This document shows positions 1 through 64,000 of a DNA stretch of 64,000 nucleotides, piece by piece. The position numbers were made by a program, and so were the translations under genes. This stretch comes from Paracoccaceae bacterium (GTDB lineage: Bacteria > Pseudomonadota > Alphaproteobacteria > Rhodobacterales > Rhodobacteraceae): positions 26,624 through 90,623 of the forward strand of contig PAQV01000051.1 of assembly GCA_002709405.1 (NCBI GenBank). The letters run 5' to 3'. Under the pieces are notes generated by a model. It had not been told where the DNA came from and made no database searches. It was given only the letters and a program-made list of their open reading frames with translations. Each line of letters starts with the position of its first letter. Within the stretch, counting starts at the first letter, position 1.

Positions 1-1
1 C

Positions 2-580
2 CTGAAATCGCGCCTGCCCAAGTACGGGCGCCGGCCCGAGGACCTGATCATCATGCCCGGCATGATGCCCATCGTCGGTGCGACCATGCCGGAGGCGCTG
101 GACAAGCTGGCCGAGGTGCAATCCTTCATCGCCGACGAAGGGGCCATCGACATGCTGTCGATGCGGCTGGGGATCGACCTGTCGGGCCATGACCTGGACG
201 GGCCGGTGCCGGATGTGCCCTCGACCGACGGCTCGCGCGGGTTCGCCCAGGCGATCCTGTCGAAGGCCAAGAAGGACAACCTGAGCCTGCGCGACCTGTT
301 CAACCTGGTGGCTGCCGCGCGCGGGCACTGGGTGCTGCCGGGCACGCCCGAAAGCATCGCCGACACGCTGACCGAATGGGTCGACACCGAAGCGGCGGAC
401 GGGTTCATCGTCAACCCCAGCCACTTCATGGGCGCCCTGACGGATTTCGTCGACGGCGTGGTGCCCGAGCTTCAGGGGCGCGGCCGGTTCCGCACGGCCT
501 ACGAGGGCACGACCCTGCGCGAGAACCTCGGCCTGCCCGAGGCCCCTCCCCCTCAGGCCGCCAAGGGGTCGGCGGCCTGA
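2..580 (+). CDS. LLM class flavin-dependent oxidoreductase, C-terminal part (5' end outside window)
   Basis: Frame is open from base 2 (LKSRLPKYGRRPEDLIIMPGMMPIVG...). C-terminus RGHWVLPGTPESIADTL...TLRENLGLP parallels the full-length paralog at 52905-54203. Confidence 0.9.
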   Translation: MKSRLPKYGRRPEDLIIMPGMMPIVGATMPEALDKLAEVQSFIADEGAIDMLSMRLGIDLSGHDLDGPVPDVPSTDGSRGFAQAILSKAKKDNLSLRDLFNLVAAARGHWVLPGTPESIADTLTEWVDTEAADGFIVNPSHFMGALTDFVDGVVPELQGRGRFRTAYEGTTLRENLGLPEAPPPQAAKGSAA

Positions 581-602
581 GGGACGCTTCTAGGGGCGGT
601 TC

Positions 603-1601
603 TTACGACGCGAATGCCTCGGCCGGGCGGACCTGGCCGGGCATGGCATAGGGACAGGCGACCGATTGGCTGTCCGACACCTCGGCCAGCTGCGGCACCG
701 ACTGCCGGCAATCGGCCTGGGCCATCGGACAGCGCGGGTGAAAGGCGCAGCCTTCGGGGCGGCGGGTCGGGCTGGGCGGATCGCCCTGGATCACCTGCCC
801 GCTGTCCTGCCGGGTCAGCGTCGGCGCGGACTCCAGCAGCGCCCGGGTGTAGGGATGCGCGGGGGCGGAGAACACCTGGTCCGCGCTGCCGATCTCGACG
901 ATCCGGCCCAGGTACATGATGGCCACCCGGTCGCACAGCCGTTCGACGACCGACAGATCGTGGCTGATGAACAGGTACGTCAGATCATAGGTCGCCCGCA
1001 GATCCAGCATCAGCTTCAGCACCGTCGCCTGCACCGACAGGTCCAGCCCCGAAGTCGGCTCGTCCAGGATCACCATGCGCGGGCGCAGCGACAGCGTGCG
1101 CGCCAGCCCGATGCGCCGCTGCTGACCGCCCGACAACTCGTGCGGGTAGCGGCGCAGGAAGCCCTCGTTCAGCCCCACCGCGTTCAGCATCTCCAGGATC
1201 CGCGCCTGCCGTTCGGCCCGGTCGCTGACCCCGTGGATCTTCAGCGTCTCGTGCAGGGTATCGCCCACCCGCCACCACGGATCGAGCGCCGCGCCCGGGT
1301 CCTGGTGGACGTACTGGATGTCGGACCGCACCTTGCGCGCCTCGGCCGGATCGCGACCACCCACGTCAAACCCATCGAGCAGGATCGCGCCTTCGGTTTC
1401 CCGTTCCAGCCCCAGCAGGGTCTTGGCGATGGTGGACTTGCCACAGCCGGATTCTCCCACAAGGCCAAGCACTTCGCCGGGCTGGATCTTGAGGCTGACG
1501 CCATCCACCGCCCGCACCAGGGGCTTCGGCTTGGACAACAGGCTGCGGGTGCCGCCGTAATGGGTCTTGAGGTCGACGGTTTCCAGAAGCGGGCGGCTCA
1601 T
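603..1601 (-). CDS. Peptide-type ABC transporter ATP-binding protein (DppF/OppF-like)
   Basis: Walker [10 protein letters not shown], signature LSGGQQRR, Walker B MVILDEPTSGLD, C-terminal oligopeptide-transporter Cys region CAFHPRCP. Confidence 0.95.
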   Translation of the reverse strand: MSRPLLETVDLKTHYGGTRSLLSKPKPLVRAVDGVSLKIQPGEVLGLVGESGCGKSTIAKTLLGLERETEGAILLDGFDVGGRDPAEARKVRSDIQYVHQDPGAALDPWWRVGDTLHETLKIHGVSDRAERQARILEMLNAVGLNEGFLRRYPHELSGGQQRRIGLARTLSLRPRMVILDEPTSGLDLSVQATVLKLMLDLRATYDLTYLFISHDLSVVERLCDRVAIMYLGRIVEIGSADQVFSAPAHPYTRALLESAPTLTRQDSGQVIQGDPPSPTRRPEGCAFHPRCPMAQADCRQSVPQLAEVSDSQSVACPYAMPGQVRPAEAFAS

Positions 1602-2596
1602 GCGAATTCCTCTTCGTGCACGCAGGCCAGCTGGCGGCCGTCGCGGCTGTTCAGAAGCCCCGGACGCGCGGATGTGCAGGCCTCGGTGGCGCGCGGGCAG
1701 CGGGGCGCAAAGCGGCAGCCCGGCGGCGGCGTCAGGGGCGAGGAGACCTGGCCGGGGATGCCGGTGATCTCGGTCGAGCGTTCGGGATGGCAGGCCATAA
1801 GCATGCCCGTGTAGGGGTGGCGCGGGCCGTCGATGATCTGGGGCGTGGTGCCGGTTTCCACCGTCTGGCCCGCGTACATCACCGACACCCGGTCACAGAT
1901 CTGCGCGACGACGCCGAAATCATGGGTCACGAACAGCATCGCCACGTTGTAATCGGCCGCGAGCTCTCGCAGCAGCCGCAGGATCTGCATCTGGGTCGTC
2001 ACATCCAGCGCCGTCGTCGGTTCATCCGCCAGGATCAGCGAGGGCCGCGTGGCAAGTGCACCGGCAATCAGGATGCGCTGGCGCTGGCCGCCCGAGAACT
2101 GGTGCGGATAGCGGTCAAGCGCCTCTTCCGGGTCGGGGATCTGGACCGCGCGCAGGACCTCGATCAGGCGGGCCTTGTGGCGGGCGCGCAAGGATTTGTC
2201 ATAGCGCGCGCCCTTGGGGTCGTCCGGCAGGCCGGACCAGCGCAGGATCTCGAGGATCTGCGCGCCCACTGTGAAGACCGGGTTGAAGGCCTGGAACGGG
2301 TCCTGCGGGATGAAGCCGATCTCGCGCCCCCGGATCTGCTGGGCCTCTTTCGGGTCCAGCAGGTTGCGGCCGCGGAAGGCCACCGTGCCGCTGTCGATCC
2401 GCGCGCCCTTGGGCGGCAGGCCCAGGATGGTGCGGATCAGGGTCGATTTCCCGCAGCCGGATTCGCCCACCAGCCCCATGACCTCGCCCGGTTTCACGGC
2501 GAAATCCACGTGGTCGAGGATCTGCGCCAGCCCGGCATCGCCCTTGACCGACAGTTTCAGGTCGCGGACGGAGAGGATGTCATCGCTCATGGTCAC
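1598..2596 (-). CDS. Peptide-type ABC transporter ATP-binding protein (DppD/OppD-like)
   Basis: [38 protein letters not shown]; 4-bp overlap with neighbour. Confidence 0.95.
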
Positions 2597-3429
2597 GACC
2601 TCCGCAGGCGCGGGTCGACCAGGTCACGCAGACCGTCGCCCAGCAGGTTGAAGCCCAGCACCAGGAACAGGATCGCCAGGCCCGGGAAGGTGGCGTACCA
2701 CCAGTGCACCGGCAGGTATTTCCGCCCCTCCGAGATCTGCAGCCCCCAGTCCGGCGCGGGCGGCACGGCCCCCACCCCCAGGAAGCCCAGCACGGCGGCC
2801 GTCAGGATGACAAAGCCCATGCCGACCGTCGCCCGCACGATCACGGGGGCGGCCACGTTGGGCAGGATGTGGAACAGCATGATCCGCGTGGTCGAGGCCC
2901 CGTAGCCCTCCAGCGCCTCGACGAACAGCGACGCGCGGATCTTCTGCGTCTCGGCATAGACCGTGCGCGTGAAGAAGGGCCAGTAGGTCACGGCCAGGGC
3001 GATCATGGCGCTGGTGGCACCCCGGCCCAGGATCTGGGCGATGGCAATGGCCAGGATCAGCTGCGGCACGGCCAGGAAGACATCCGTCACCCGCATGATG
3101 GCCGAGGACACCCAGCCGCTGCGATAGCCCGCGATCAGGCCGAGCGGCACGCCGACGATCATCGACAAGGACACGACCAGCGTGGAAATCGTCAGGGCCG
3201 AGCGCGTGCCCATCACCACCCGGTCGAAGATGTTGCGCCCCAAGTCGTCGCTGCCAAAGGGCAGGTCCGGGCTGGGCGGTTTCAGCCGTTGCAGGATGTC
3301 GCCCCGGTTCACCCGGTCGACATTGTCGACCAGCAGGCCAGGAAACAGGGCCAAGATGACAGCGATCACGACGATGAGCAGGCCAAGCACCGCCGGCACA
3401 TCGCGCAGGAATTTCTTGAGCATCAGCAT
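2593..3429 (-). CDS. Peptide-type ABC transporter permease (DppC-like)
   Basis: PFGSDDLGRNIFDRVVMGTRSAL and EALEGYGASTTRIMLFHILPN motifs typical of DppC permeases. Confidence 0.93.
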   Translation of the reverse strand: MLMLKKFLRDVPAVLGLLIVVIAVILALFPGLLVDNVDRVNRGDILQRLKPPSPDLPFGSDDLGRNIFDRVVMGTRSALTISTLVVSLSMIVGVPLGLIAGYRSGWVSSAIMRVTDVFLAVPQLILAIAIAQILGRGATSAMIALAVTYWPFFTRTVYAETQKIRASLFVEALEGYGASTTRIMLFHILPNVAAPVIVRATVGMGFVILTAAVLGFLGVGAVPPAPDWGLQISEGRKYLPVHWWYATFPGLAILFLVLGFNLLGDGLRDLVDPRLRRS

Positions 3430-3439
3430 GGGGCGGCTT

Positions 3440-4450
3440 TCACATGGTCTCGGCGACGCGCGGGTCCAGAAGGCCCTGGGTCATGTCGACAAGGATATTC
3501 ACCACGCCGTAGATCGCGCCGATCACCAGGGTGACGGCCAGTACGGCATTGAAATCCGAGGTAAAGATCGCCTCGACCAGGTAGGATCCCAGCCCCGGCC
3601 AGTCAAAGACGGATTCCACGGCCACCGCAGAGGACACGAAGGCCCCGAACAGCAGCCCGATCTGGGTGACCGGCGTGACCAGCGAATTGCGCAGCACGTA
3701 GGGCATCAGGATCCGCCGGCGCGGATAGCCCACGGCCTGTTCATAGGCGGCATATTCGCTGTGCATCGCGGCCACGACAGCCGAGCGGGTGAACCGGGCG
3801 ATGGTGGCGATCCCCCCAAGCGAGATCGTCACGGCCGGCATGACCAGATGCAGGAAGGCGTACCAGAAGGTGGCGAACTGGCCGGTGACCAGGGAATCCA
3901 CCAGGTACAGCCCTGTGATGTCAGGCGGCGGGGTCCAGCCGGTGGGCAGGCGCCCGCGCAGGGGCAGGATTTCCAGGCCCATGGAAAAGACCAGCTGCAG
4001 CATGATGGCGAACCAGAACGACGCCGTGGCCAGCCCGGCCACCGACACCACGCGCACGGTGTGATCGAAGATCGAGTTCCGCCAGATGCCGGCCAGCGCG
4101 CCGAAGGTAATGCCCAGCACCGAGGCCAGGACAAGGGCCACGATGGTCAGCTCCAGCGTGGCGGGCAGCCGGTCGAGAATGTCGATGCCGACCGGGCGTT
4201 GCGAATAGGCCGATACGCCGAAATCGCCATGCGCCGCGCGCACCAGATAATCCCAGAACTGCACGGGCAGCGGATCGTTCAGGCCCAGATCCTCTCGGAT
4301 CCGTTCGATCATTTCGGGCGTGGCGTTGTCTCCGGCGATGGCCGCCGCAGGATCGTTGCCGCCGAGGCGCAGCATGAGGAACGTCAGCAGAAGCAGGCCC
4401 AAGAGGACCGGGATGATCAGGATCAGCCGACGGATGAGAAACAGCAGCAA
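3440..4450 (-). CDS. Peptide-type ABC transporter permease (DppB-like)
   Basis: Multi-TM; EQAVGYPRRRILMPYVLRNSLVTPVTQIGL EAA-loop motif, VESVFDWPGLGSYLVEAI. Confidence 0.93.
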   Translation of the reverse strand: MLLFLIRRLILIIPVLLGLLLLTFLMLRLGGNDPAAAIAGDNATPEMIERIREDLGLNDPLPVQFWDYLVRAAHGDFGVSAYSQRPVGIDILDRLPATLELTIVALVLASVLGITFGALAGIWRNSIFDHTVRVVSVAGLATASFWFAIMLQLVFSMGLEILPLRGRLPTGWTPPPDITGLYLVDSLVTGQFATFWYAFLHLVMPAVTISLGGIATIARFTRSAVVAAMHSEYAAYEQAVGYPRRRILMPYVLRNSLVTPVTQIGLLFGAFVSSAVAVESVFDWPGLGSYLVEAIFTSDFNAVLAVTLVIGAIYGVVNILVDMTQGLLDPRVAETM

Positions 4451-4521
4451 CGGGTCTTTCCTTCAGGTCTTCACGTGTCACCCGCCCGGCCGCGGAACAT
4501 GCGGCCGGGCGGCAAGGGGGA

Positions 4522-6093
4522 TCAGTCGCTGACCGAAATCCAGCGGAAATCGGCGCCCGAGCCCACGGGCGAGAACTTGAAGTTCTCGATCCGGTTGCTC
4601 AGCCCGCGCTGTGCGACGGTGTTGTAGATCCAGACGTCGGCCGCCTCGTCGACGATGATGCGGTAGGCGTCCTTGTAGAGCTCGGCCCGCGCCGCCTGCT
4701 CGGTCTCTTCCCGGGCCTGGCGCAGCAGGGTGTCGACCTCGGGGTTGGTGTACCACGAAGACGCCTTCCAGGTGCCGTGGAACTGGCTGTCGTACATCTG
4801 GCCGATCCAGTTCTCGGGGTCGACGAAATAGGTCGAAACCCAGTGGATCCACATGTCCGGCGTGGTGTCGACGCTGGCGGTCGAACTGGTCACGTTGGCC
4901 CAGGTGTCGCCGACGATTTCCAGGCTCAGCCCCAGTTCGTCCATGCCCTGCTGCATCAGCTGGGCGACCTGCGTGGTCTGGTCCAGGTGCGCCTGGATGT
5001 GGATCTTCATGTCGCGGTCCATCTCGACCCCGGCCTCGCGGGCGGCGTCGCAATGCTCCTTGGCCTTGTCCATGTCAAAGCTGTAGCCCGCGACATCCTC
5101 GGGCACGCCCCACAGGTTGCCGGGCAGAGGCCCGACGTTGCGTGCGACCTGGCCTCCCAGGATGACGTCGATGAAGCCGGAATAGTTGAAGGCGTAGCTG
5201 ATGCACTTGCGGAAATCGACGTTGTCGAAGGGCGCCTTCTGGTTGTTCATCCGGATGACCATGATCCGCATGGATTCATCGCGCTGCACATGGGCGTTGT
5301 CCGAGCCTTCGATCTGGGCGGTATGGTCCGCGCCCAGGTAGCCGTCGGTGGAATCGATGTCTCCGCGCAGCAGCGACAGGATCCGGGTCGAGTTCTCGGA
5401 GATCGTGGGCACATGGACCACGTCCACCGGGTTCGGGTTGTCGTCCCAGCCGTAGAAATGGTTTTCGTTACGGGCGAAATCCACGTTTTCCAGCGGCTTG
5501 TAGGTTTCGGGGTCCAGGATGTAGGCGCCCGAACCGGCCTGGTGCGAGGCCAGCCAGGCCGTGCCCTTGTCGCCGTCCACCTCGTGTTCCATGACCACTT
5601 TGGAGTTCAGGATCGACACCAGAGGGATGACCGCCAGGAAGGGCGCATAGGGCTTGTCGAGCACGAACCGCGTGGTCAGATCATCGACCTTGCTGACGTT
5701 CTCGGGCTGCAGCACCGGCGTGAGGCCTCCCGACGGGCCCTGCCCCAGCTCCAGCAGGCGCTGGAAGCTGTAGACCACGTCGTCGGCCGTCATCGGCGTG
5801 CCGTCGGTGAAGGTGATGCCGGGCTTCAGCGTGAAATCCCAGGTCAGCCCATCTTCGGACACGGTGTGGGAGTCGGCCAGCCAAGCGGTCAGCTCGGGCG
5901 GGTTGCCGACATAGCGGTAGAGGCCGTCATAGGCGTTCAGCATGAACAGCTGCATCGGGACGTCATAAACCACGTGCGGGTCCAGGCCCTTGGGGGTGCT
6001 TTCGCCCCAGACGATGGTCGACTGGGCGTGCACCATGCTGCCGGCCAGGCAGGTGGTGGCGGCCAGCAGGAATTGACGGAACTTCATCTTCAT
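4522..6093 (-). CDS. ABC transporter substrate-binding protein, family 5 (peptide type)
   Basis: Start taken at MKMKFRQFLLAATTCLAGSMVHAQ (signal peptide) with aggaga SD; TWDFTLKPGITFTDGTPMTADDVVYSF motif. Confidence 0.93.
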   Translation of the reverse strand: MKMKFRQFLLAATTCLAGSMVHAQSTIVWGESTPKGLDPHVVYDVPMQLFMLNAYDGLYRYVGNPPELTAWLADSHTVSEDGLTWDFTLKPGITFTDGTPMTADDVVYSFQRLLELGQGPSGGLTPVLQPENVSKVDDLTTRFVLDKPYAPFLAVIPLVSILNSKVVMEHEVDGDKGTAWLASHQAGSGAYILDPETYKPLENVDFARNENHFYGWDDNPNPVDVVHVPTISENSTRILSLLRGDIDSTDGYLGADHTAQIEGSDNAHVQRDESMRIMVIRMNNQKAPFDNVDFRKCISYAFNYSGFIDVILGGQVARNVGPLPGNLWGVPEDVAGYSFDMDKAKEHCDAAREAGVEMDRDMKIHIQAHLDQTTQVAQLMQQGMDELGLSLEIVGDTWANVTSSTASVDTTPDMWIHWVSTYFVDPENWIGQMYDSQFHGTWKASSWYTNPEVDTLLRQAREETEQAARAELYKDAYRIIVDEAADVWIYNTVAQRGLSNRIENFKFSPVGSGADFRWISVSD

Positions 6094-6769
6094 ACTTCTC
6101 CTGGTTGGAATTGCGGGGCCGAAAACGGCGGTTTCCGAGGGCATCGAGCGGGGAGCAGGGGCGGCTTTGAGGTGCAGAGGCCGTACAATGTACGCACTTT
6201 TGCAAGACGTATCATGCCACCTGTCAAACTCCAAAAACTTGAACTTTCCATGAGGCTTACTATCGTTCTGCGCGCGCCATCAGGGCGTTATCCGGCACGT
6301 GAACGCACCCCGGCCGGATTGCGGCGGATAGCCATCCGGCACAGAAACGCGACCGCGACATCAAGCGGATGGCGCGCGTCCCACACCTGCCAAGACACAG
6401 ATCCCCAGCCATTCTTGCCCCATATTACAATATACTGACAGACACTCTTCACGGCCCCGCCGGGTCAAGCGCTACACGGGCCCAGGGCCGCCCGTCAGGG
6501 GGAAAACCGCCAAATGGAAGAAAACTGCGCAGGAAGCGGGCAGCCTGCCAGAGACATCAGCGATGTGTGTCCGGCACAGCCTCCGGCTGTTTCATCTCTG
6601 AAACGGCAAATGTCGAAGGATCGTAGGCCCAAGCGGCCATGAAGGAAATTTCACCGGGATGATGCGAAAATTTCAGGTCCGTAAGTATGGCCTTTTACAA
6701 AGCCGCCCATGGCGACCACGGCGCCATGAAACGACGCGTTGCGGACCGGAGCAAACCGGTCGCCACCCG

Positions 6770-6795
6770 GGTGTTTTCATTGTCATGAAAACGCC
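6770..6795. terminator. Inverted repeat (GGTGTTTTCAT-tgtc-ATGAAAACGCC), terminator-like, downstream of the minus-strand esterase
   Basis: 11-bp stem with one G-U pair, 4-nt loop; just past stop at 6806; no strong U tract. Confidence 0.45.
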
Positions 6796-6805
6796 TCCCC
6801 CACGG

Positions 6806-7771
6806 TCACAACTCCGCAACGGCCGTTTCAATCGTTGCCAGCAGCGATTGGCGGAAGGCTGCGCCATGGTCCAGACCGTCGAACAACAGGTCCTGCCCGG
6901 GCACGTCATGCGACCGGAGCGTCCAGACAAGCTGATCCAAGGCGTCCTTGGGCATCGCCTCTCTCATGCGGATCATCCGTTGCACCGCCTCATCCGTCGG
7001 CCGCGCCTTCGGCGCATATTCGGCCGTGCCGGAATGGATGTCGATCCGCGGCGGATCCTGGATGCCCCCGTCCACCAGGGCCATGGTCTGGCGGAAAAAC
7101 GCACTGTCGTTCCACCAAAGCGACGGGCTGGCCGATACGAAACGGGCAAACCCGCCCCTGTCATACAGCGCCGCCCGAAGCACACAGAGACCACCGTAGG
7201 AATGCCCCCAAAGCGTGCGCCGGGTGGGATCGAGCGGGGCCAGGGCCTCGGCCCCGGGCAGGATGTCGCGCACGAGCCTGTCGAGATAGACATCCACCGC
7301 GCCCCCGGGACGACCCATCGGATCCTGTAGCGAGCCTCCGCCCGGGTGCGGCGGCGTGTAATCGCGCGTGCGCTCTGTCATCGCGTAGAGGGTGTCGACG
7401 TCGTATCCGTGGGTCACGATCGCGGGACCGCCTGCATCGGCCAGCCTGGCCAGCAGCGGCGCGTCGATCAGCGTTTCCGCCGCGCGGCCGTCCAACAGGT
7501 GCAGCGCCGGAAAGCCGGCCTTGGGCGCGGCCCCACGCGGCCAGGCCACCCGGACCAGGTGATCGGCCCCGCCTCGCGGGCCGGGCAGCCGGAAGGATCG
7601 GCTGTGAAAATGCTCGGATGCGAGCTCCAGCGCCGTCGGGCCCTCGACATCCTGTGCGGGCTGGGCACCTGACCCTGCCTCCATACCTGACGCGCCCGTT
7701 CCGGCAAAGCGCTGTCCTGTGCTGGTCATCTCTGCTTGCTCCCTTCCCAAGCCCATTGCTGCATGGCTCAT
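6806..7771 (-). CDS. Alpha/beta hydrolase, siderophore-esterase (IroE/BesA/Fes C-terminal) like
   Basis: LWGHSYGGLCVLRAAL nucleophile elbow (GHSYGG), SPSLWWND motif typical of esterase D/IroE family; next to TonB receptor. Confidence 0.8.
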   Translation of the reverse strand: MSHAAMGLGREQAEMTSTGQRFAGTGASGMEAGSGAQPAQDVEGPTALELASEHFHSRSFRLPGPRGGADHLVRVAWPRGAAPKAGFPALHLLDGRAAETLIDAPLLARLADAGGPAIVTHGYDVDTLYAMTERTRDYTPPHPGGGSLQDPMGRPGGAVDVYLDRLVRDILPGAEALAPLDPTRRTLWGHSYGGLCVLRAALYDRGGFARFVSASPSLWWNDSAFFRQTMALVDGGIQDPPRIDIHSGTAEYAPKARPTDEAVQRMIRMREAMPKDALDQLVWTLRSHDVPGQDLLFDGLDHGAAFRQSLLATIETAVAEL

Positions 7772-7877
7772 GCCCTCGTGCCCCCATCGGATATTGAAAC
7801 GCGCCGCGATTACCTGCGGCGCGTTCCGGTCTTGCTGGCCTTCGCCTGGGTCGACCGGGCGGAAGACTGGATCAAGG

Positions 7878-9950
7878 TCAGAACGACGCCGTCAGACCCA
7901 GCCAAAGACGGCGGCCTTCGGCCACGGTGTTGTAGTCCGCGCTGTCAATGCGGACGTCGGCCAGGTTGTAGATGGCCCCGTTCAGGGTCAGGCTGTCGTT
8001 GATCTGGTACGAGGCCCCGACATCCAGCATGGTGTAGGCGTCGTACTTGTAGGCGATGACGTCTCCGTCGGCATTGGTCTTGTAGGGCGTCCCGTTCGAC
8101 CCGATCCGTGCGCCCGCATTGATTTCGTCACCGTGGTAGATGATCCGCGCCCAGGCATCGAGACCGGGGATCGGCGTGTACCAATCCGCCCGCAGGCTGG
8201 CCATGTGGGCCGGCGTGCGGGTCAGGGGCAGGCCCTCGTAGGTGCCGGATTTCTGCTCGCTGTCGGTATAGGTGTAGGTCGCGCGCATCGAGATCGCTTG
8301 GGACACGTCCCAGTTCGCCGCCAGCTCGATGCCCTGGACCTGCGCGTCCTGGACGTTTTCCCATTCCCAGAGGTTCTTGGTGACCCCGTCCAGCACGACC
8401 GTGTCGCCGGTGTTGTAGCTTTCGATCTTGTCGCGGAAATCGGTGTGGTAGGCCGTGGCCGACACTTCCCAGGCCGCCTCCGTCCAGATCGCGCTGATCT
8501 CGTAACTGGTCGAGGTTTCCGGCTGAAGGTCCGGGTTGCCGACGATGGTGCCGATGCCCCCTTGGGTAGCGTAGTAATAGCCCTCTGTCGTGGACCGCAG
8601 GTCAGGCGCCTTGTAGCCGGTGGACACGCCGCCCTTGACGGTCAGCCGGCTGGTTGCGCTCCAGACCGCGTAAAGGCGCGGGCTGATGTTGGTGCCGTAG
8701 TTTTCGTGGTTGTTGACCCGCGCACCGCCGGTCAGGGCGAAATCGGGCGTGATCTGCCATTCGTCCTCGGCGAAGACCGACCATTGGTAGGCCGAAAAGG
8801 TTTCATATTCATCGCTTTGCGTGGCCGAGTTCAGGTCATAAAGCGAGGAATTCAGGTACTGCCCGCCGAAGACGAACATGTGCTCTCCAGCGAGGCTGAC
8901 GGGCAGCGTGAACTTGGCGTCGGCCACGGTATTGGTGATCTCGGGTTCGCGGCCCGAATTCACCAGCTCTTCGCCGACATCGCCCGAATAGGTCACGCGC
9001 TTCCCGATTTCCTGCTGGATCGACAGGTCGGCACTGACCCCGCCCCAGTAACCGGAATAGGCGGCCAGGTAATGTTCGCGGGTATGGGTGACTTCGCTGT
9101 TCGACGCCCGCGCGTAATCGGGATCGACCGACGTGCCGATCGAGTTCGTGTTCTCGACCCGCGACCGCCCGGCCTCCAGTTCGATCGAGTGATCGAGGTT
9201 GAAGGCATAGGTCAGCCGCCCGGTCAGGTCGACGTCATCGGAGGCTCCGGGCCCGTAATAGACCTCGCTTTCCTGCTGGTCATACCGGCGGCCCCACATC
9301 TGCAGGCCAAGCCGTTCGGTCAGCGGGCCGGTCAGGTAGAACGATGCCTGGGCAGAGGCTCCATCGCGGGAATGCTGGGGCACGGTGGCCTCGATCGTGG
9401 TGGAGCCGGACCAGACATCCGCCACGGGCTTGGTGATGATATTGATCACGCCGCCCATCGCGTCGGACCCGTAAAGCGAGGATTGCGGGCCCCGCACGAT
9501 CTCGATCCGTTCGATGGCAGCCACGGGCGGGATCCAGCTTTGCTCGACACCGGCGCTGCCATTGGGCCGGGATTCCCGCGTGCCCTGGCGGCGGCCATCG
9601 ACAAGGATCAGGGTGTACTGGCCGGGCAGACCCCGAATGCTGATGTCTTCCTCGTCCGCAGTGCCCGTCACCACGACGCCCTGCACGCCGGCCAGGACGT
9701 CGGTCAGGTCCGTGACGTTGGACTTTTCCAGCTCTTCGCCGGTGATGACCGTCGTGCTGCCCGGGGCCTCGGCGATCGTCTGGTCGAAGCCTGACGGCGT
9801 CAGGACAATGGTGCCAAGGAAATTCTCGTCCTCTTGCGCGGCAGCGGCAAAGGGAAGAGCGCCCGACAACGCGACAATGGCGGTTGTCTGGGCAAGGCGC
9901 CAACGGCACGGCGTAACGTGGGCCGCAGGCGCAAGAGTGCGAGCAGTCAT
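7878..9950 (-). CDS. TonB-dependent siderophore-type outer membrane receptor
   Basis: Plug domain (IRGLPGQYTLILVDGRRQGTRESRPNGS), NPDLQPETSTSYE, C-terminal aromatic ending ...GLTASF. Confidence 0.95.
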   Translation of the reverse strand: MTARTLAPAAHVTPCRWRLAQTTAIVALSGALPFAAAAQEDENFLGTIVLTPSGFDQTIAEAPGSTTVITGEELEKSNVTDLTDVLAGVQGVVVTGTADEEDISIRGLPGQYTLILVDGRRQGTRESRPNGSAGVEQSWIPPVAAIERIEIVRGPQSSLYGSDAMGGVINIITKPVADVWSGSTTIEATVPQHSRDGASAQASFYLTGPLTERLGLQMWGRRYDQQESEVYYGPGASDDVDLTGRLTYAFNLDHSIELEAGRSRVENTNSIGTSVDPDYARASNSEVTHTREHYLAAYSGYWGGVSADLSIQQEIGKRVTYSGDVGEELVNSGREPEITNTVADAKFTLPVSLAGEHMFVFGGQYLNSSLYDLNSATQSDEYETFSAYQWSVFAEDEWQITPDFALTGGARVNNHENYGTNISPRLYAVWSATSRLTVKGGVSTGYKAPDLRSTTEGYYYATQGGIGTIVGNPDLQPETSTSYEISAIWTEAAWEVSATAYHTDFRDKIESYNTGDTVVLDGVTKNLWEWENVQDAQVQGIELAANWDVSQAISMRATYTYTDSEQKSGTYEGLPLTRTPAHMASLRADWYTPIPGLDAWARIIYHGDEINAGARIGSNGTPYKTNADGDVIAYKYDAYTMLDVGASYQINDSLTLNGAIYNLADVRIDSADYNTVAEGRRLWLGLTASF

Positions 9951-10313
9951 CGCAGTCTCCTGTATTGTGCTGAATTTGCACGTGGGTAGACTTGATGATC
10001 GTCGTCCTAGAGTGCTGACCGGCTGCTACGCCGAAGCGGGATCCGGCTCAAATCGGTTTGAGCACGTTGTGACAGAATAGTCGCACCGGCTGCCGCCCGC
10101 CCCCAATCCCGCAAAGGAATTCATCATATACGAAAAGACCAAGTTAATATTCGGGCATTCTCGAAAAAGATGCGCCGCCCGCGTAGCTGGCCCGATTGTG
10201 TGTGCACATCCGACTTCCTAGCGTTCTCACAACCCCGTGTGCCGCGTGCTGAACGCCGTTTCATGCGCGCGGGTGCCGCACAGATCAGACCATTCACAAC
10301 AGGAAGCGCTATC

Positions 10314-11348
10314 GTGAACGCAACATCCAGGCTTACACTCACAACGGCCCTGACCGGTTTCGTATTGGCCGCGAGCGCGGCGAGCGCGCAGGACTTTTCC
10401 GGCCAGACCCTGGTCGTCGGCACCTGGGGCGGCGACATCGAACGCCTGCTCAAGGAACATGCGGCGGCCCCGCTGGAAGCGGCGACCGGTGCCAAGGTGG
10501 AATTCCTGCTGGGTGGCTCGGGCGACCGGATGGCCAAGATCTACGCCGAGCGCCAGAACCCGACGATGGATGTGACCTTCCAGAACATCTACGAGGCCCC
10601 GCAGCTGCTGGCCGATGACCTGGTGGTCGCCCCGGATCCCGAGCTCGACATGTACAAAAACGTCTGGGAAGGCATGAACGACGGCTGCTATGCCATGTCG
10701 CTTGTCGGCCTGGGCATCGCCTATTCCAAGGACCTGGTGTCGGAGCCCCCTGAATGGGCCGACATGTGGAACCCCGATTACAAGGGCATGATCGCCATGG
10801 CCCCCTATCCCTCGTCGGAAGGGGACGGGTTGCTGGGCGTGGCGGCCCGCCTCGAAGGGGCCGACGAGCATGACGCCGACGTGGCCTTTGCCAAGGTCGC
10901 CGAACTGGGCGAACCCGCCCTCACCTACACCTCGCTGGACGAGGTCTTTGCCCTGATGGAAGCCGGCGAAGTCGCCATGGCACCGATGATCTCGGGCTAC
11001 GTGCTGGCCGGTCTCAAGGAATTCCCGGGCATCGGCTTTTCCTTCCCCAGCGATCCCGGCCCGGTCCTGATCCGCGACATGGTCTGCCAGGTCAAGGACA
11101 GCCCGAACCCGGAACTGGCGCAGATGTTCATCGAATACGCGCTGTCGGCCGAGACCCAAAAGGCCTATGCCGAGGAAATCTACTTCGGCCCAACCAACTC
11201 CACCGTGGAGCTGTCTGAATCTGCCGCCGCAGACACGATCAACTCGCCCGAAGAGGTCGACAGCCTGCTGGCGCTCGATTGGCCCTGGCTGATCGAACAG
11301 CGCGCCGATTGGACCGAGCGCTGGAACAAGGACATCATGGGCCAGTAA
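10314..11348 (+). CDS. Extracellular solute-binding protein (PotD/PotF/iron-type family 1)
   Basis: GTG start, signal peptide LTGFVLAASAASAQ, TLVVGTWGGDIERLLKEHAAAPLEAATGAKVEF. Confidence 0.88.
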   Translation: MNATSRLTLTTALTGFVLAASAASAQDFSGQTLVVGTWGGDIERLLKEHAAAPLEAATGAKVEFLLGGSGDRMAKIYAERQNPTMDVTFQNIYEAPQLLADDLVVAPDPELDMYKNVWEGMNDGCYAMSLVGLGIAYSKDLVSEPPEWADMWNPDYKGMIAMAPYPSSEGDGLLGVAARLEGADEHDADVAFAKVAELGEPALTYTSLDEVFALMEAGEVAMAPMISGYVLAGLKEFPGIGFSFPSDPGPVLIRDMVCQVKDSPNPELAQMFIEYALSAETQKAYAEEIYFGPTNSTVELSESAAADTINSPEEVDSLLALDWPWLIEQRADWTERWNKDIMGQ

Positions 11349-11350
11349 CC

Positions 11351-12199
11351 TTGCTGACACGACGCAGCGCAGGCCTACTCGTTGCTCCGGCCGTCATCCT
11401 GACGGTCGGAGTTTTCGTTGCGCCCTTTCTCTTGCTGGTGGCGATGAGCATCTGGTCCCAGCCGACCGGCTCGCTGATCGTCGATCCGACGCCCACGATC
11501 AAGAACTACGCCCGCATCGCCGGGGACGGCTATTACATCCGCGGCTTGCTGCGCACCCTCTGGCTGAGCCTGGCCACCACCGCGCTGGCCGCCCTGCTGG
11601 CCCTGCCGCTGTCCTGGTGGATCGTGCGCCGCGCGGGGCGCTTCCGGGGCCTGATCCTGACGCTGGTGCTGATCCCCATGGTCTGCGGCGCGCTGCTGCC
11701 GACGCTGGGGCTGATGAACCTGCTGGGGCCATTGGGCGTGATCAACGGCACGCTGAAATCGCTGGGCCTGATCGACCGGTCGTGGAAGCTGCTGGGCAAC
11801 CAGACCGGCATCCTTATCGGCCTGGTGCATGCCTTCCTGCCGCTCATGGTACTGCCGCTGGTTTCGGCGCTCGACCGCCTGCCAAGGGACGTCGAAGGCG
11901 CGGCCATGTCGCTGGGCGCGAAACGCCTGCAGGTCTGGCGCCGGATCATCCTGCCGCTGTCGGCCCCCGGGCTGATCGCCGGATCGGCGCTGGTCTTCTG
12001 TGCCGCGCTGACCTCCTTCGTGACGCCGCTGCTGCTTGGCCAGGGCAAGGTCGCCACCTTCGCCACCATGGCCTATCAACAGGCCTCGCTCGTGCTCGAC
12101 TGGCCGTTTGCCTCGGCCCTGGCCATGGTCATGCTGGCCATCCTCGCCCTGATCGGCACCGCCGCCTGGGGCGCGCAGAAATGGGCGGCCGAGACATGA
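11351..12199 (+). CDS. ABC transporter permease (PotB-like)
   Basis: Probable TTG start; multi-TM, AMSLGAKRLQVWRRIILPLSAPGLIAG EAA motif. Confidence 0.88.
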   Translation: MLTRRSAGLLVAPAVILTVGVFVAPFLLLVAMSIWSQPTGSLIVDPTPTIKNYARIAGDGYYIRGLLRTLWLSLATTALAALLALPLSWWIVRRAGRFRGLILTLVLIPMVCGALLPTLGLMNLLGPLGVINGTLKSLGLIDRSWKLLGNQTGILIGLVHAFLPLMVLPLVSALDRLPRDVEGAAMSLGAKRLQVWRRIILPLSAPGLIAGSALVFCAALTSFVTPLLLGQGKVATFATMAYQQASLVLDWPFASALAMVMLAILALIGTAAWGAQKWAAET

Positions 12200-12981
12200 G
12201 GCTGAAGACCGTCCTCTGGGCCGCGATCACCTTCGCCGTGCTCGCCTATCTCATCGCCCCGATCGCCGTGCTGATCTATTCCGCCTTCGACGACGGCAAG
12301 TTCTTCCGCTTCCCCCCGCGCGAGCTGTCCCTGCGCTGGTTCCGCGAGGCGCTGGCCAGCCCCGAGTACCGCTCGGCCGTGCTGAACTCGACGATCCTCG
12401 CCACCATCGCCTCGGTGCTTTCGGTTGCCTTCGGCCTCATGGCCGCGCTTGGCCTGACCCGGGGACCGCTGCGGTCGCGGCCCATTGTCGAGATCCTGCT
12501 GCTGGCCCCTCTGACCCTGCCGCTTGTCGTCTGGGCCATCGCGCTCATGCAGATCTACGCGCGCCTTGGCCTCAGCGGGTCGGTCGGGGGGCTGATCCTT
12601 GCCCATACCATCATCACCCTGCCCCTTTCGGTGCGCATCCTCATGGCCACATTGTCCAATATCGATCCCAACCTCGAAGACGCCGCCCGCAGCCTTGGCG
12701 CCCGGCCCCTGCGCGCCTTTGCCCGCACGACGCTGCCGCTTGCCATGCCAGGCGTTCTGACCTCGGCTGCCTTCTGTTTCCTGATTTCCTTCAACGACGT
12801 GGTGGTCACCACCTTCATCGCCGGCGCCTCGTGGATGACATTCCCGGTGCGCATGTATTCCCAATTGCGCGGCCAGGGCGTCGACCCGATCACGCTTGCC
12901 ATCGGCGCGATGATCGTGGCGCTCATCCTCGTCATCGTCGCCCTGGGCGAGGCGCGCTTCAAATGGTCCCGCCGCCTATGA
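12196..12981 (+). CDS. ABC transporter permease (PotC-like)
   Basis: ARSLGARPLRAFARTTLPLAMPGVLT EAA motif; ATGA overlap with upstream gene. Confidence 0.9.
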   Translation: MRLKTVLWAAITFAVLAYLIAPIAVLIYSAFDDGKFFRFPPRELSLRWFREALASPEYRSAVLNSTILATIASVLSVAFGLMAALGLTRGPLRSRPIVEILLLAPLTLPLVVWAIALMQIYARLGLSGSVGGLILAHTIITLPLSVRILMATLSNIDPNLEDAARSLGARPLRAFARTTLPLAMPGVLTSAAFCFLISFNDVVVTTFIAGASWMTFPVRMYSQLRGQGVDPITLAIGAMIVALILVIVALGEARFKWSRRL

Positions 12982-14045
12982 CCTCTTACCTCAAGATCGA
13001 CGCCATCGGGAAATCCTACGGGACAACCCGCGTCCTGCACGACGTCAGGCTCGACGTCGCGCCTGGCGATTTCACCGTCCTCCTCGGCCCCTCGGGCTGT
13101 GGCAAATCCACCCTTTTGCGCATCATCGCGGGGCTGCTGGACAGCGACAGCGGCAAGCTGGTGCTGCAGGGCGACGACATCACCGCCCTGCCCGCCTGGG
13201 ACCGTGATATCGGGCTGGTCTTCCAGAACTACGCGCTGTTCCCGCATATGACAGTCGCCGAAAACGTCGCCTTCGGGCTCGACATGCGGAACCTGCCCAA
13301 GGCCGAGATCAAGGCCCGCGTGGCCGAAGCCCTCGACGCCGTCCGCCTAGGCGACCTGGGCGACCGCAAGCCCGCCGCCCTGTCGGGTGGCCAGCAGCAA
13401 CGCGTCGCCATCGCCCGCGCCATCGCCATCAAGCCGCGCCTTTTGCTGCTGGACGAACCGCTGTCGAACCTCGACGCTGTCCTGCGGGCCTCTGTCCGGA
13501 CCGAGCTGCGCGACCTGCACGACCGCACCGGCATCACCACGATCATGGTCACCCATGACCAGGCCGAGGCGCTGTCCATCGCCGACCGGGTGGTGCTGAT
13601 GAACGAGGGCCGCATCGTCCAGAACGACACGCCCGAAGGCATCTACCGCGAACCCGCCTCGGCCTTTGCCGCGTCCTTCCTGGGGTCCCCTCCGGCGAAC
13701 CTTTTCCCCCTGCCGACAGCCTCCGCCGCGCAGACCACCGGTTGGACACCCCCGCCGGCCGTGGCAGGCCATCTCGGCACCGATGCGCTCCTGGCACTCC
13801 GCCCCGAGGCGCTGAAACTGACTGAAGAGCCCACGCCCCACGCCCTGCCCGCGCATCTCAAGCGTATCGAGTTCCAGGGCGCCGACCGCCTCGCCCATGT
13901 CGAGGCCCTGGGCCACCCGCTGATCGTCCGCCTGAGCGACGACCAAACCCTGACGCGCCCGGATGTCTGGCTGACCCTGCCCGACACCCCGCGCGTCTTT
14001 TCCAAAACGACCGGGGCGCTGATTGCGCCCGCAACGAAAGGATAA
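12978..14045 (+). CDS. ABC transporter ATP-binding protein (PotA-like)
   Basis: [42 protein letters not shown]-like C-terminus. Confidence 0.95.
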   Translation: MTSYLKIDAIGKSYGTTRVLHDVRLDVAPGDFTVLLGPSGCGKSTLLRIIAGLLDSDSGKLVLQGDDITALPAWDRDIGLVFQNYALFPHMTVAENVAFGLDMRNLPKAEIKARVAEALDAVRLGDLGDRKPAALSGGQQQRVAIARAIAIKPRLLLLDEPLSNLDAVLRASVRTELRDLHDRTGITTIMVTHDQAEALSIADRVVLMNEGRIVQNDTPEGIYREPASAFAASFLGSPPANLFPLPTASAAQTTGWTPPPAVAGHLGTDALLALRPEALKLTEEPTPHALPAHLKRIEFQGADRLAHVEALGHPLIVRLSDDQTLTRPDVWLTLPDTPRVFSKTTGALIAPATKG

Positions 14046-14048
14046 CCC

Positions 14049-14813
14049 ATGGCTGACAGCAGCGATCTCTGGGCTAAGCGCAGCCCCAAGAAGCAGGTGG
14101 TGCGCGACCGCATCTGGCAGCAGCTGGAAGACACCGGCGTGGCCATAGGGCCGGCCAAGAACAACATCCCCAACTTTGCCGGCGCCGACATGGCCGCCTT
14201 CTACGTGTCGCAGACCGACGCCTGGAAGGCCGCGCAGACCGTCAAGTGCAACCCCGACCCGCCGCAGATCCCGATCCGCCTGCGCGCGCTTTATGCCGGC
14301 AAGACGCTATACTGCCCGGTGCCTGCGCTGACCCGGGACTTCCCCTATCTGAAGCTCGACCCGGCGAAGCTGGTCGAAAAGGGCATCAGCTTTGAACTCG
14401 CCGCGACTTCGGAAGGCTACATGATGCATGGTGAGCGCATCGGCTTCGAAGATGTCCCCGTGCTGGATTTCTCGATCGTCGGCTCGGTCGCCGTCACCCG
14501 CTCGGGCGGGCGCATCGGCAAGGGCGCGGGCTTTGCCGACCTGGAAACCGGCATCTTCCGCGAGATCGGCCGCATCCTGCCGGAAACGCCGATGGTGACC
14601 ATGGTCCATTCCTCGCAGATCGTCGACGAAGACCAGATGACCATGATGGCCCACGACAGCCCTCTGGACATGTTCGCCACCGAGCAGGAACTGGTCATCA
14701 CGAACAACGACACGCCCCGCCCGCGCGGCGTGGAATGGAGCGAGGTCCAGGAGGACCAGTTCCGCGACATCCCCTTCCTGGCCGCCCTGCGCGACCGCAT
14801 GACCACAGAATGA
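14049..14813 (+). CDS. 5-formyltetrahydrofolate cyclo-ligase (MTHFS/MTHFSD-like) family protein
   Basis: VGSVAVTRSGGRIGKGAGFADLE motif and C-terminal VTMVHSSQIVDEDQM; homology by eye. Confidence 0.7.
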   Translation: MADSSDLWAKRSPKKQVVRDRIWQQLEDTGVAIGPAKNNIPNFAGADMAAFYVSQTDAWKAAQTVKCNPDPPQIPIRLRALYAGKTLYCPVPALTRDFPYLKLDPAKLVEKGISFELAATSEGYMMHGERIGFEDVPVLDFSIVGSVAVTRSGGRIGKGAGFADLETGIFREIGRILPETPMVTMVHSSQIVDEDQMTMMAHDSPLDMFATEQELVITNNDTPRPRGVEWSEVQEDQFRDIPFLAALRDRMTTE

Positions 14814-14827
14814 AAGGAGCGTCCCCC

Positions 14828-15781
14828 ATGACCGACGCCACCCTCCCCGTCATCGACGTCTCGGGCCTGAATTCGCCCGACCTGGACACCCGCAAGGCCG
14901 TGGCCGCCGAGATCGGCCATGCCTGCGACACCTACGGGTTCTTCTACGTTTCGGGCCACGGCATCCCCGAGGAGGATATCCTCGCCACCGTCGAGGCGGC
15001 CCGCAGCTTCTTCACCCAGCCGCTGGAAAAGCGGATGGAGATCAAGTCCGGCGCCACCAACCGCGGCTACACGGCGCTGAAGGAATCCGAACACGAGGAC
15101 GGCAAGCCCGACGTGAACGAAGGCTTCGAGCTGGGCTTTCCCGTCCCGCCCGAGGACCCGGATTTCGACGGCAAGAACCCGGTCCGCGCGCCCAACCGCT
15201 GGCCGGACCTCGAAGGCTTCCGCGAGCCGGTGGAGAAGCATTACTTCGCCACGTTCGAACTGGGCATGACCATCCTGCGCGGCTTTGCCCTGCATTTCGG
15301 CCTGCCTGAGGATTTCTTCACGAAAACCTTCAAGCGCCCCGTGGCCGACATGCGCCTGGCCCATTACCCGCCGCAAACCGGTGAAGGCGTCGAATTCGGC
15401 ACCTTCGATCACACCGACCACGGCGTGATCACCATCCTCTGGCAGGACCATAACGGCGGACTGCAGGTGCAATCGCCCGAAGGAGACTGGCTGCCTGCCG
15501 CGCCGATCCCCGGCACCTTCGTCGTCAATATCGGCGACCTGATGAGCCATTGGACCAACAAGCGCTTCCGCTCGACCCTGCACCGGGTGATCAACCGCCC
15601 CGGAGTCGACCGCTACTCGATCCCGTTCTTCTTCAATCCCGATTTCGACACCCACGTCGACCCGTCCGACATCCCCGGCATTGCGGCGGATGCCGAGGTG
15701 CTGGAACCGGTGACCTCGGGCCCCTACCTGATCGGCCGGTTCTCGGACTACCGCCATTCGTGGAAGGAAGAAGACGCCTGA
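14828..15781 (+). CDS. Isopenicillin N synthase family 2-oxoglutarate/Fe(II) oxygenase
   Basis: CDTYGFFYVSGHGIP N-terminal motif, HTDHG (HxD) iron ligand, LHRVINRPGVDRYSIPFFFNPD. Confidence 0.92.
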   Translation: MTDATLPVIDVSGLNSPDLDTRKAVAAEIGHACDTYGFFYVSGHGIPEEDILATVEAARSFFTQPLEKRMEIKSGATNRGYTALKESEHEDGKPDVNEGFELGFPVPPEDPDFDGKNPVRAPNRWPDLEGFREPVEKHYFATFELGMTILRGFALHFGLPEDFFTKTFKRPVADMRLAHYPPQTGEGVEFGTFDHTDHGVITILWQDHNGGLQVQSPEGDWLPAAPIPGTFVVNIGDLMSHWTNKRFRSTLHRVINRPGVDRYSIPFFFNPDFDTHVDPSDIPGIAADAEVLEPVTSGPYLIGRFSDYRHSWKEEDA

Positions 15782-15822
15782 ACGGCCCCCAAATCGGATC
15801 GGTTTTGCCAGCGCGCCCAGGG

Positions 15823-15844
15823 CGCCCGAGGGCACCCTCGGGCG
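15823..15844. terminator. GC-rich hairpin cgcccgagg-gcac-cctcgggcg downstream of the oxygenase operon
   Basis: Perfect 9-bp stem, 4-nt loop, directly read. Confidence 0.55.
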
Positions 15845-15846
15845 TT

Positions 15847-15866
15847 CGTCCGAACCGGTTCGGACG
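15847..15866. repeat. Perfect 20-bp palindrome CGTCCGAACCGGTTCGGACG
   Basis: Directly read: cgtccgaacc|ggttcggacg, each half the reverse complement of the other. Confidence 0.9.
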
Positions 15867-16527
15867 GTGCTGACCATGCCTCTCCGGTCTTTGCTGCCGG
15901 ATGACATTGGCGGCGGGCTGACCAAGGTCAAATGCCAAGAGCTGGTGCACCTGATCCGCGATATCGGCCAGAAGCGATCCTGCACGACCCGCATGTGGCC
16001 GCCGCTTACATGGGCTCCGATCCAGGGGAACTTGCGGCCGTCCATGGCTGACCCGGTCCGAGCCATGGCCCCACTGATCAATGGCTTCCGGGCCGTCGTC
16101 ATCGGAAGCCCCGGCGACCTCTGGCGCGCGCGGTCCGGTGACGTCATCCTAGGTGTGGCGCAGCCTCTTGGGGCACAGATCAGCACCGCATTCCAGCGGC
16201 TGGCCGGACATATCGTCGTCTTCGCCATTATCGCGATCAAGACGCGCGGCCATTTCCGAGACTGGGTCAAGCCATGCCCTTTCCCCCTGCGCGCCACCCG
16301 CTGCCCTGTCCTGATCGCGGCGCTCATCGCCGCGATCCCCTCGCTCGGGGCCGGCATGTCACTGCCCCTCAATGCGGTCCGCGCCATCGCTGACAGCCGC
16401 GACGGGCGCGAGGCACTGGTCAGCCGGCTGTTGCTCGGCTTCGGTCTTGCTGTGGTCATCTGTCGGCGATGAGTGCCAAGCCGGACACGCTTGTCCCCGA
16501 CAACGCGACAAGCGGCGTTGCGCCGGT

Positions 16528-18291
16528 TCACGTGTCGGGCTGCAGCCTTTGCACGGCCAGCAAGGTGATGTCATCGGCCTGCGACGCGCCGTCGGAGAAG
16601 CCGGCAATGCCCGACAAGATCCCCTCGACCAGGGCCTGCGGGTCTGTGCGCCCGAAGGCGGCGGCCATGTCGGAGGCGCGGGCGTCGCCCAGAAGCTCTC
16701 CGGCCGGGTTCTGGGCCTCGTCGAACCCGTCGCTGTAGATCAGCAGGGTCTCATCACGGGCGATCGCGATCTCGGCCGGTTGGAAGGGGTAGTCGTCGAA
16801 CGCGCCCAGGACGATGTTGTTGGGAGGTGTGACATGCCGCGCCTTGTGGTCCGGCGTGATGAGGAACGGCTGGCAATGGCCGCAGTTCACGCATTGCCCC
16901 TGCCCTGTCGCCGGATCGAGCAGCGCCAGGAACATGGAAATGAACAGATCCTCGGTATTGCCGTCGCACAGGGCATCGTTGGTGGCCGAGACGATGTCGG
17001 CCGCGTCGGTGTAACGCCCGGCATTGGCCCGCAGCATCATCGCCGCCCGCGCCGCGAACAGCGCCGGCCCGATGCCCTTGCCGGACACATCGGCGATGAG
17101 GATGGCGATGCGGCCGTCCTGCATTTCAAAGAGATCGAAGAAATCGCCCCCGACCTCTTCGGCCGGGATCATTGCGCCGAACAGAGACAACCGGGGCGAC
17201 AGGTCGAAATCCGAGGGCACCAGCGATTGCTGCACGTTGCGCGCCGCGGCCAGCTGGGTGTCGAGCTTCAGCAGCCGGTCGCGGGCCTCCTGCCCGGCGC
17301 GGACCCGTTCGACGGTGTCGATCAGGGCCTGGATCTCGTCCGATGTCTGCATCGGCTTCAGCGTCAGGGTCGTGGCCCCCTCGGCCATCTGCTGCAACAG
17401 GCGCACCACCGCGCCGAGCGGGCGAAAGGACACGCGCAGCACGTGCATCAGCAGGCCCAAGGTCAGCATGATCGCCAGGATCAGCATGACCGCCGCCGTG
17501 CTGCCGTAGATGAAATGCCGCTGGCTGGAGGCGGTGACGTCGCGCAGGCTGACGAACTCGGCCAGCAGATCGCCCTGGTCGTCGCGCATCGGGATCGCCA
17601 GGGCCAGGTAGCGCCGCCCGTCCTCGCCGAACCCGACGCTGCGCGCCGCGCCGGCACAGCAGCCGTCGGTCAGCGTTGAAAACCCCTCGGGCACTGGCCC
17701 GGTCGTCCTGACCGTCCCATCGACCGAGATCACGCCAAGGGCCGAGGCCCCGCGCAGGAAACGGCGCGCGCGGTCGACCAGGTCGAGGGACGCCACCACC
17801 TGCCCGGTGACGCGGTTGCCCTGGCGCACCGGTTCGACGGCCGCCAGCCGCAGGTCGCCGGCAGCACCCAGGCCCAGGCCGTTCACGGCCACATCGCCCT
17901 CCGCCGGCCCCACGGCCGCCATGCCAAGCCGCGCCACGACGGTGCCATCGTCGGCCAGCACCGTGACCCCAAGGGCTGCGCCGGTGGCATCGACGGCCGC
18001 CGCGACCATGTCCTGCAATTCTGCCATGGCGGCGGGATCCGTTCCGCCCAGAACCGCGTCCACCGCAGGCTGGTTCGCCAGGTCAGAGGCGATCCGGCGC
18101 AGCAGGGCCGCGTCCAGGTCGGTGACCGTGGTCAGCAATTCCTGCGCGCTGGCCAGCTGGTCGGCGGCATGGCGGTCGCGCAGCAGCGTCGCCCGCCCTT
18201 CGGCATATAGCAGCATGATCGCCGTGACACTCAGCAGCGCCGCCGACACGATCAGCGCCACGTGGCCGCGCAGCGAGTTCGTCTTCAGCAT
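16528..18291 (-). CDS. SpoIIE/PP2C-family serine phosphatase with N-terminal TM sensor and HAMP
   Basis: Two TM segments flanking a periplasmic domain, linker, then LAAARNVQQSLVPSDFDLSPRLSLFGAMIPAEEVGGDFFDLF...IADVSGKGIGPALFAARAAMMLR...DETLLIYSDGFDEAQN (RsbU/SpoIIE motifs). Confidence 0.93.
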   Translation of the reverse strand: MLKTNSLRGHVALIVSAALLSVTAIMLLYAEGRATLLRDRHAADQLASAQELLTTVTDLDAALLRRIASDLANQPAVDAVLGGTDPAAMAELQDMVAAAVDATGAALGVTVLADDGTVVARLGMAAVGPAEGDVAVNGLGLGAAGDLRLAAVEPVRQGNRVTGQVVASLDLVDRARRFLRGASALGVISVDGTVRTTGPVPEGFSTLTDGCCAGAARSVGFGEDGRRYLALAIPMRDDQGDLLAEFVSLRDVTASSQRHFIYGSTAAVMLILAIMLTLGLLMHVLRVSFRPLGAVVRLLQQMAEGATTLTLKPMQTSDEIQALIDTVERVRAGQEARDRLLKLDTQLAAARNVQQSLVPSDFDLSPRLSLFGAMIPAEEVGGDFFDLFEMQDGRIAILIADVSGKGIGPALFAARAAMMLRANAGRYTDAADIVSATNDALCDGNTEDLFISMFLALLDPATGQGQCVNCGHCQPFLITPDHKARHVTPPNNIVLGAFDDYPFQPAEIAIARDETLLIYSDGFDEAQNPAGELLGDARASDMAAAFGRTDPQALVEGILSGIAGFSDGASQADDITLLAVQRLQPDT

Positions 18292-18971
18292 GCCTCGGCC
18301 TGACCATAGACCAGCGCGGGACCGTCGCGTTCGACCGCCCGGCCCTTCCAGCCTGCCGCCAGCAGGGCACGGTGCGGCTCCAGCCCGCCTTGGGGCGGCA
18401 GGGGTTCGCGTTGCAGGGCCTCTTTGGTCTGGCACCAGCCGCGCGCGGGCCGTTCGACGATGAACCGATGCTGGCCGTAGTAGCTGTAATCATGGCTGAC
18501 CACGGCGAGACCAGCAGCCAGCAGGTTGCGCAACGACCCGTGGTTCCAGGGCGACACAAAGGCCTTGCCGGCCGTGAACCCCGCATCGAACAGGGCGGCC
18601 AGCCGCAGGTCGATGACCCGGCGCTGCCAGCCCATGCCCCGGATGCCGGCGCGCAGGGCGGTGCCGAACAGCAGCCCCTTGTCCGGTTCGTCCGCGAACA
18701 GCCCCGCCATCCGCGCCGCCGGTCCCGCGACCGTGTAGCCCTGTGCCCGGCCGTCGACCCGGATCAGCATCAGCACCGCGCCCAGCCCGTGGATCCTGGC
18801 AAAGAACGCCTCGTCCTGGCGGCCATAGACATCTTCGCCGGTATAGGCCACGGCCTCGGAGTTGATGTCCGACAGCTCGGCGAAATCGGCCGGCCCTGCG
18901 ATGGTGACGAAGCTGTCCGGCGGCAACTGCAGATCCGCGATCCGCGCGCGCAGGGCCTCTTCCAGTTGCAT
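18285..18971 (-). CDS. GNAT-like protein of unknown function
   Basis: Overlaps both neighbours; region GFTAGKAFVSPWNHGSLRNLLAAGLAVVSHDYSYYGQHRFIVERP resembles a GNAT acetyl-CoA site; weak. Confidence 0.5.
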   Translation of the reverse strand: MQLEEALRARIADLQLPPDSFVTIAGPADFAELSDINSEAVAYTGEDVYGRQDEAFFARIHGLGAVLMLIRVDGRAQGYTVAGPAARMAGLFADEPDKGLLFGTALRAGIRGMGWQRRVIDLRLAALFDAGFTAGKAFVSPWNHGSLRNLLAAGLAVVSHDYSYYGQHRFIVERPARGWCQTKEALQREPLPPQGGLEPHRALLAAGWKGRAVERDGPALVYGQAEAC

Positions 18972-20002
18972 TACGGCGTGCCCTCCATGATCTCGGCGTA
19001 ATCCATCAGCGACATGGCCGGCAGGATGCCCAGCCGCTGCGCCACGTCCAGCCGCACCCGGTAGGAAAAGCTGGGCAGGGTTTCGACCGGGATCGCGCCC
19101 GGATCAACGCCGTCAAACAGCACCGCCTCGGCCTTCTGGGCGGCAAAGCGGCCGACGTCGTAATAGGGCGCCACCAGGCCATAAAGCGCATCCGACGAGG
19201 TCAGCGAGCGTTCGGTCGAGGCGAAGGTGGCCAGCCCCGCGGCATTGGCGGCATCGGCGACCTCAGCGGCATATTCGCCCAGGAAGGAATCCGGCCCGAG
19301 GTACAGGAACTGCGGGCCCGCCGCCGCCGCCTCGGCCACCAGTTCGGGGATGGAGGCCGGATCGGGCTGGCCGTCAGCATCCAGCGGCACGGTGTAGGTG
19401 TCGATCCGCAGGCCATAGCGTTCGCCCACGGCTTTCAGCTCGGCCACCGCCTGCGCGGAATTCGGCTCGGCATCGGTGTAGATTGTGGCGATCCGGTCGA
19501 CGGGCATGTAGGCCTGCATCGCCTGCACCTGGGTTTCCATCGGCACAACATGGCTGACCCCGGTGACATTGCGGTGACTGAGGCGGGTGTCATCCACGAC
19601 GCCGGATAGCACAGGCTGCGACACCATCGAGAACACGATCGGCAGGTCGGTGACCTGGGGCGGGTAGGCCTCGCCCTGGGCCAGGTCGGGATCGGCACCG
19701 GCAATGCCCAGGGTGACCGGCGTGCCCCAGGTGTAGACCAGGTCCGGTTGCGCGGCTTTGATGCGGGCGACGATCTCGGGCAGCCGGGCGGTGTCACGGT
19801 CGACCGAGACGACCTCGTAGGTGACCGGCAGGCCCTTTTCGCTGAAATAGCCTCGGAATCCCTGTTCCACCGCCGTTTCGCCCCGCCACAGCACCATGAA
19901 GATGCTTTTGCCGTCCTGCGCGACAGCGACCGGCGGAGCCAGCAGCAGCGCGAGTGCCGCCGCGGCGCGGACCAGGGATCTAGGTTTTGACAAGCAGTGC
20001 AT
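18971..20002 (-). CDS. ABC_sub_bind (TrpX/YtrX-like) periplasmic substrate-binding protein
   Basis: Signal peptide ALALLLAPPVAVAQ, LPIVFSMVSQPVLSGVV, IATIYTDAEPNSAQAVAELKAVGERYG typical of ABC_sub_bind family. Confidence 0.85.
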   Translation of the reverse strand: MHCLSKPRSLVRAAAALALLLAPPVAVAQDGKSIFMVLWRGETAVEQGFRGYFSEKGLPVTYEVVSVDRDTARLPEIVARIKAAQPDLVYTWGTPVTLGIAGADPDLAQGEAYPPQVTDLPIVFSMVSQPVLSGVVDDTRLSHRNVTGVSHVVPMETQVQAMQAYMPVDRIATIYTDAEPNSAQAVAELKAVGERYGLRIDTYTVPLDADGQPDPASIPELVAEAAAAGPQFLYLGPDSFLGEYAAEVADAANAAGLATFASTERSLTSSDALYGLVAPYYDVGRFAAQKAEAVLFDGVDPGAIPVETLPSFSYRVRLDVAQRLGILPAMSLMDYAEIMEGTP

Positions 20003-22076
20003 CGATGGCCTCTTCTTCGTCGCGCTCGCCGACGATCAGGAAACAGGTACTGGCCAGCCCAGCCAGCAGAACAGCCGCAAGGCCGAGCACCAGCAAGGAC
20101 TGGACGGGGCTGAAAAACACCAGAAGCGCCGCACCGATGACCGGCCCCGCAAGCGAGCCCAGCCGTTCCATGAAGCGGTACTGGCCGATGACGGTCGCGG
20201 TGCCGAAGCGCTCCTGTTCATGGCGGGTGAGCCGCAGAAGGAAGCTCATCTGAGAGGGCACGGACATCGCCTGCCCCGCCGCGAAAACGGCCACGCAGAG
20301 GACAAGCGCCCAGGGCAGCCCGATCAGCGCCGGCAGGGCCAGGGCAAAGGCCGACAGGATCGTGCCCACGCAGACGACCGGCGCGACAAGGCTCCAGCGG
20401 TCCACGGCGCGGGCTATCCAGGCCGCGCTGCACAGCACGACGACGCCGTAGATCATGAACAGCTGGCCTGCCGCCGCCGCCCCGCCGCCCGCCGCGACCA
20501 CGGCCAGGGGAAGGCACAGGAACAGCCCGCCGTTCAGCAACAGTTTCGACGGCAGGGCCATGCCCGCGATCAGGGCCAGGTAGCGCCGGTTGGCCAGGAT
20601 GACGCCCAGGGGCTGCAACTGCGCCCGGACCCCGGGGCGCGGCGGTTTTGGCAGCGGTTGCTCGGACGGCAGGATACCCAGGGTGGTGACAAAGGACAGC
20701 ACCAGCGCCGAGGCGGCCATGACAAAGGCCGCGTCCGCGCCTAGCCGGTCGGCCAGGATGCCTCCAATGGCGGGCCCGGCGATATCGGCCCCCACCACGG
20801 CGATGAAGAACAGCGAAAACCCGGACGTGCGCCGGGACTGGTCGGAATGTTCGACGATATAGACCTGCGCCGCGGCGTAGACGATGCCATAGCCAAGCCC
20901 CGCGACGCCCCGAAACAGCGCCGCCTGCCAGACCGTGGCCACCAGAACGTGGCCCAGCGTGCCAAGCGCGCTGACGGCCACGCCTAGCAGGATGACGTGT
21001 TTCACCCGGCTGCGGTTGCAGAACTGCGCGCCCAGGACGATGCCCAGCAGAGAGGCCAGCAGGAAGGCCGACATCGCCAGGCCCACCTGGATATCCGGCG
21101 AGGGCGCGCCCTGCGCGGGGGCGATCCCCTTCAGGAACAGCGGCAACGAGGGCCGCAGGATCGCCTCGGACAGGAAGAACAGGATCAGCGGCAGGCGGAT
21201 CAGGTAGGCGGCGGGCCCGCGCCAGAGCGTGGGTTGGCCGGTCTCTGGCAGGGTCAGCCCCGGCACCGCGCCGTTTGCGGAGGCCCGGGAAATCGCGTTG
21301 CGGATGAAGCGGTTGGTCTGCCGGATCAGCTCTGCCGTGCCGAAGAGGCCCGAGGCGCGGGCTGTGTGGCGCAGGTCCCCGTCGGCCAGCCGGTCGCCCA
21401 GGTACCAGATCGCGGTCAGCGGGCGCAGCAGGCTGACCCCGGCGATCAGAAGCAGGCATTCGAAGCCCAGAAGCATGGCGGCGGCAAAGACGATCAGCAT
21501 GTTCAGCGACAGGTCCCGCCGCAGCGCGTCAAGCTGGGCCGTATCGGTGCCAAGGTAGACGTACCCCGCAGGCGCGGCGGCGTCGCCGATGGGCTGCCGA
21601 GTGATCAGGTACGTGCCGGAGAGGTAGCTGCCAGACACCCTTTCGGCCGTCTCGATCCCGGCAAAGCGGTGAAAGACCGCGTTGACCCGGTCCTCGATCG
21701 TGGCGCGTAGGCCGGGACGGGCGTCTTCTTGCGGTCCGTCGATCAGCTTCTGGAACCGGGCGATGGTCCGTGGCGTCTGGGCGATCACCTCGCCGCCGAC
21801 ATCCACGACCGCGATAAAGCTGGTTTCGGGGGAATTCTTTGCGGCATTGTCCAGCACGTCGTCCACGTCGCGCAGGGCCGACAGAGACCCGAACAGCCGC
21901 AGCCCCAGGGCCAGGCGGCGTTCAATACCGCTGGCGACGACCTCGGCGCGCTCTTCGTATTGCGGAAGAAGGGCCTGTTCGTAGATCCCGAAGGTATAGA
22001 CGCCGAACAGCAGGAAGGGCGCCAGGATCGCGGCAACCAGGGCCGACCCGCCGATCCACGCCATGAGGCGGCTCAT
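19980..22076 (-). CDS. MFS transporter with N-terminal Cache-like sensor and HAMP-like linker
   Basis: TM + ~150-aa extracytoplasmic segment + TM + LLRPLTAIWYLGDRLADGDL (HAMP-like), then ~12-TM MFS region. Confidence 0.85.
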   Translation of the reverse strand: MSRLMAWIGGSALVAAILAPFLLFGVYTFGIYEQALLPQYEERAEVVASGIERRLALGLRLFGSLSALRDVDDVLDNAAKNSPETSFIAVVDVGGEVIAQTPRTIARFQKLIDGPQEDARPGLRATIEDRVNAVFHRFAGIETAERVSGSYLSGTYLITRQPIGDAAAPAGYVYLGTDTAQLDALRRDLSLNMLIVFAAAMLLGFECLLLIAGVSLLRPLTAIWYLGDRLADGDLRHTARASGLFGTAELIRQTNRFIRNAISRASANGAVPGLTLPETGQPTLWRGPAAYLIRLPLILFFLSEAILRPSLPLFLKGIAPAQGAPSPDIQVGLAMSAFLLASLLGIVLGAQFCNRSRVKHVILLGVAVSALGTLGHVLVATVWQAALFRGVAGLGYGIVYAAAQVYIVEHSDQSRRTSGFSLFFIAVVGADIAGPAIGGILADRLGADAAFVMAASALVLSFVTTLGILPSEQPLPKPPRPGVRAQLQPLGVILANRRYLALIAGMALPSKLLLNGGLFLCLPLAVVAAGGGAAAAGQLFMIYGVVVLCSAAWIARAVDRWSLVAPVVCVGTILSAFALALPALIGLPWALVLCVAVFAAGQAMSVPSQMSFLLRLTRHEQERFGTATVIGQYRFMERLGSLAGPVIGAALLVFFSPVQSLLVLGLAAVLLAGLASTCFLIVGERDEEEAIDALLVKT

Positions 22077-23311
22077 GATCCGGTCTCCGCCGTGCTGCGC
22101 CCCAACCGGGCCGAGATCGCGGCCGCGGCATGCACGAGCGCCCCGTCGGATCTGGCGACCGGCGCGTCGGTGCCATCGGCCAGGTCATGCATGACATCAG
22201 CCATGTGATGAAACCGCCGGTGCAAGGGCACCGCCACCATCAGCGCGATCAGGGCGATGATGGGCAACGAAATCAGCGCGATCAGAGGGGCGACAATGGC
22301 AATATCCCGGCGCAGAGTGGCGGTGGCTTCGAACAGCGACCGGGACGGAAAGACCAGCACCAGGGTGCCGATGGGGGCCGTGTCGAGGGTCAGGGGCATG
22401 CCGGTCAGGAAGACGTCCTCGTCCGGGGCCTGGGCATGCCACAGCGTGTCCGCATCGCCCGGCAGCGCGGCCACGGCCGAGGGCAAGGGCCCCGCCCCGG
22501 TGCTGGCATGGACAACCTGCCCGTCCGGACCGGTGACATAATACCGGATTTCGCCTTCGCGCAGCTGGGCGCGGCGGTTGATGGCGATCTGCACGGCCAG
22601 GTTGGAGGACAGCGACAGCCCGGCACCGAAACTGCTTTCGATGGTGTCGCCAAGTTCCCGGGCGACGGAATCGTAGCGGATCTGCGCCGCGTGCTGGATT
22701 TCGCGTTCCAGCCGCAGCACGTTCAGCCCAGCGGCCAGGACCAGACTGAGCGTCAGGATCAGGCCCAGCGGCAACAGGAAGCGCAGGAGGAACGGCAACA
22801 GCACGGGCCTGCGCGCGGTGCGGGTGCTGGTCGGCTTGGGCGGATTGTCCGCCTTTGTTGCGTTCGGTGCGTTGTCGGGGGCGATGCGGAACAGAAGCGT
22901 CAGGCGGTTCACGCCACCGTCGCGGTCATAGGTCTGCCGGTCGGACAGCTTGCGCACCAGGTGAAGACCCAGGCCGCCGATCGCCCGGTCTTCGACCTCC
23001 AGGTCCAGGTCCGGCTCGGCGCTGTTGTCCAGCGGGTTGAAGGCAGTGCCGTCATCCTCGACCACAAGGGTCACGGCGCTTTCCGAGCCTTGAAGCGACA
23101 GCCGCACCTCTCCGGGCGCGTCGGCATAGGCGTGATGGGCGAGGTTGAGGAACAGCTCTTCTGCGGCCAGTTCGACGCGCGAAGCGATCGCGGGGGGCAC
23201 ATCGGCCAGGACACCAGAAGCCTGCACCCAGGACAGGACCCGTGACAGCTGGCCTTCCTCGGCCGGCAGGACAAGATCCGAACGCCCCGGGCCGTCGGCC
23301 GTATCAGACAT
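22073..23311 (-). CDS. RsbW/SpoIIAB-like HATPase (anti-sigma-type kinase) with C-terminal TM sensor region
   Basis: VELAAEELFLNLAHHAY (N box), VEDDGTAFNPL (G1), GGLGLHLVRKLSD (G2); followed by two TM segments with a periplasmic loop. Confidence 0.88.
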   Translation of the reverse strand: MSDTADGPGRSDLVLPAEEGQLSRVLSWVQASGVLADVPPAIASRVELAAEELFLNLAHHAYADAPGEVRLSLQGSESAVTLVVEDDGTAFNPLDNSAEPDLDLEVEDRAIGGLGLHLVRKLSDRQTYDRDGGVNRLTLLFRIAPDNAPNATKADNPPKPTSTRTARRPVLLPFLLRFLLPLGLILTLSLVLAAGLNVLRLEREIQHAAQIRYDSVARELGDTIESSFGAGLSLSSNLAVQIAINRRAQLREGEIRYYVTGPDGQVVHASTGAGPLPSAVAALPGDADTLWHAQAPDEDVFLTGMPLTLDTAPIGTLVLVFPSRSLFEATATLRRDIAIVAPLIALISLPIIALIALMVAVPLHRRFHHMADVMHDLADGTDAPVARSDGALVHAAAAISARLGRSTAETGS

Positions 23312-23380
23312 GGCCCTTGCGCGCCCCCGGCCGGGGCTTTGTCATCACGCCGGGGGTAAACCGGCAGGGCAGAGCACCGG

Positions 23381-23734
23381 TCATGCGCCGTCCCCGGACG
23401 CGGCCAGCAGGGATGCGATGGCCTCGGCGCTGCTGGCGTGGATCTCAAGAACGGACGAGAAGCCACTGATATCGAAGACTTCCTGCACCTGAGGCGCCAA
23501 CCCCGCAAGGGCCAGCCGCGCGCCGGACGCCCGGGCGGACTTGGCGGCCTTCAGCACGACGCGCAAGCCGGCAGAGGACACGTAGTCCACCTGCGCCAGA
23601 TCCAGAACAAGGGCCGGAACCCCGGTCAGCCGGCCCAGGATCGCGGTTTCGGCCTCGGCCGCGGTTGTGCCGTCGATCCGGCCGTCGATTGCCGTCACCG
23701 CAATCTCGGCTTCTGTGTATTCCTTGATGTCCAT
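23381..23734 (-). CDS. STAS domain anti-anti-sigma-type protein
   Basis: PALVLDLAQVDYVSSAGLRVVLKAAKSARASGARLALAGL; SSAGLRV contains the phosphorylatable Ser. Confidence 0.93.
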   Translation of the reverse strand: MDIKEYTEAEIAVTAIDGRIDGTTAAEAETAILGRLTGVPALVLDLAQVDYVSSAGLRVVLKAAKSARASGARLALAGLAPQVQEVFDISGFSSVLEIHASSAEAIASLLAASGDGA

Positions 23735-24015
23735 GGGTCCCCGCCGGAATTCCTGCATGTTTCACTGCGGCGCGCATCGCGTTCCTGCGAACATGCAAAG
23801 ACCTCCGCATCCCGCACCGGGACCAAGCCCGGGACCACTTCCGAACAGATGATGCGCAACTGCATCGTTACTCGTACAAAAACTTCCACGTTTCCGGATG
23901 CCCCGTCAAGAAATGCCACGCCAAGACTGGCTTCTGACAGGTTGATGTCCAAAGCCGAACGGCCCGGTGCCCGGGCCTGCCCAAGGGCTGCGCCGACCGC
24001 TGCCCCAACGGGCCG

Positions 24016-25362
24016 TCATCGGAACTGCAGATGTTCGTAGATGATGCGTTCCGGCGGCACACCCAGGTCCAGGAATTGTTTCACCAGGTCATCGACAAAG
24101 GGCGTCGAGCCGCACAGCATGACGGCGAAATCGTCCAGCTCGACATCCTCCATGATCTGCTTGGCGCTCAGCCGGCCGCGGTCGGCCGTGGTCCACTGGA
24201 CGTAGTCGATATAGGAATCCGCCTCCAGGAAGCGCTCGCGGATCTCTTCGTCATAGACGGCGTCCTCGGGGGTGCGGGTGATGTAGTAGAACCAGATCCG
24301 CCGGAAATCGTCGTTCGACTGTTCGAATTCCAGCATGCCCAGGAAGGGCGTGATGCCGATCCCCGCTCCGATCCAGACCATCCGCCGGTAAGGCGCGAAA
24401 TGGGATTGGGTGAAGCCTCCGAAACTGCCAAAGACCTCGACCTCGTCACCCGGGGTCAAGCCATTCACGGCCTTGGTGAAATCCCCAACCTGGCGGATCG
24501 AGAACCGCAGGTCGCGCTTCACCGGCGAGCCGGAAATCGAGAACGGGTGCAATTCGGCGGAATGGTCGGCAAGCGTCGGCGTGCGCAGGAAGGCGAAGGT
24601 GCCCGGCTGGTACATCATCCGCCGGTCGCGGGGCCGCAGTTCCAGGTCGACCACCCCAGACCCGCGCTGCACGACTCGCTGCACGGTATAGAGGAACCGG
24701 GGCCCGAAACTGCGAAAGAGCAGCACGCGATAGGTCCAGGCCAGGGTGCCCGAGAGCAGCAGGATCACGATCCAGGTGCGCAGGGGCTCAAAGAACTTGA
24801 TCGTGCCCGGCTCGATCGAGGCATGGGCCGTACCCAGCAGGAACAGCACGCCGATCATCCGGTGCAGGTTCAGCCACAGCTCGTGCCGCATCCGCTTGAC
24901 GTAGGCCAGCACGCCCAGCCCGGCCAGCAGGTAGAACACCGCGATGTCGATGGTCCGGGCCCCCGGCCAGAAGGGCACCAGCATGATCGCCGCCGAGTCC
25001 CCCACCTGTATGGCATGCAGGCACAGCAGCACCACGTGCAGACCCATCAGCAGCATCGCCGCCAGCCCCAACCGCTTGTGCAGGCGCACGCCGTTGTCGA
25101 GGCCGCCGATCAGCGGTTCCAGCGCCTGGGCCCGGGACACCACGACGATGGCCAGCGCGGCGCAGGTGAAGGACCACAGCATCACCACCTGCGAGGGCGC
25201 GAGCCAGGGCCAGAGCGTGCCGCCGAAGCCGATCGAAAAGCGCCCGATCATCCACAGCACCGTCGTCACCACCAGGCAGCCGCCGATCAGCAGCCAGGGT
25301 TTCTGCGTGCGAGTCAGAAGGTCAGAGGGAGGTGTATCGCTGCTTGGGGACGTGACGGACAT
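24016..25362 (-). CDS. Ferric-reductase-like transmembrane flavoprotein (FAD/NAD(P)H oxidoreductase)
   Basis: Multi-TM heme-type N-terminus, then MYQPGTFAFLR, HPFSISG, IGAGIGITPFLGMLE, VMLCGSTPFVDDL (FNR module). Confidence 0.88.
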   Translation of the reverse strand: MSVTSPSSDTPPSDLLTRTQKPWLLIGGCLVVTTVLWMIGRFSIGFGGTLWPWLAPSQVVMLWSFTCAALAIVVVSRAQALEPLIGGLDNGVRLHKRLGLAAMLLMGLHVVLLCLHAIQVGDSAAIMLVPFWPGARTIDIAVFYLLAGLGVLAYVKRMRHELWLNLHRMIGVLFLLGTAHASIEPGTIKFFEPLRTWIVILLLSGTLAWTYRVLLFRSFGPRFLYTVQRVVQRGSGVVDLELRPRDRRMMYQPGTFAFLRTPTLADHSAELHPFSISGSPVKRDLRFSIRQVGDFTKAVNGLTPGDEVEVFGSFGGFTQSHFAPYRRMVWIGAGIGITPFLGMLEFEQSNDDFRRIWFYYITRTPEDAVYDEEIRERFLEADSYIDYVQWTTADRGRLSAKQIMEDVELDDFAVMLCGSTPFVDDLVKQFLDLGVPPERIIYEHLQFR

Positions 25363-25587
25363 GCCGGTATGAATCCTTGGGGCGGGACAGATCCAAGCCT
25401 ATGGGTCCGCGCCACGAAGTCCATACAGTATCACGTTTTATTGCGCCCCGGGCCGTGCCAACCGGCCCGGGCGCGGGCCTGGAATCACTTCGATGCCCGA
25501 AAAAGAACCACAACCGGAGCCCGCCCGGCGCATGGGGCAATCCCCGCGCCGAACCGGGACACAGCCGGTGCGGCACGGGGACAAGGG

Positions 25588-26691
25588 TCAGTCCAGCTTG
25601 GGCATCGCGTCTGAATAGATCCGGGCGGCCATGGCGTCACGGTCACCGCCCAGCTCGTCGACGATCCCTTCCCACTTCAGCAGAAGCGCCTTGTAGGTGG
25701 TCAGGAGCTCTTCGGCGTTTTCGATGCCGCGCTGGTAGGCCAAGTCAAGCATCCGCTGGGACTCGGTTTCGGCAAAGGCATCGAAGGCGGCGGTCAGGTC
25801 ACCCGCCGGCTCGATCACCGCCAGGTCGTGCGTGCCGGCGCCGGCAAGGGCCTCGTCATCCTCGGCCGCGAATTCCAGGGCCACGTCGACAGCGGCCAGG
25901 GCACCTTCCTTGAAGAAGGCGGTCTGCTGGTCTGCTGTCAGGTCGCGCCAGCTGCGCATGTTCATGTTGATCGGAATGCCGCCGGCGAAAGTGCCGATGT
26001 TCATGTCGCTGACGTCGCTGACCACATCATAAAGCGACATCTGGATCAGCCAGGCGGTATTGCCCGCGACACAATCCAGCTGCCCCCGTTCAAGGCCCTC
26101 GTAGGCTTCGGGCACGGTCATGTTGACGGCCGTGCCGCCCGCGGCATTGACCCAGCTGGCCCAGCTGCCAAGCGAGCGGACTCGCAGGCCAGCCATGTCG
26201 TCGGCGGATTCGACCGGCTTGTTGCACATCAGCTTGTAGGGGGGCGTGGCGTGGTAGGCGATCGGCATGATCCCCTGCTCTTCCATTTCGTCCAGGCAGG
26301 CCGGGCAGTTCTGGAAGATCATCTCGTTATAGGCCCCGGCGCCCACCAGGGCGTCGCGCACCAGGATAGAGCCTTCGGACAGCCAGGCCGAGGTCCGCAA
26401 CTCGCCCGGGTGATAGCTGGTCGCCAGCAGGCCCATGTCGGCCACGCCGTCGCGGATCGTCTGCAGCGTGTTCCGCCCGCCGGACACGGTGCCGTCGGTG
26501 AAGACCTGGAACGTGATCTCGCCATCGGTGTCCGCCGTCACACGGTCGAAGAACGGGGTCAGCGACTTGGTGTGCAGCGTGCTGTTGCCGGGGAACCAGC
26601 TGGAATAGGACAGCTTGGTTTCGGCCGCGACGACATGCGGGGCCAGGGCCAGGGCCAGCACGCCCGTGGCAATCTTGAACTTCGCTTTCAT
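25588..26691 (-). CDS. TRAP transporter substrate-binding protein (DctP family)
   Basis: Signal peptide; ESADDMAGLRVRSLGSWASWVNAAGGTAVNMTVPEAYEGLERGQLDC. Confidence 0.93.
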   Translation of the reverse strand: MKAKFKIATGVLALALAPHVVAAETKLSYSSWFPGNSTLHTKSLTPFFDRVTADTDGEITFQVFTDGTVSGGRNTLQTIRDGVADMGLLATSYHPGELRTSAWLSEGSILVRDALVGAGAYNEMIFQNCPACLDEMEEQGIMPIAYHATPPYKLMCNKPVESADDMAGLRVRSLGSWASWVNAAGGTAVNMTVPEAYEGLERGQLDCVAGNTAWLIQMSLYDVVSDVSDMNIGTFAGGIPINMNMRSWRDLTADQQTAFFKEGALAAVDVALEFAAEDDEALAGAGTHDLAVIEPAGDLTAAFDAFAETESQRMLDLAYQRGIENAEELLTTYKALLLKWEGIVDELGGDRDAMAARIYSDAMPKLD

Positions 26692-26769
26692 GGTATCCTC
26701 CCTGAGAAAGCCGTTATTTCGGGTTGTCCCTGCCCGGCCGCGCCACAAAGGCCTCGGCCGGGCGGGCGG

Positions 26770-28077
26770 TCATTGCATCGACAGCGGGATCAGCAGGCTG
26801 ATCTGCGGGAAGGCCACCAGCAGGCCGACGATCAGCACCTCGGCCGCAAGGAACCAGGTCAGGCCCTTGAAGATGGTGCCAAGCTGAACGGCATCCCCGA
26901 TGACCCCGCGCACCACGTAGGCGTTCAGGCCGACCGGCGGGGTGATCAGGCTGATCTCGATGAACTTGACGGTCAGCACGCCGACCCAGATCAGGTTCAG
27001 GTCGGCCGCCTCGAAGAAGGGCAGGAAAATCGGGATCGTCAGCAGCAGCAGGCCCATCGGATCCAGGAACATGCCCAGCACCAGGTAGATGCCCCCGATC
27101 ATGGCCAGCAGCAAAAGCGGGTCGTAGGCGAAATTGTCGGCCAGCCCGCTCATGAACTGGGGCACGCCAGCAAAGGTCAGGAAGCGCGAGAACAGGGTCG
27201 CCCCGATGGCGATGTAGAAGATCGTGCCGGTTGAGCGCAGCGTGTCGACGATGCTGTCGAACATCACCTTCGGGGACATGCTGCCCCGGAAGACGGCGAT
27301 AACGATGGCCGCGAAGGCGCCGAACCCCGCCGCCTCGGTGGCGGTGGCAAAGCCCGCGTACATCGACCCAACGACGGCCAGGATCAAAAGCGGCAGGGGC
27401 GCAATGTCGCGCAGGGCGCTGATCCGGTCGGCCCAGGTGACCTCTTCGGTGATGGCGGGCGCCAGGTCGGGATTGTAACGGCAGCGCAGGATGATCATCG
27501 CCCCGTAGACGAAGGCGGTCAGCAGGCCGGGCAGGATGCCGGCCAGCAGCAGCATGCCGATCGACTGGCCGGTGAACATGCCGTAAAGCACAAAGAGGAT
27601 GCTGGGCGGGATCATCGTGCCGATGGTCCCCGAAGCCGCGACAACGGCCGTGGCCAGCGACGGCGCATAGCCGTAGCGCAGCATCTCGGGCACGGCCAGG
27701 CGCGACATGGCGGCCGCCGTGGCCAGGCTGGACCCGGACGCGGCCGAGAACCCGGCGGAGGCGTAATTCGTGGCCACCGCCAGCCCGCCCGGAAGCCGGC
27801 TGAGCCACAGCCGGGCGCAATCGAAGAGGCCCTTGGTCAGCCCGCTGTGAAAGGCCACCGCCCCCATCAGCAGGAACATCGGGATGGCCGACAGCTCCCA
27901 CTTGGCGACGATCTCGAACACCATGCTGCGGGCGACGCCGACGGTCGCGCGCTCGCCCATGATCGTGTAGATGCCGCCCAGCGACACGACGCCCAGGGCC
28001 ACGCCGATCGGGACACGCACGGCCAACAGGGCCAGCAGCACGCCCATGGCCGAGAAACCGATTTCCAGGTTGCTCAT
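26770..28077 (-). CDS. TRAP transporter large permease (DctM family)
   Basis: ASAGFSAASGSSLATAAAMSRLAVPEM and IPPSILFVLYG motifs. Confidence 0.95.
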   Translation of the reverse strand: MSNLEIGFSAMGVLLALLAVRVPIGVALGVVSLGGIYTIMGERATVGVARSMVFEIVAKWELSAIPMFLLMGAVAFHSGLTKGLFDCARLWLSRLPGGLAVATNYASAGFSAASGSSLATAAAMSRLAVPEMLRYGYAPSLATAVVAASGTIGTMIPPSILFVLYGMFTGQSIGMLLLAGILPGLLTAFVYGAMIILRCRYNPDLAPAITEEVTWADRISALRDIAPLPLLILAVVGSMYAGFATATEAAGFGAFAAIVIAVFRGSMSPKVMFDSIVDTLRSTGTIFYIAIGATLFSRFLTFAGVPQFMSGLADNFAYDPLLLLAMIGGIYLVLGMFLDPMGLLLLTIPIFLPFFEAADLNLIWVGVLTVKFIEISLITPPVGLNAYVVRGVIGDAVQLGTIFKGLTWFLAAEVLIVGLLVAFPQISLLIPLSMQ

Positions 28078-28568
28078 GTCCGGCCGTCTTTCCGGCCGCG
28101 CAGGTGGGCAGCGGCATAGCCGAGCGAGGCCAGGGCGATGATGGCCAGCCCCACGACGGCGACCCAGCGGCTGGGCCAGATCGGCACGTCGAACCCGCGC
28201 ACGGGCAGCATCTCGTCGTACTTGAAGGCCGAGCGCGCCTCGAGCCAGCCGGCATAGGCCAGAAAGCCCGCATAGCCCGCCCCCAGAAGGGCCGCCAGCC
28301 CATCGACGATGGACACGGTACGGCGCGACGCCCAGCCCAGGAACACCTCGACCACCACCTGTTCGTTCAGCAGCGCCACGATGGCCAGCCCGGCGAAGAC
28401 CGCGCAGACCATGTAGTAGAACGAGACGAATTCAAGCGTACCGGGGATCGTGATGCCGAAGGCCGACCGCAGGATCACCTCGAGCGTGATGTGCAGCATC
28501 ATGATGATCATCGCGGCGCCGCCAAGGACCACCAGAAGACGCCGGAGAAAGGTGAAGACCACCGTCAT
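28074..28568 (-). CDS. TRAP transporter small permease (DctQ family)
   Basis: Four-TM; EVILRSAFGITIPGTLEFVSFYYMVCAV; overlaps DctM. Confidence 0.88.
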   Translation of the reverse strand: MTVVFTFLRRLLVVLGGAAMIIMMLHITLEVILRSAFGITIPGTLEFVSFYYMVCAVFAGLAIVALLNEQVVVEVFLGWASRRTVSIVDGLAALLGAGYAGFLAYAGWLEARSAFKYDEMLPVRGFDVPIWPSRWVAVVGLAIIALASLGYAAAHLRGRKDGRT

Positions 28569-28801
28569 GACGCCGAGACACCGGCTTGCCTGCAACCCTG
28601 GTTCATCTGTTCCTCCTCCGGCGGGGCCTGTGCTGGCCCCCAAGCTTCCCGATGCACCGCCACGGATCTGAATGGGCCCCCTGCCTCCCACGGCGCTGGC
28701 CCGTCCGACGACGGTGATCTCCTCCCGATGTCCGGTGCCGATCCGTGACCGGACACCGTGCTCCCATTGACGGGTAGCAAAATCGAGAGGTCCTTTCAAC
28801 A

Positions 28802-28824
28802 TTTTTAGTGCAATGTACTAAAAA
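28802..28824. promoter_or_regulatory. Palindromic operator-like site TTTTTAGTGCAATGTACTAAAAA upstream of TRAP operon
   Basis: Perfect 8-bp arms (tttttagt/actaaaaa), partially symmetric centre; same architecture as 42247-42269. Confidence 0.6.
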
Positions 28825-28949
28825 ACAGGAGGCACGATTTTTCCATACCAAACCATGACGTTGTTTGCCCCTGACCCGCCGAAACAGGCGTCGGCCGGTG
28901 ACGTCGGGTGTCGAATTACCAGCTGAAGAATGTGCAGATGGGCACAGGA

Positions 28950-30309
28950 TCAGACCCTGCGGGTCTGCCCGTCCCAATGCGGGGCCCGCAGGGCGACCTT
29001 GTCGATCTTGCCCAGGGCGGTCATCGGCAGGCGGTCCACCAGGTGGAAGGCCTTCGGAGCATGCACCGGGCCCTTGCTGGCCCGCACGTGGTCGCGCATC
29101 TCGGCCGTGTCGGGCCGTGCGCCGTCGTGGGGGACGACATAGGCCACCACCGCCTCGCCCACTTGTCGTCCGGGATCCCGATCACCGCGGCCATCGCCAC
29201 CATGTCATGCGAGGCCAGCACGTCCTCGACCTCTTTCGGGTAGACGTTGAACCCGCCGGACACGATCTTGTCCTTCAGCCGGTCCTCGATGGTCAGCCGC
29301 CCCTCGGCATCCGCGATGGCGATGTCCCCGGTGTGCAGCCAGTCCCCGCCCATGGCCTTGGATGTCGCCTTCGGGCGTCAGAAGCCGCACCATGGCGGTC
29401 GAAACCGGGTGTCCGCAGGCCGCCAGCAGGTCGGGACGGTCCGGATCGTGGTCTCCCCGGGGCAGCACGGCGATCGGGTAACATTCCGTCTGGCCATACA
29501 GCCGGGCAAAGACGGGACCCAGCGTGGCGATCCAATGCGCCAGGCGCGCCGGGGCCATCGAGGCCATCGGGGCCGCGCCGTAAAGCAGCAGCTCCAGTGA
29601 GGCCAAGTCGTGGTCCGCGATGTCGGGATGATCGAGCAAGGCGTAGATCATCGTCGGCACCAGAAGCCTCATGTTGATCCGCGCGCGGGCAATGGTCGGC
29701 AGGACCTTCCCCGCCCCGAAGCCGCGCATCAGGTAGACCGGGCCGCCGCGCAGCAGGACCGGCACGATCTTGGTGCCACCAACATGGCTGATCGGCGCCA
29801 CGGCAAGGTCGCCCGGCGTGTCGGGCAGGTCGAGCGGAGGACCCGAATGCGCCCCGGCCAGCCGGACAAGGTCCGTCTCGCCGCCATCGCCCAGCGTCAG
29901 GTGCAAGGGCTCGGGACATTCCCCGGCCAGATCCGCCGCCCCGGCCTCATGGTCCAGGCCATCCACGATGACTGCGCGGGGCGTCAGTTCCGCGATCTGC
30001 GCGGCCTGGTCCGGGCGCGTGCCCAGCGGGTGCAGGTTGCTGACACCGGCCCCAAGGGATTGCGCCGCGATGACCGCGCACCAGTACACGGCCCGGTTCG
30101 ACGCCAGGATGGCGACGCAATCGCCCGCACGGATCCCACGCTACTGGAGCACGGCCTGCATCCCGTCGATCAGCCGGGGCGGCCTCGGCGCAGGTCATCC
30201 GGCTCTCGGGCCAGACAAAGGCCGCGCGGTGTGGATGCCGGGCCAGGGCCCTGAGAGCCAGCGCCGCATCGGTCGGGCCGCTACGGGCCGTCCACGGATC
30301 CTCTGTCAT
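28950..30309 (-). pseudogene. AMP-dependent acyl-CoA ligase, multiply frameshifted
   Basis: Consecutive ligase segments lie in different frames: MTEDPWTARSG... (from 30309), LLVPTMIYALLDHPD...YGQTECYPIA (29205-30089), HTGDIAIADAEGRLTIEDRLKDKIVSGGFNVYPKEVED (29021-29353), HLVDRLPMTALGKIDKVALR (28950-29162). Confidence 0.85.
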
Positions 30310-30482
30310 GTCCGGTCGCCTCCCCCAGATAGCCATGTGCCAGCCGGCCCACGACACCGGCCAGCGGGCCGCCAGCATGTCCCTGAGCACCGAAGGCCGT
30401 TCTGGCCCTTGGTTTGACCCGTGGCTTGGCCTTGGGCTTGATCCTGGGCTTGACCCATATCCATCTGTCCCCGGAACCACCC

Positions 30483-31616
30483 TTAGGCGGTCAGCCCCCG
30501 GGCAATCACGATGCGCTGCACATCGCTGGTGCCTTCGTATATCTGGCAGACCCGGACATCGCGATAGATCCGCTCGACCGGAAAATCGCGGGTATAGCCA
30601 TAGCCGCCAAAGGTCTGGATGGCGTCCGAACAGACCCGTTCCGCCATTTCCGAGGCAAAGAGCTTGGCCATGGACGCGGCCTGCAGCGCCGGTTCGCCCG
30701 CGTCGCGCAGCGCGGCGGCATGCAGCACCAGCTGGCGCGCGGCCTCGATCCGGGTGGCCATGTCGGCGAGGCGAAAGGCCACCGCCTGGTGCTCGATCAG
30801 CTTGCGCCCCATGCTTTCGCGCTCGCCGGCATAGGCAATCGCCGCCTCCATCGCCGCGCGCGCCATGCCCACCGATTGCGAGGCGATGCCGATCCGCCCG
30901 CCTTCAAGGTTGGCCAGCGCGATGCGATAGCCCTGACCTTCCTCGCCCAGGATGTTCTCGGCCGGGATCTCGCAGCCCTCGAACACGATCTGCGCCGTGT
31001 CGGACAGGGTCTGGCCCAGCTTGTCCTCGATCGAGGCGACCCGGTAGCCCGGCGTTGCCGTCGGGACGATGAAGGCAGAAATGCCCTTCTTGCCCGCGTC
31101 CGGATCGGTCACCGCAAAGACGATGGCCGTGTCGCCGTTCTGCCCGTTGGTGATGAACTGCTTCACCCCGTCCAGCACCCAGCCCGCATTGGTCCGCCGG
31201 GCCCGCGTCTTCAGCGCAGAGGCGTCCGACCCGGCGTGCGGTTCGGTCAGGCAAAAGGCCCCAAGCGCCTCGCCCCGGGCCATCGGCCGCAGGAAGGCCT
31301 GCTTCTGCTCCTCGGTGCCGAACTTCAGGATCGGCGCGCAGCCCACCGAGTTATGGACCGACATGATCGTCGAAACGGCCCCGTTGCCGACCGCGATTTC
31401 TTCGAGCGCGACCGCATAGGCCACGTTGTCGACGTCGGCTCCGTCGTAGTCTTCGGGCACCAGCATGCCCAACATGCCAAGCGCGCCCATCTCGGCGATC
31501 TCGTCCTTGGGGAAATGCTTGGTACGGTCCCATTCGGCGGAATTCGGGGCCAGCCGGTCGGCCGCGAAACGGCGCGCCATGTCCCGGATCATGGTCTGGT
31601 CTTCGGTCAGTCTCAT
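30483..31616 (-). CDS. Acyl-CoA dehydrogenase
   Basis: [21 protein letters not shown]-terminal [40 protein letters not shown]. Confidence 0.95.
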
Positions 31617-31747
31617 TACGATGGTCCTACAGCTTTTCGACGGCAATGGCGTCCGCGACAGGGATCCCGGACACGGTGCCCCGGACCCCGCCCATCGGGG
31701 CCCGGGCCATGCCTGCCTTCACAAGAGGATCCATTTTGGCGCCCTTT

Positions 31748-33885
<2,138 letters not shown>

Positions 33886-33891
33886 AGTCTG

Positions 33892-34674
33892 TTATCCCTT
33901 CTGGAAATCCGGTTTGCGGCGGTCCAGGAAAGCCTGGACGCCCTCGCGCCCCTCGGGGCCTTCGCCCGCCGCAACGATGCTTTGAAGTTCACGGTCCATC
34001 TGCGCGACGAAGCCTTCGGTCATGCCCGTCTGCATCAGCCAGCGGGCCCTGCCCATCGCCCCCACGGCGCGGTCGGCCAGGCTGGCGGCCAGTGTGTCAC
34101 CCTCGGCGATGAGGCCGTCGGGCGGCGCGATCCGCGTGGCCAGGCCGATGGCAACGGCGTCCTCGGCGCTCACGCAGCGGTTCGACAAAATGATGTCCTG
34201 CGCCTGCCGCAACCCGACAAGGCGGGGCAGCATCCAGGACATGCCACCATCCGGGGTCAGGCCGATGCCGCCATAGGCCGCGGTGAAATTGGCCTCAGGC
34301 GCGGCCAGGACGAAATCTCCGCTGATCGCCAGGCTCATGCCAGCACCGGCGGCGGGGCCGTTGACCAGCGTGACCAGCGGTTTCTTCATCGCCGCGAACT
34401 GGGCCAGCGCCTGGTGCAGCGTTCCGGCCAGCTTGGCCAGGAAGGCACCGATGGCATCCCCGTTCCGGGCAAAATCGCCAACATCGCCGCCGACGCAGAA
34501 CATCCGCCCGGCCCCGGTCAGGGTCACCACCCGCACCTCGGGATCATTGGCGACCGCCAGCGCGGCCTCCAGCAGCGCATCGGCCATCGGCTGGTTGAAG
34601 GCATTGCCCGCGTCCGGCCGATTGAGGGTCAGGCGGGCGACGGGGCCCGCGCGGTCGATCAGGACTTCGGTCAT
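33892..34674 (-). CDS. Enoyl-CoA hydratase/isomerase family
   Basis: VTLVNGPAAGAGMSLAISGDFVLAAPEANFTAAYGGIGLTPDGGMSWMLPRLVG. Confidence 0.93.
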   Translation of the reverse strand: MTEVLIDRAGPVARLTLNRPDAGNAFNQPMADALLEAALAVANDPEVRVVTLTGAGRMFCVGGDVGDFARNGDAIGAFLAKLAGTLHQALAQFAAMKKPLVTLVNGPAAGAGMSLAISGDFVLAAPEANFTAAYGGIGLTPDGGMSWMLPRLVGLRQAQDIILSNRCVSAEDAVAIGLATRIAPPDGLIAEGDTLAASLADRAVGAMGRARWLMQTGMTEGFVAQMDRELQSIVAAGEGPEGREGVQAFLDRRKPDFQKG

Positions 34675-35741
34675 CGGCAGGCCTCCATCGCATCGACGGC
34701 GAGGTCGACAAGCCGCGGATAGGCCGCCACGCGCTCCGCCGCATGGGCCGAGGCCGCCTGCCCCCGTGCCACCCGCCCCTTGATCCCGTGAAAGATCGCC
34801 GCCAGCCGGAAGAAGTTGAACGCAATGTAGAAATCGTAGTTCGGGATGTCGTCGCGCCCGGTGTTGGCGCAATATTCGGCGACGTATTCAGCCTCGGTCG
34901 GCAGCGAGAGCGTCACCGGATCCACGTCGCCGATCCCGGCCACGATATCGGGCGGCATCCGGTACATGATCGCGTGATAGGCAAAGTCGGCCAGCGGGTG
35001 GCCCAGGGTCGACAGCTCCCAGTCCAGCACCGCCAGGATGCGCGGTTCGGTGGGGTGGAAGATCATGTTGTCACAGCGAAAATCGCCATGGACGATGGTG
35101 CTTTCGTCACCGTCGGGAATGGCGGTCGGCAGCCACGCGATCAGCCGGTCCATGCCCGCGTCGCGGCCCGCGTCCTCGTCCGCCAGGTAGCTTTTGCTCC
35201 AGCGTCCGATCTGGCGTTCGAAGTAATTGCCGCGCCGGCCGTAATCGCCCAGCCCGACCGCTTCGGGATCAAAGCCGTGCAGCTGCGCCAGCACCCGGTT
35301 CATCTCGGAATAATAGGCCCACCGGTCGGGGGCCGGCACCTCGCGGAAGCCCGCGTCCCAGAAGATCCGGCCGTCGACCATGTCCATCACGAAGAACATG
35401 GACCCAACGATGCTGTCATCCGTGCACAGGCCATGGACCCGCGCGACCGGGAAGCCTTGGCGATGAAGCGCGCCCAGAACGCGTGCCTCGCGATCCACGG
35501 CATGAGCGCCCTTGGCCAGTTGCCCCGGCGGCTTGCGGCGCAGCACGTAATCGCCGCTTTTGGCCACCAGCTTGAAGGTCGGGTTGGATTGGCCGCCCTT
35601 GAACTGAAAAAGCTCCACCGGCCCTTCGAAGCCGTCGACATTGGCCCGCAGCCAGCCGGTCAGGGCCTCCATGTCAAAGCCGAACCCCTCGCGGACCGGG
35701 ACCACGCCGGCATTGGCCTCGGCGCTCAGCGCGTCACTCAT
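34671..35741 (-). CDS. APH-type phosphotransferase family protein (ACAD10/11 kinase-domain / LvaA-like)
   Basis: FKGGQSNPTFKLVAKSGDYVLRRKPPGQLAKGAHAVDREARVL; TIVHGDFRCDNMIFHPTEPRILAVLDWELSTLGHPLADFAY. Confidence 0.9.
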   Translation of the reverse strand: MSDALSAEANAGVVPVREGFGFDMEALTGWLRANVDGFEGPVELFQFKGGQSNPTFKLVAKSGDYVLRRKPPGQLAKGAHAVDREARVLGALHRQGFPVARVHGLCTDDSIVGSMFFVMDMVDGRIFWDAGFREVPAPDRWAYYSEMNRVLAQLHGFDPEAVGLGDYGRRGNYFERQIGRWSKSYLADEDAGRDAGMDRLIAWLPTAIPDGDESTIVHGDFRCDNMIFHPTEPRILAVLDWELSTLGHPLADFAYHAIMYRMPPDIVAGIGDVDPVTLSLPTEAEYVAEYCANTGRDDIPNYDFYIAFNFFRLAAIFHGIKGRVARGQAASAHAAERVAAYPRLVDLAVDAMEACR

Positions 35742-36928
35742 GCCTCGTTCGCCTTCTTCCAGTCGCGCTTGATCTTCTTGGCCAGGGACCATTTGTGGAC
35801 CTCGGTCGGACCGTCGTAGATGCGGAAGGCGCGGATCTCGCGGAAGACCTGTTCGACGATCGTATCCGCCGTCACGCCCTGCCCGCCCATGACCTGCACG
35901 CAGCGATCGGCCACACGCATCAGCGCCTCGGACACGGCGACCTTCGCCATGGAGCTTTCGACCGTGCCCAGCACGCCGGTGTCCAGCACGTCGGCACACC
36001 AGTAGACCATCAGCTCGGCCTGTTTCAGGTCGATCAGGTTGTCGGCCAGCATGAAGCCCACGCCCTCGTGATCGACCAGCGGCTTACCGAAGGCCATGCG
36101 GCGGTTGGCATAATCCGACGCTATTTCGTGCGCGCGGATGCAGGCGCCCAGCCAGCGCATGCAATGGGTCAGCCGCGCGGGCGACAGGCGGACCTGCGCA
36201 TAACGGAAGCCCTCGCCGCTTTCGCCCAGCATCTGCGTTGCAGGAACCCGCAGGTTGTCGATGGTCACGACCGCATGGCCGCCCGGCATCGAGCTGTCGA
36301 GCGTGTCCATCACCCGCTCGATCCGGATCGCCGGGTCGGGCAGATCGACCATGAACATGCAGGCGCCATCGCCGGACTTGGCCATGACGATGCCCAGCCC
36401 GGCCCCGTCGGCCCCGGTGATATAGGTCTTGCGCCCGTTGATGACCCAGTGATTGCCGTCCGGCTGGCAGGTGGTCATCATCATCGACGGGTCCGACCCG
36501 GCCCCGCCATCCGCGGCCGGTTCGGTCATGAAGAAGGCCGAGCGCATGTCGCCCCGGACCATCGGCTCCAGGAACTGCTTCTTCAGCTCGGGCGAGCCGA
36601 CCTTGCCCAGCAGGTACATGTTGCCCTCGTCCGGCGCAGCCACGTGACAGGCCAAAGGCCCAAGCGGCGACAGGCCCGACCGGATCAGGACACAGGCGGT
36701 TTCGCGGTGGCTCAGGTGCGTGTCGTCGTCAAGGATGTGCGGCGTCAACACCCCGTGCCGGCGGGCCAGGTCCTTGAGCTCGACGGACAGCTCTTCCAGC
36801 GGTCCGTGCGGCGTGCGGCGGGGGTCCTTCTCGAAGGGCACGACGACATCACGGACAAAGGTTTCGACCCGGTCCGCGATCGCCAGCGCCCGGTCGGACA
36901 TGCCGGAATTGGTCAGCGCAAAGGTCAT
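35738..36928 (-). CDS. Acyl-CoA dehydrogenase (ACAD10/11 C-domain / LvaC-like)
   Basis: FFMTEPAADGGAGSDPSMMMTT, VINGRKTYITGADGAG; 4-bp overlap with APH kinase gene. Confidence 0.92.
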   Translation of the reverse strand: MTFALTNSGMSDRALAIADRVETFVRDVVVPFEKDPRRTPHGPLEELSVELKDLARRHGVLTPHILDDDTHLSHRETACVLIRSGLSPLGPLACHVAAPDEGNMYLLGKVGSPELKKQFLEPMVRGDMRSAFFMTEPAADGGAGSDPSMMMTTCQPDGNHWVINGRKTYITGADGAGLGIVMAKSGDGACMFMVDLPDPAIRIERVMDTLDSSMPGGHAVVTIDNLRVPATQMLGESGEGFRYAQVRLSPARLTHCMRWLGACIRAHEIASDYANRRMAFGKPLVDHEGVGFMLADNLIDLKQAELMVYWCADVLDTGVLGTVESSMAKVAVSEALMRVADRCVQVMGGQGVTADTIVEQVFREIRAFRIYDGPTEVHKWSLAKKIKRDWKKANEA

Positions 36929-37686
36929 TTCGGAGCCATGCGGATCGCGCCGTCCAGGCGGATCGTCTCGCCGTTCAGCATCGGGTTGTCGACGATGGCC
37001 GCCACCATCCGGGCATATTCCGACGGATCGCCAAGGCGCGGCGGGAACGGCACCTGGCGGCCCAGGCTGTCCTGCGCCTCCTGCGGGAGGGTGGCCATCA
37101 GGGGCGTCAGGAAGAGGCCCGGCGCAATGGTCATCACGCGGATGCCGTAGCGGGCGAATTCCCGGGCCACGGGCAGCGTCATGCCGACGATGCCCCCCTT
37201 TGACGCCGCATAGGCCGCCTGCCCGATCTGCCCGTCGAAGGCCGCGACCGAGGCGGTGTTGATGATCACGCCCCGTTCCTCGCCCAGGGGCTCTGCCGTA
37301 TGCAGGGCGGCGGCGAATTTCGACAGCACGTTGAAGGTGCCGAAGAGGTTCACGTTCACGAGCGAAGTGAACTCCGGCAGCGGGATCGGGTTGCCCTCGC
37401 GGTCGATCACCTTCTTCGGCGGCCCGATGCCCGCGCAATTCACCAGGATGCGCGCCTTGCCATGCAGGCCCTCGGCCTTGGCAATCGCCGCCTCGACCTC
37501 GCCTTCATCCGTCACGTTGACCTTGATGAACGCGCCGCCGACCTCGGCCGCCTTGGCCTCTCCCAGCTCGGCATTCAGGTCGAAAATCGTGACCTTCGCG
37601 CCGGCCTGTGCCAGCAGGTCCACCGTTGCGCCACCCAGTCCCGAGGCACCGCCCGTGACGATGGCCGCCTGTCCGTCGATCTTCAT
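36925..37686 (-). CDS. SDR family oxidoreductase (HSD17B10-like 3-hydroxyacyl-CoA dehydrogenase)
   Basis: AAIVTGGASGLGGATVDLLAQAGAKVTIFDLN; NTASVAAFDGQIGQAAYAASKGGIVGMTLPVAREFARYGIRVMTIAPG. Confidence 0.93.
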   Translation of the reverse strand: MKIDGQAAIVTGGASGLGGATVDLLAQAGAKVTIFDLNAELGEAKAAEVGGAFIKVNVTDEGEVEAAIAKAEGLHGKARILVNCAGIGPPKKVIDREGNPIPLPEFTSLVNVNLFGTFNVLSKFAAALHTAEPLGEERGVIINTASVAAFDGQIGQAAYAASKGGIVGMTLPVAREFARYGIRVMTIAPGLFLTPLMATLPQEAQDSLGRQVPFPPRLGDPSEYARMVAAIVDNPMLNGETIRLDGAIRMAPK

Positions 37687-37708
37687 GTCTGTCTTCCTTT
37701 CGGTCCTG

Positions 37709-39253
37709 TCAGGCTGCCGTGGACTTGGCGGGCCAGTATTCATCCTTGAGCTTGCGCTTGATCAGCTTGCCGGTCGGCGTGCGCGGCAGTGCCTCGCGGA
37801 ACTCGACGCTTTTCGGAGCCTTGATCCGGGACAGCCGTGCCCGGCACCACGCGATCAGCTCCTGGGCCTTGGCCTCTGATGGGTCTACCCCCGGTTCCAG
37901 CTGGACGATGGCCTTCACCTGTTCGCCCATCTCGGCACAGGGCACACCGAAGACGGCCACGTCATGCACGTCGGGATGGCCGATCAGCATGTCCTCGGTT
38001 TCCTGCGGATAGATGTTCACGCCGCCGGAAATGATCGTGTAGGACGCCCGGTCGGTCAGGAACAGGAAGCCCTCCTCGTTCACGTAGCCGACGTCGCCGA
38101 TGGTTGAACATCCCGGACGCAGGTAGGCCCGGGCGGTCTTTTCCGGGTCGTGGCGATACTGGAACTCGACGCCGCTGTCGAAATAGACATGGCCGATCTC
38201 GCCCACGGGCAGTTCGTTGCCGTCGTCGTCGGTGACCACGATGTCGCCGATCATCGACTTGCCCACGGTGCCCGGGTACCTGACCCAATCCTCGGACGTC
38301 GTGACCGTGACCCCGTTGGCTTCGGATCCGGCGTAGTACTCGATCAGGATCGGGCCCCACCAGTCGATCATCGCCGCCTTGACGTCCTTGGGACAGGGCG
38401 CGGCGGCGTGGAAGGCGACCTTCAGCCCAGACATGTCATGGCGCGCCCGCACGTCATCGGGCAGCTTCAGCATGCGCACGAACATCGTCGGCACGGCCTG
38501 GGTATGGGTGACGGCATGGGCCTCGATCAGGCGCAGCATGTCCTCGGTGTCGAAGCGTTCCATGATGATCGCCGTGCCGCCCAGCATCACCGCCATCATC
38601 GAGGTGCGCAGGGGGGCCGCGTGATACAGCGGCGCCGGAGACAGGTAGATCGTGTCGCTGTCCATCCCGGCCATGGTTTCGCAGAGCACCGTCATCAGGC
38701 CCGGGATCACCGTATCGACCGGCTGCGGCGTGAAGGAGCGGGTGATGCCCTTAGCGCGCCCCGTCGTGCCCGAAGAATAGAGCAGATCCGCCCCGGCGGC
38801 CTCGTCCGGGATCGGGGTGGCGGGCTGGGCATCTTCGAAGGCCTTCCAGTCGCGCGCGGGCTCGGCGCCCTCTCCGCACATGAAGAACCGGACATCGGGG
38901 CACGCGGCCTGCAGCGCCGGGACGAGGCCCGCATACTTGACCGACACGATGGCCAGCTTGGCGCTGCAGTCGCCGACGATATAGGCGATTTCATCCGCGG
39001 ACAGGTGGTGGCTGATGGCGGTGTAGAACAGGCCGCTGCGTTGCGCGGCCCAGGTCAGCCCGACGAAGTCGAGGCTGTTTTCGAACAACAGCGCGACATG
39101 ATCGCCCTGCCCCAGCCCCAGCTTGCGGAACGCCTGGGCCCCGCGGTTCGACACCGCGTCAAGCTCGGCAAAGGTCAGCGTCTGGCCGCTGCCCGCCATT
39201 CGGTAGGCGATCTTGTCCGGGGTGGTGCGTGCAAATCCAGATGGATGCTTCAT
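37709..39253 (-). CDS. Acyl-CoA synthetase (AMP-forming)
   Basis: LLYSSGTTGRAKGITRS, IEYYAGSEANGVTVTTSEDW, GDVGYVNEEGFLFLTDRASYTIISGGVNIYPQETEDML, LPRTPTGKLIKRKLKD. Confidence 0.95.
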   Translation of the reverse strand: MKHPSGFARTTPDKIAYRMAGSGQTLTFAELDAVSNRGAQAFRKLGLGQGDHVALLFENSLDFVGLTWAAQRSGLFYTAISHHLSADEIAYIVGDCSAKLAIVSVKYAGLVPALQAACPDVRFFMCGEGAEPARDWKAFEDAQPATPIPDEAAGADLLYSSGTTGRAKGITRSFTPQPVDTVIPGLMTVLCETMAGMDSDTIYLSPAPLYHAAPLRTSMMAVMLGGTAIIMERFDTEDMLRLIEAHAVTHTQAVPTMFVRMLKLPDDVRARHDMSGLKVAFHAAAPCPKDVKAAMIDWWGPILIEYYAGSEANGVTVTTSEDWVRYPGTVGKSMIGDIVVTDDDGNELPVGEIGHVYFDSGVEFQYRHDPEKTARAYLRPGCSTIGDVGYVNEEGFLFLTDRASYTIISGGVNIYPQETEDMLIGHPDVHDVAVFGVPCAEMGEQVKAIVQLEPGVDPSEAKAQELIAWCRARLSRIKAPKSVEFREALPRTPTGKLIKRKLKDEYWPAKSTAA

Positions 39254-39289
39254 GGCTTTCCTCCCTGCGCAGCATGGATCCGACGGGCC

Positions 39290-40438
39290 TCAGGCCCGCT
39301 CCCCCAGACCAAGGCTGCGACCGATGATTTCTTTCATGATTTCAGATGTTCCCGCATAGATCCGACTGACCCGGGCGGAGCAGTACATACGGGCAATCTC
39401 GTATTCCTCCATGAAGCCGGCGCCGCCATGCAGCTGGACACAGGTGTCGACCACCTCGCCCTCGACCTCGGAGGTCAGAAGCTTGGCCTGGGCCGCGATT
39501 TCGGCCGTCAGGTTGCCCTCCATATGTTCGGCCGCGCAATGGTCGACAAAGGTCCAGGCCCCGTCCAGCTTGGTCTTCAGCGCCGCCATGGCAAAGCGCG
39601 AGTTCTGGAACTTGCCGATCGGCTGACCGAAGGCCTTGCGCTCGGTGATGTAGTCCAGCGTGATGTCGAAGGCGCGCTGCGCATGGCTGACGAACTGGAC
39701 CGAGCCCATCAGTCGTTCCTCGGCCAGGTTCTTCATCATCATGGCGAACCCACCCCGGGGATCGCCCAGCACGGCCTCCTTCGGCAGCTTGACGTTGTCG
39801 AAGACCAGCTCGGCCGTGTCCTGGGATTTCAGCCCGATCTTTTCCAGCTTGCGCCCCCGGCTGAACCCCGGCGTGCCGTCGGGCACCAGGAACAGGCCGA
39901 TGTCATAGCGTCCCTCGCCCGTACGAGCCGCCACAAGGACCAGCCCCGCCAGAATACCGTTCGAAATGAATGTCTTGGCCCCGTTCAGCAGCCAGTGATC
40001 GCCCTTGTCCTCGGCCCGCGTGCGCACCGCGGCCAGGTCCGATCCGGTGTCGGGTTCGGTCATGGCAATGGCCAGGATCGTGTCGCCCGACACCACGCCG
40101 GGCATGAACCGGGCCTTTTGCGCTTCGGACCCGAAACGGTGCAGGTAGGGCCCGACGATCCGGTTGTGCAGGGGCAGGTAGAACCCGTTCTCGCGCGCCG
40201 AGAGTTCCTCGGACAGGATCATGTCCATGCGGAAATCGTCGAGCCCAAGGCCGCCATAGGCCTCGTCGGCATACATCGCCAGAAAGCCCTGCGCCCCGGC
40301 CGATTTCCAGATCTCGCGCGAGACCATGCCGTCCTTGCGGAATTGCTCGGCGTGGGGATAGACCTCGGCCTCTGCCCATTTGCGGACCGTGTCACGGAAC
40401 ATCGCGTGTTCCTGTTCGAAAATGCGTCTGCGGATCAT
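39290..40438 (-). CDS. Acyl-CoA dehydrogenase
   Basis: AIAMTEPDTGSDLAAVRTRA, LNGAKTFISNGILAG, QLHGGAGFMEEYEIARMYCSARVSRIYAGTSEIMKEIIGR. Confidence 0.95.
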   Translation of the reverse strand: MIRRRIFEQEHAMFRDTVRKWAEAEVYPHAEQFRKDGMVSREIWKSAGAQGFLAMYADEAYGGLGLDDFRMDMILSEELSARENGFYLPLHNRIVGPYLHRFGSEAQKARFMPGVVSGDTILAIAMTEPDTGSDLAAVRTRAEDKGDHWLLNGAKTFISNGILAGLVLVAARTGEGRYDIGLFLVPDGTPGFSRGRKLEKIGLKSQDTAELVFDNVKLPKEAVLGDPRGGFAMMMKNLAEERLMGSVQFVSHAQRAFDITLDYITERKAFGQPIGKFQNSRFAMAALKTKLDGAWTFVDHCAAEHMEGNLTAEIAAQAKLLTSEVEGEVVDTCVQLHGGAGFMEEYEIARMYCSARVSRIYAGTSEIMKEIIGRSLGLGERA

Positions 40439-40448
40439 ATGCCTGCTC

Positions 40449-42173
40449 CTACGCCGCGCGCTCTGCCAGAAGATCCCGGCGGTCCAGCAGATCCGGGTCG
40501 GGCGTGAACCTTTCGCCATGGCGGGTCGCCAGGTCGCGCAGGCGGGCGGTGAAGGTGCCCGCTCCAAGGCCCCGCACAAAGCGGATCGCCCCGCCGGTGT
40601 GCGGCGGGAACCCCGCGCCCAGGACCGAGGCCAGGTCCGCTTCCTCTTCGGTCGCGATCACGCCTTCGTCGAGGCAGCGCAGGGCTTCGAGCGACTGGAT
40701 GAACAGCAACCGGTCCGCGCCATCCTCGGGCAGATCGGGTGCATCCGCCCCCGGCTCGGGCGCAAAGGTCAGGCCGGTGTCATAGGCCAGGCGGTCCAGC
40801 GCCGGTGCGGCAAGGCCTTCATCCAGCATCGCCTGCGCCTCGCGTGCGTAGGCGGCGTGCAGGCGGGCAATGAACTGGCCGGGACGGTCCTGGACCACCA
40901 CGGGGGTGTGGCCGATCCGCTGGAACAGGTCATAGGCCATCCGCAGCGTGTCATTGCCGGTCAGATCGCCCGCGATGATCTCGACCACCTTACTGCCGGG
41001 CAAGACGTCGGGGATGCGAAAGCCGAAGAGGCGTGCCGGGTCGACGCCATCAATGGTCAGGTCCGAGAGCAGGCCCGTGACCTGCACGCCTACGACGCCC
41101 GAGGGCACCGTTCCGGGGGCCTCGGTGCCGGTGATCAGCGTCATGTCACTGTCTGCTGCCCCCCGTGCGACATCAACCTTGCGCCCGGCCGCCTTGGCCA
41201 GAGCCTCGGCAACGGGGTCGCTGCCGATCACGGTCAGCGAGCCGATCTTCGTCCGCTCCCCCTCGGGCCGCATCCGGCCGGACCGGACGGCGTTCGCGGC
41301 GAAGAAGGTCAGCCAAATCGACGCCCGCGTTTCCGGCAGGCCCAGGAGGGTCGCAAACCGATCCGTTTCGTCCTGAAGCGTGGCGTCCATGTCCAGCGAA
41401 AGCCCCTGCTCGACGATGTCGAGAATGCGCATCGGGGCCGGCAGCTTGCCGCGCGTGCGCTGCAGGACCTCGGACCGCCTGGTCGCGATCAGCGCGCGGG
41501 CCGCGGCCAGATCGGCGCCAGACATCCGCTCCCGGTCCGCGTCCCACGGCTGCACATGCGTGGCCTTGCCCCCCAGGATCCAGGCCTTGGCCGCGGGGAC
41601 CAGGTCGTCGCGCGTCGGCACGACCTGATCGACAAGCCCGAGCGACAGCGCCTCTTGCGGCTGTACGAAACGGCCGCTCAGCAGAAGGTCCAGCGCCGGG
41701 TCCAGCGGCAGAAGATACGGCAGGCGCGCGACGCCCCCTGCCCCGGGCAACAGGCCCAGCGTCACCTCGGGCAGGCCCACGACGGCCGCCGGATCGTCCA
41801 CGATGATGCGGTGGTTGCAGCCCAGGCAGATCTCGAACCCGCCGCCCAGGGCCGCCCCGTTGATCGCCGCGACAACCGGCACGGGCAGCCGGTCAAGCCG
41901 GCGCAGATATCCCTTGTCCTCGGTCAGCCAGGCCTTGTAGGCCGCGTCGCCGGCCTTGACGGCCATCAGCCCATGCAGATCGCCCCCGGCGAAAAACGTC
42001 TTCTTGGCCGAGGCAAAGACCACCCCGACCAGGTCCGGCTCGGCCTCCAGCCGGGCGACGGTCTCGCCCATCAGGTCGTGATAGACCGGGTTCATCGTGT
42101 TGGCCGACTGCCCGTCCATGTCCATCGTCACCACGACGATACCCGACGCATCGCGCCGATACTCAAAGCCCAT
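40449..42173 (-). CDS. FadJ/FadB-like protein: intact enoyl-CoA hydratase domain with degenerate 3-hydroxyacyl-CoA dehydrogenase region
   Basis: ECH part AAINGAALGGGFEICLGCNHRI and GLPEVTLGLLPGAGGVARLP; later part lacks GxGxxG and HFFSP-type motifs. Confidence 0.85.
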   Translation of the reverse strand: MGFEYRRDASGIVVVTMDMDGQSANTMNPVYHDLMGETVARLEAEPDLVGVVFASAKKTFFAGGDLHGLMAVKAGDAAYKAWLTEDKGYLRRLDRLPVPVVAAINGAALGGGFEICLGCNHRIIVDDPAAVVGLPEVTLGLLPGAGGVARLPYLLPLDPALDLLLSGRFVQPQEALSLGLVDQVVPTRDDLVPAAKAWILGGKATHVQPWDADRERMSGADLAAARALIATRRSEVLQRTRGKLPAPMRILDIVEQGLSLDMDATLQDETDRFATLLGLPETRASIWLTFFAANAVRSGRMRPEGERTKIGSLTVIGSDPVAEALAKAAGRKVDVARGAADSDMTLITGTEAPGTVPSGVVGVQVTGLLSDLTIDGVDPARLFGFRIPDVLPGSKVVEIIAGDLTGNDTLRMAYDLFQRIGHTPVVVQDRPGQFIARLHAAYAREAQAMLDEGLAAPALDRLAYDTGLTFAPEPGADAPDLPEDGADRLLFIQSLEALRCLDEGVIATEEEADLASVLGAGFPPHTGGAIRFVRGLGAGTFTARLRDLATRHGERFTPDPDLLDRRDLLAERAA

Positions 42174-42246
42174 GACTGTCCCTCCAGAAGCGCGCCTGTC
42201 CTCCATCGCGCTTTCCCTTAACCGGACCATATCGGCGGGTTTTCAT

Positions 42247-42269
42247 TTTTTCAAGCACTGTACTAAAAA
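42247..42269. promoter_or_regulatory. Operator-like site TTTTTCAAGCACTGTACTAAAAA in tetR / fadJ-like divergent promoter
   Basis: Shares TGTACTAAAAA half site and spacing with 28802-28824. Confidence 0.55.
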
Positions 42270-42354
42270 ATTTTGACGACCCGGTTCGAGTTGATCTGAC
42301 GCCCCTTGATCCTTATTAATCCGTCGGAAATCGAACGTTTTCCGAGACAGTTGC

Positions 42355-43083
42355 ATGGCGCCAGCGCAAAAAGACTCCCTGCGAAAGGGTGAACGGACAC
42401 GGCTTCGCCTGAAGAAAACGGCGCTTCGTCTGTTTGCCCAGAGGGGACTCGAAAACGTCTCGATCCGGGACATCCAGGCGGCGGCGGGCCAGAAGAACAA
42501 CGGCTCGATCACCTATTACTTCTCCTCCCGCGATGCCCTGATCCGCGAGATCGTGGCCGACGTGGCGGCCAAGCTGGATGACGACAACAACCGGCGGCTG
42601 GACGCGCTGGAAGCCCGTGGCGGGCCGCAAAGCGTGCGCGAAGTGGCCGAGATCCTGCTGCCGGTGGTCGAGCACGGCCATGCGGATGCGCAGGACGACC
42701 TGTTCCAGCTGCAATTCTTCACCTCGGTGCTGATCACCCGGCGCGACCTGCTGTTCGAGGCGACGGCGGATGCCGACCGGGCCACGCGCCGCTGCTTCCG
42801 GCACATCGTGCGGCTTGCGCCCGAGATGCCCAGGGAGATCATCAACCAGCGCCTGCAACTGATGCTGCTGTTCGCGCTGTCCGCCGGGGCGTCGATGGAA
42901 TCCGGCAAGGAGGGGCACCGCAACTGGTCGTCGCTGTGGACCCAGGCATCGGCCGAACACAACCTGGCCGACATCATGGCCGGGATGATCGTGGCGCCGG
43001 TGTCCGAGCAAACGCTGGAGGCCGTCGGCAAGCCGCGCAGCGACATCGAGACGGAAAAGGCCGCGCCGGACCGCCAGGTCTAA
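42355..43083 (+). CDS. TetR/AcrR family transcriptional regulator
   Basis: N-terminal HTH: TRLRLKKTALRLFAQRGLENVSIRDIQAAAGQKNNGSITYYFSSRDALIREIV. Confidence 0.93.
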   Translation: MAPAQKDSLRKGERTRLRLKKTALRLFAQRGLENVSIRDIQAAAGQKNNGSITYYFSSRDALIREIVADVAAKLDDDNNRRLDALEARGGPQSVREVAEILLPVVEHGHADAQDDLFQLQFFTSVLITRRDLLFEATADADRATRRCFRHIVRLAPEMPREIINQRLQLMLLFALSAGASMESGKEGHRNWSSLWTQASAEHNLADIMAGMIVAPVSEQTLEAVGKPRSDIETEKAAPDRQV

Positions 43084-43108
43084 GGGCAATTCTAGGGACA
43101 ATGCGCCC

Positions 43109-44092
43109 CTAGTTCCTCAGCCGCTGCCCCGTGGCCAGCATGTGGTCGACCCGCGCGCGCACCTGCGGCCAGGTCACCAGCTCGGCCAGGGTCTCGACCT
43201 CCAACGCGAGAAGATCCGCCTCCATGGCCACCCCCTGCCCGCGCGCACCGCCGGTCAGAATGGCGGCCAGCTTGCCTGCCACGGCGCGGTCCGTGTCTGT
43301 CAGGGTGTCGTCTGCGCCTATCCCGTCCAGGATCTCTGCCGCCCCCGCCTGCCCAGCCACGGGAAGCGACACTGGCCCCGGGGGCGCGTATCCCGGGACC
43401 AGCGACAGCGCCCGCTCCCTGGCGATCCGGGGCAGATCTGCCCTGTCCGCGACGATGACATCGCCCGCGCGCAACAGGCCCATCGCCCGCGCCTCTGCCG
43501 CGCCAGAGGACACGCGCCCGGACATCAGCGGGCCAAAAGCCCGCCGGGCCAGGTCCACCGGGCTGGCCGTCGGGTCCGCCTGCACCATGCGGGCGTAAAG
43601 CCGCGTGCAGCCGCCCCATCCGGGCACCAGGCCGATCCCCGCCTCTGGCAGACCGATGCCCGCCCCGGCATGGGCCACGGACGCATCCGCATGCATCTGG
43701 ACCTCGCAGCCTCCGCCCAGGGCAAACCCGTGCACCGCCGCGACCACCGGAACCGGCGCGCGCCGCATCCGCTGAAACAGGCCCTGCCCGCGACGTCCAT
43801 AGGCCCCGATCTTCTCGGGCCCGCCCGGGCTGTCCAGCATGCGGGTGAAAAACGTCAGGTCCGCCCCGGCCGAGAACGCCTTGGGATCGTCATTCGCCAG
43901 CACCATCGCCCGGACCCCGGCGCCCGCCCGGTCGAGCGTGTCCTCAAGCAGGTCGAAGACGCCCGGATCGAAGGTGTTCATCTTGGTATGAGCCCGGAAG
44001 CACACGACGCCGTCGCCCATGTCGTGCAGGCTCGCCATGGCATTGCCCGACAGCACGGGCAGGTCGGACACGGGGTGAAAATCTGTCATCAT
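43109..44092 (-). CDS. Enoyl-CoA hydratase resembling the C-terminal half of FadN-type multifunctional enzymes
   Basis: VVAAVHGFALGGGCEVQMHADASVAH, GLPEAGIGLVPGWGG; tail ending in VRARVDHMLATGQRLRN. Confidence 0.82.
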   Translation of the reverse strand: MMTDFHPVSDLPVLSGNAMASLHDMGDGVVCFRAHTKMNTFDPGVFDLLEDTLDRAGAGVRAMVLANDDPKAFSAGADLTFFTRMLDSPGGPEKIGAYGRRGQGLFQRMRRAPVPVVAAVHGFALGGGCEVQMHADASVAHAGAGIGLPEAGIGLVPGWGGCTRLYARMVQADPTASPVDLARRAFGPLMSGRVSSGAAEARAMGLLRAGDVIVADRADLPRIARERALSLVPGYAPPGPVSLPVAGQAGAAEILDGIGADDTLTDTDRAVAGKLAAILTGGARGQGVAMEADLLALEVETLAELVTWPQVRARVDHMLATGQRLRN

Positions 44093-45066
44093 CCGCTCCC
44101 CGACCTTCGGGTCATGACCGCGCCATCGGCTGCGACCGGGTCGATGGCAATCCGGCGCACGGCCTCCCGGTACTCGCCGACAAGCCGGTCGCACAGCTGC
44201 GCCATGTTCGGCACATCACCGATCGCGCCAACACCCTGCCCGGCCCACCAGATATCCCGCGACGCCCGGCTTTCAAGGGTCGCATCCGGGCCTCCGACCG
44301 GAGGAATGGCGTCCGGATCCACCCCTGCCGCTCGGAGTGATGGCCTCAGGAACGTGGCCTGGCCCCCCGTCAGGTTGGGCGTCACGACCACGTCAGACGC
44401 CCCGACCGCAACCATTATATCCTTCTGCGCCTGCGAGACCTCTGTCTCGGACGTGGCAATGAAGCGGGTTCCCATGCACGCCATGTCAGCCCCCATGGCC
44501 CGGGCCGCCACGATATCCGCCCCGGTGGACATGGCCCCCGCCAGGATAAGCAACCCGTCATAGACCTTGCGGATCTCGGCCACCGCGGCGTAGGGCGACA
44601 GGTGGCCCATGTGTCCCCCGGCCCCCGCGCCCAGGGCGATCAGCCCGTCGACCCCGCTGCGAGCCACCTTTTCCGCATGGCCGCGCGTGGCCACGTCGTG
44701 GAACACGATCCCGCCATAGGACTGCACCGCCTCGACGACCTCGGGACTTGCCCCGAACCCGGTGATGACCACCGGCACCTTGTGGCGCACGACGATATCG
44801 AAATCCGCGGCCAGCCGCGGGTTGGTCTTGGGGACGATCAGGTACACCGCATAGGGCGCCGCGTCCGGGCTATCGGCCAGGTAGGTCTGGATCTCGGTCA
44901 GCCAGGCCTCGAAGCCGTCGCTGGTCCGGTGGTTGAGCGCGGGAAAGGCCCCCAGCAGACCGCTGCGGCAGGCCGCGACCACCAGGTCCGGGGTCGAGGT
45001 CAGGAACTTCGGCGCAACGATGGCCGGCAGGCGCAATCGGTCCAGCGGAGGTGGCAGCGTCTGCAC
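44089..45066 (-). CDS. Nitronate monooxygenase family protein (second copy)
   Basis: GLLGAFPALNHRTSDGFEAWL, VVITGFGASPEVVEAVQSYGGIVFHDVATRGHAEKV, GAGAGGHMGHLSPY; probable GTG start at 45066 preceded by aggaga (ORF could extend to 45156). Confidence 0.88.
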   Translation of the reverse strand: MQTLPPPLDRLRLPAIVAPKFLTSTPDLVVAACRSGLLGAFPALNHRTSDGFEAWLTEIQTYLADSPDAAPYAVYLIVPKTNPRLAADFDIVVRHKVPVVITGFGASPEVVEAVQSYGGIVFHDVATRGHAEKVARSGVDGLIALGAGAGGHMGHLSPYAAVAEIRKVYDGLLILAGAMSTGADIVAARAMGADMACMGTRFIATSETEVSQAQKDIMVAVGASDVVVTPNLTGGQATFLRPSLRAAGVDPDAIPPVGGPDATLESRASRDIWWAGQGVGAIGDVPNMAQLCDRLVGEYREAVRRIAIDPVAADGAVMTRRSGSG

Positions 45067-45218
45067 CGGGGCATTCTCCTGTGGGTCACGGTGCCGTAGG
45101 GCGGTGTCGGAGATGTCTGCACGCGCGCGAGCCGCACCAATGTGCAGGCCCGGCATGGCGCGTCCCTCCTCCTCCGCGGTTTGCCTAACATAGATCCCTT
45201 CCCGGCGCCATATTTTAG

Positions 45219-45262
45219 GTCAACGTATTACTATTTTAGTTTCGGGACCTAAATGCGTTGAC
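45219..45262. promoter_or_regulatory. Interrupted inverted repeat GTCAACGTATT ... AATGCGTTGAC, nested with TTTAGGTC ... GACCTAAA
   Basis: Directly read in the intergenic region between NMO (-) and quinone oxidoreductase remnant (+). Confidence 0.5.
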
Positions 45263-45420
45263 TTCGAGGGGTTCGCGCTTCACTTCTGACCCCGAGTACG
45301 GTCTTGGGAGCGGCCAAACAGGTGGAGGAGTGAAGGACAAGAGGCCCCGAGCAGGCCGCTGTCATTGCGTCCGGCCGCACCGGCAGGCCTTCAACACAGG
45401 CGCAGAGGGGGAGGACCACA

Positions 45421-46167
45421 TGCGCAGCATCCTGAGCCTTGAGACGAGCGGGCCTGGCACGCTTGCCTACCGCGAGGACGTGCCCCTGCCCAACCGGCGG
45501 ACGACCAGGCGCGCATCCGGATCCATGCCGCCGCACTGAACATGCCCGACCTGCTGATGATCGAGGACAAGTACCAGGACCGCCCGCCCCGCCCCTTTGC
45601 GCCGGGACCCGAAGAAGCCGGGATCGTCGACGCGGTGGGCGTGTCGGTGACGGGCTTCGCGCCCGGCCAGCGGGTGATGGCGGTCACAGGCTTTGGCGGG
45701 CTGGCGGACTATGCCTGTGCTCCCGCGACCAAGACCTCGATCAATCCCGATGACATGCCCTTCGACCATGCCTCGGCGCTGCTGGTGACCGATGCCACCG
45801 CCTGGCGCGGGCTGAAGGCCCGGGCCGATCTTCGACCCGATCGGGGGGGCCTATGTCGAACCCGCGTTCCGCGCCATCGGCTGGGGCGGGCGCAACCTGG
45901 TGATCGGGTTCGCCACCGGCATCGCGGCCTTGCCGATGAACCTGCCCTTGCTGAAAGGGGCCGATGTGCGGGGCGTCTACTGGGCCGACAGCCTGATCCG
46001 GGACCCCGAGAGCCACCGCACGGCCGTGGCCGAACTCTGCGCACTGTCTGCCCGGGGCCGCATCCGCCCCCGGATCCCGTCGAACTTCCCCCTGAAGGAC
46101 AGCCCCACCGCGCTGGAGCGTTTCGCATCGCGGACGGCCTCGGGTAAGATCGCCATCGAGATCTGAG
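45421..46167 (+). pseudogene. NADPH:quinone oxidoreductase (MDR family), frameshifted and internally deleted
   Basis: MRSILSLETSGPGTLAYREDVPLPNRR, then in another frame IHAAALNMPDLLMIEDKYQDRPPRPFAPGPEEAGIVDAVG, then GGAYVEPAFRAIGWGGRNLVIGFATGIAALPMNLPLLKGADVRGVYW; central cofactor region missing. Confidence 0.85.
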
Positions 46168-46235
46168 CGCCCTCTCCCGAAGACATTCACCCGAAGACCA
46201 GCGCCCGCAAACGGCCCCCGAAGAAAGGCACCGCC

Positions 46236-47384
46236 ATGTCCAGACCGCCCCTGACCGGCATCCGCATCATCGAACTCGCCGGCATTGGCCCCGGCCCCTT
46301 TGCCGGCATGATGCTGGCCGATCACGGCGCCGAGGTCATCCGCGTTGAACGGATCGGGTCGGGCAAGGCCGGGCCAGAGGTGCCGCCCGAAAAGGACATC
46401 CTCCTGCGGTCCCGAAAGACCATTGAGCTCGATCTCAAGAACCCGGCCTCGCAACAGGTGCTGCTGGACCTGGTCGGCAGCGCCGACGGGCTGATCGAGG
46501 GCTTCCGGCCCGGGGTCATCGAACGGCTGGGGATCGGGCCAGAGGTGCTGCTGACCACCAATCCGGCCCTGGTGATCGGCCGGATGACCGGCTGGGGCCA
46601 GACCGGCCCGATGGCGCCCATGGCTGGCCATGACATCAACTACATCGCCCTGTCCGGCGCCCTGCACGGGGTCGGGCGCAAGGGCGAACGGCCGGTCATC
46701 CCCTTGAACCTGTTCGGTGATTTCGGTGGTGGAGGCATGGTCCTGGCCTTTGGCATGCTGGCCGCCCTACACCATGCGAAGGCCACCGGCGAAGGCCAGG
46801 TGGTCGATGCGGCGATGACCGACGGATCGGCCCTGTTGACGGCAATGATCCAGACCTTTCGCCAGATCGGGCTGTGGCAGGACGACCGGGGCGTCAACCT
46901 ACTGGATGGCGGCGCGCATTTCTACGACACCTACGAAACAAGGGACGGCCGCTACGTCGCCCTGGGCGCGATCGAGCCCCAGTTCTACGCCCGCCTGTTG
47001 GATCTTCTGGGCCTGTCCGACGACCCGGCCTACCGCGACCAGATGCAGGCCGACCGCTGGGACGACATGCGCGAAAGCCTGGCCCGGATTTTCCTGACGA
47101 AGACCCGCGATGAATGGGATGACCTGCTGATGGGAACGGATGCCTGTTATGCCCCCGTGCTGTCGTTGACCGAGGCCCCCGAGCACCCCCACAACGCCGC
47201 GCGCGGCACGTTCCAGACCGCCGGAGGCATCGTCCAGCCCGGCCCCGCACCGCGCTATTCCGCCAGCCCCACCGTCCCGCCACAGATGTTCGGGACCGAG
47301 CTGGACACCGACGATGTGCTGTCCTCGATCGGGTATTCAGAGGACAAGTTGACAACGCTGCGCGAGACAAAGGCGATCCGGTAG
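46236..47384 (+). CDS. CaiB/BaiF CoA-transferase family (alpha-methylacyl-CoA racemase-like)
   Basis: MSRPPLTGIRIIELAGIGPGPFAGMMLADHGAEVIRVERI; GRMTGWGQTGPMAPMAGHDINYIALSGALHGVGR. Confidence 0.93.
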   Translation: MSRPPLTGIRIIELAGIGPGPFAGMMLADHGAEVIRVERIGSGKAGPEVPPEKDILLRSRKTIELDLKNPASQQVLLDLVGSADGLIEGFRPGVIERLGIGPEVLLTTNPALVIGRMTGWGQTGPMAPMAGHDINYIALSGALHGVGRKGERPVIPLNLFGDFGGGGMVLAFGMLAALHHAKATGEGQVVDAAMTDGSALLTAMIQTFRQIGLWQDDRGVNLLDGGAHFYDTYETRDGRYVALGAIEPQFYARLLDLLGLSDDPAYRDQMQADRWDDMRESLARIFLTKTRDEWDDLLMGTDACYAPVLSLTEAPEHPHNAARGTFQTAGGIVQPGPAPRYSASPTVPPQMFGTELDTDDVLSSIGYSEDKLTTLRETKAIR

Positions 47385-47430
47385 TCGACGCCCTCGTGCA
47401 CGCCCTTCCCCGCCACGTCCGACGGCCCTG

Positions 47431-48384
47431 TCAGGCCACGGCGGCCGCCGCACTGGTGCCGGGGTGATGGCAGGCCACCTGGTGCCCGTGGCTGGCCCGG
47501 TGAAGCGCCGGATCCTCGGTCAGGCACCGCGCACTGGCCAGCGGACAGCGGTTGGCGAAACGGCATCCCGCCGCCGGGCGACCGCCGGTCTCTGGCGGCA
47601 GCAGGTCGGGCGCGCGGCGGCGCGTGGCATCGGGGATCGCGCCGATCAGCGCGCGGGTGTAGGGGTGCAGCGGATCCTGCCAGAGCCTGTGCGCCGGGGC
47701 CATTTCGACGATGCGGCCCAGGTACATCACGGCGATCCGGTCGGAAATGTAGCGCACCACCGACAGGTCATGCGAGATGAACAGATAGGCCGGTCCCCGC
47801 TCGGCCTGCAGCCGGCGCAGCAGGTTCAGGATCTGCGCCTGGATCGACAGATCAAGCGCCGAGACCGGCTCGTCGCAGATCACCAGCCGCGGCTTCAGGA
47901 TCAGCGCGCGCGCGATGCCGATGCGCTGGCGCTGGCCGCCCGAAAATTCGTGGGGGAAACGGTCCAGGGCATCGGGTCCAAGGCCCACGGCCTCGGCCAT
48001 CCCGGTCACGATCTCGGCGGCCTCGCGCCCGCGCGCAATGCCGTGGACATGAAGCGGCGCCGTGAGGATCTTGCGGATCGTCTGGCGCGGATTGAGCGAG
48101 GCATAGGGATCCTGGAAGATCATCTGCATGCCGCTGCGGACCGGCGCCAGCTTCCTGCGGCTCTGGGTGGTGATGTCCTGCCCCTCGAACACGATGCGCC
48201 CCGAGGTCGGCCGGCCCAGCCTGAGGATGGCATGACTGAGGGTGGACTTGCCGCAGCCGGATTCTCCGACCAGCCCCAGTGTCTCGCCCGCATCGAGCGC
48301 CAACGACACCCCGTCGACGGCCCGGACCGGAGCATGGGCGGATCCGTAATGGACGTGCAGATCCTCGACTGAAAGCAGGGGCAT
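47431..48384 (-). CDS. Peptide-type ABC transporter ATP-binding protein (DppF-like)
   Basis: [46 protein letters not shown]. Confidence 0.95.
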   Translation of the reverse strand: MPLLSVEDLHVHYGSAHAPVRAVDGVSLALDAGETLGLVGESGCGKSTLSHAILRLGRPTSGRIVFEGQDITTQSRRKLAPVRSGMQMIFQDPYASLNPRQTIRKILTAPLHVHGIARGREAAEIVTGMAEAVGLGPDALDRFPHEFSGGQRQRIGIARALILKPRLVICDEPVSALDLSIQAQILNLLRRLQAERGPAYLFISHDLSVVRYISDRIAVMYLGRIVEMAPAHRLWQDPLHPYTRALIGAIPDATRRRAPDLLPPETGGRPAAGCRFANRCPLASARCLTEDPALHRASHGHQVACHHPGTSAAAAVA

Positions 48385-48394
48385 CGCGGTTCCT

Positions 48395-49360
48395 TCACTT
48401 GGCGACGGGACAGGCGACCGCATGGGCCGCGCCCAGCTGGCGCAACGCGGGTCGCCGGGTGGCGCAGTCGGGCAACGCGACGGGGCAGCGCGGGGCAAAG
48501 CTGCAGCCCACGAGACTGGCCGCCGAGCCGACGTTGCCCGGAATTTCAGGCAAGGGACCGTCGCGGAAGCCGCGATCGCCTTGCGCGCGGGGCGAGGCGC
48601 TGATCAGGCCCTGGCTGTAGGGATGGCGCGGCCGGGCAAAGAGCGCCTCGGCCCCGGCGATTTCCATCGGCCGCCCGGCATACATGACGACGACCCGGTC
48701 GGCCCATTGCGCCACCAGGCCCAGGTCATGGGTGATCAGCAGCACCGCGATGCCCAGGTCGCGGCGCAGCCCGTCGATCAGGTCAAGCACCTGCGCCTGG
48801 ATGGTCACGTCCAGCGCGGTCGTCGGTTCGTCGGCGATTAGCAGGCTGGGCCGGCAGGCAACCGCCATGGCGATCATCACCCGCTGGCGCATGCCCCCCG
48901 ACAATTCATGCGGCCAGGCATCCAGCTTGGCCACCGGATCGGGGATCCGGACCAGGTCAAGCAATTCGGCCGCGCGCCCCCGGGCGGCCTCTTCCGTGCC
49001 GCCGTCGTGCTGGCGGATGACCTCGGTGATCTGCCGGCCGATGGTCATGACCGGGTTCAGAGAGGTCATCGGCTCCTGAAAGATCATGCCGATCTCGCCG
49101 CCCCGGATGTCCTGCATCTCGCGCGGTTTCAGACCGGTCAGGTCGCGGCCGCCGAAGCGGATGCTGCCGGCGGCGATGCGCGCCCGGGGCGGCAGCAAGC
49201 CCATCACCGCCAGGGCGGTCAGCGACTTGCCGGATCCGGACTCGCCCACCACCGCCAGGGTTTCCCCCGCGCCCACCTGGAACGACAGGTTCTGGACGGG
49301 CCGCGCCATGGGAAAGGCGATGTCGAGCCCCTCGATATCCAATACGGGTGCGTTCATCAC
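48395..49360 (-). CDS. Peptide-type ABC transporter ATP-binding protein (DppD-like)
   Basis: [45 protein letters not shown]. Confidence 0.95.
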   Translation of the reverse strand: MMNAPVLDIEGLDIAFPMARPVQNLSFQVGAGETLAVVGESGSGKSLTALAVMGLLPPRARIAAGSIRFGGRDLTGLKPREMQDIRGGEIGMIFQEPMTSLNPVMTIGRQITEVIRQHDGGTEEAARGRAAELLDLVRIPDPVAKLDAWPHELSGGMRQRVMIAMAVACRPSLLIADEPTTALDVTIQAQVLDLIDGLRRDLGIAVLLITHDLGLVAQWADRVVVMYAGRPMEIAGAEALFARPRHPYSQGLISASPRAQGDRGFRDGPLPEIPGNVGSAASLVGCSFAPRCPVALPDCATRRPALRQLGAAHAVACPVAK

Positions 49361-50232
49361 TCTCTCCCGGCCAGGCGCGGGTTCATCGCGTCGTTCAGAC
49401 CGTCGCCGATCAGGTTGAAGGCCAGCACCGTCGAGAAGATGCAGAGGCCGGGAACCGCCGCCAGGTACCAGGCGGTGCGCAGCATCTCGCGCCCCTCGCC
49501 GATCATCGAGCCCCAGCTGACCCGGTTGGGGTCCGACAGGCCCAGAAACGACAGGGCGCTTTCCATCAGGATCGCCGTCGCGACCAGCACCGACGACGTC
49601 ACGACCACCGGCGGCAGGGCGTTGGGCAGCACCTCGCGGAAGATGATGCGGGCGTCCGAAAAGCCCAGGCTGTGGGCGGCGGTGACGAATTCCTTGCCCC
49701 GGATGGCCCGGAATTCCCCGCGCACCAGCCGCGCCAACGTCGGCCAGCTGACCGCGCCGATGCCGATGGCCACAGTGGGCAGGTTCGGCTGCCAGATCGC
49801 CACGATCACCACCAGCAACAGGAAGTTGGGCGGGGTCTGCACGATCTCGACCAGGTTCATGCCGACGCGGTCGATCCAGCCGCCGTAATAGCCGGTGATC
49901 GCCCCCACCAGCGTGCCGATCAGCAGGCTGGTGGCCGTGGCGGCCAGCCCCACGGCCAGCGACACGCGCGAGCCATGGATGATGCCCGCCAGCACATCGC
50001 GGCCCATCATGTCGGTCCCCAGCGGATAGGCCGGGTTCTGTCCGGGCCAGAGGAACGGCTGGGCCACCATGGTCAGTGGATCGCCCGGGGCCAGCAGATC
50101 GGCGAAGATCGCGGCAAAAAGCACCGTGGCCAGGATCAGCATCCCGGCTACGGCATTGGGATTGCGCAGGAAAAGCCTTAACGCACGGGAGCCCGCAGGC
50201 GCCATGGCCGTCGTCGTCGTCATGTCGGTCAT
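49357..50232 (-). CDS. Peptide-type ABC transporter permease (DppC-like)
   Basis: PLGTDMMGRDVLAGIIHGSRVSLAVG; AAHSLGFSDARIIFREVLPNAL. Confidence 0.93.
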   Translation of the reverse strand: MTDMTTTTAMAPAGSRALRLFLRNPNAVAGMLILATVLFAAIFADLLAPGDPLTMVAQPFLWPGQNPAYPLGTDMMGRDVLAGIIHGSRVSLAVGLAATATSLLIGTLVGAITGYYGGWIDRVGMNLVEIVQTPPNFLLLVVIVAIWQPNLPTVAIGIGAVSWPTLARLVRGEFRAIRGKEFVTAAHSLGFSDARIIFREVLPNALPPVVVTSSVLVATAILMESALSFLGLSDPNRVSWGSMIGEGREMLRTAWYLAAVPGLCIFSTVLAFNLIGDGLNDAMNPRLAGRE

Positions 50233-51227
50233 GTCTCCTGGATCCTCGGGTCGAGCCATCCGTGCACGAGGTCGACCATCACGTTCGCCGCGATCACCAG
50301 GAAGGACGACAGCAGCAGGATCGCCATGAGCACGTTGAAGTCTCGCGACAGGATCGCCTCGAACGACAGCTTGCCCAGGCCCGGCCAGTTGTAGACCGTT
50401 TCGACCACCACAGCGCCGCCGAGCATCGCGCCTACGTGCATGCCGACCATCGTGGTCACCGGCAGCAGCGCATTGCGCAGCACGTGGCGGAACATCACCT
50501 TGCGCGGCGACAGGCCCTTGGCCAGCGCAGTGCGCACGTAATCCTGGCCCGCCTGTTCCAGCATCGAGGCCCGCGTCAGCCGGGCATAGATCGAAAGGTA
50601 GAACAGACCCAGCGACACCGAGGGCAGCAGCAGATAGCGCGGCTTGACCAGCACTCCGGCCCAGCCCTGCCCCGCCCGGCCGATCGGTCCGGACCCGCCG
50701 CTGGGCAGCCAGCCCAGCTGCACCGAGAAGACCACGATCAGCATCAGGCCGATCCAGAACCCGGGCACCGAGTAGAAGACCAGGGCCAGCACCGACAGCA
50801 GCCGATCCGGCAGCCGCCCAGCAAACCGCGCCATGGTCATGCCCATGACGATCCCCAGCGCCACCGCAATGGTCATGGCGGTGACCATCAGCAGCACGGT
50901 GTCCGGCAGGCGTTGCCAGATCAGGTCGATCACCGGGGCGTTGTAGCGCACCGACTGCCCCAGATCGAGATGCAGCAGGCCCCAGACATATTGCCCGAAC
51001 TGGGTGATCAGCGACTGGTCCAGGCCCAGGCGGGCCCGCAGCGCCTCCATTCCGGCACTGGTGGCCGCCCCGGCATCCGCCGCGATCGCGTCGGCGGCAT
51101 CGCCGGGAACCAGCCTGAGGAAGAAGTAAATCAGCACCACCACGCCCACGACCGTCGGCAAGGCCCGCAAAAGCAGCCTTGCCAGAAGCCGGGGGACACG
51201 GCCTGCCCCGTGATGCGTCTTAGCCAT
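50229..51227 (-). CDS. Peptide-type ABC transporter permease (DppB-like)
   Basis: YVRTALAKGLSPRKVMFRHVLRNALLPVTTMVGMHVGAMLGGAVVVETVYNWPGLG. Confidence 0.93.
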   Translation of the reverse strand: MAKTHHGAGRVPRLLARLLLRALPTVVGVVVLIYFFLRLVPGDAADAIAADAGAATSAGMEALRARLGLDQSLITQFGQYVWGLLHLDLGQSVRYNAPVIDLIWQRLPDTVLLMVTAMTIAVALGIVMGMTMARFAGRLPDRLLSVLALVFYSVPGFWIGLMLIVVFSVQLGWLPSGGSGPIGRAGQGWAGVLVKPRYLLLPSVSLGLFYLSIYARLTRASMLEQAGQDYVRTALAKGLSPRKVMFRHVLRNALLPVTTMVGMHVGAMLGGAVVVETVYNWPGLGKLSFEAILSRDFNVLMAILLLSSFLVIAANVMVDLVHGWLDPRIQET

Positions 51228-52821
51228 CTTTGAGATAGAGATCCGCGAAGTTGCCGCTGATGCCAAGCGCGCCGGTGCAGAAGTTCACCAGGTTGACGTT
51301 GGCAATGGTGATCTGGTGCGTCGCGATCAGGCCGATGGCCGGCACGTCGTTGGCGATGACATGCTGGAACGCATCCAGCTGTTCCTTGCGCTTGGCCGGG
51401 TCGTTTTCCACCGCCGCGGCTTCAAGCAGCGCGTCGACTTCGGGGTTCTGGTAGGCGGCCGCGTTGGAATAGGGCACGCCGGGCCGGAAGTTCTGCGACC
51501 AGTAGAAGCGCTGGGTGCCGACCGTCGGGTCGAACAGCTGTGAACTGCCCTGCGCGTTGAAAGCGAAATCGCGGTCGGTGTAGACGCGGCGGACATAGGC
51601 GCTTTGGTCCTCGTTCCGCACGGTGACGGCCACCCCCAACGGCGCCAGCACGTTGCGCATGTACTGGGCGATCTGCGAGGCGACCCCGGGGCGCGCGTCG
51701 ATTGTCACATCGAAGCGCTTGCCATCGGCATCGGCCGGATAACCGGCCTCGTCCAGCAGCGCGGCCGCGCGGTCGGGATCATGCTCCAGCACCGGCGTTT
51801 CGGGATCGTAGATCTTCTTCAGGCTGGGCGTCACCGGGCCGCGCGCCAGGTCGCCGTAGCCCATGAACACGATATCCAGGATCTGCTGGGGCTGGATCAT
51901 GTGGGCAAAGGCCTGGCGGACGCGGACGTCCTTGAAATATTCGTTCTCCAGGTTGAACTCGATCCGGTAGAAGCCGTTGTTCTGGTATTCGTTGCCGCGC
52001 GTCTCGACCTGCAGGTTCGGGTCCGCCTTGATGCGCTCCATGTCGGTCAGGGGCACCGGGCTCCAGCCGGCAAGGTCGATCTCGCCCGATTCCAGCCCGA
52101 TGCTGCGGACCGAGGCATCGCCCACAAATTGCGTGATCAGCTCGTCGACGTAGGGTTTCGGCGCGTCCCAGTAATCGGGGTTGCGCTCCATCAGGATGTA
52201 GGACCCGCGCGCCCATTCGACAAAGCGGAAGGGGCCGGTGCCGATCGGCGCATTGCCGTTCGGGCTGGCGACCGGGTTGTCCTCGAAGCCCTCGTAGGCA
52301 TGGCGCGGCACGATCGGGGCCTCGGCCGCGGAAAACGCGGTCAGCAGGTAGGGCGCCGGCTGCGACAGGGTCAGCACGGCGGTCAGATCGTCGGGCGTGT
52401 CGACCTTTTCCAGGCTCTGGAAGGTGCTCTGCCCGCGCGGGTGGACCTTCTTCAGGTTCATCAGCGAAAAGGCCACATCGGCCGAGGTCAGCGGCGTGCC
52501 GTCATGGAACTTCACCCCCTCGCGTAGCTTGAACGTATAGGTCAGGCCGTCCTCCGAGACCTCCCATTCGGTGGCAAGCTCGGGCTTGGGCGTCAGGTCG
52601 AAATCAAAGGTCAGAAGGCCCTCGGTGATCTTGGGCGACAGGATGACGGTGCTGGCCGAGGTCGTGGTCAGCGACACCAGCGAGGGCGGTTCGTCCGCCA
52701 CCGCCATCGTGACCGAGCCGCCGACGACCGGCTCCTCTGCCTTGGCGATGTGCGGCAGGGTCATGGCAAGGGCCGAGGTCCCGGCAAGCAGGTTGAACGT
52801 GCGGCGAGAGATTTTGGTCAT
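51220..52821 (-). CDS. ABC transporter substrate-binding protein, family 5
   Basis: Twin-Arg-like signal ISRRTFNLLAGTSALAMTLPHIAKA; YTFKLREGVKFHDGTPLTSADVAFS. Confidence 0.95.
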   Translation of the reverse strand: MTKISRRTFNLLAGTSALAMTLPHIAKAEEPVVGGSVTMAVADEPPSLVSLTTTSASTVILSPKITEGLLTFDFDLTPKPELATEWEVSEDGLTYTFKLREGVKFHDGTPLTSADVAFSLMNLKKVHPRGQSTFQSLEKVDTPDDLTAVLTLSQPAPYLLTAFSAAEAPIVPRHAYEGFEDNPVASPNGNAPIGTGPFRFVEWARGSYILMERNPDYWDAPKPYVDELITQFVGDASVRSIGLESGEIDLAGWSPVPLTDMERIKADPNLQVETRGNEYQNNGFYRIEFNLENEYFKDVRVRQAFAHMIQPQQILDIVFMGYGDLARGPVTPSLKKIYDPETPVLEHDPDRAAALLDEAGYPADADGKRFDVTIDARPGVASQIAQYMRNVLAPLGVAVTVRNEDQSAYVRRVYTDRDFAFNAQGSSQLFDPTVGTQRFYWSQNFRPGVPYSNAAAYQNPEVDALLEAAAVENDPAKRKEQLDAFQHVIANDVPAIGLIATHQITIANVNLVNFCTGALGISGNFADLYLKDG

Positions 52822-52904
52822 GAGAGCTCCGATGGGATGAAGGGGCGGTCCCGGCGTGGCCGGGGCCCGGCAAAGGGATCAGGCAAAGGGATCAGGCGAT
52901 GAGG

Positions 52905-54203
52905 TCAGGCCACGCGCGCGGGTATGGTCATGCCAAGGTTTTCGCGCAGGGTCCGGCCGCGGTAGGCCTCGTCGACCAGCCCCCGCCGGCGCAGTTCGGG
53001 GATCACCATGTCGACGATGTCGTCCAACGCGCCCGGGAACGGCGGCATCACGTTGAACCCGTCGCAGGCATGGGCGAGGAAGCGTTCCTCCAGCTGATCG
53101 ACGATCTGTTCCGGCGTGCCCACCAGCTCCCAGTGGCCGCGCCCGCCCACCGTCGCCTCGTAAAGCTGGCGCACCGTCAGCCCGTCGCGGCGCGCCCGGT
53201 CGACCAGCACCTTCTGGTGGCTGGTGCCCCCGTTGGTGGCCGGCAGGTCGGGCAAAGGCGCGTCGACATCGGCGCCCATCAGGTCGGCCCCGATCAGCCC
53301 GCTCAGCAGCGACAGGCCGACCTCGGGGTGCACCAGTTCCTGCAGCATCTGGTACTTTTCCTGCGCCTCGGATTCGGTCTTTGCGGGCAGCAGGAAGGCG
53401 CCCGGCATGATCGCCAGTTCTTCGGGGCGGCGGCCGAACCTGTCCATCCGGCCCTTGAGGCTGGCATAAAAGGTCTGGGCCTGCACCATGGTCTGCTGCT
53501 GGGCAAAGACGACCTCGGCGGTGCGCGCCGACAGGTTCTGCCCCGGCTCCGACGATCCCGCCTGCACGATGACCGGCTGGCCCTGCGGCGTGCGGGGAAT
53601 GTTCAGCGGCCCGCGCACCCCGAAATGGTCGCCCTTGTGATGCAGGACATGCAGGCCTGACGGTTCGAAGAACAGCCCACTTTCCTGGTCCTGGACAAAG
53701 GCGCCCTCGTCCCAGCTGTTCCAGAGCCCGCGCACAACGTCGACATATTCCTCGGCCCGCGCGTAGCGGTCGGCATGGGCCATGTGCGGCGCGCCACCGA
53801 ATTGCTGCGCCTCGCCCGCGAACATCGAGGTCACCAGGTTCCAGCCCGCGCGCCCCCCGCTTAGGTGATCGAGCGAGGCAAAGGTGCGCGCCACGTGGAA
53901 GGGCTGCGTATAGGTCGTGGAGGTCGTCGCGATCAGCCCGATGTGCTGCGTGCTGACCGCCAGGGCCGCCAGCAACTGCATCGGATCGAGCACCATGCCC
54001 CGGTCGCTGCGCGAGAAATAGCCCATGTTGTCCCACACGTTGTTCGTGTCGGCGATGAACATGAAATCGAAGCGGCCGCGCTCGGCCGTTTCGGCCATGG
54101 TCACGAAATGGCGAAAGCTGAGCGGCGCATCGCGCGTCGCGTCCGGATGTCTCCATGCCGCGATATGCCGGCCGTAGGGCTCGACAAAAAGGCCCAGCTT
54201 CAT
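52905..54203 (-). CDS. LLM class flavin-dependent oxidoreductase (NtaA/SnaA/DszA-type monooxygenase)
   Basis: MKLGLFVEPYGRHIAAWRHPDA, LDHLSGGRAGWNLVTS, VIVQAGSSEPGQNLSARTAEVVFAQQ. Confidence 0.95.
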   Translation of the reverse strand: MKLGLFVEPYGRHIAAWRHPDATRDAPLSFRHFVTMAETAERGRFDFMFIADTNNVWDNMGYFSRSDRGMVLDPMQLLAALAVSTQHIGLIATTSTTYTQPFHVARTFASLDHLSGGRAGWNLVTSMFAGEAQQFGGAPHMAHADRYARAEEYVDVVRGLWNSWDEGAFVQDQESGLFFEPSGLHVLHHKGDHFGVRGPLNIPRTPQGQPVIVQAGSSEPGQNLSARTAEVVFAQQQTMVQAQTFYASLKGRMDRFGRRPEELAIMPGAFLLPAKTESEAQEKYQMLQELVHPEVGLSLLSGLIGADLMGADVDAPLPDLPATNGGTSHQKVLVDRARRDGLTVRQLYEATVGGRGHWELVGTPEQIVDQLEERFLAHACDGFNVMPPFPGALDDIVDMVIPELRRRGLVDEAYRGRTLRENLGMTIPARVA

Positions 54204-54506
54204 GGTCCGTCTGCCGGGCGTGCCGGGTTCTGCCGCGTCACGCATGGACACGGGCCTCTTGGTGCCAGGTGGCGAAAGTCATTGGATCTTCTCTGCTAGC
54301 GGCAACGCGCCTGCTGCCTTCTGGCGCCCGTATCGGGCGAGACAGACCGCATTGCGCATTCCCGGGGTGTGGCGTTCGAAAAATTGGTAGGAGCGGCGCA
54401 GATCGCCGCACCAATGCGAAAAATTCATGATGCTGCTGAGATAATCTTTTCCTATCAGCTATTTGGGACGCCCAGTTCAATGCGATGACCGTAGATCCCA
54501 GGGGTC

Positions 54507-54530
54507 AGGCCCGGACTTTTCCGGGCCTTT
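54507..54530 (+). terminator. Orphan hairpin aGGCCCGGA-cttt-TCCGGGCCt + ttt
   Basis: 8-9 bp stem, 4-nt loop, short T run; no annotated plus-strand gene ends just upstream. Confidence 0.5.
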
Positions 54531-55033
54531 CGATGCACCACGGGACAGGCTTGCACGCGCGGATACTGTCTAATTGTATGACACTTTTACAATAGGCCGC
54601 AGTCCAACCTCTGCCCCTCTCGCCAAGCTGTGGCGACCGAACCGCCCTGCGCAAGACAACCCCTAAGAGAGCGCCCCACGCCGCTGTCACGAAACTGATG
54701 CGGACAGAAAAAATCCGGCCGGAACACCGGATGCCCAGCAGTCAGGCAGGCAGCGCCGCGTCGGGGTCAAATCGGGACCCGGCGGCATGCCCCTGAAAGG
54801 CCCCGGGCTCTGTCCTCCCCCCAAAGACGGCGGCCACCTAGCGACACGTCTCGACGCGTCCATCCGGATCTTCATGCCGCTCGATGTGCGCCAATAATCT
54901 GCTCAGCCAAGACCGGACGGATGATCCAAAGACCGGATCAAAGAATTTGTGGAACACTTCAGACGACAAAGTGTTGGCGTCATACATACAATTGACACCC
55001 AAACAGTCGCGCAATTGGTGCAAGGAGACTGAT

Positions 55034-56176
55034 GTGAGCGACAGTTCGGTCAGGACTGGATCGGTAGAACCGGCCATCACCCCACAAACGAAATTTGCTC
55101 CAAGCTGGGCAGTCATCGGGATTTTCCTGATCGCGCTGATCTGGGGGGTGGCCTATGCACGATCCTTCCTGATGCCAGTGGTTCTGGGCATCCTGCTTCA
55201 GCTGGTTTTCGCGCCGGTACGGAGAAAACTGGAACGATGGGGGATCGGCCCCGGGTTCGCCGCGGCCCTGATCGTCGGCACGCTTCTGAGCCTGCTGATT
55301 GCCGGAACCATAGGATTGTCCGGACCGGTCAGGACATGGGTGGACCGCGCGCCGCTGATCGGTTTCGAAATCCGCGAAAAAATGGACGATCTGCGGGAAG
55401 TCACCGAAGGCGTCCAGAAGGCCGCCGAGCAGGTGGACGAACTTACGAACTCGGGCGAAAAAGAGGAAGAACCCGGTGTCCAGCGCGTCCGCGTGGAAGA
55501 GGATACCGGGCTGCTGGCCTACGCGATGAGCTTGCCCTGGGTCATCGCCCAGATCGTGTTTACACTGGTCCTGATGTTCTTTCTGCTGTCGTCGGGCGAC
55601 ATGTTTTACGAGAAACTCGTACATGTCATGCCGACCTTTGGCGACAAGCGACAGGCCATAAGGATCGCATACGACATCGAGCGAAAGCTGTCGCGCTATC
55701 TGTTCACCATCACGCTCATCAACGCCGGTCTGGGCCTGGCCATCGGGCTGACGATGTTCTGGTGCGGCATGCCGAACCCGATATTGTTCGGGCTGCTGGG
55801 CTTCCTGTTGAACTACATCCCGTATCTCGGGGCGATCATCGGCGTTGCCGTCGCGACAATGGTCGGCTTCGTCTCGCTGGACCTGGCACAGGAAGCGCTT
55901 CTTGTGGGCGGCGCATACTTCGCCCTGACGTCCATCGAGGGTCAGCTCGTGACGCCTTACTTCGTCGGCCGGAGCCTGAGGTTGAACACGGTGGTCGTCT
56001 TCCTGTCCGTCACGTTCTTCGCATGGCTATGGTCCGTCGTCGGCATGCTTGTGGCGACGCCTCTCCTCGTTGCCATGCGCACCTTTTGCGAACACATTCC
56101 CGCGCTTCAGCAGGTCGGACATTTCCTCTCTGCCCGGGGGTACGAGCTGGAGGAAGACGCGCCCGTGGAAAGCTGA
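55034..56176 (+). CDS. AI-2E family transporter (PerM-like)
   Basis: GTG start with aaggag SD; multi-TM, LLNYIPYLGAIIGVAVATMVGF and LVTPYFVGRSLRLNTVVVFLSVTFFAWLWSVVGMLVATPLL. Confidence 0.93.
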   Translation: MSDSSVRTGSVEPAITPQTKFAPSWAVIGIFLIALIWGVAYARSFLMPVVLGILLQLVFAPVRRKLERWGIGPGFAAALIVGTLLSLLIAGTIGLSGPVRTWVDRAPLIGFEIREKMDDLREVTEGVQKAAEQVDELTNSGEKEEEPGVQRVRVEEDTGLLAYAMSLPWVIAQIVFTLVLMFFLLSSGDMFYEKLVHVMPTFGDKRQAIRIAYDIERKLSRYLFTITLINAGLGLAIGLTMFWCGMPNPILFGLLGFLLNYIPYLGAIIGVAVATMVGFVSLDLAQEALLVGGAYFALTSIEGQLVTPYFVGRSLRLNTVVVFLSVTFFAWLWSVVGMLVATPLLVAMRTFCEHIPALQQVGHFLSARGYELEEDAPVES

Positions 56177-56765
56177 CCTGCCTGCCCAAGGCTTTTTCCA
56201 GGTCCCCCGCGGCCGGACGACCGGACGCAGGGCAAGGCAATCGCGCGCACGGTGTTCGTTTTCCAAGCTGCACAAGGCTCCTGCCACCGGAGGGCGACCC
56301 GATGTCGGTGTCCGGCCAGGCAGGCCCCGTCGACCATATCCTGGCGACTTGGCGTTTTTGGACCTCGGCCGCAAACAACCGCCCGACACGGTGCCACCAC
56401 CCCCAAGGGCGACGCCCTGCGCAAGATTGTCTTGTCCGATCAGCACGTGACGGGTGTGCGATCGAACAAGCGGCCGGAGGCCACGCAACAGTCGACAACG
56501 CACAGAGGACGAAAACAAAACCGGTTCAAGACGACCGTTCGGTACAGCCTTTCCTCTCGACCCACGCCACCTTCGCCAACCATTTCCAAGTCCAACGCCA
56601 TCTGCTCTCTTGCCGTTCGCACCAGATCAGCAGGGCCGCGCGGAGGATCTGGCACCGACGGCGCGACGCGGCACGCGCCATTCGGTTTTGCTCACCTGCC
56701 CAAGCGGAGGAAATTGATCAGAAAATCTGGAGGGATGACCACCCGCAGGCAGAGACCCAGGTGGG

Positions 56766-56855
56766 TGGCGGGGAGACAGGGATTCGAACCCTGGGATGGC
56801 TCTCACCATCAACGGTTTTCAAGACCGCCGCATTCGACCACTCTGCCACCTCCCC
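56766..56855 (-). tRNA. tRNA-Ser (anticodon TGA)
   Basis: Reverse complement ggggaggtggcagagtggtcgaatgcggcggtcttgaaaaccg...ggttcgaatccctgtctccccgcca; class II with long variable arm and encoded CCA. Confidence 0.95.
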
Positions 56856-57089
56856 GGTCAGTGCGGTTTAGCCCGGGCAATCCGCCCAGGCAAGGGCACA
56901 TCCAGGGCACAGGCGCCCCGAAACAGCAGCCAGGCCACACCTTGGCCGCGAAATCTCGGCCCCGATTCGCAGAAGCCTTTTCAGACAGCCCCCGCCGATG
57001 TATTCTTTTTTGCATGATCCGACCCGGGCGCCACGATCCGGGCGGTGACACAGAGCGCGTCAGCGCCGCTACGGGCAAGGGCAGAGCAT

Positions 57090-57986
57090 ATGACACACAT
57101 CTATACACCAGCGGGCCTGGCCCGTGTTCTCATCATTGGCGCCGCCGGGTTGAGCCTGGCCGCCTGTTCGGATTTTCCGAGCCTCAACCTCGTCAACGAC
57201 CCGGCCAAGGCCGCGGCCGGCGAAGACACCGTGACCTCTGAGACCAAGCTGGTCGAACGCGATGTCGAAGCGCCCGAGATCTTCGATGTCACCGAAGCGG
57301 GCCTTTGGGACGGTCGGCCCTCGCTGGGCGGGGTCTGGGTCGCGCATCCGGACGTGACCGAACCCGAACGGGTGATCATCCGCAACTCTGCCAACGGCAA
57401 GTTCGTCATCGGCGCCCTCTTCCGCCGTGAACGCGACATCCCGGGCCCGCGCCTTCAGGCCTCGTCCGACGCAGCCGCCGCCCTGGGCATGCTGGCCGGC
57501 GCCCCGGTCGATCTGAACGTGACCGCCCTGCGCCGCGAAACCGTGCCCAACGATCCCACGCCGGCCGCCACCGACGCGCTGAGCGCGGCCGACGACATCG
57601 AGGAAACCACCCTCGATCCGATCGCCGGGGCCGCCGCGGCTCTCGACGCCAGCGAAGATGCGCCCAAGATCGAGGCCCAGTCGAACACCCCCGAAAGCGT
57701 GATCAAGACTGCGGCTGCCGCCCCGGTGACACCAAAAGCTGTGGGGTCGAACCTGGCCAAACCCTATATCCAGATCGGCATCTTCTCGCAGGAGTCCAAT
57801 GCCAACCGCACCGCCGACATGATGCGGGCTGACGGAATGGTGCCCACGGTTTACAAACAGGACGCGAACGGCAAAACCTTCTGGCGAGTCGTGGTCGGCC
57901 CGGCAAGCACAAAGTCCGAGCAGTCGGCCCTGCTGAAGCAGATCAAGTCCACCGGGTTCACGGATGCCTATGCCGTGACCAAGTAA
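57090..57986 (+). CDS. SPOR domain-containing lipoprotein-like protein
   Basis: Lipobox-like IIGAAGLSLAAC; C-terminal IQIGIFSQESNANRTADMMRADGMVPTVYKQDANGKTFWRVVVGPA. Confidence 0.88.
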   Translation: MTHIYTPAGLARVLIIGAAGLSLAACSDFPSLNLVNDPAKAAAGEDTVTSETKLVERDVEAPEIFDVTEAGLWDGRPSLGGVWVAHPDVTEPERVIIRNSANGKFVIGALFRRERDIPGPRLQASSDAAAALGMLAGAPVDLNVTALRRETVPNDPTPAATDALSAADDIEETTLDPIAGAAAALDASEDAPKIEAQSNTPESVIKTAAAAPVTPKAVGSNLAKPYIQIGIFSQESNANRTADMMRADGMVPTVYKQDANGKTFWRVVVGPASTKSEQSALLKQIKSTGFTDAYAVTK

Positions 57987-58001
57987 CGAAAGGACCCCGC
58001 C

Positions 58002-59159
58002 TTGCGTCTTCTCACGGTTCTCGCCTTCTGTCTGGCCAGCCTGGCCGCCCTGCCCGCCCAGGCCTTCGACACGTCCGCCCGCGCGGCCTATGTGCTTGAT
58101 CAGACAACGGGAACCGTGCTGCTGTCCAAGAACGCCGACGAACCCTTGCCGCCGGCGTCCATGTCCAAGCTGATGACGCTTTACGTGGCCTTCGAAGCCA
58201 TCCGCGACGGCCGCCTGTCGCTGGATGAACGCCTGCCCGTGTCGTCTCACGCCATGAGCTACAAGGGCTCGACCATGTTTCTCGACACCACCGACCGGGT
58301 GCGGGTCGAGGACCTTCTGCGCGGGATCATCGTGCTGTCGGGCAACGATGCCTGCGTGGTCATCGCCGAGGCGCTGAGCCCCGACGGGACCGAAGCGGGG
58401 TTCGCCCGGTTCATGACCCGCCGCGCCCGCCAGCTGGGCATGGACAATTCGACCTTCATGAATTCCAACGGCTGGCCCCAGGCCGGCCACATGATGTCGG
58501 TCCACGACCTGGCGATCCTGGCCCAGCACATCATCGAGGATTTCCCCGAATTCTACCCGATGTTCGCCGAAACCGAGTTCAAATTCGATGGCCGCGCGCC
58601 GCAGAACGTGCGCAACCGCAACCCGCTGCTCAGCCTCGGGATCGGGGCCGACGGGCTGAAGACCGGGCACACCCAGGAAGCGGGCTACGGGCTTGTGGGA
58701 TCGGCCCGCCAGGGCGACCGGCGGGTGATCTTCGTGGTCACCGGGCTGGATAGCGAACGCACCCGGGCCGAGGAATCCGAGGCCATCGTCAACTGGTCCT
58801 TCCGCCACTTCGCCGAAAAAACCATTGCCAAGCAAGGCGTTCCGGTCGCCCGGGCCAGCATCTGGATGGGGCGCGAACCCTCGGTAGGCCTTGTGCCGCA
58901 AGAGGACTGGACCGTACTGCTGCCGATCCTGCAGGCCGGAGACCTGAATGGCGAGGTCGTCTATGTCGGCCCGGTCGACGCGCCCGTGCGCGAGGGCCAG
59001 CGCCTGGCCGAGCTGGTCGTCAAACCCGACGGCCTTCCCGAAATGACCCTGCCCCTGGTGGCGGACAAGGACGTGCCCTCGGGCGGGTTCCTGGTGCGCG
59101 TGACCACGGCGGCCAATACGTTGATCAAGAAATGGCTCAGCCCGGACGCCGCGATCTGA
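58002..59159 (+). CDS. D-alanyl-D-alanine carboxypeptidase (DacC/PBP5-6 family)
   Basis: TTG start; PPASMSKLMTLYVAFEAI (SxxK), LSGNDACVVIAEAL (SGN), DGLKTGHTQEAGY (KTG). Confidence 0.93.
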   Translation: MRLLTVLAFCLASLAALPAQAFDTSARAAYVLDQTTGTVLLSKNADEPLPPASMSKLMTLYVAFEAIRDGRLSLDERLPVSSHAMSYKGSTMFLDTTDRVRVEDLLRGIIVLSGNDACVVIAEALSPDGTEAGFARFMTRRARQLGMDNSTFMNSNGWPQAGHMMSVHDLAILAQHIIEDFPEFYPMFAETEFKFDGRAPQNVRNRNPLLSLGIGADGLKTGHTQEAGYGLVGSARQGDRRVIFVVTGLDSERTRAEESEAIVNWSFRHFAEKTIAKQGVPVARASIWMGREPSVGLVPQEDWTVLLPILQAGDLNGEVVYVGPVDAPVREGQRLAELVVKPDGLPEMTLPLVADKDVPSGGFLVRVTTAANTLIKKWLSPDAAI

Positions 59160-59794
59160 ACCGGCGCGGATTATTCATCACCTTCGAAGGGATCGACGGC
59201 TCTGGCAAGTCGACCCAGGCCCGCCGCCTGGCCGATCACCTGCGCGACATCGGCCGCCAGGTCGTGCTGACGCGCGAACCGGGGGGCTCTCCGGGGGCCG
59301 AGGAAATCCGCTCGCTGGTGCTGGAAGGCGATCCCGACCGATGGTCGGCGGAAACCGAGATCCTGCTGTTCACCGCCGCCCGGCGCGACCACATGGAACG
59401 CACGATCTGGCCGGCGCTGCGGGCCGGCAAGGTGGTGATCTGCGACCGCTTCGCCGACAGCACGCGCATGTACCAGGGCCTGTCGCGGGGCCAGCTGCGG
59501 CCCACCGTCGACAGCCTGCACGCCCTGATGATCGCCGATGAACCGGACCTGACCCTGCTGATCGACATGGATCCCTCGACCGGGCTGTCGCGGGCCAAGG
59601 GGCGGCAGGGCCATGAGGAACGGTTCGAGGATTTCGGGCTGGACCTGCAGACCCGGATGCGCGAAGGCTTCCTGGATCTCGCCGCCGAATTCCCGGCCCG
59701 CTTCCGCGTCATCGACGGCAACCGGGCCGAGGACGAGGTCGCCACGACCATCCGCACCCTGATCGCACCAGAGCTGGCCTCGGACCTGACATGA
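59132..59794 (+). CDS. tmk: Thymidylate kinase
   Basis: FITFEGIDGSGKSTQARRLADHL, LTREPGGSPGAEEIRSLVL, CDRFADSTRMYQG. Confidence 0.95.
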   Translation: MAQPGRRDLNRRGLFITFEGIDGSGKSTQARRLADHLRDIGRQVVLTREPGGSPGAEEIRSLVLEGDPDRWSAETEILLFTAARRDHMERTIWPALRAGKVVICDRFADSTRMYQGLSRGQLRPTVDSLHALMIADEPDLTLLIDMDPSTGLSRAKGRQGHEERFEDFGLDLQTRMREGFLDLAAEFPARFRVIDGNRAEDEVATTIRTLIAPELASDLT

Positions 59795-60909
59795 CCGACA
59801 CCGACCTGCCCGCGCCCGACCAGGCTCCGGGCGCGCCCCATCCGCGCGAGACGCGGCAGCTGTTCGGCCAGGACCAGGCCCAGGCCGATTTCCTGTCGGC
59901 CTTCACCACCGGGCGGATGCACCACGGCTGGCTGCTGACCGGGCCCGAGGGCGTCGGCAAGGCCACGCTCGCCTGGCGGATCGCCCGGTTCCTGCTGGCC
60001 ACCCCGCCGCAGGAAGACGACGGGCTGTTCGGCGCCCCGCCCCCGCCCGCCACGCTGGACATCGACGACGACCACCCGGTCGCGCGCCGGATCCTGGCGG
60101 GGGGCGAACCCGGCCTGGCCGCGGTGACCCGCAGCGCCAACGACCAGGGGCGGATGCGCGACCAGATCGTCGTTGACGACGTGCGCAAGCTGACCCGGTT
60201 CTTCGGCCTGTCCGCCGCCGATGGCGGGCACCGCGTGGTGATCGTGGATGCCGCCGACGAGATGAACACCTCGGCCGCGAATGCCCTGCTGAAGATGCTC
60301 GAAGAGCCGCCCGCCCGCACCACCATCCTGCTGGTGTCGCACCAGCCGACCCGCCTGCTGCCCACGATCCGCTCTCGCTGCCGGACCCTGCGGCTGGGCC
60401 CGTTGTCGCCCGGTGACATGACCCGCGCCCTGCAACAGGCCGGGGCCGACCTGCCCGACGACACCGAGGCGCTCTCTGCCCTGGCGGCCGGATCGGTCGG
60501 GGCGGCCCTGCGCCTGCTGGCCCTGGACGGGCTGGATCAATACGACCGGCTGGTCGCCCTGCTGGGCACCCTGCCCCGGCTGGACCGCCAGTCGGCCCTG
60601 AAACTGGCCGAAGCCGCCTCCGGGCGCGGGGCGGCCGACCACTTCGACCAGCTGCTGACGCTCGTGGACATCCTGCTGGCCCGCCTGGCCCGCACCGGGG
60701 CCACCGGCCAGCCCCCACACCCGCAAGCTGCGCGCAACGAGGCCGAGATCCTTGCCCGTCTTGCCCCCGATCCGCACAAGGCGCGTGCCTGGGCAGCACT
60801 GGCGTCCACTGTCAGCGCCCGTGGGCGGCACGGACAGGCGGTCAACCTTGACCCTGCCGCTCTGGTGCTGGATACCGTCTTCAAGATCCAAGAGACGGCG
60901 GCGGGCTGA
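59791..60909 (+). CDS. holB: DNA polymerase III subunit delta'
   Basis: HHGWLLTGPEGVGKATLAWRIARFLL; VVIVDAADEMNTSAANALLKMLEEPPARTTILLVSHQPTRLLPTIRSRC. Confidence 0.95.
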   Translation: MTDTDLPAPDQAPGAPHPRETRQLFGQDQAQADFLSAFTTGRMHHGWLLTGPEGVGKATLAWRIARFLLATPPQEDDGLFGAPPPPATLDIDDDHPVARRILAGGEPGLAAVTRSANDQGRMRDQIVVDDVRKLTRFFGLSAADGGHRVVIVDAADEMNTSAANALLKMLEEPPARTTILLVSHQPTRLLPTIRSRCRTLRLGPLSPGDMTRALQQAGADLPDDTEALSALAAGSVGAALRLLALDGLDQYDRLVALLGTLPRLDRQSALKLAEAASGRGAADHFDQLLTLVDILLARLARTGATGQPPHPQAARNEAEILARLAPDPHKARAWAALASTVSARGRHGQAVNLDPAALVLDTVFKIQETAAG

Positions 60910-60942
60910 TCCCGCCCTACGAGTTTTTCCATACCTTCTTGC

Positions 60943-61773
60943 ATGACCTCTTCCATGACCTCCTCCACGACCGGCGCGCCCACGATCACCGACAGCCATT
61001 GCCATCTCGATTTCCCGGATTTCGACGGTGAACTGGACGCCATCCTGGATCGCGCCCGCGCCGCCGGCGTGCGCCGCATGGTGACCATCTGCACGCGCCT
61101 GCGCAACGAACCCCAGGTGCGCGCCATCGCCGAGGCCCACGCCCCGATCTTCTATGCCGCCGGCACCCACCCGATGTCCGCCGCCGAGGAACCCCTGGCC
61201 AGCGTCGACGAGCTGGTGGCCATGGCCCGGCATCCGAAATTCGTGGGCATCGGCGAAACCGGCCTGGATTACCATTACACCGCCGAAAGTGCCGAGGTGC
61301 AGAAGCAATCGCTGCGCATCCACATCGCCGCCGCCCGCGACACCGGACTGCCGCTGATCATCCACGCGCGGGCCGCTGACGCCGACATGGCCCGCATCCT
61401 GACCGAGGAATACCGCAACGGCGCCTATTCCTGCGTGATGCACTGCTTTTCCTCCAGCGCCGAGCTGGGCAAGGCCGCCCTAGACCTGGGCTTTTACCTG
61501 TCGATGTCCGGCATCGCCGCCTTCCCCAAAAGCCAGGACCTGCGCGACATCTTCGCCGCCGCCCCGCTGGACCGGATCCTGGTCGAAACCGACGCGCCCT
61601 ACCTCGCCCCGCCCCCGCATCGGGGAAAGCGCAACGAACCGGCCTACTCGGCCCTGACCGCCCAGAAGGGCGCCGAGGTCTTCGGGATGGACTACCCCGC
61701 CTTCGCCGCCCAGCTCGAGGCCAATTTCGACCGTCTCTTCTCCAAGGCCGCCGACGACCGGGCGGCCGCCTGA
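60943..61773 (+). CDS. TatD family metal-dependent hydrolase
   Basis: ITDSHCHLDFPDF, GIGETGLDYHYT, VMHCFSSSAELGKAALDLGFYLSMSGIAAF, ILVETDAPYLAPPPHRGKRNEPAY. Confidence 0.96.
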   Translation: MTSSMTSSTTGAPTITDSHCHLDFPDFDGELDAILDRARAAGVRRMVTICTRLRNEPQVRAIAEAHAPIFYAAGTHPMSAAEEPLASVDELVAMARHPKFVGIGETGLDYHYTAESAEVQKQSLRIHIAAARDTGLPLIIHARAADADMARILTEEYRNGAYSCVMHCFSSSAELGKAALDLGFYLSMSGIAAFPKSQDLRDIFAAAPLDRILVETDAPYLAPPPHRGKRNEPAYSALTAQKGAEVFGMDYPAFAAQLEANFDRLFSKAADDRAAA

Positions 61774-62576
61774 TGGATCAGTACCGCTTCACGATCCTCG
61801 GCTGCGGATCGTCCGGGGGCGTGCCCCGTCTAGGCGGATACTGGGGCGATTGCGATCCCGACAACCCGCGCAACGTGCGCCGCCGCTGTTCGATGCTGGT
61901 GGAACGGGACGGGCCCGATGGCACGACCTCGGTGCTGATCGACACCTCGCCCGACCTGCGCAGCCAGCTGCTGGACACCGGCACCGGCCGGCTGGACGCG
62001 GTGGTCTACACCCATGCCCATGCCGATCATGTGCATGGCATCGACGATCTGCGCATGATCGTCTTCAACATGCGCGCCCGCCTGCCCGTCTGGGCCGATG
62101 GCGCCACCCAGAACGACTTGATCGCCCGTTTCGGATATGCGTTTACCCAGCCTGCGGGCTCGCCCTATCCGCCGATCCTCGACCTCAACACCATCGACGG
62201 CGACTTCGCCATCGACGGCCCCGGAGGCCCGATCTCCTTCGCCCCGTTCCGCGTGGGCCACGGATCCATTGACGCGCTGGGGTTCCGCATCGGCACGCTG
62301 GCCTACCTGCCCGACGTGGTCGAAATCTACGACGCCGCCTGGGACCGGCTGAGCGGCCTGGATGTCTGGATCGTCGACGCCCTGCGCCGCACGCCGCACC
62401 CGACCCATGCGCACCTGGCCATGACGCTCGACTGGATCGAGCGGGCCGCGCCCGGCCAGGCGATCCTGACCAACCTGCACGTGGACATGGATTACGCTGC
62501 CGTGGCGGCCGAAACACCCGACCACGTGATCCCGGCCCACGACGGCCTGACCCTGACCCTGCCCGTCGATGCCTGA
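61773..62576 (+). CDS. MBL fold metallo-hydrolase (PhnP-like)
   Basis: ILGCGSSGGVPRLGG, VVYTHAHADHVHGIDDLR, HLAMTLDWIERAAPGQAILTNLHVDMDY. Confidence 0.93.
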   Translation: MDQYRFTILGCGSSGGVPRLGGYWGDCDPDNPRNVRRRCSMLVERDGPDGTTSVLIDTSPDLRSQLLDTGTGRLDAVVYTHAHADHVHGIDDLRMIVFNMRARLPVWADGATQNDLIARFGYAFTQPAGSPYPPILDLNTIDGDFAIDGPGGPISFAPFRVGHGSIDALGFRIGTLAYLPDVVEIYDAAWDRLSGLDVWIVDALRRTPHPTHAHLAMTLDWIERAAPGQAILTNLHVDMDYAAVAAETPDHVIPAHDGLTLTLPVDA

Positions 62577-62600
62577 CCCCCTGACTTTCCGCGCGGCCCC

Positions 62601-63533
62601 ATGTTCCAGACCCTGATCGAAGTCATCCTGCCGGTCTTCATCGTGATCGGCTCGGGCTATGGCCTGACGCGTAGCGGGTATCTGCAGGCCACCCATATCG
62701 AAGGGATCATGAAGTTCACCCAGGGCTTCGCCATTCCCTGCCTGCTGTTCAACGCCATCGCTCATATCGACCTGACCGCCACGTTCGATCCGAAACTGCT
62801 GGGCAGTTTCTATACCGCCGCGGCCCTGTGCTTCGTGGCCGGCCTGCTCGGCGCCCGGCTGATGTTCAAGCGCGACTGGGAAGACGCCGTGGCCATCGGT
62901 TTCTGCTGCCTGTTCTCGAATTCCGTGCTGCTGGGCCTGCCCATCACCGAACGCGCCTATGGCCCCGACGCCCTGACCGGCAACTTTGCGATCATCGCCT
63001 TCCACGCGCCCTTCTGCTACGCCATCGGCATCACCGCCATGGAAGTCGTGCGCAACCGGGGCAAGCCCGGCCCCGCCTTCTTCCGGGCCATCCTGTCGGC
63101 CATGTTCAAGAATGCGCTGATCGTCGCCATCCTGCTGGGCTTTGCCGTCAATATCTCGGGCCTGACCCTGCCGGCCGTGGCCGAAGACGCCCTTGGCCTG
63201 ATCATCCGCGCCGCCCTGCCCGGAGCGCTCTTTGCCCTGGGCGGCGTGCTGGTCCAGTACAAGCCCGAAGGCGACCTGCGCACGATCGCCTTCGTCTGCT
63301 CGGTCTCGCTGCTGCTGCACCCGGCCCTGGTCTGGATCTTCGGCTCGGCCCTGTCGCTGAAACAGGACCTGTTCCGCTCGGCCGTGCTGAATGCCTCCAT
63401 GGCCCCGGGCTTCAACGCCTATATCTTCGCCAACCTCTACGGGCGGGCCAAGCGGGTGGCGGCGTCTTCGGTGCTGCTGGCCACCGGCTCGTCGCTGGTG
63501 ACGGTCTGGATGTGGCTGCTGTTGCTGGGCTAG
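62601..63533 (+). CDS. AEC (auxin efflux carrier) family transporter
   Basis: Ten-TM pattern; LPVFIVIGSGYGLTRSGYL; FALGGVLVQYKPEGDL. Confidence 0.9.
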   Translation: MFQTLIEVILPVFIVIGSGYGLTRSGYLQATHIEGIMKFTQGFAIPCLLFNAIAHIDLTATFDPKLLGSFYTAAALCFVAGLLGARLMFKRDWEDAVAIGFCCLFSNSVLLGLPITERAYGPDALTGNFAIIAFHAPFCYAIGITAMEVVRNRGKPGPAFFRAILSAMFKNALIVAILLGFAVNISGLTLPAVAEDALGLIIRAALPGALFALGGVLVQYKPEGDLRTIAFVCSVSLLLHPALVWIFGSALSLKQDLFRSAVLNASMAPGFNAYIFANLYGRAKRVAASSVLLATGSSLVTVWMWLLLLG

Positions 63534-63579
63534 GTCGCGCGTCCTGCCCTGTCATCATGCGTGGGGGGCGGGACTGACC

Positions 63580-63654
63580 TGGTACGGCGGGAGGGATTCG
63601 AACCCCCGACCCACTCGGTGTAAACGAGATGCTCTACCACTGAGCTACCGCCGT
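63580..63654 (-). tRNA. tRNA-Val (anticodon TAC)
   Basis: Reverse complement acggcggtagctcagtggtagagcatctcgtttacaccgag...gggttcgaatccctcccgccgtacca; cloverleaf checked by hand. Confidence 0.93.
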
Positions 63655-63916
63655 ATCCGCTCTGCCGCGCGCGTCTGGCGACAGATGTCTTTCCTGCGCA
63701 CGCCCTACCACCGACCACGGGCCAGAACAACACCGACACGGCAAAATTCGCACAGATCGTGCACCGGTTCCGGGACATGATCGGATCCATCCCGAATCCG
63801 GATCCCATCCATCACGGCGCTCGCAACCAAAGTGCGGGACCTGGGTTCATTGACCGTCAGGCCCCGTCGCACATCAGCTCACAGAGCGGTGCAGGTCTTT
63901 GCAATCAAAGGGAAAA

Positions 63917-63991
63917 TGGTGGGTGATAAGAGATTTGAACTCCTGACATCTTCGATGTGAACGAAGCGCTCTACCACTGAGCTAATCACCC
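63917..63991 (-). tRNA. tRNA-Val (anticodon CAC)
   Basis: Reverse complement gggtgattagctcagtggtagagcgcttcgttcacatcgaag...ggagttcaaatctcttatcacccacca; cloverleaf checked by hand. Confidence 0.92.
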
Positions 63992-64000
63992 GTGTGGCAG

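Follow-up and report, generated by a model that had tools for sequence, protein, structure and literature searches.

A six-gene, probable partner-switch operon encoding a sensor-MFS protein and an orphan binding protein in a Paracoccaceae bacterium

In a 64,000-nucleotide stretch of DNA from a Paracoccaceae bacterium (the window), six minus-strand genes form one operon encoding a STAS protein, an RsbW-type kinase with a transmembrane (TM) sensor, a sensor-MFS protein, an ABC_sub_bind periplasmic binding protein (SBP), a divergent GNAT-like protein and a membrane SpoIIE phosphatase. We consider it likely that this operon specifies a membrane-gated partner switch controlled by a periplasmic ligand, with a non-sigma or distant output. 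Judged by sequence comparison across loci, the constant part of the arrangement is the sensor, sensor-MFS and binding protein, not the partner switch. The usual source of a partner switch's signal is a soluble sensor or a response regulator, and for many switches of Gram-negative bacteria a known input and a known output are lacking. The operon described here makes its input side explicit: it encodes a transporter, one binding protein and three membrane sensors, and the kinase is itself transmembrane. Because the same sensing core accompanies partner switches, cyclases, type VI secretion system (T6SS) clusters and a type III secretion system (T3SS), a single identified ligand could make sense of an entire class of regulatory loci that lack annotation.

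Operon layout and the partner-switch proteins

An initial annotation had placed six genes on the minus strand, the last five overlapping by about 1-23 bp. Coordinates and Pfam matches confirmed the genes and their positions, with the GNAT supported by its relatives. A 69-nt gap separates the STAS gene from the HATPase gene, and from the HATPase on, the last five genes overlap by 4, 23, 1 and 7 nt in operon order.

The first gene (23381..23734) encodes a 117-aa anti-anti-sigma-type protein resembling RsbV and SpoIIAA (Pfam STAS, 1.8e-17; TIGR00377 above cut-off). A longer ORF of 125 aa was rejected, as homologues support the start codon of the shorter form. The predicted phospho-acceptor is Ser54, which lies in VSSAGL two residues before a conserved Gly, and this Ser is kept in all 14 of the linked STAS proteins.

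The 412-aa kinase (P0002, 22073..23311; Pfam HATPase_c_2, 3.3e-23) consists of an RsbW/SpoIIAB-type HATPase (residues 1-145), which is N-terminal and precedes the first of two predicted TM segments, followed by a TM - periplasmic PAS/Cache-like - TM sensor (residues 170-400). Its N box (AAEELFLNLAHHAY), G1 box (EDDGTAFNP) and G2 box (GGLGLHLVRKLSD) are intact. In the AF2 model (pLDDT 83.6), the best Foldseek matches of the N-terminus were SpoIIAB (1til) and RsbW (6m37), and those of the periplasmic part were the sensor domains of 3cwf, WalK/YycG and PctD.

The 587-aa phosphatase (P0006, 16528..18291; Pfam SpoIIE, 4.3e-42) is laid out as TM, periplasmic sensor, TM, HAMP and SpoIIE/PP2C, with the metal-binding Asp motifs of PP2C intact (DVSGKG, SDG and DDIT). 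An alternative GTG start at 18435 (635 aa) was rejected because it would overlap the GNAT gene by 151 bp and because the close homologue in locus L001 aligns from the ATG at 18291. In one relative (L079), the corresponding sensor is called as dCache_3 plus HAMP. The same type of sensor was also found on a class III cyclase, which suggests that the phosphatase sensor is an interchangeable input.

With active-site motifs intact in the STAS, HATPase and PP2C proteins, the partner-switch set appears to be complete, and both kinase and phosphatase carry a predicted periplasmic sensor and TM segments of their own, as the initial annotation had proposed. When the sensors were compared with hhalign using alignment sets without common members, the small sensor of the kinase and that of the sensor-MFS proved homologous (99%), and the phosphatase sensor resembled both weakly (about 94%).

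The sensor-MFS, binding protein and GNAT-like protein

The 698-aa sensor-MFS (P0003, 19980..22076; Pfam MFS_1, 4.1e-32) runs from a TM segment through a PAS/Cache-like domain, a second TM segment and a HAMP-like segment into a 12-helix MFS domain. In the AF2 model (pLDDT 84.5), the best Foldseek matches of the MFS domain were the exporters MdfA, VMAT2, NorA and SPNS2. Antiporter motif C is present in TM5 (GPAIGG, 434-439); across the sensor-MFS rows, its first Gly is kept in 52 of 54 and its third in 54 of 54, with the Pro in just 19. An R in TM4 and an RxxER in TM11 are also conserved. Motif C tends to occur in antiporters but does not prove the direction of transport. Still, these motifs and the predicted fold indicate that the MFS domain is probably a working exporter-type transporter, its activity tied to sensing. 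The partner switch may be coupled to transport.

The initial annotation had described a transporter-like sensor within a possible ligand-sensing, non-sigma partner switch. The switch set, the sensors and the lack of a linked sigma factor all stood, as did the periplasmic sensor part of the MFS protein. However, "sensor" tells only half the story, because transporter motifs are retained in the MFS domain, which is similar to exporters. Of the Cache and HAMP labels, the HAMP-like segment of the sensor-MFS was recovered, but Pfam called no Cache domain in P0002 or P0003, where the PAS/Cache-like fold appears only in structure models. Two plasmid matches (H7 and H8) were dropped as ordinary MFS transporters, and two loci with a plain MFS lacking the sensor (L095 and L101) were excluded from the locus tallies.

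The adjacent SBP (18971..20002; Pfam ABC_sub_bind, 1.1e-22) belongs to the TrpX-like family and carries a signal peptide, and its profile matches 6hni, 3lkv and 3lft. In every one of the 52 fetched loci it adjoins the sensor-MFS, and in 43 of them the two overlap or lie within 50 bp. A domain scan of the six proteins found no ABC permease or ATPase partner for it.

The fifth gene (18285..18971) encodes a 228-aa protein of putative, divergent GNAT fold that includes an acyl-CoA-type motif (RGMGWQ), judged against the GNAT pattern (Q/R)xxGx(G/A), and has no Pfam or NCBIfam match of its own. A relative encoded at the equivalent place in the operon of L037 exceeds the Acetyltransf_1 cut-off, with matches to Acetyltransf_1 and Acetyltransf_9, and the family profile weakly matches GNAT structures in the PDB (1.2e-4). 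Among 386 genomes, strong family members occurred only at this locus type, although most of these are rows of the model itself. Relatives away from the locus (L146-L150) lie among unrelated genes and are uninformative on function. More broadly, most loci without a T6SS encode a small-molecule enzyme within the operon or at its edge: the GNAT family at 15, a Dala_Dala-type ATP-grasp at 11, a GCS2 ligase at one, and alanine racemase, PanB-like, formyltransferase and TauD proteins at two each. No such enzyme accompanies the T6SS-linked copies or some of the others.

Conservation of the locus and its variable outputs

The search for related loci returned one close relative, and the wider set came from searches of genomes. 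In the close relative (L001), all six proteins are 62-78% identical in the same order, and other genera retain the gene order with identities of about 30-60%. On these sequence comparisons, the six-gene set is far beyond chance, and the neighborhood is conserved past close strains into several genera. The sensor-MFS and SBP pair was found in several genera belonging to the family. Within the class, 36 of the 386 genomes sampled have it, and it also occurs in other parts of the phylum; one copy, with a GNAT, is in the laboratory strain Azospirillum brasilense Sp7 (L117).

What recurs across these loci is a core of a small PAS/Cache-like sensor, the sensor-MFS and the orphan binding protein, and its outputs range over partner switches, a class III cyclase, T6SS clusters and one T3SS. 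Among the 52 loci, 21 have SpoIIE, 15 RsbW, 14 STAS and 13 all three, compared with two SpoIIE genes in the entire genome from which the window comes. Since 31 loci lack a nearby SpoIIE, a partner switch is not required by the core. It sits inside T6SS clusters in five loci (L035 and L119-L122), in a T6SS cluster that also has a partner switch in another (L092) and beside the T3SS genes sctU, sctR and sctQ in L077. The window version joins the RsbW kinase and the core's small sensor in one protein. Such a fusion occurs in a single branch of the Rhodobacterales only, and RsbW is a separate protein in most loci. The fused HATPase of L032 no longer has a G1 box and a separate RsbW is present there, so the fused HATPase may not always be the active kinase.

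No sigma70 region 2 match was found on the whole contig that holds the window (C51), which extends the initial annotation's point that the operon itself has no sigma factor. Across 15 genomes, only one (G029, locus L032) had such a match within the fetched locus. The genome from which the window comes has 11 candidate sigma factors. A domain scan of 81 neighbors of partner-switch loci revealed no recurrent extra partner among the first 25 families listed. TRAP transporter genes lie near the window operon and adjoin the operon in L031.

Proposed mechanism, alternatives and related systems

The phosphorylation cycle, ligand flow, complex and output that we infer would work as follows. The binding protein would catch a small molecule in the periplasm, and its occupancy would be read by the PAS/Cache-like sensors of the RsbW-fused kinase, the MFS transporter and the SpoIIE phosphatase, which probably act as one membrane complex. 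The signal would shift the balance between the kinase, which would phosphorylate Ser54 of the STAS protein, and the phosphatase, which would remove the phosphate. Unphosphorylated STAS would then bind another partner, which could be a sigma/anti-sigma pair encoded at a distance or a target unrelated to sigma factors. The molecule that is transported or sensed is probably made or modified by the GNAT.

Alternatively, the GNAT could make a small amino-acid-like signal that the sensor-MFS exports and the SBP and sensors read outside, with the partner switch reporting density, diffusion or export in a quorum-like manner. We hold this only tentatively. The exporter-like fold and motif C, the enzymes at most non-T6SS loci and the near absence of the GNAT family elsewhere in the sampled genomes all favor it, but some copies have no enzyme, the varied enzyme types leave a single signal class unproven, and motif C does not settle direction. 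A wider version, in which an enzyme slot for a small amino-acid-derived signal, an exporting sensor-MFS, the SBP with paralogous sensors and exchangeable outputs form a widespread modular system, is more doubtful. It is also unlikely that the SBP and MFS import an amino-acid-like nutrient, which the GNAT modifies inside while the sensors report its presence, in the manner of UhpC- or PgtP/PgtC-type transport sensing. That reading gains from the TrpX-like amino-acid binders in the SBP family and the TRAP transporter genes mentioned above; however, the MFS is exporter-like rather than symporter-like, and SBP-dependent MFS importers are not known to form an established class. Least probable is a sensor of envelope stress or secretion state that monitors the peptidoglycan or the periplasm and tunes genes for secretion or stress, with the MFS moving a cell-wall-related compound: the T6SS and T3SS loci and the D-Ala-D-Ala-ligase-like and alanine racemase neighbors fit, but the window operon has no secretion genes nearby and its enzyme is a GNAT.

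The preferred reading, a ligand-controlled membrane partner switch, shares elements with several known systems. In UhpC and PgtP/PgtC-PgtB, an MFS protein acts together with a binding protein or sensor to control a regulator, through a histidine kinase and response regulator. By contrast, the window encodes a serine kinase/phosphatase pair, the MFS itself bears the periplasmic sensor, and a domain scan of the six proteins found neither a histidine kinase nor a response regulator. In LuxPQ-type systems, a periplasmic SBP-fold receptor is likewise read by a membrane sensor, but the SBP family and kinase chemistry differ, as does the presence here of an exporter-like MFS. RsbU/RsbV/RsbW and SpoIIE/SpoIIAA/SpoIIAB share the STAS phospho-Ser motif, RsbW-fold kinase and PP2C phosphatase, whereas the window kinase is membrane-anchored by its own periplasmic sensor and the operon lacks a sigma factor gene and adds the sensor-MFS, SBP and GNAT.

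The literature searched held no description of the six-gene set, in agreement with the initial annotation, which had not recognized a named system. The nearest published systems are RbaVWY and SiaABCD. SiaABCD of Pseudomonas aeruginosa combines a membrane HAMP-PP2C phosphatase, a kinase and a STAS-like protein with a non-sigma output (PMC7647112), and the window has the same three protein types. However, the SiaB kinase has no described membrane sensor, Sia has no MFS or SBP, and no GGDEF match indicating a SiaD-type diguanylate cyclase was found among the six window proteins. RbaV, RbaW and RbaY of Rhodobacter capsulatus include a STAS protein and HATPase without a linked sigma factor, and the output of RbaV is unresolved (PMC3999984). 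Both sets are Rhodobacterales STAS and HATPase pairs with no linked sigma factor, but RbaY is a REC-PP2C protein, RbaW is soluble and Rba has no transporter, SBP or membrane sensor, whereas the window kinase and phosphatase are membrane proteins. The window's own genome contains two SpoIIE genes in all, the other being an RbaY-like REC-PP2C, and one other clear RsbW/STAS pair; this Rba-like set is separate from the operon, on contigs C56 and C35.

Operon layout and switch proteins

The initial annotation described six genes in one minus-strand operon (16528-23734), and all six were present at those positions, on contig C51 of the window's own genome. This observation was confirmed, while its interpretation as a possibly ligand-sensing, non-sigma partner switch coupled to transport was partly supported and is extended here. 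A 69-nt gap separates STAS from the kinase gene, and the last five genes overlap by 4, 23, 1 and 7 nt, in order. By Pfam/NCBIfam, the operon proteins matched STAS/ant_ant_sig (above cut-off), HATPase_c_2, MFS_1, ABC_sub_bind and SpoIIE. The fifth, GNAT-like protein had no match in these libraries. Still, judged by sequence, its gene is real, because it is conserved in Pseudooceanicola sp. HF7 (locus L001, 63% identity) and because its counterpart by position in the operon of genome G087 (L037) is a relative that scored above the Acetyltransf_1 cut-off. A 14-member profile of the family weakly matched GNAT structures (1.2e-4).

The switch proteins retain their key residues. The STAS protein carries a VSSAGL motif that includes Ser54, which aligns with SpoIIAA Ser58 and RsbV Ser56, and this serine was kept in 14/14 linked STAS proteins. 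The N, G1 and G2 boxes of the kinase are all intact. In its AF2 model (pLDDT 83.6; TM segments 178-196 and 343-361), the N-terminal part folds like SpoIIAB/RsbW, and TM1 is followed by a periplasmic domain resembling the 3cwf, WalK/YycG and PctD sensors. The phosphatase holds its sensor between two TM helices; in L079 this sensor type was called as dCache_3 plus HAMP and carries a class III cyclase where the phosphatase would be.

Kinase architecture varied across loci. In the window's branch, RsbW and the small sensor form one fused protein. In L032 this fusion is further joined to the MFS and has lost its G1 box, and a separate intact RsbW lies upstream. In L087 (13798-15630), an RsbW-type HATPase follows, within one fusion protein, a class III cyclase domain that is weak and probably degenerate.

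A conserved sensing and transport core

The sensor-MFS model (pLDDT 84.5) runs from a long helix through a PAS/Cache-like sheet, a second long helix and HAMP-like helices to twelve MFS helices. The closest solved structures to the MFS part were MdfA, VMAT2, NorA and SPNS2. Its TM5 sequence GPAIGG agrees with antiporter motif C; of the motif's glycines, one was kept in 52/54 rows and another in 54/54. An Arg in TM4 and RxxER in TM11 were also strongly kept. From these structures and motifs, the MFS part looks like a working exporter-type transporter rather than a dead receptor. The earlier label of "transporter-like sensor" thus held for the sensor part, but the MFS part appears transport-competent as well. 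In clean-profile comparisons, the small sensor and the MFS sensor were homologous (99%), and the match of either to the phosphatase sensor was weak (about 94%). Four loci contain a second sensor set adjoining the first (L079:3258-8095, L080:11314-16163, L081:12359-17299 and L085:12797-17210), with a small sensor and a sensor protein with reduced or missing MFS, then a sensor-phosphatase or sensor-cyclase.

The binding protein (SBP) matched structures 6hni, 3lkv and 3lft and has a signal-peptide-like N-terminus; the operon encodes no ABC permease or ATPase for it.

The neighbourhood extends beyond close strains, as the annotation had proposed checking: full or partial operons accompany sensor-MFS relatives of ~40% identity in the same family (G104, G196, G029 and G157), other members of which hold remote relatives. 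The sensor-MFS profile was found in 36/386 genomes sampled across the class and 13/399 across the phylum, six of them outside the class. Because loci were picked by the MFS alone, linkage of other genes was not built in. The SBP gene lay ≤6 kb from sensor-MFS in 52/52 loci, overlapped it or lay ≤50 bp away in 43, and shared its strand in 47. The small sensor was separate or kinase-fused in 31 of the 52, and others fuse it to the MFS. GNAT (15), SpoIIE (21), RsbW (15) and STAS (14) were less frequent, with the last three together in 13; these counts, like those for the SBP and small sensor, come from profiles trained within the same locus set and are lower bounds given 19-kb fetches and contig ends. 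In L001 (4830-6626), a xanthine/uracil-permease-family gene sits between STAS and the kinase gene, overlapping the latter.

Enzyme slot and exchangeable outputs

In many operons, the core genes are accompanied in line by one for a small-molecule enzyme: the window-type GNAT, another GNAT (L073, L076), a D-Ala-D-Ala-ligase-like ATP-grasp (11 loci), another ATP-grasp (L079, L080), alanine racemase (L037, L087), a PanB-like enzyme (L074, L075), formyltransferase (L078; convergent in L081), GCS2 ligase (L092) or TauD (L099, L100). Two different ATP-grasp genes flank the SBP gene in L083 (3521-6664) and L084 (11104-14245). Amino-acid-like compounds could be substrates of most of these enzymes. Combined with the SBP and an MFS that resembles exporters, the slot suggests that the cell itself may produce the molecule that is sensed.

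Partner-switch proteins are not the only companions of the core. It is also found with class III cyclases and within T6SS clusters that include VgrG and ClpV (L035, L119-L122); L092 has both T6SS VgrG and a partner switch. T6SS-linked copies lacked a slot enzyme, L092 excepted. On a tree of 52 MFS domains, the output label requires 13 changes, compared with 26 for shuffled labels. Therefore, outputs are inherited yet were exchanged several times while the core persisted. The T6SS-associated copies, inside or beside clusters, span several distant genomes (L092, L035, L119, L120, L121, L122), and a GNAT/SBP/sensor-MFS/SpoIIE operon in L077 (7124-13016) adjoins type III secretion genes SctU, SctR and SctQ.

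Proposed mechanism and relation to known systems

Most likely, ligand-loaded SBP would dock on the periplasmic sensors and shift kinase and phosphatase activities, and the resulting STAS-P/STAS ratio would set the output. Unphosphorylated STAS may then free a sigma factor or act on another protein. The reported absence of a linked sigma factor extended to the whole window contig, and only 1/15 partner-switch genomes had one within the locus. That case, a sigma70-region-2 protein with a 219-aa neighbour, convergent to the operon (L032:14907-16162), was the only sigma factor seen near any partner-switch copy. The window's own genome, at 5.4 Mb, contains two genes for SpoIIE and the same number of clear RsbW-type kinases. 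It encodes a separate Rba-like switch (STAS and HATPase on contig C56, REC-PP2C on C35), so cross-talk between the two is possible.

RbaVWY (PMC3999984) shares the order-level lineage, missing sigma factor and STAS-centred output, but its phosphatase is a REC-PP2C. SiaABCD (PMC7647112) has a membrane HAMP-PP2C in common with the window operon, and a non-sigma output that the latter may share; the cyclase that serves as the SiaABCD output is missing from the window operon. A STAS review (PMC8256260) does not mention MFS proteins. In line with the annotation, which recognised no named system, the open-licence papers searched gave no description or name for the combined gene set. The switch chemistry is already known; the sensing and transport core, with outputs that can be exchanged, does not appear to have been described so far.

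Other transport genes lie nearby. TRAP transporter genes DctP, DctM and DctQ (24019-28802, minus strand) sit near the operon behind a ferric-reductase-like gene, and a TRAP transporter directly follows the operon in L031 (3476-6681); this proximity may be chance, because TRAP genes are common in the family. Convergent to the operon (11279-15781, plus strand) are ABC transporter permease and ATPase genes, then a 5-FTHF cyclo-ligase-like protein and a 2OG-Fe(II) oxygenase.
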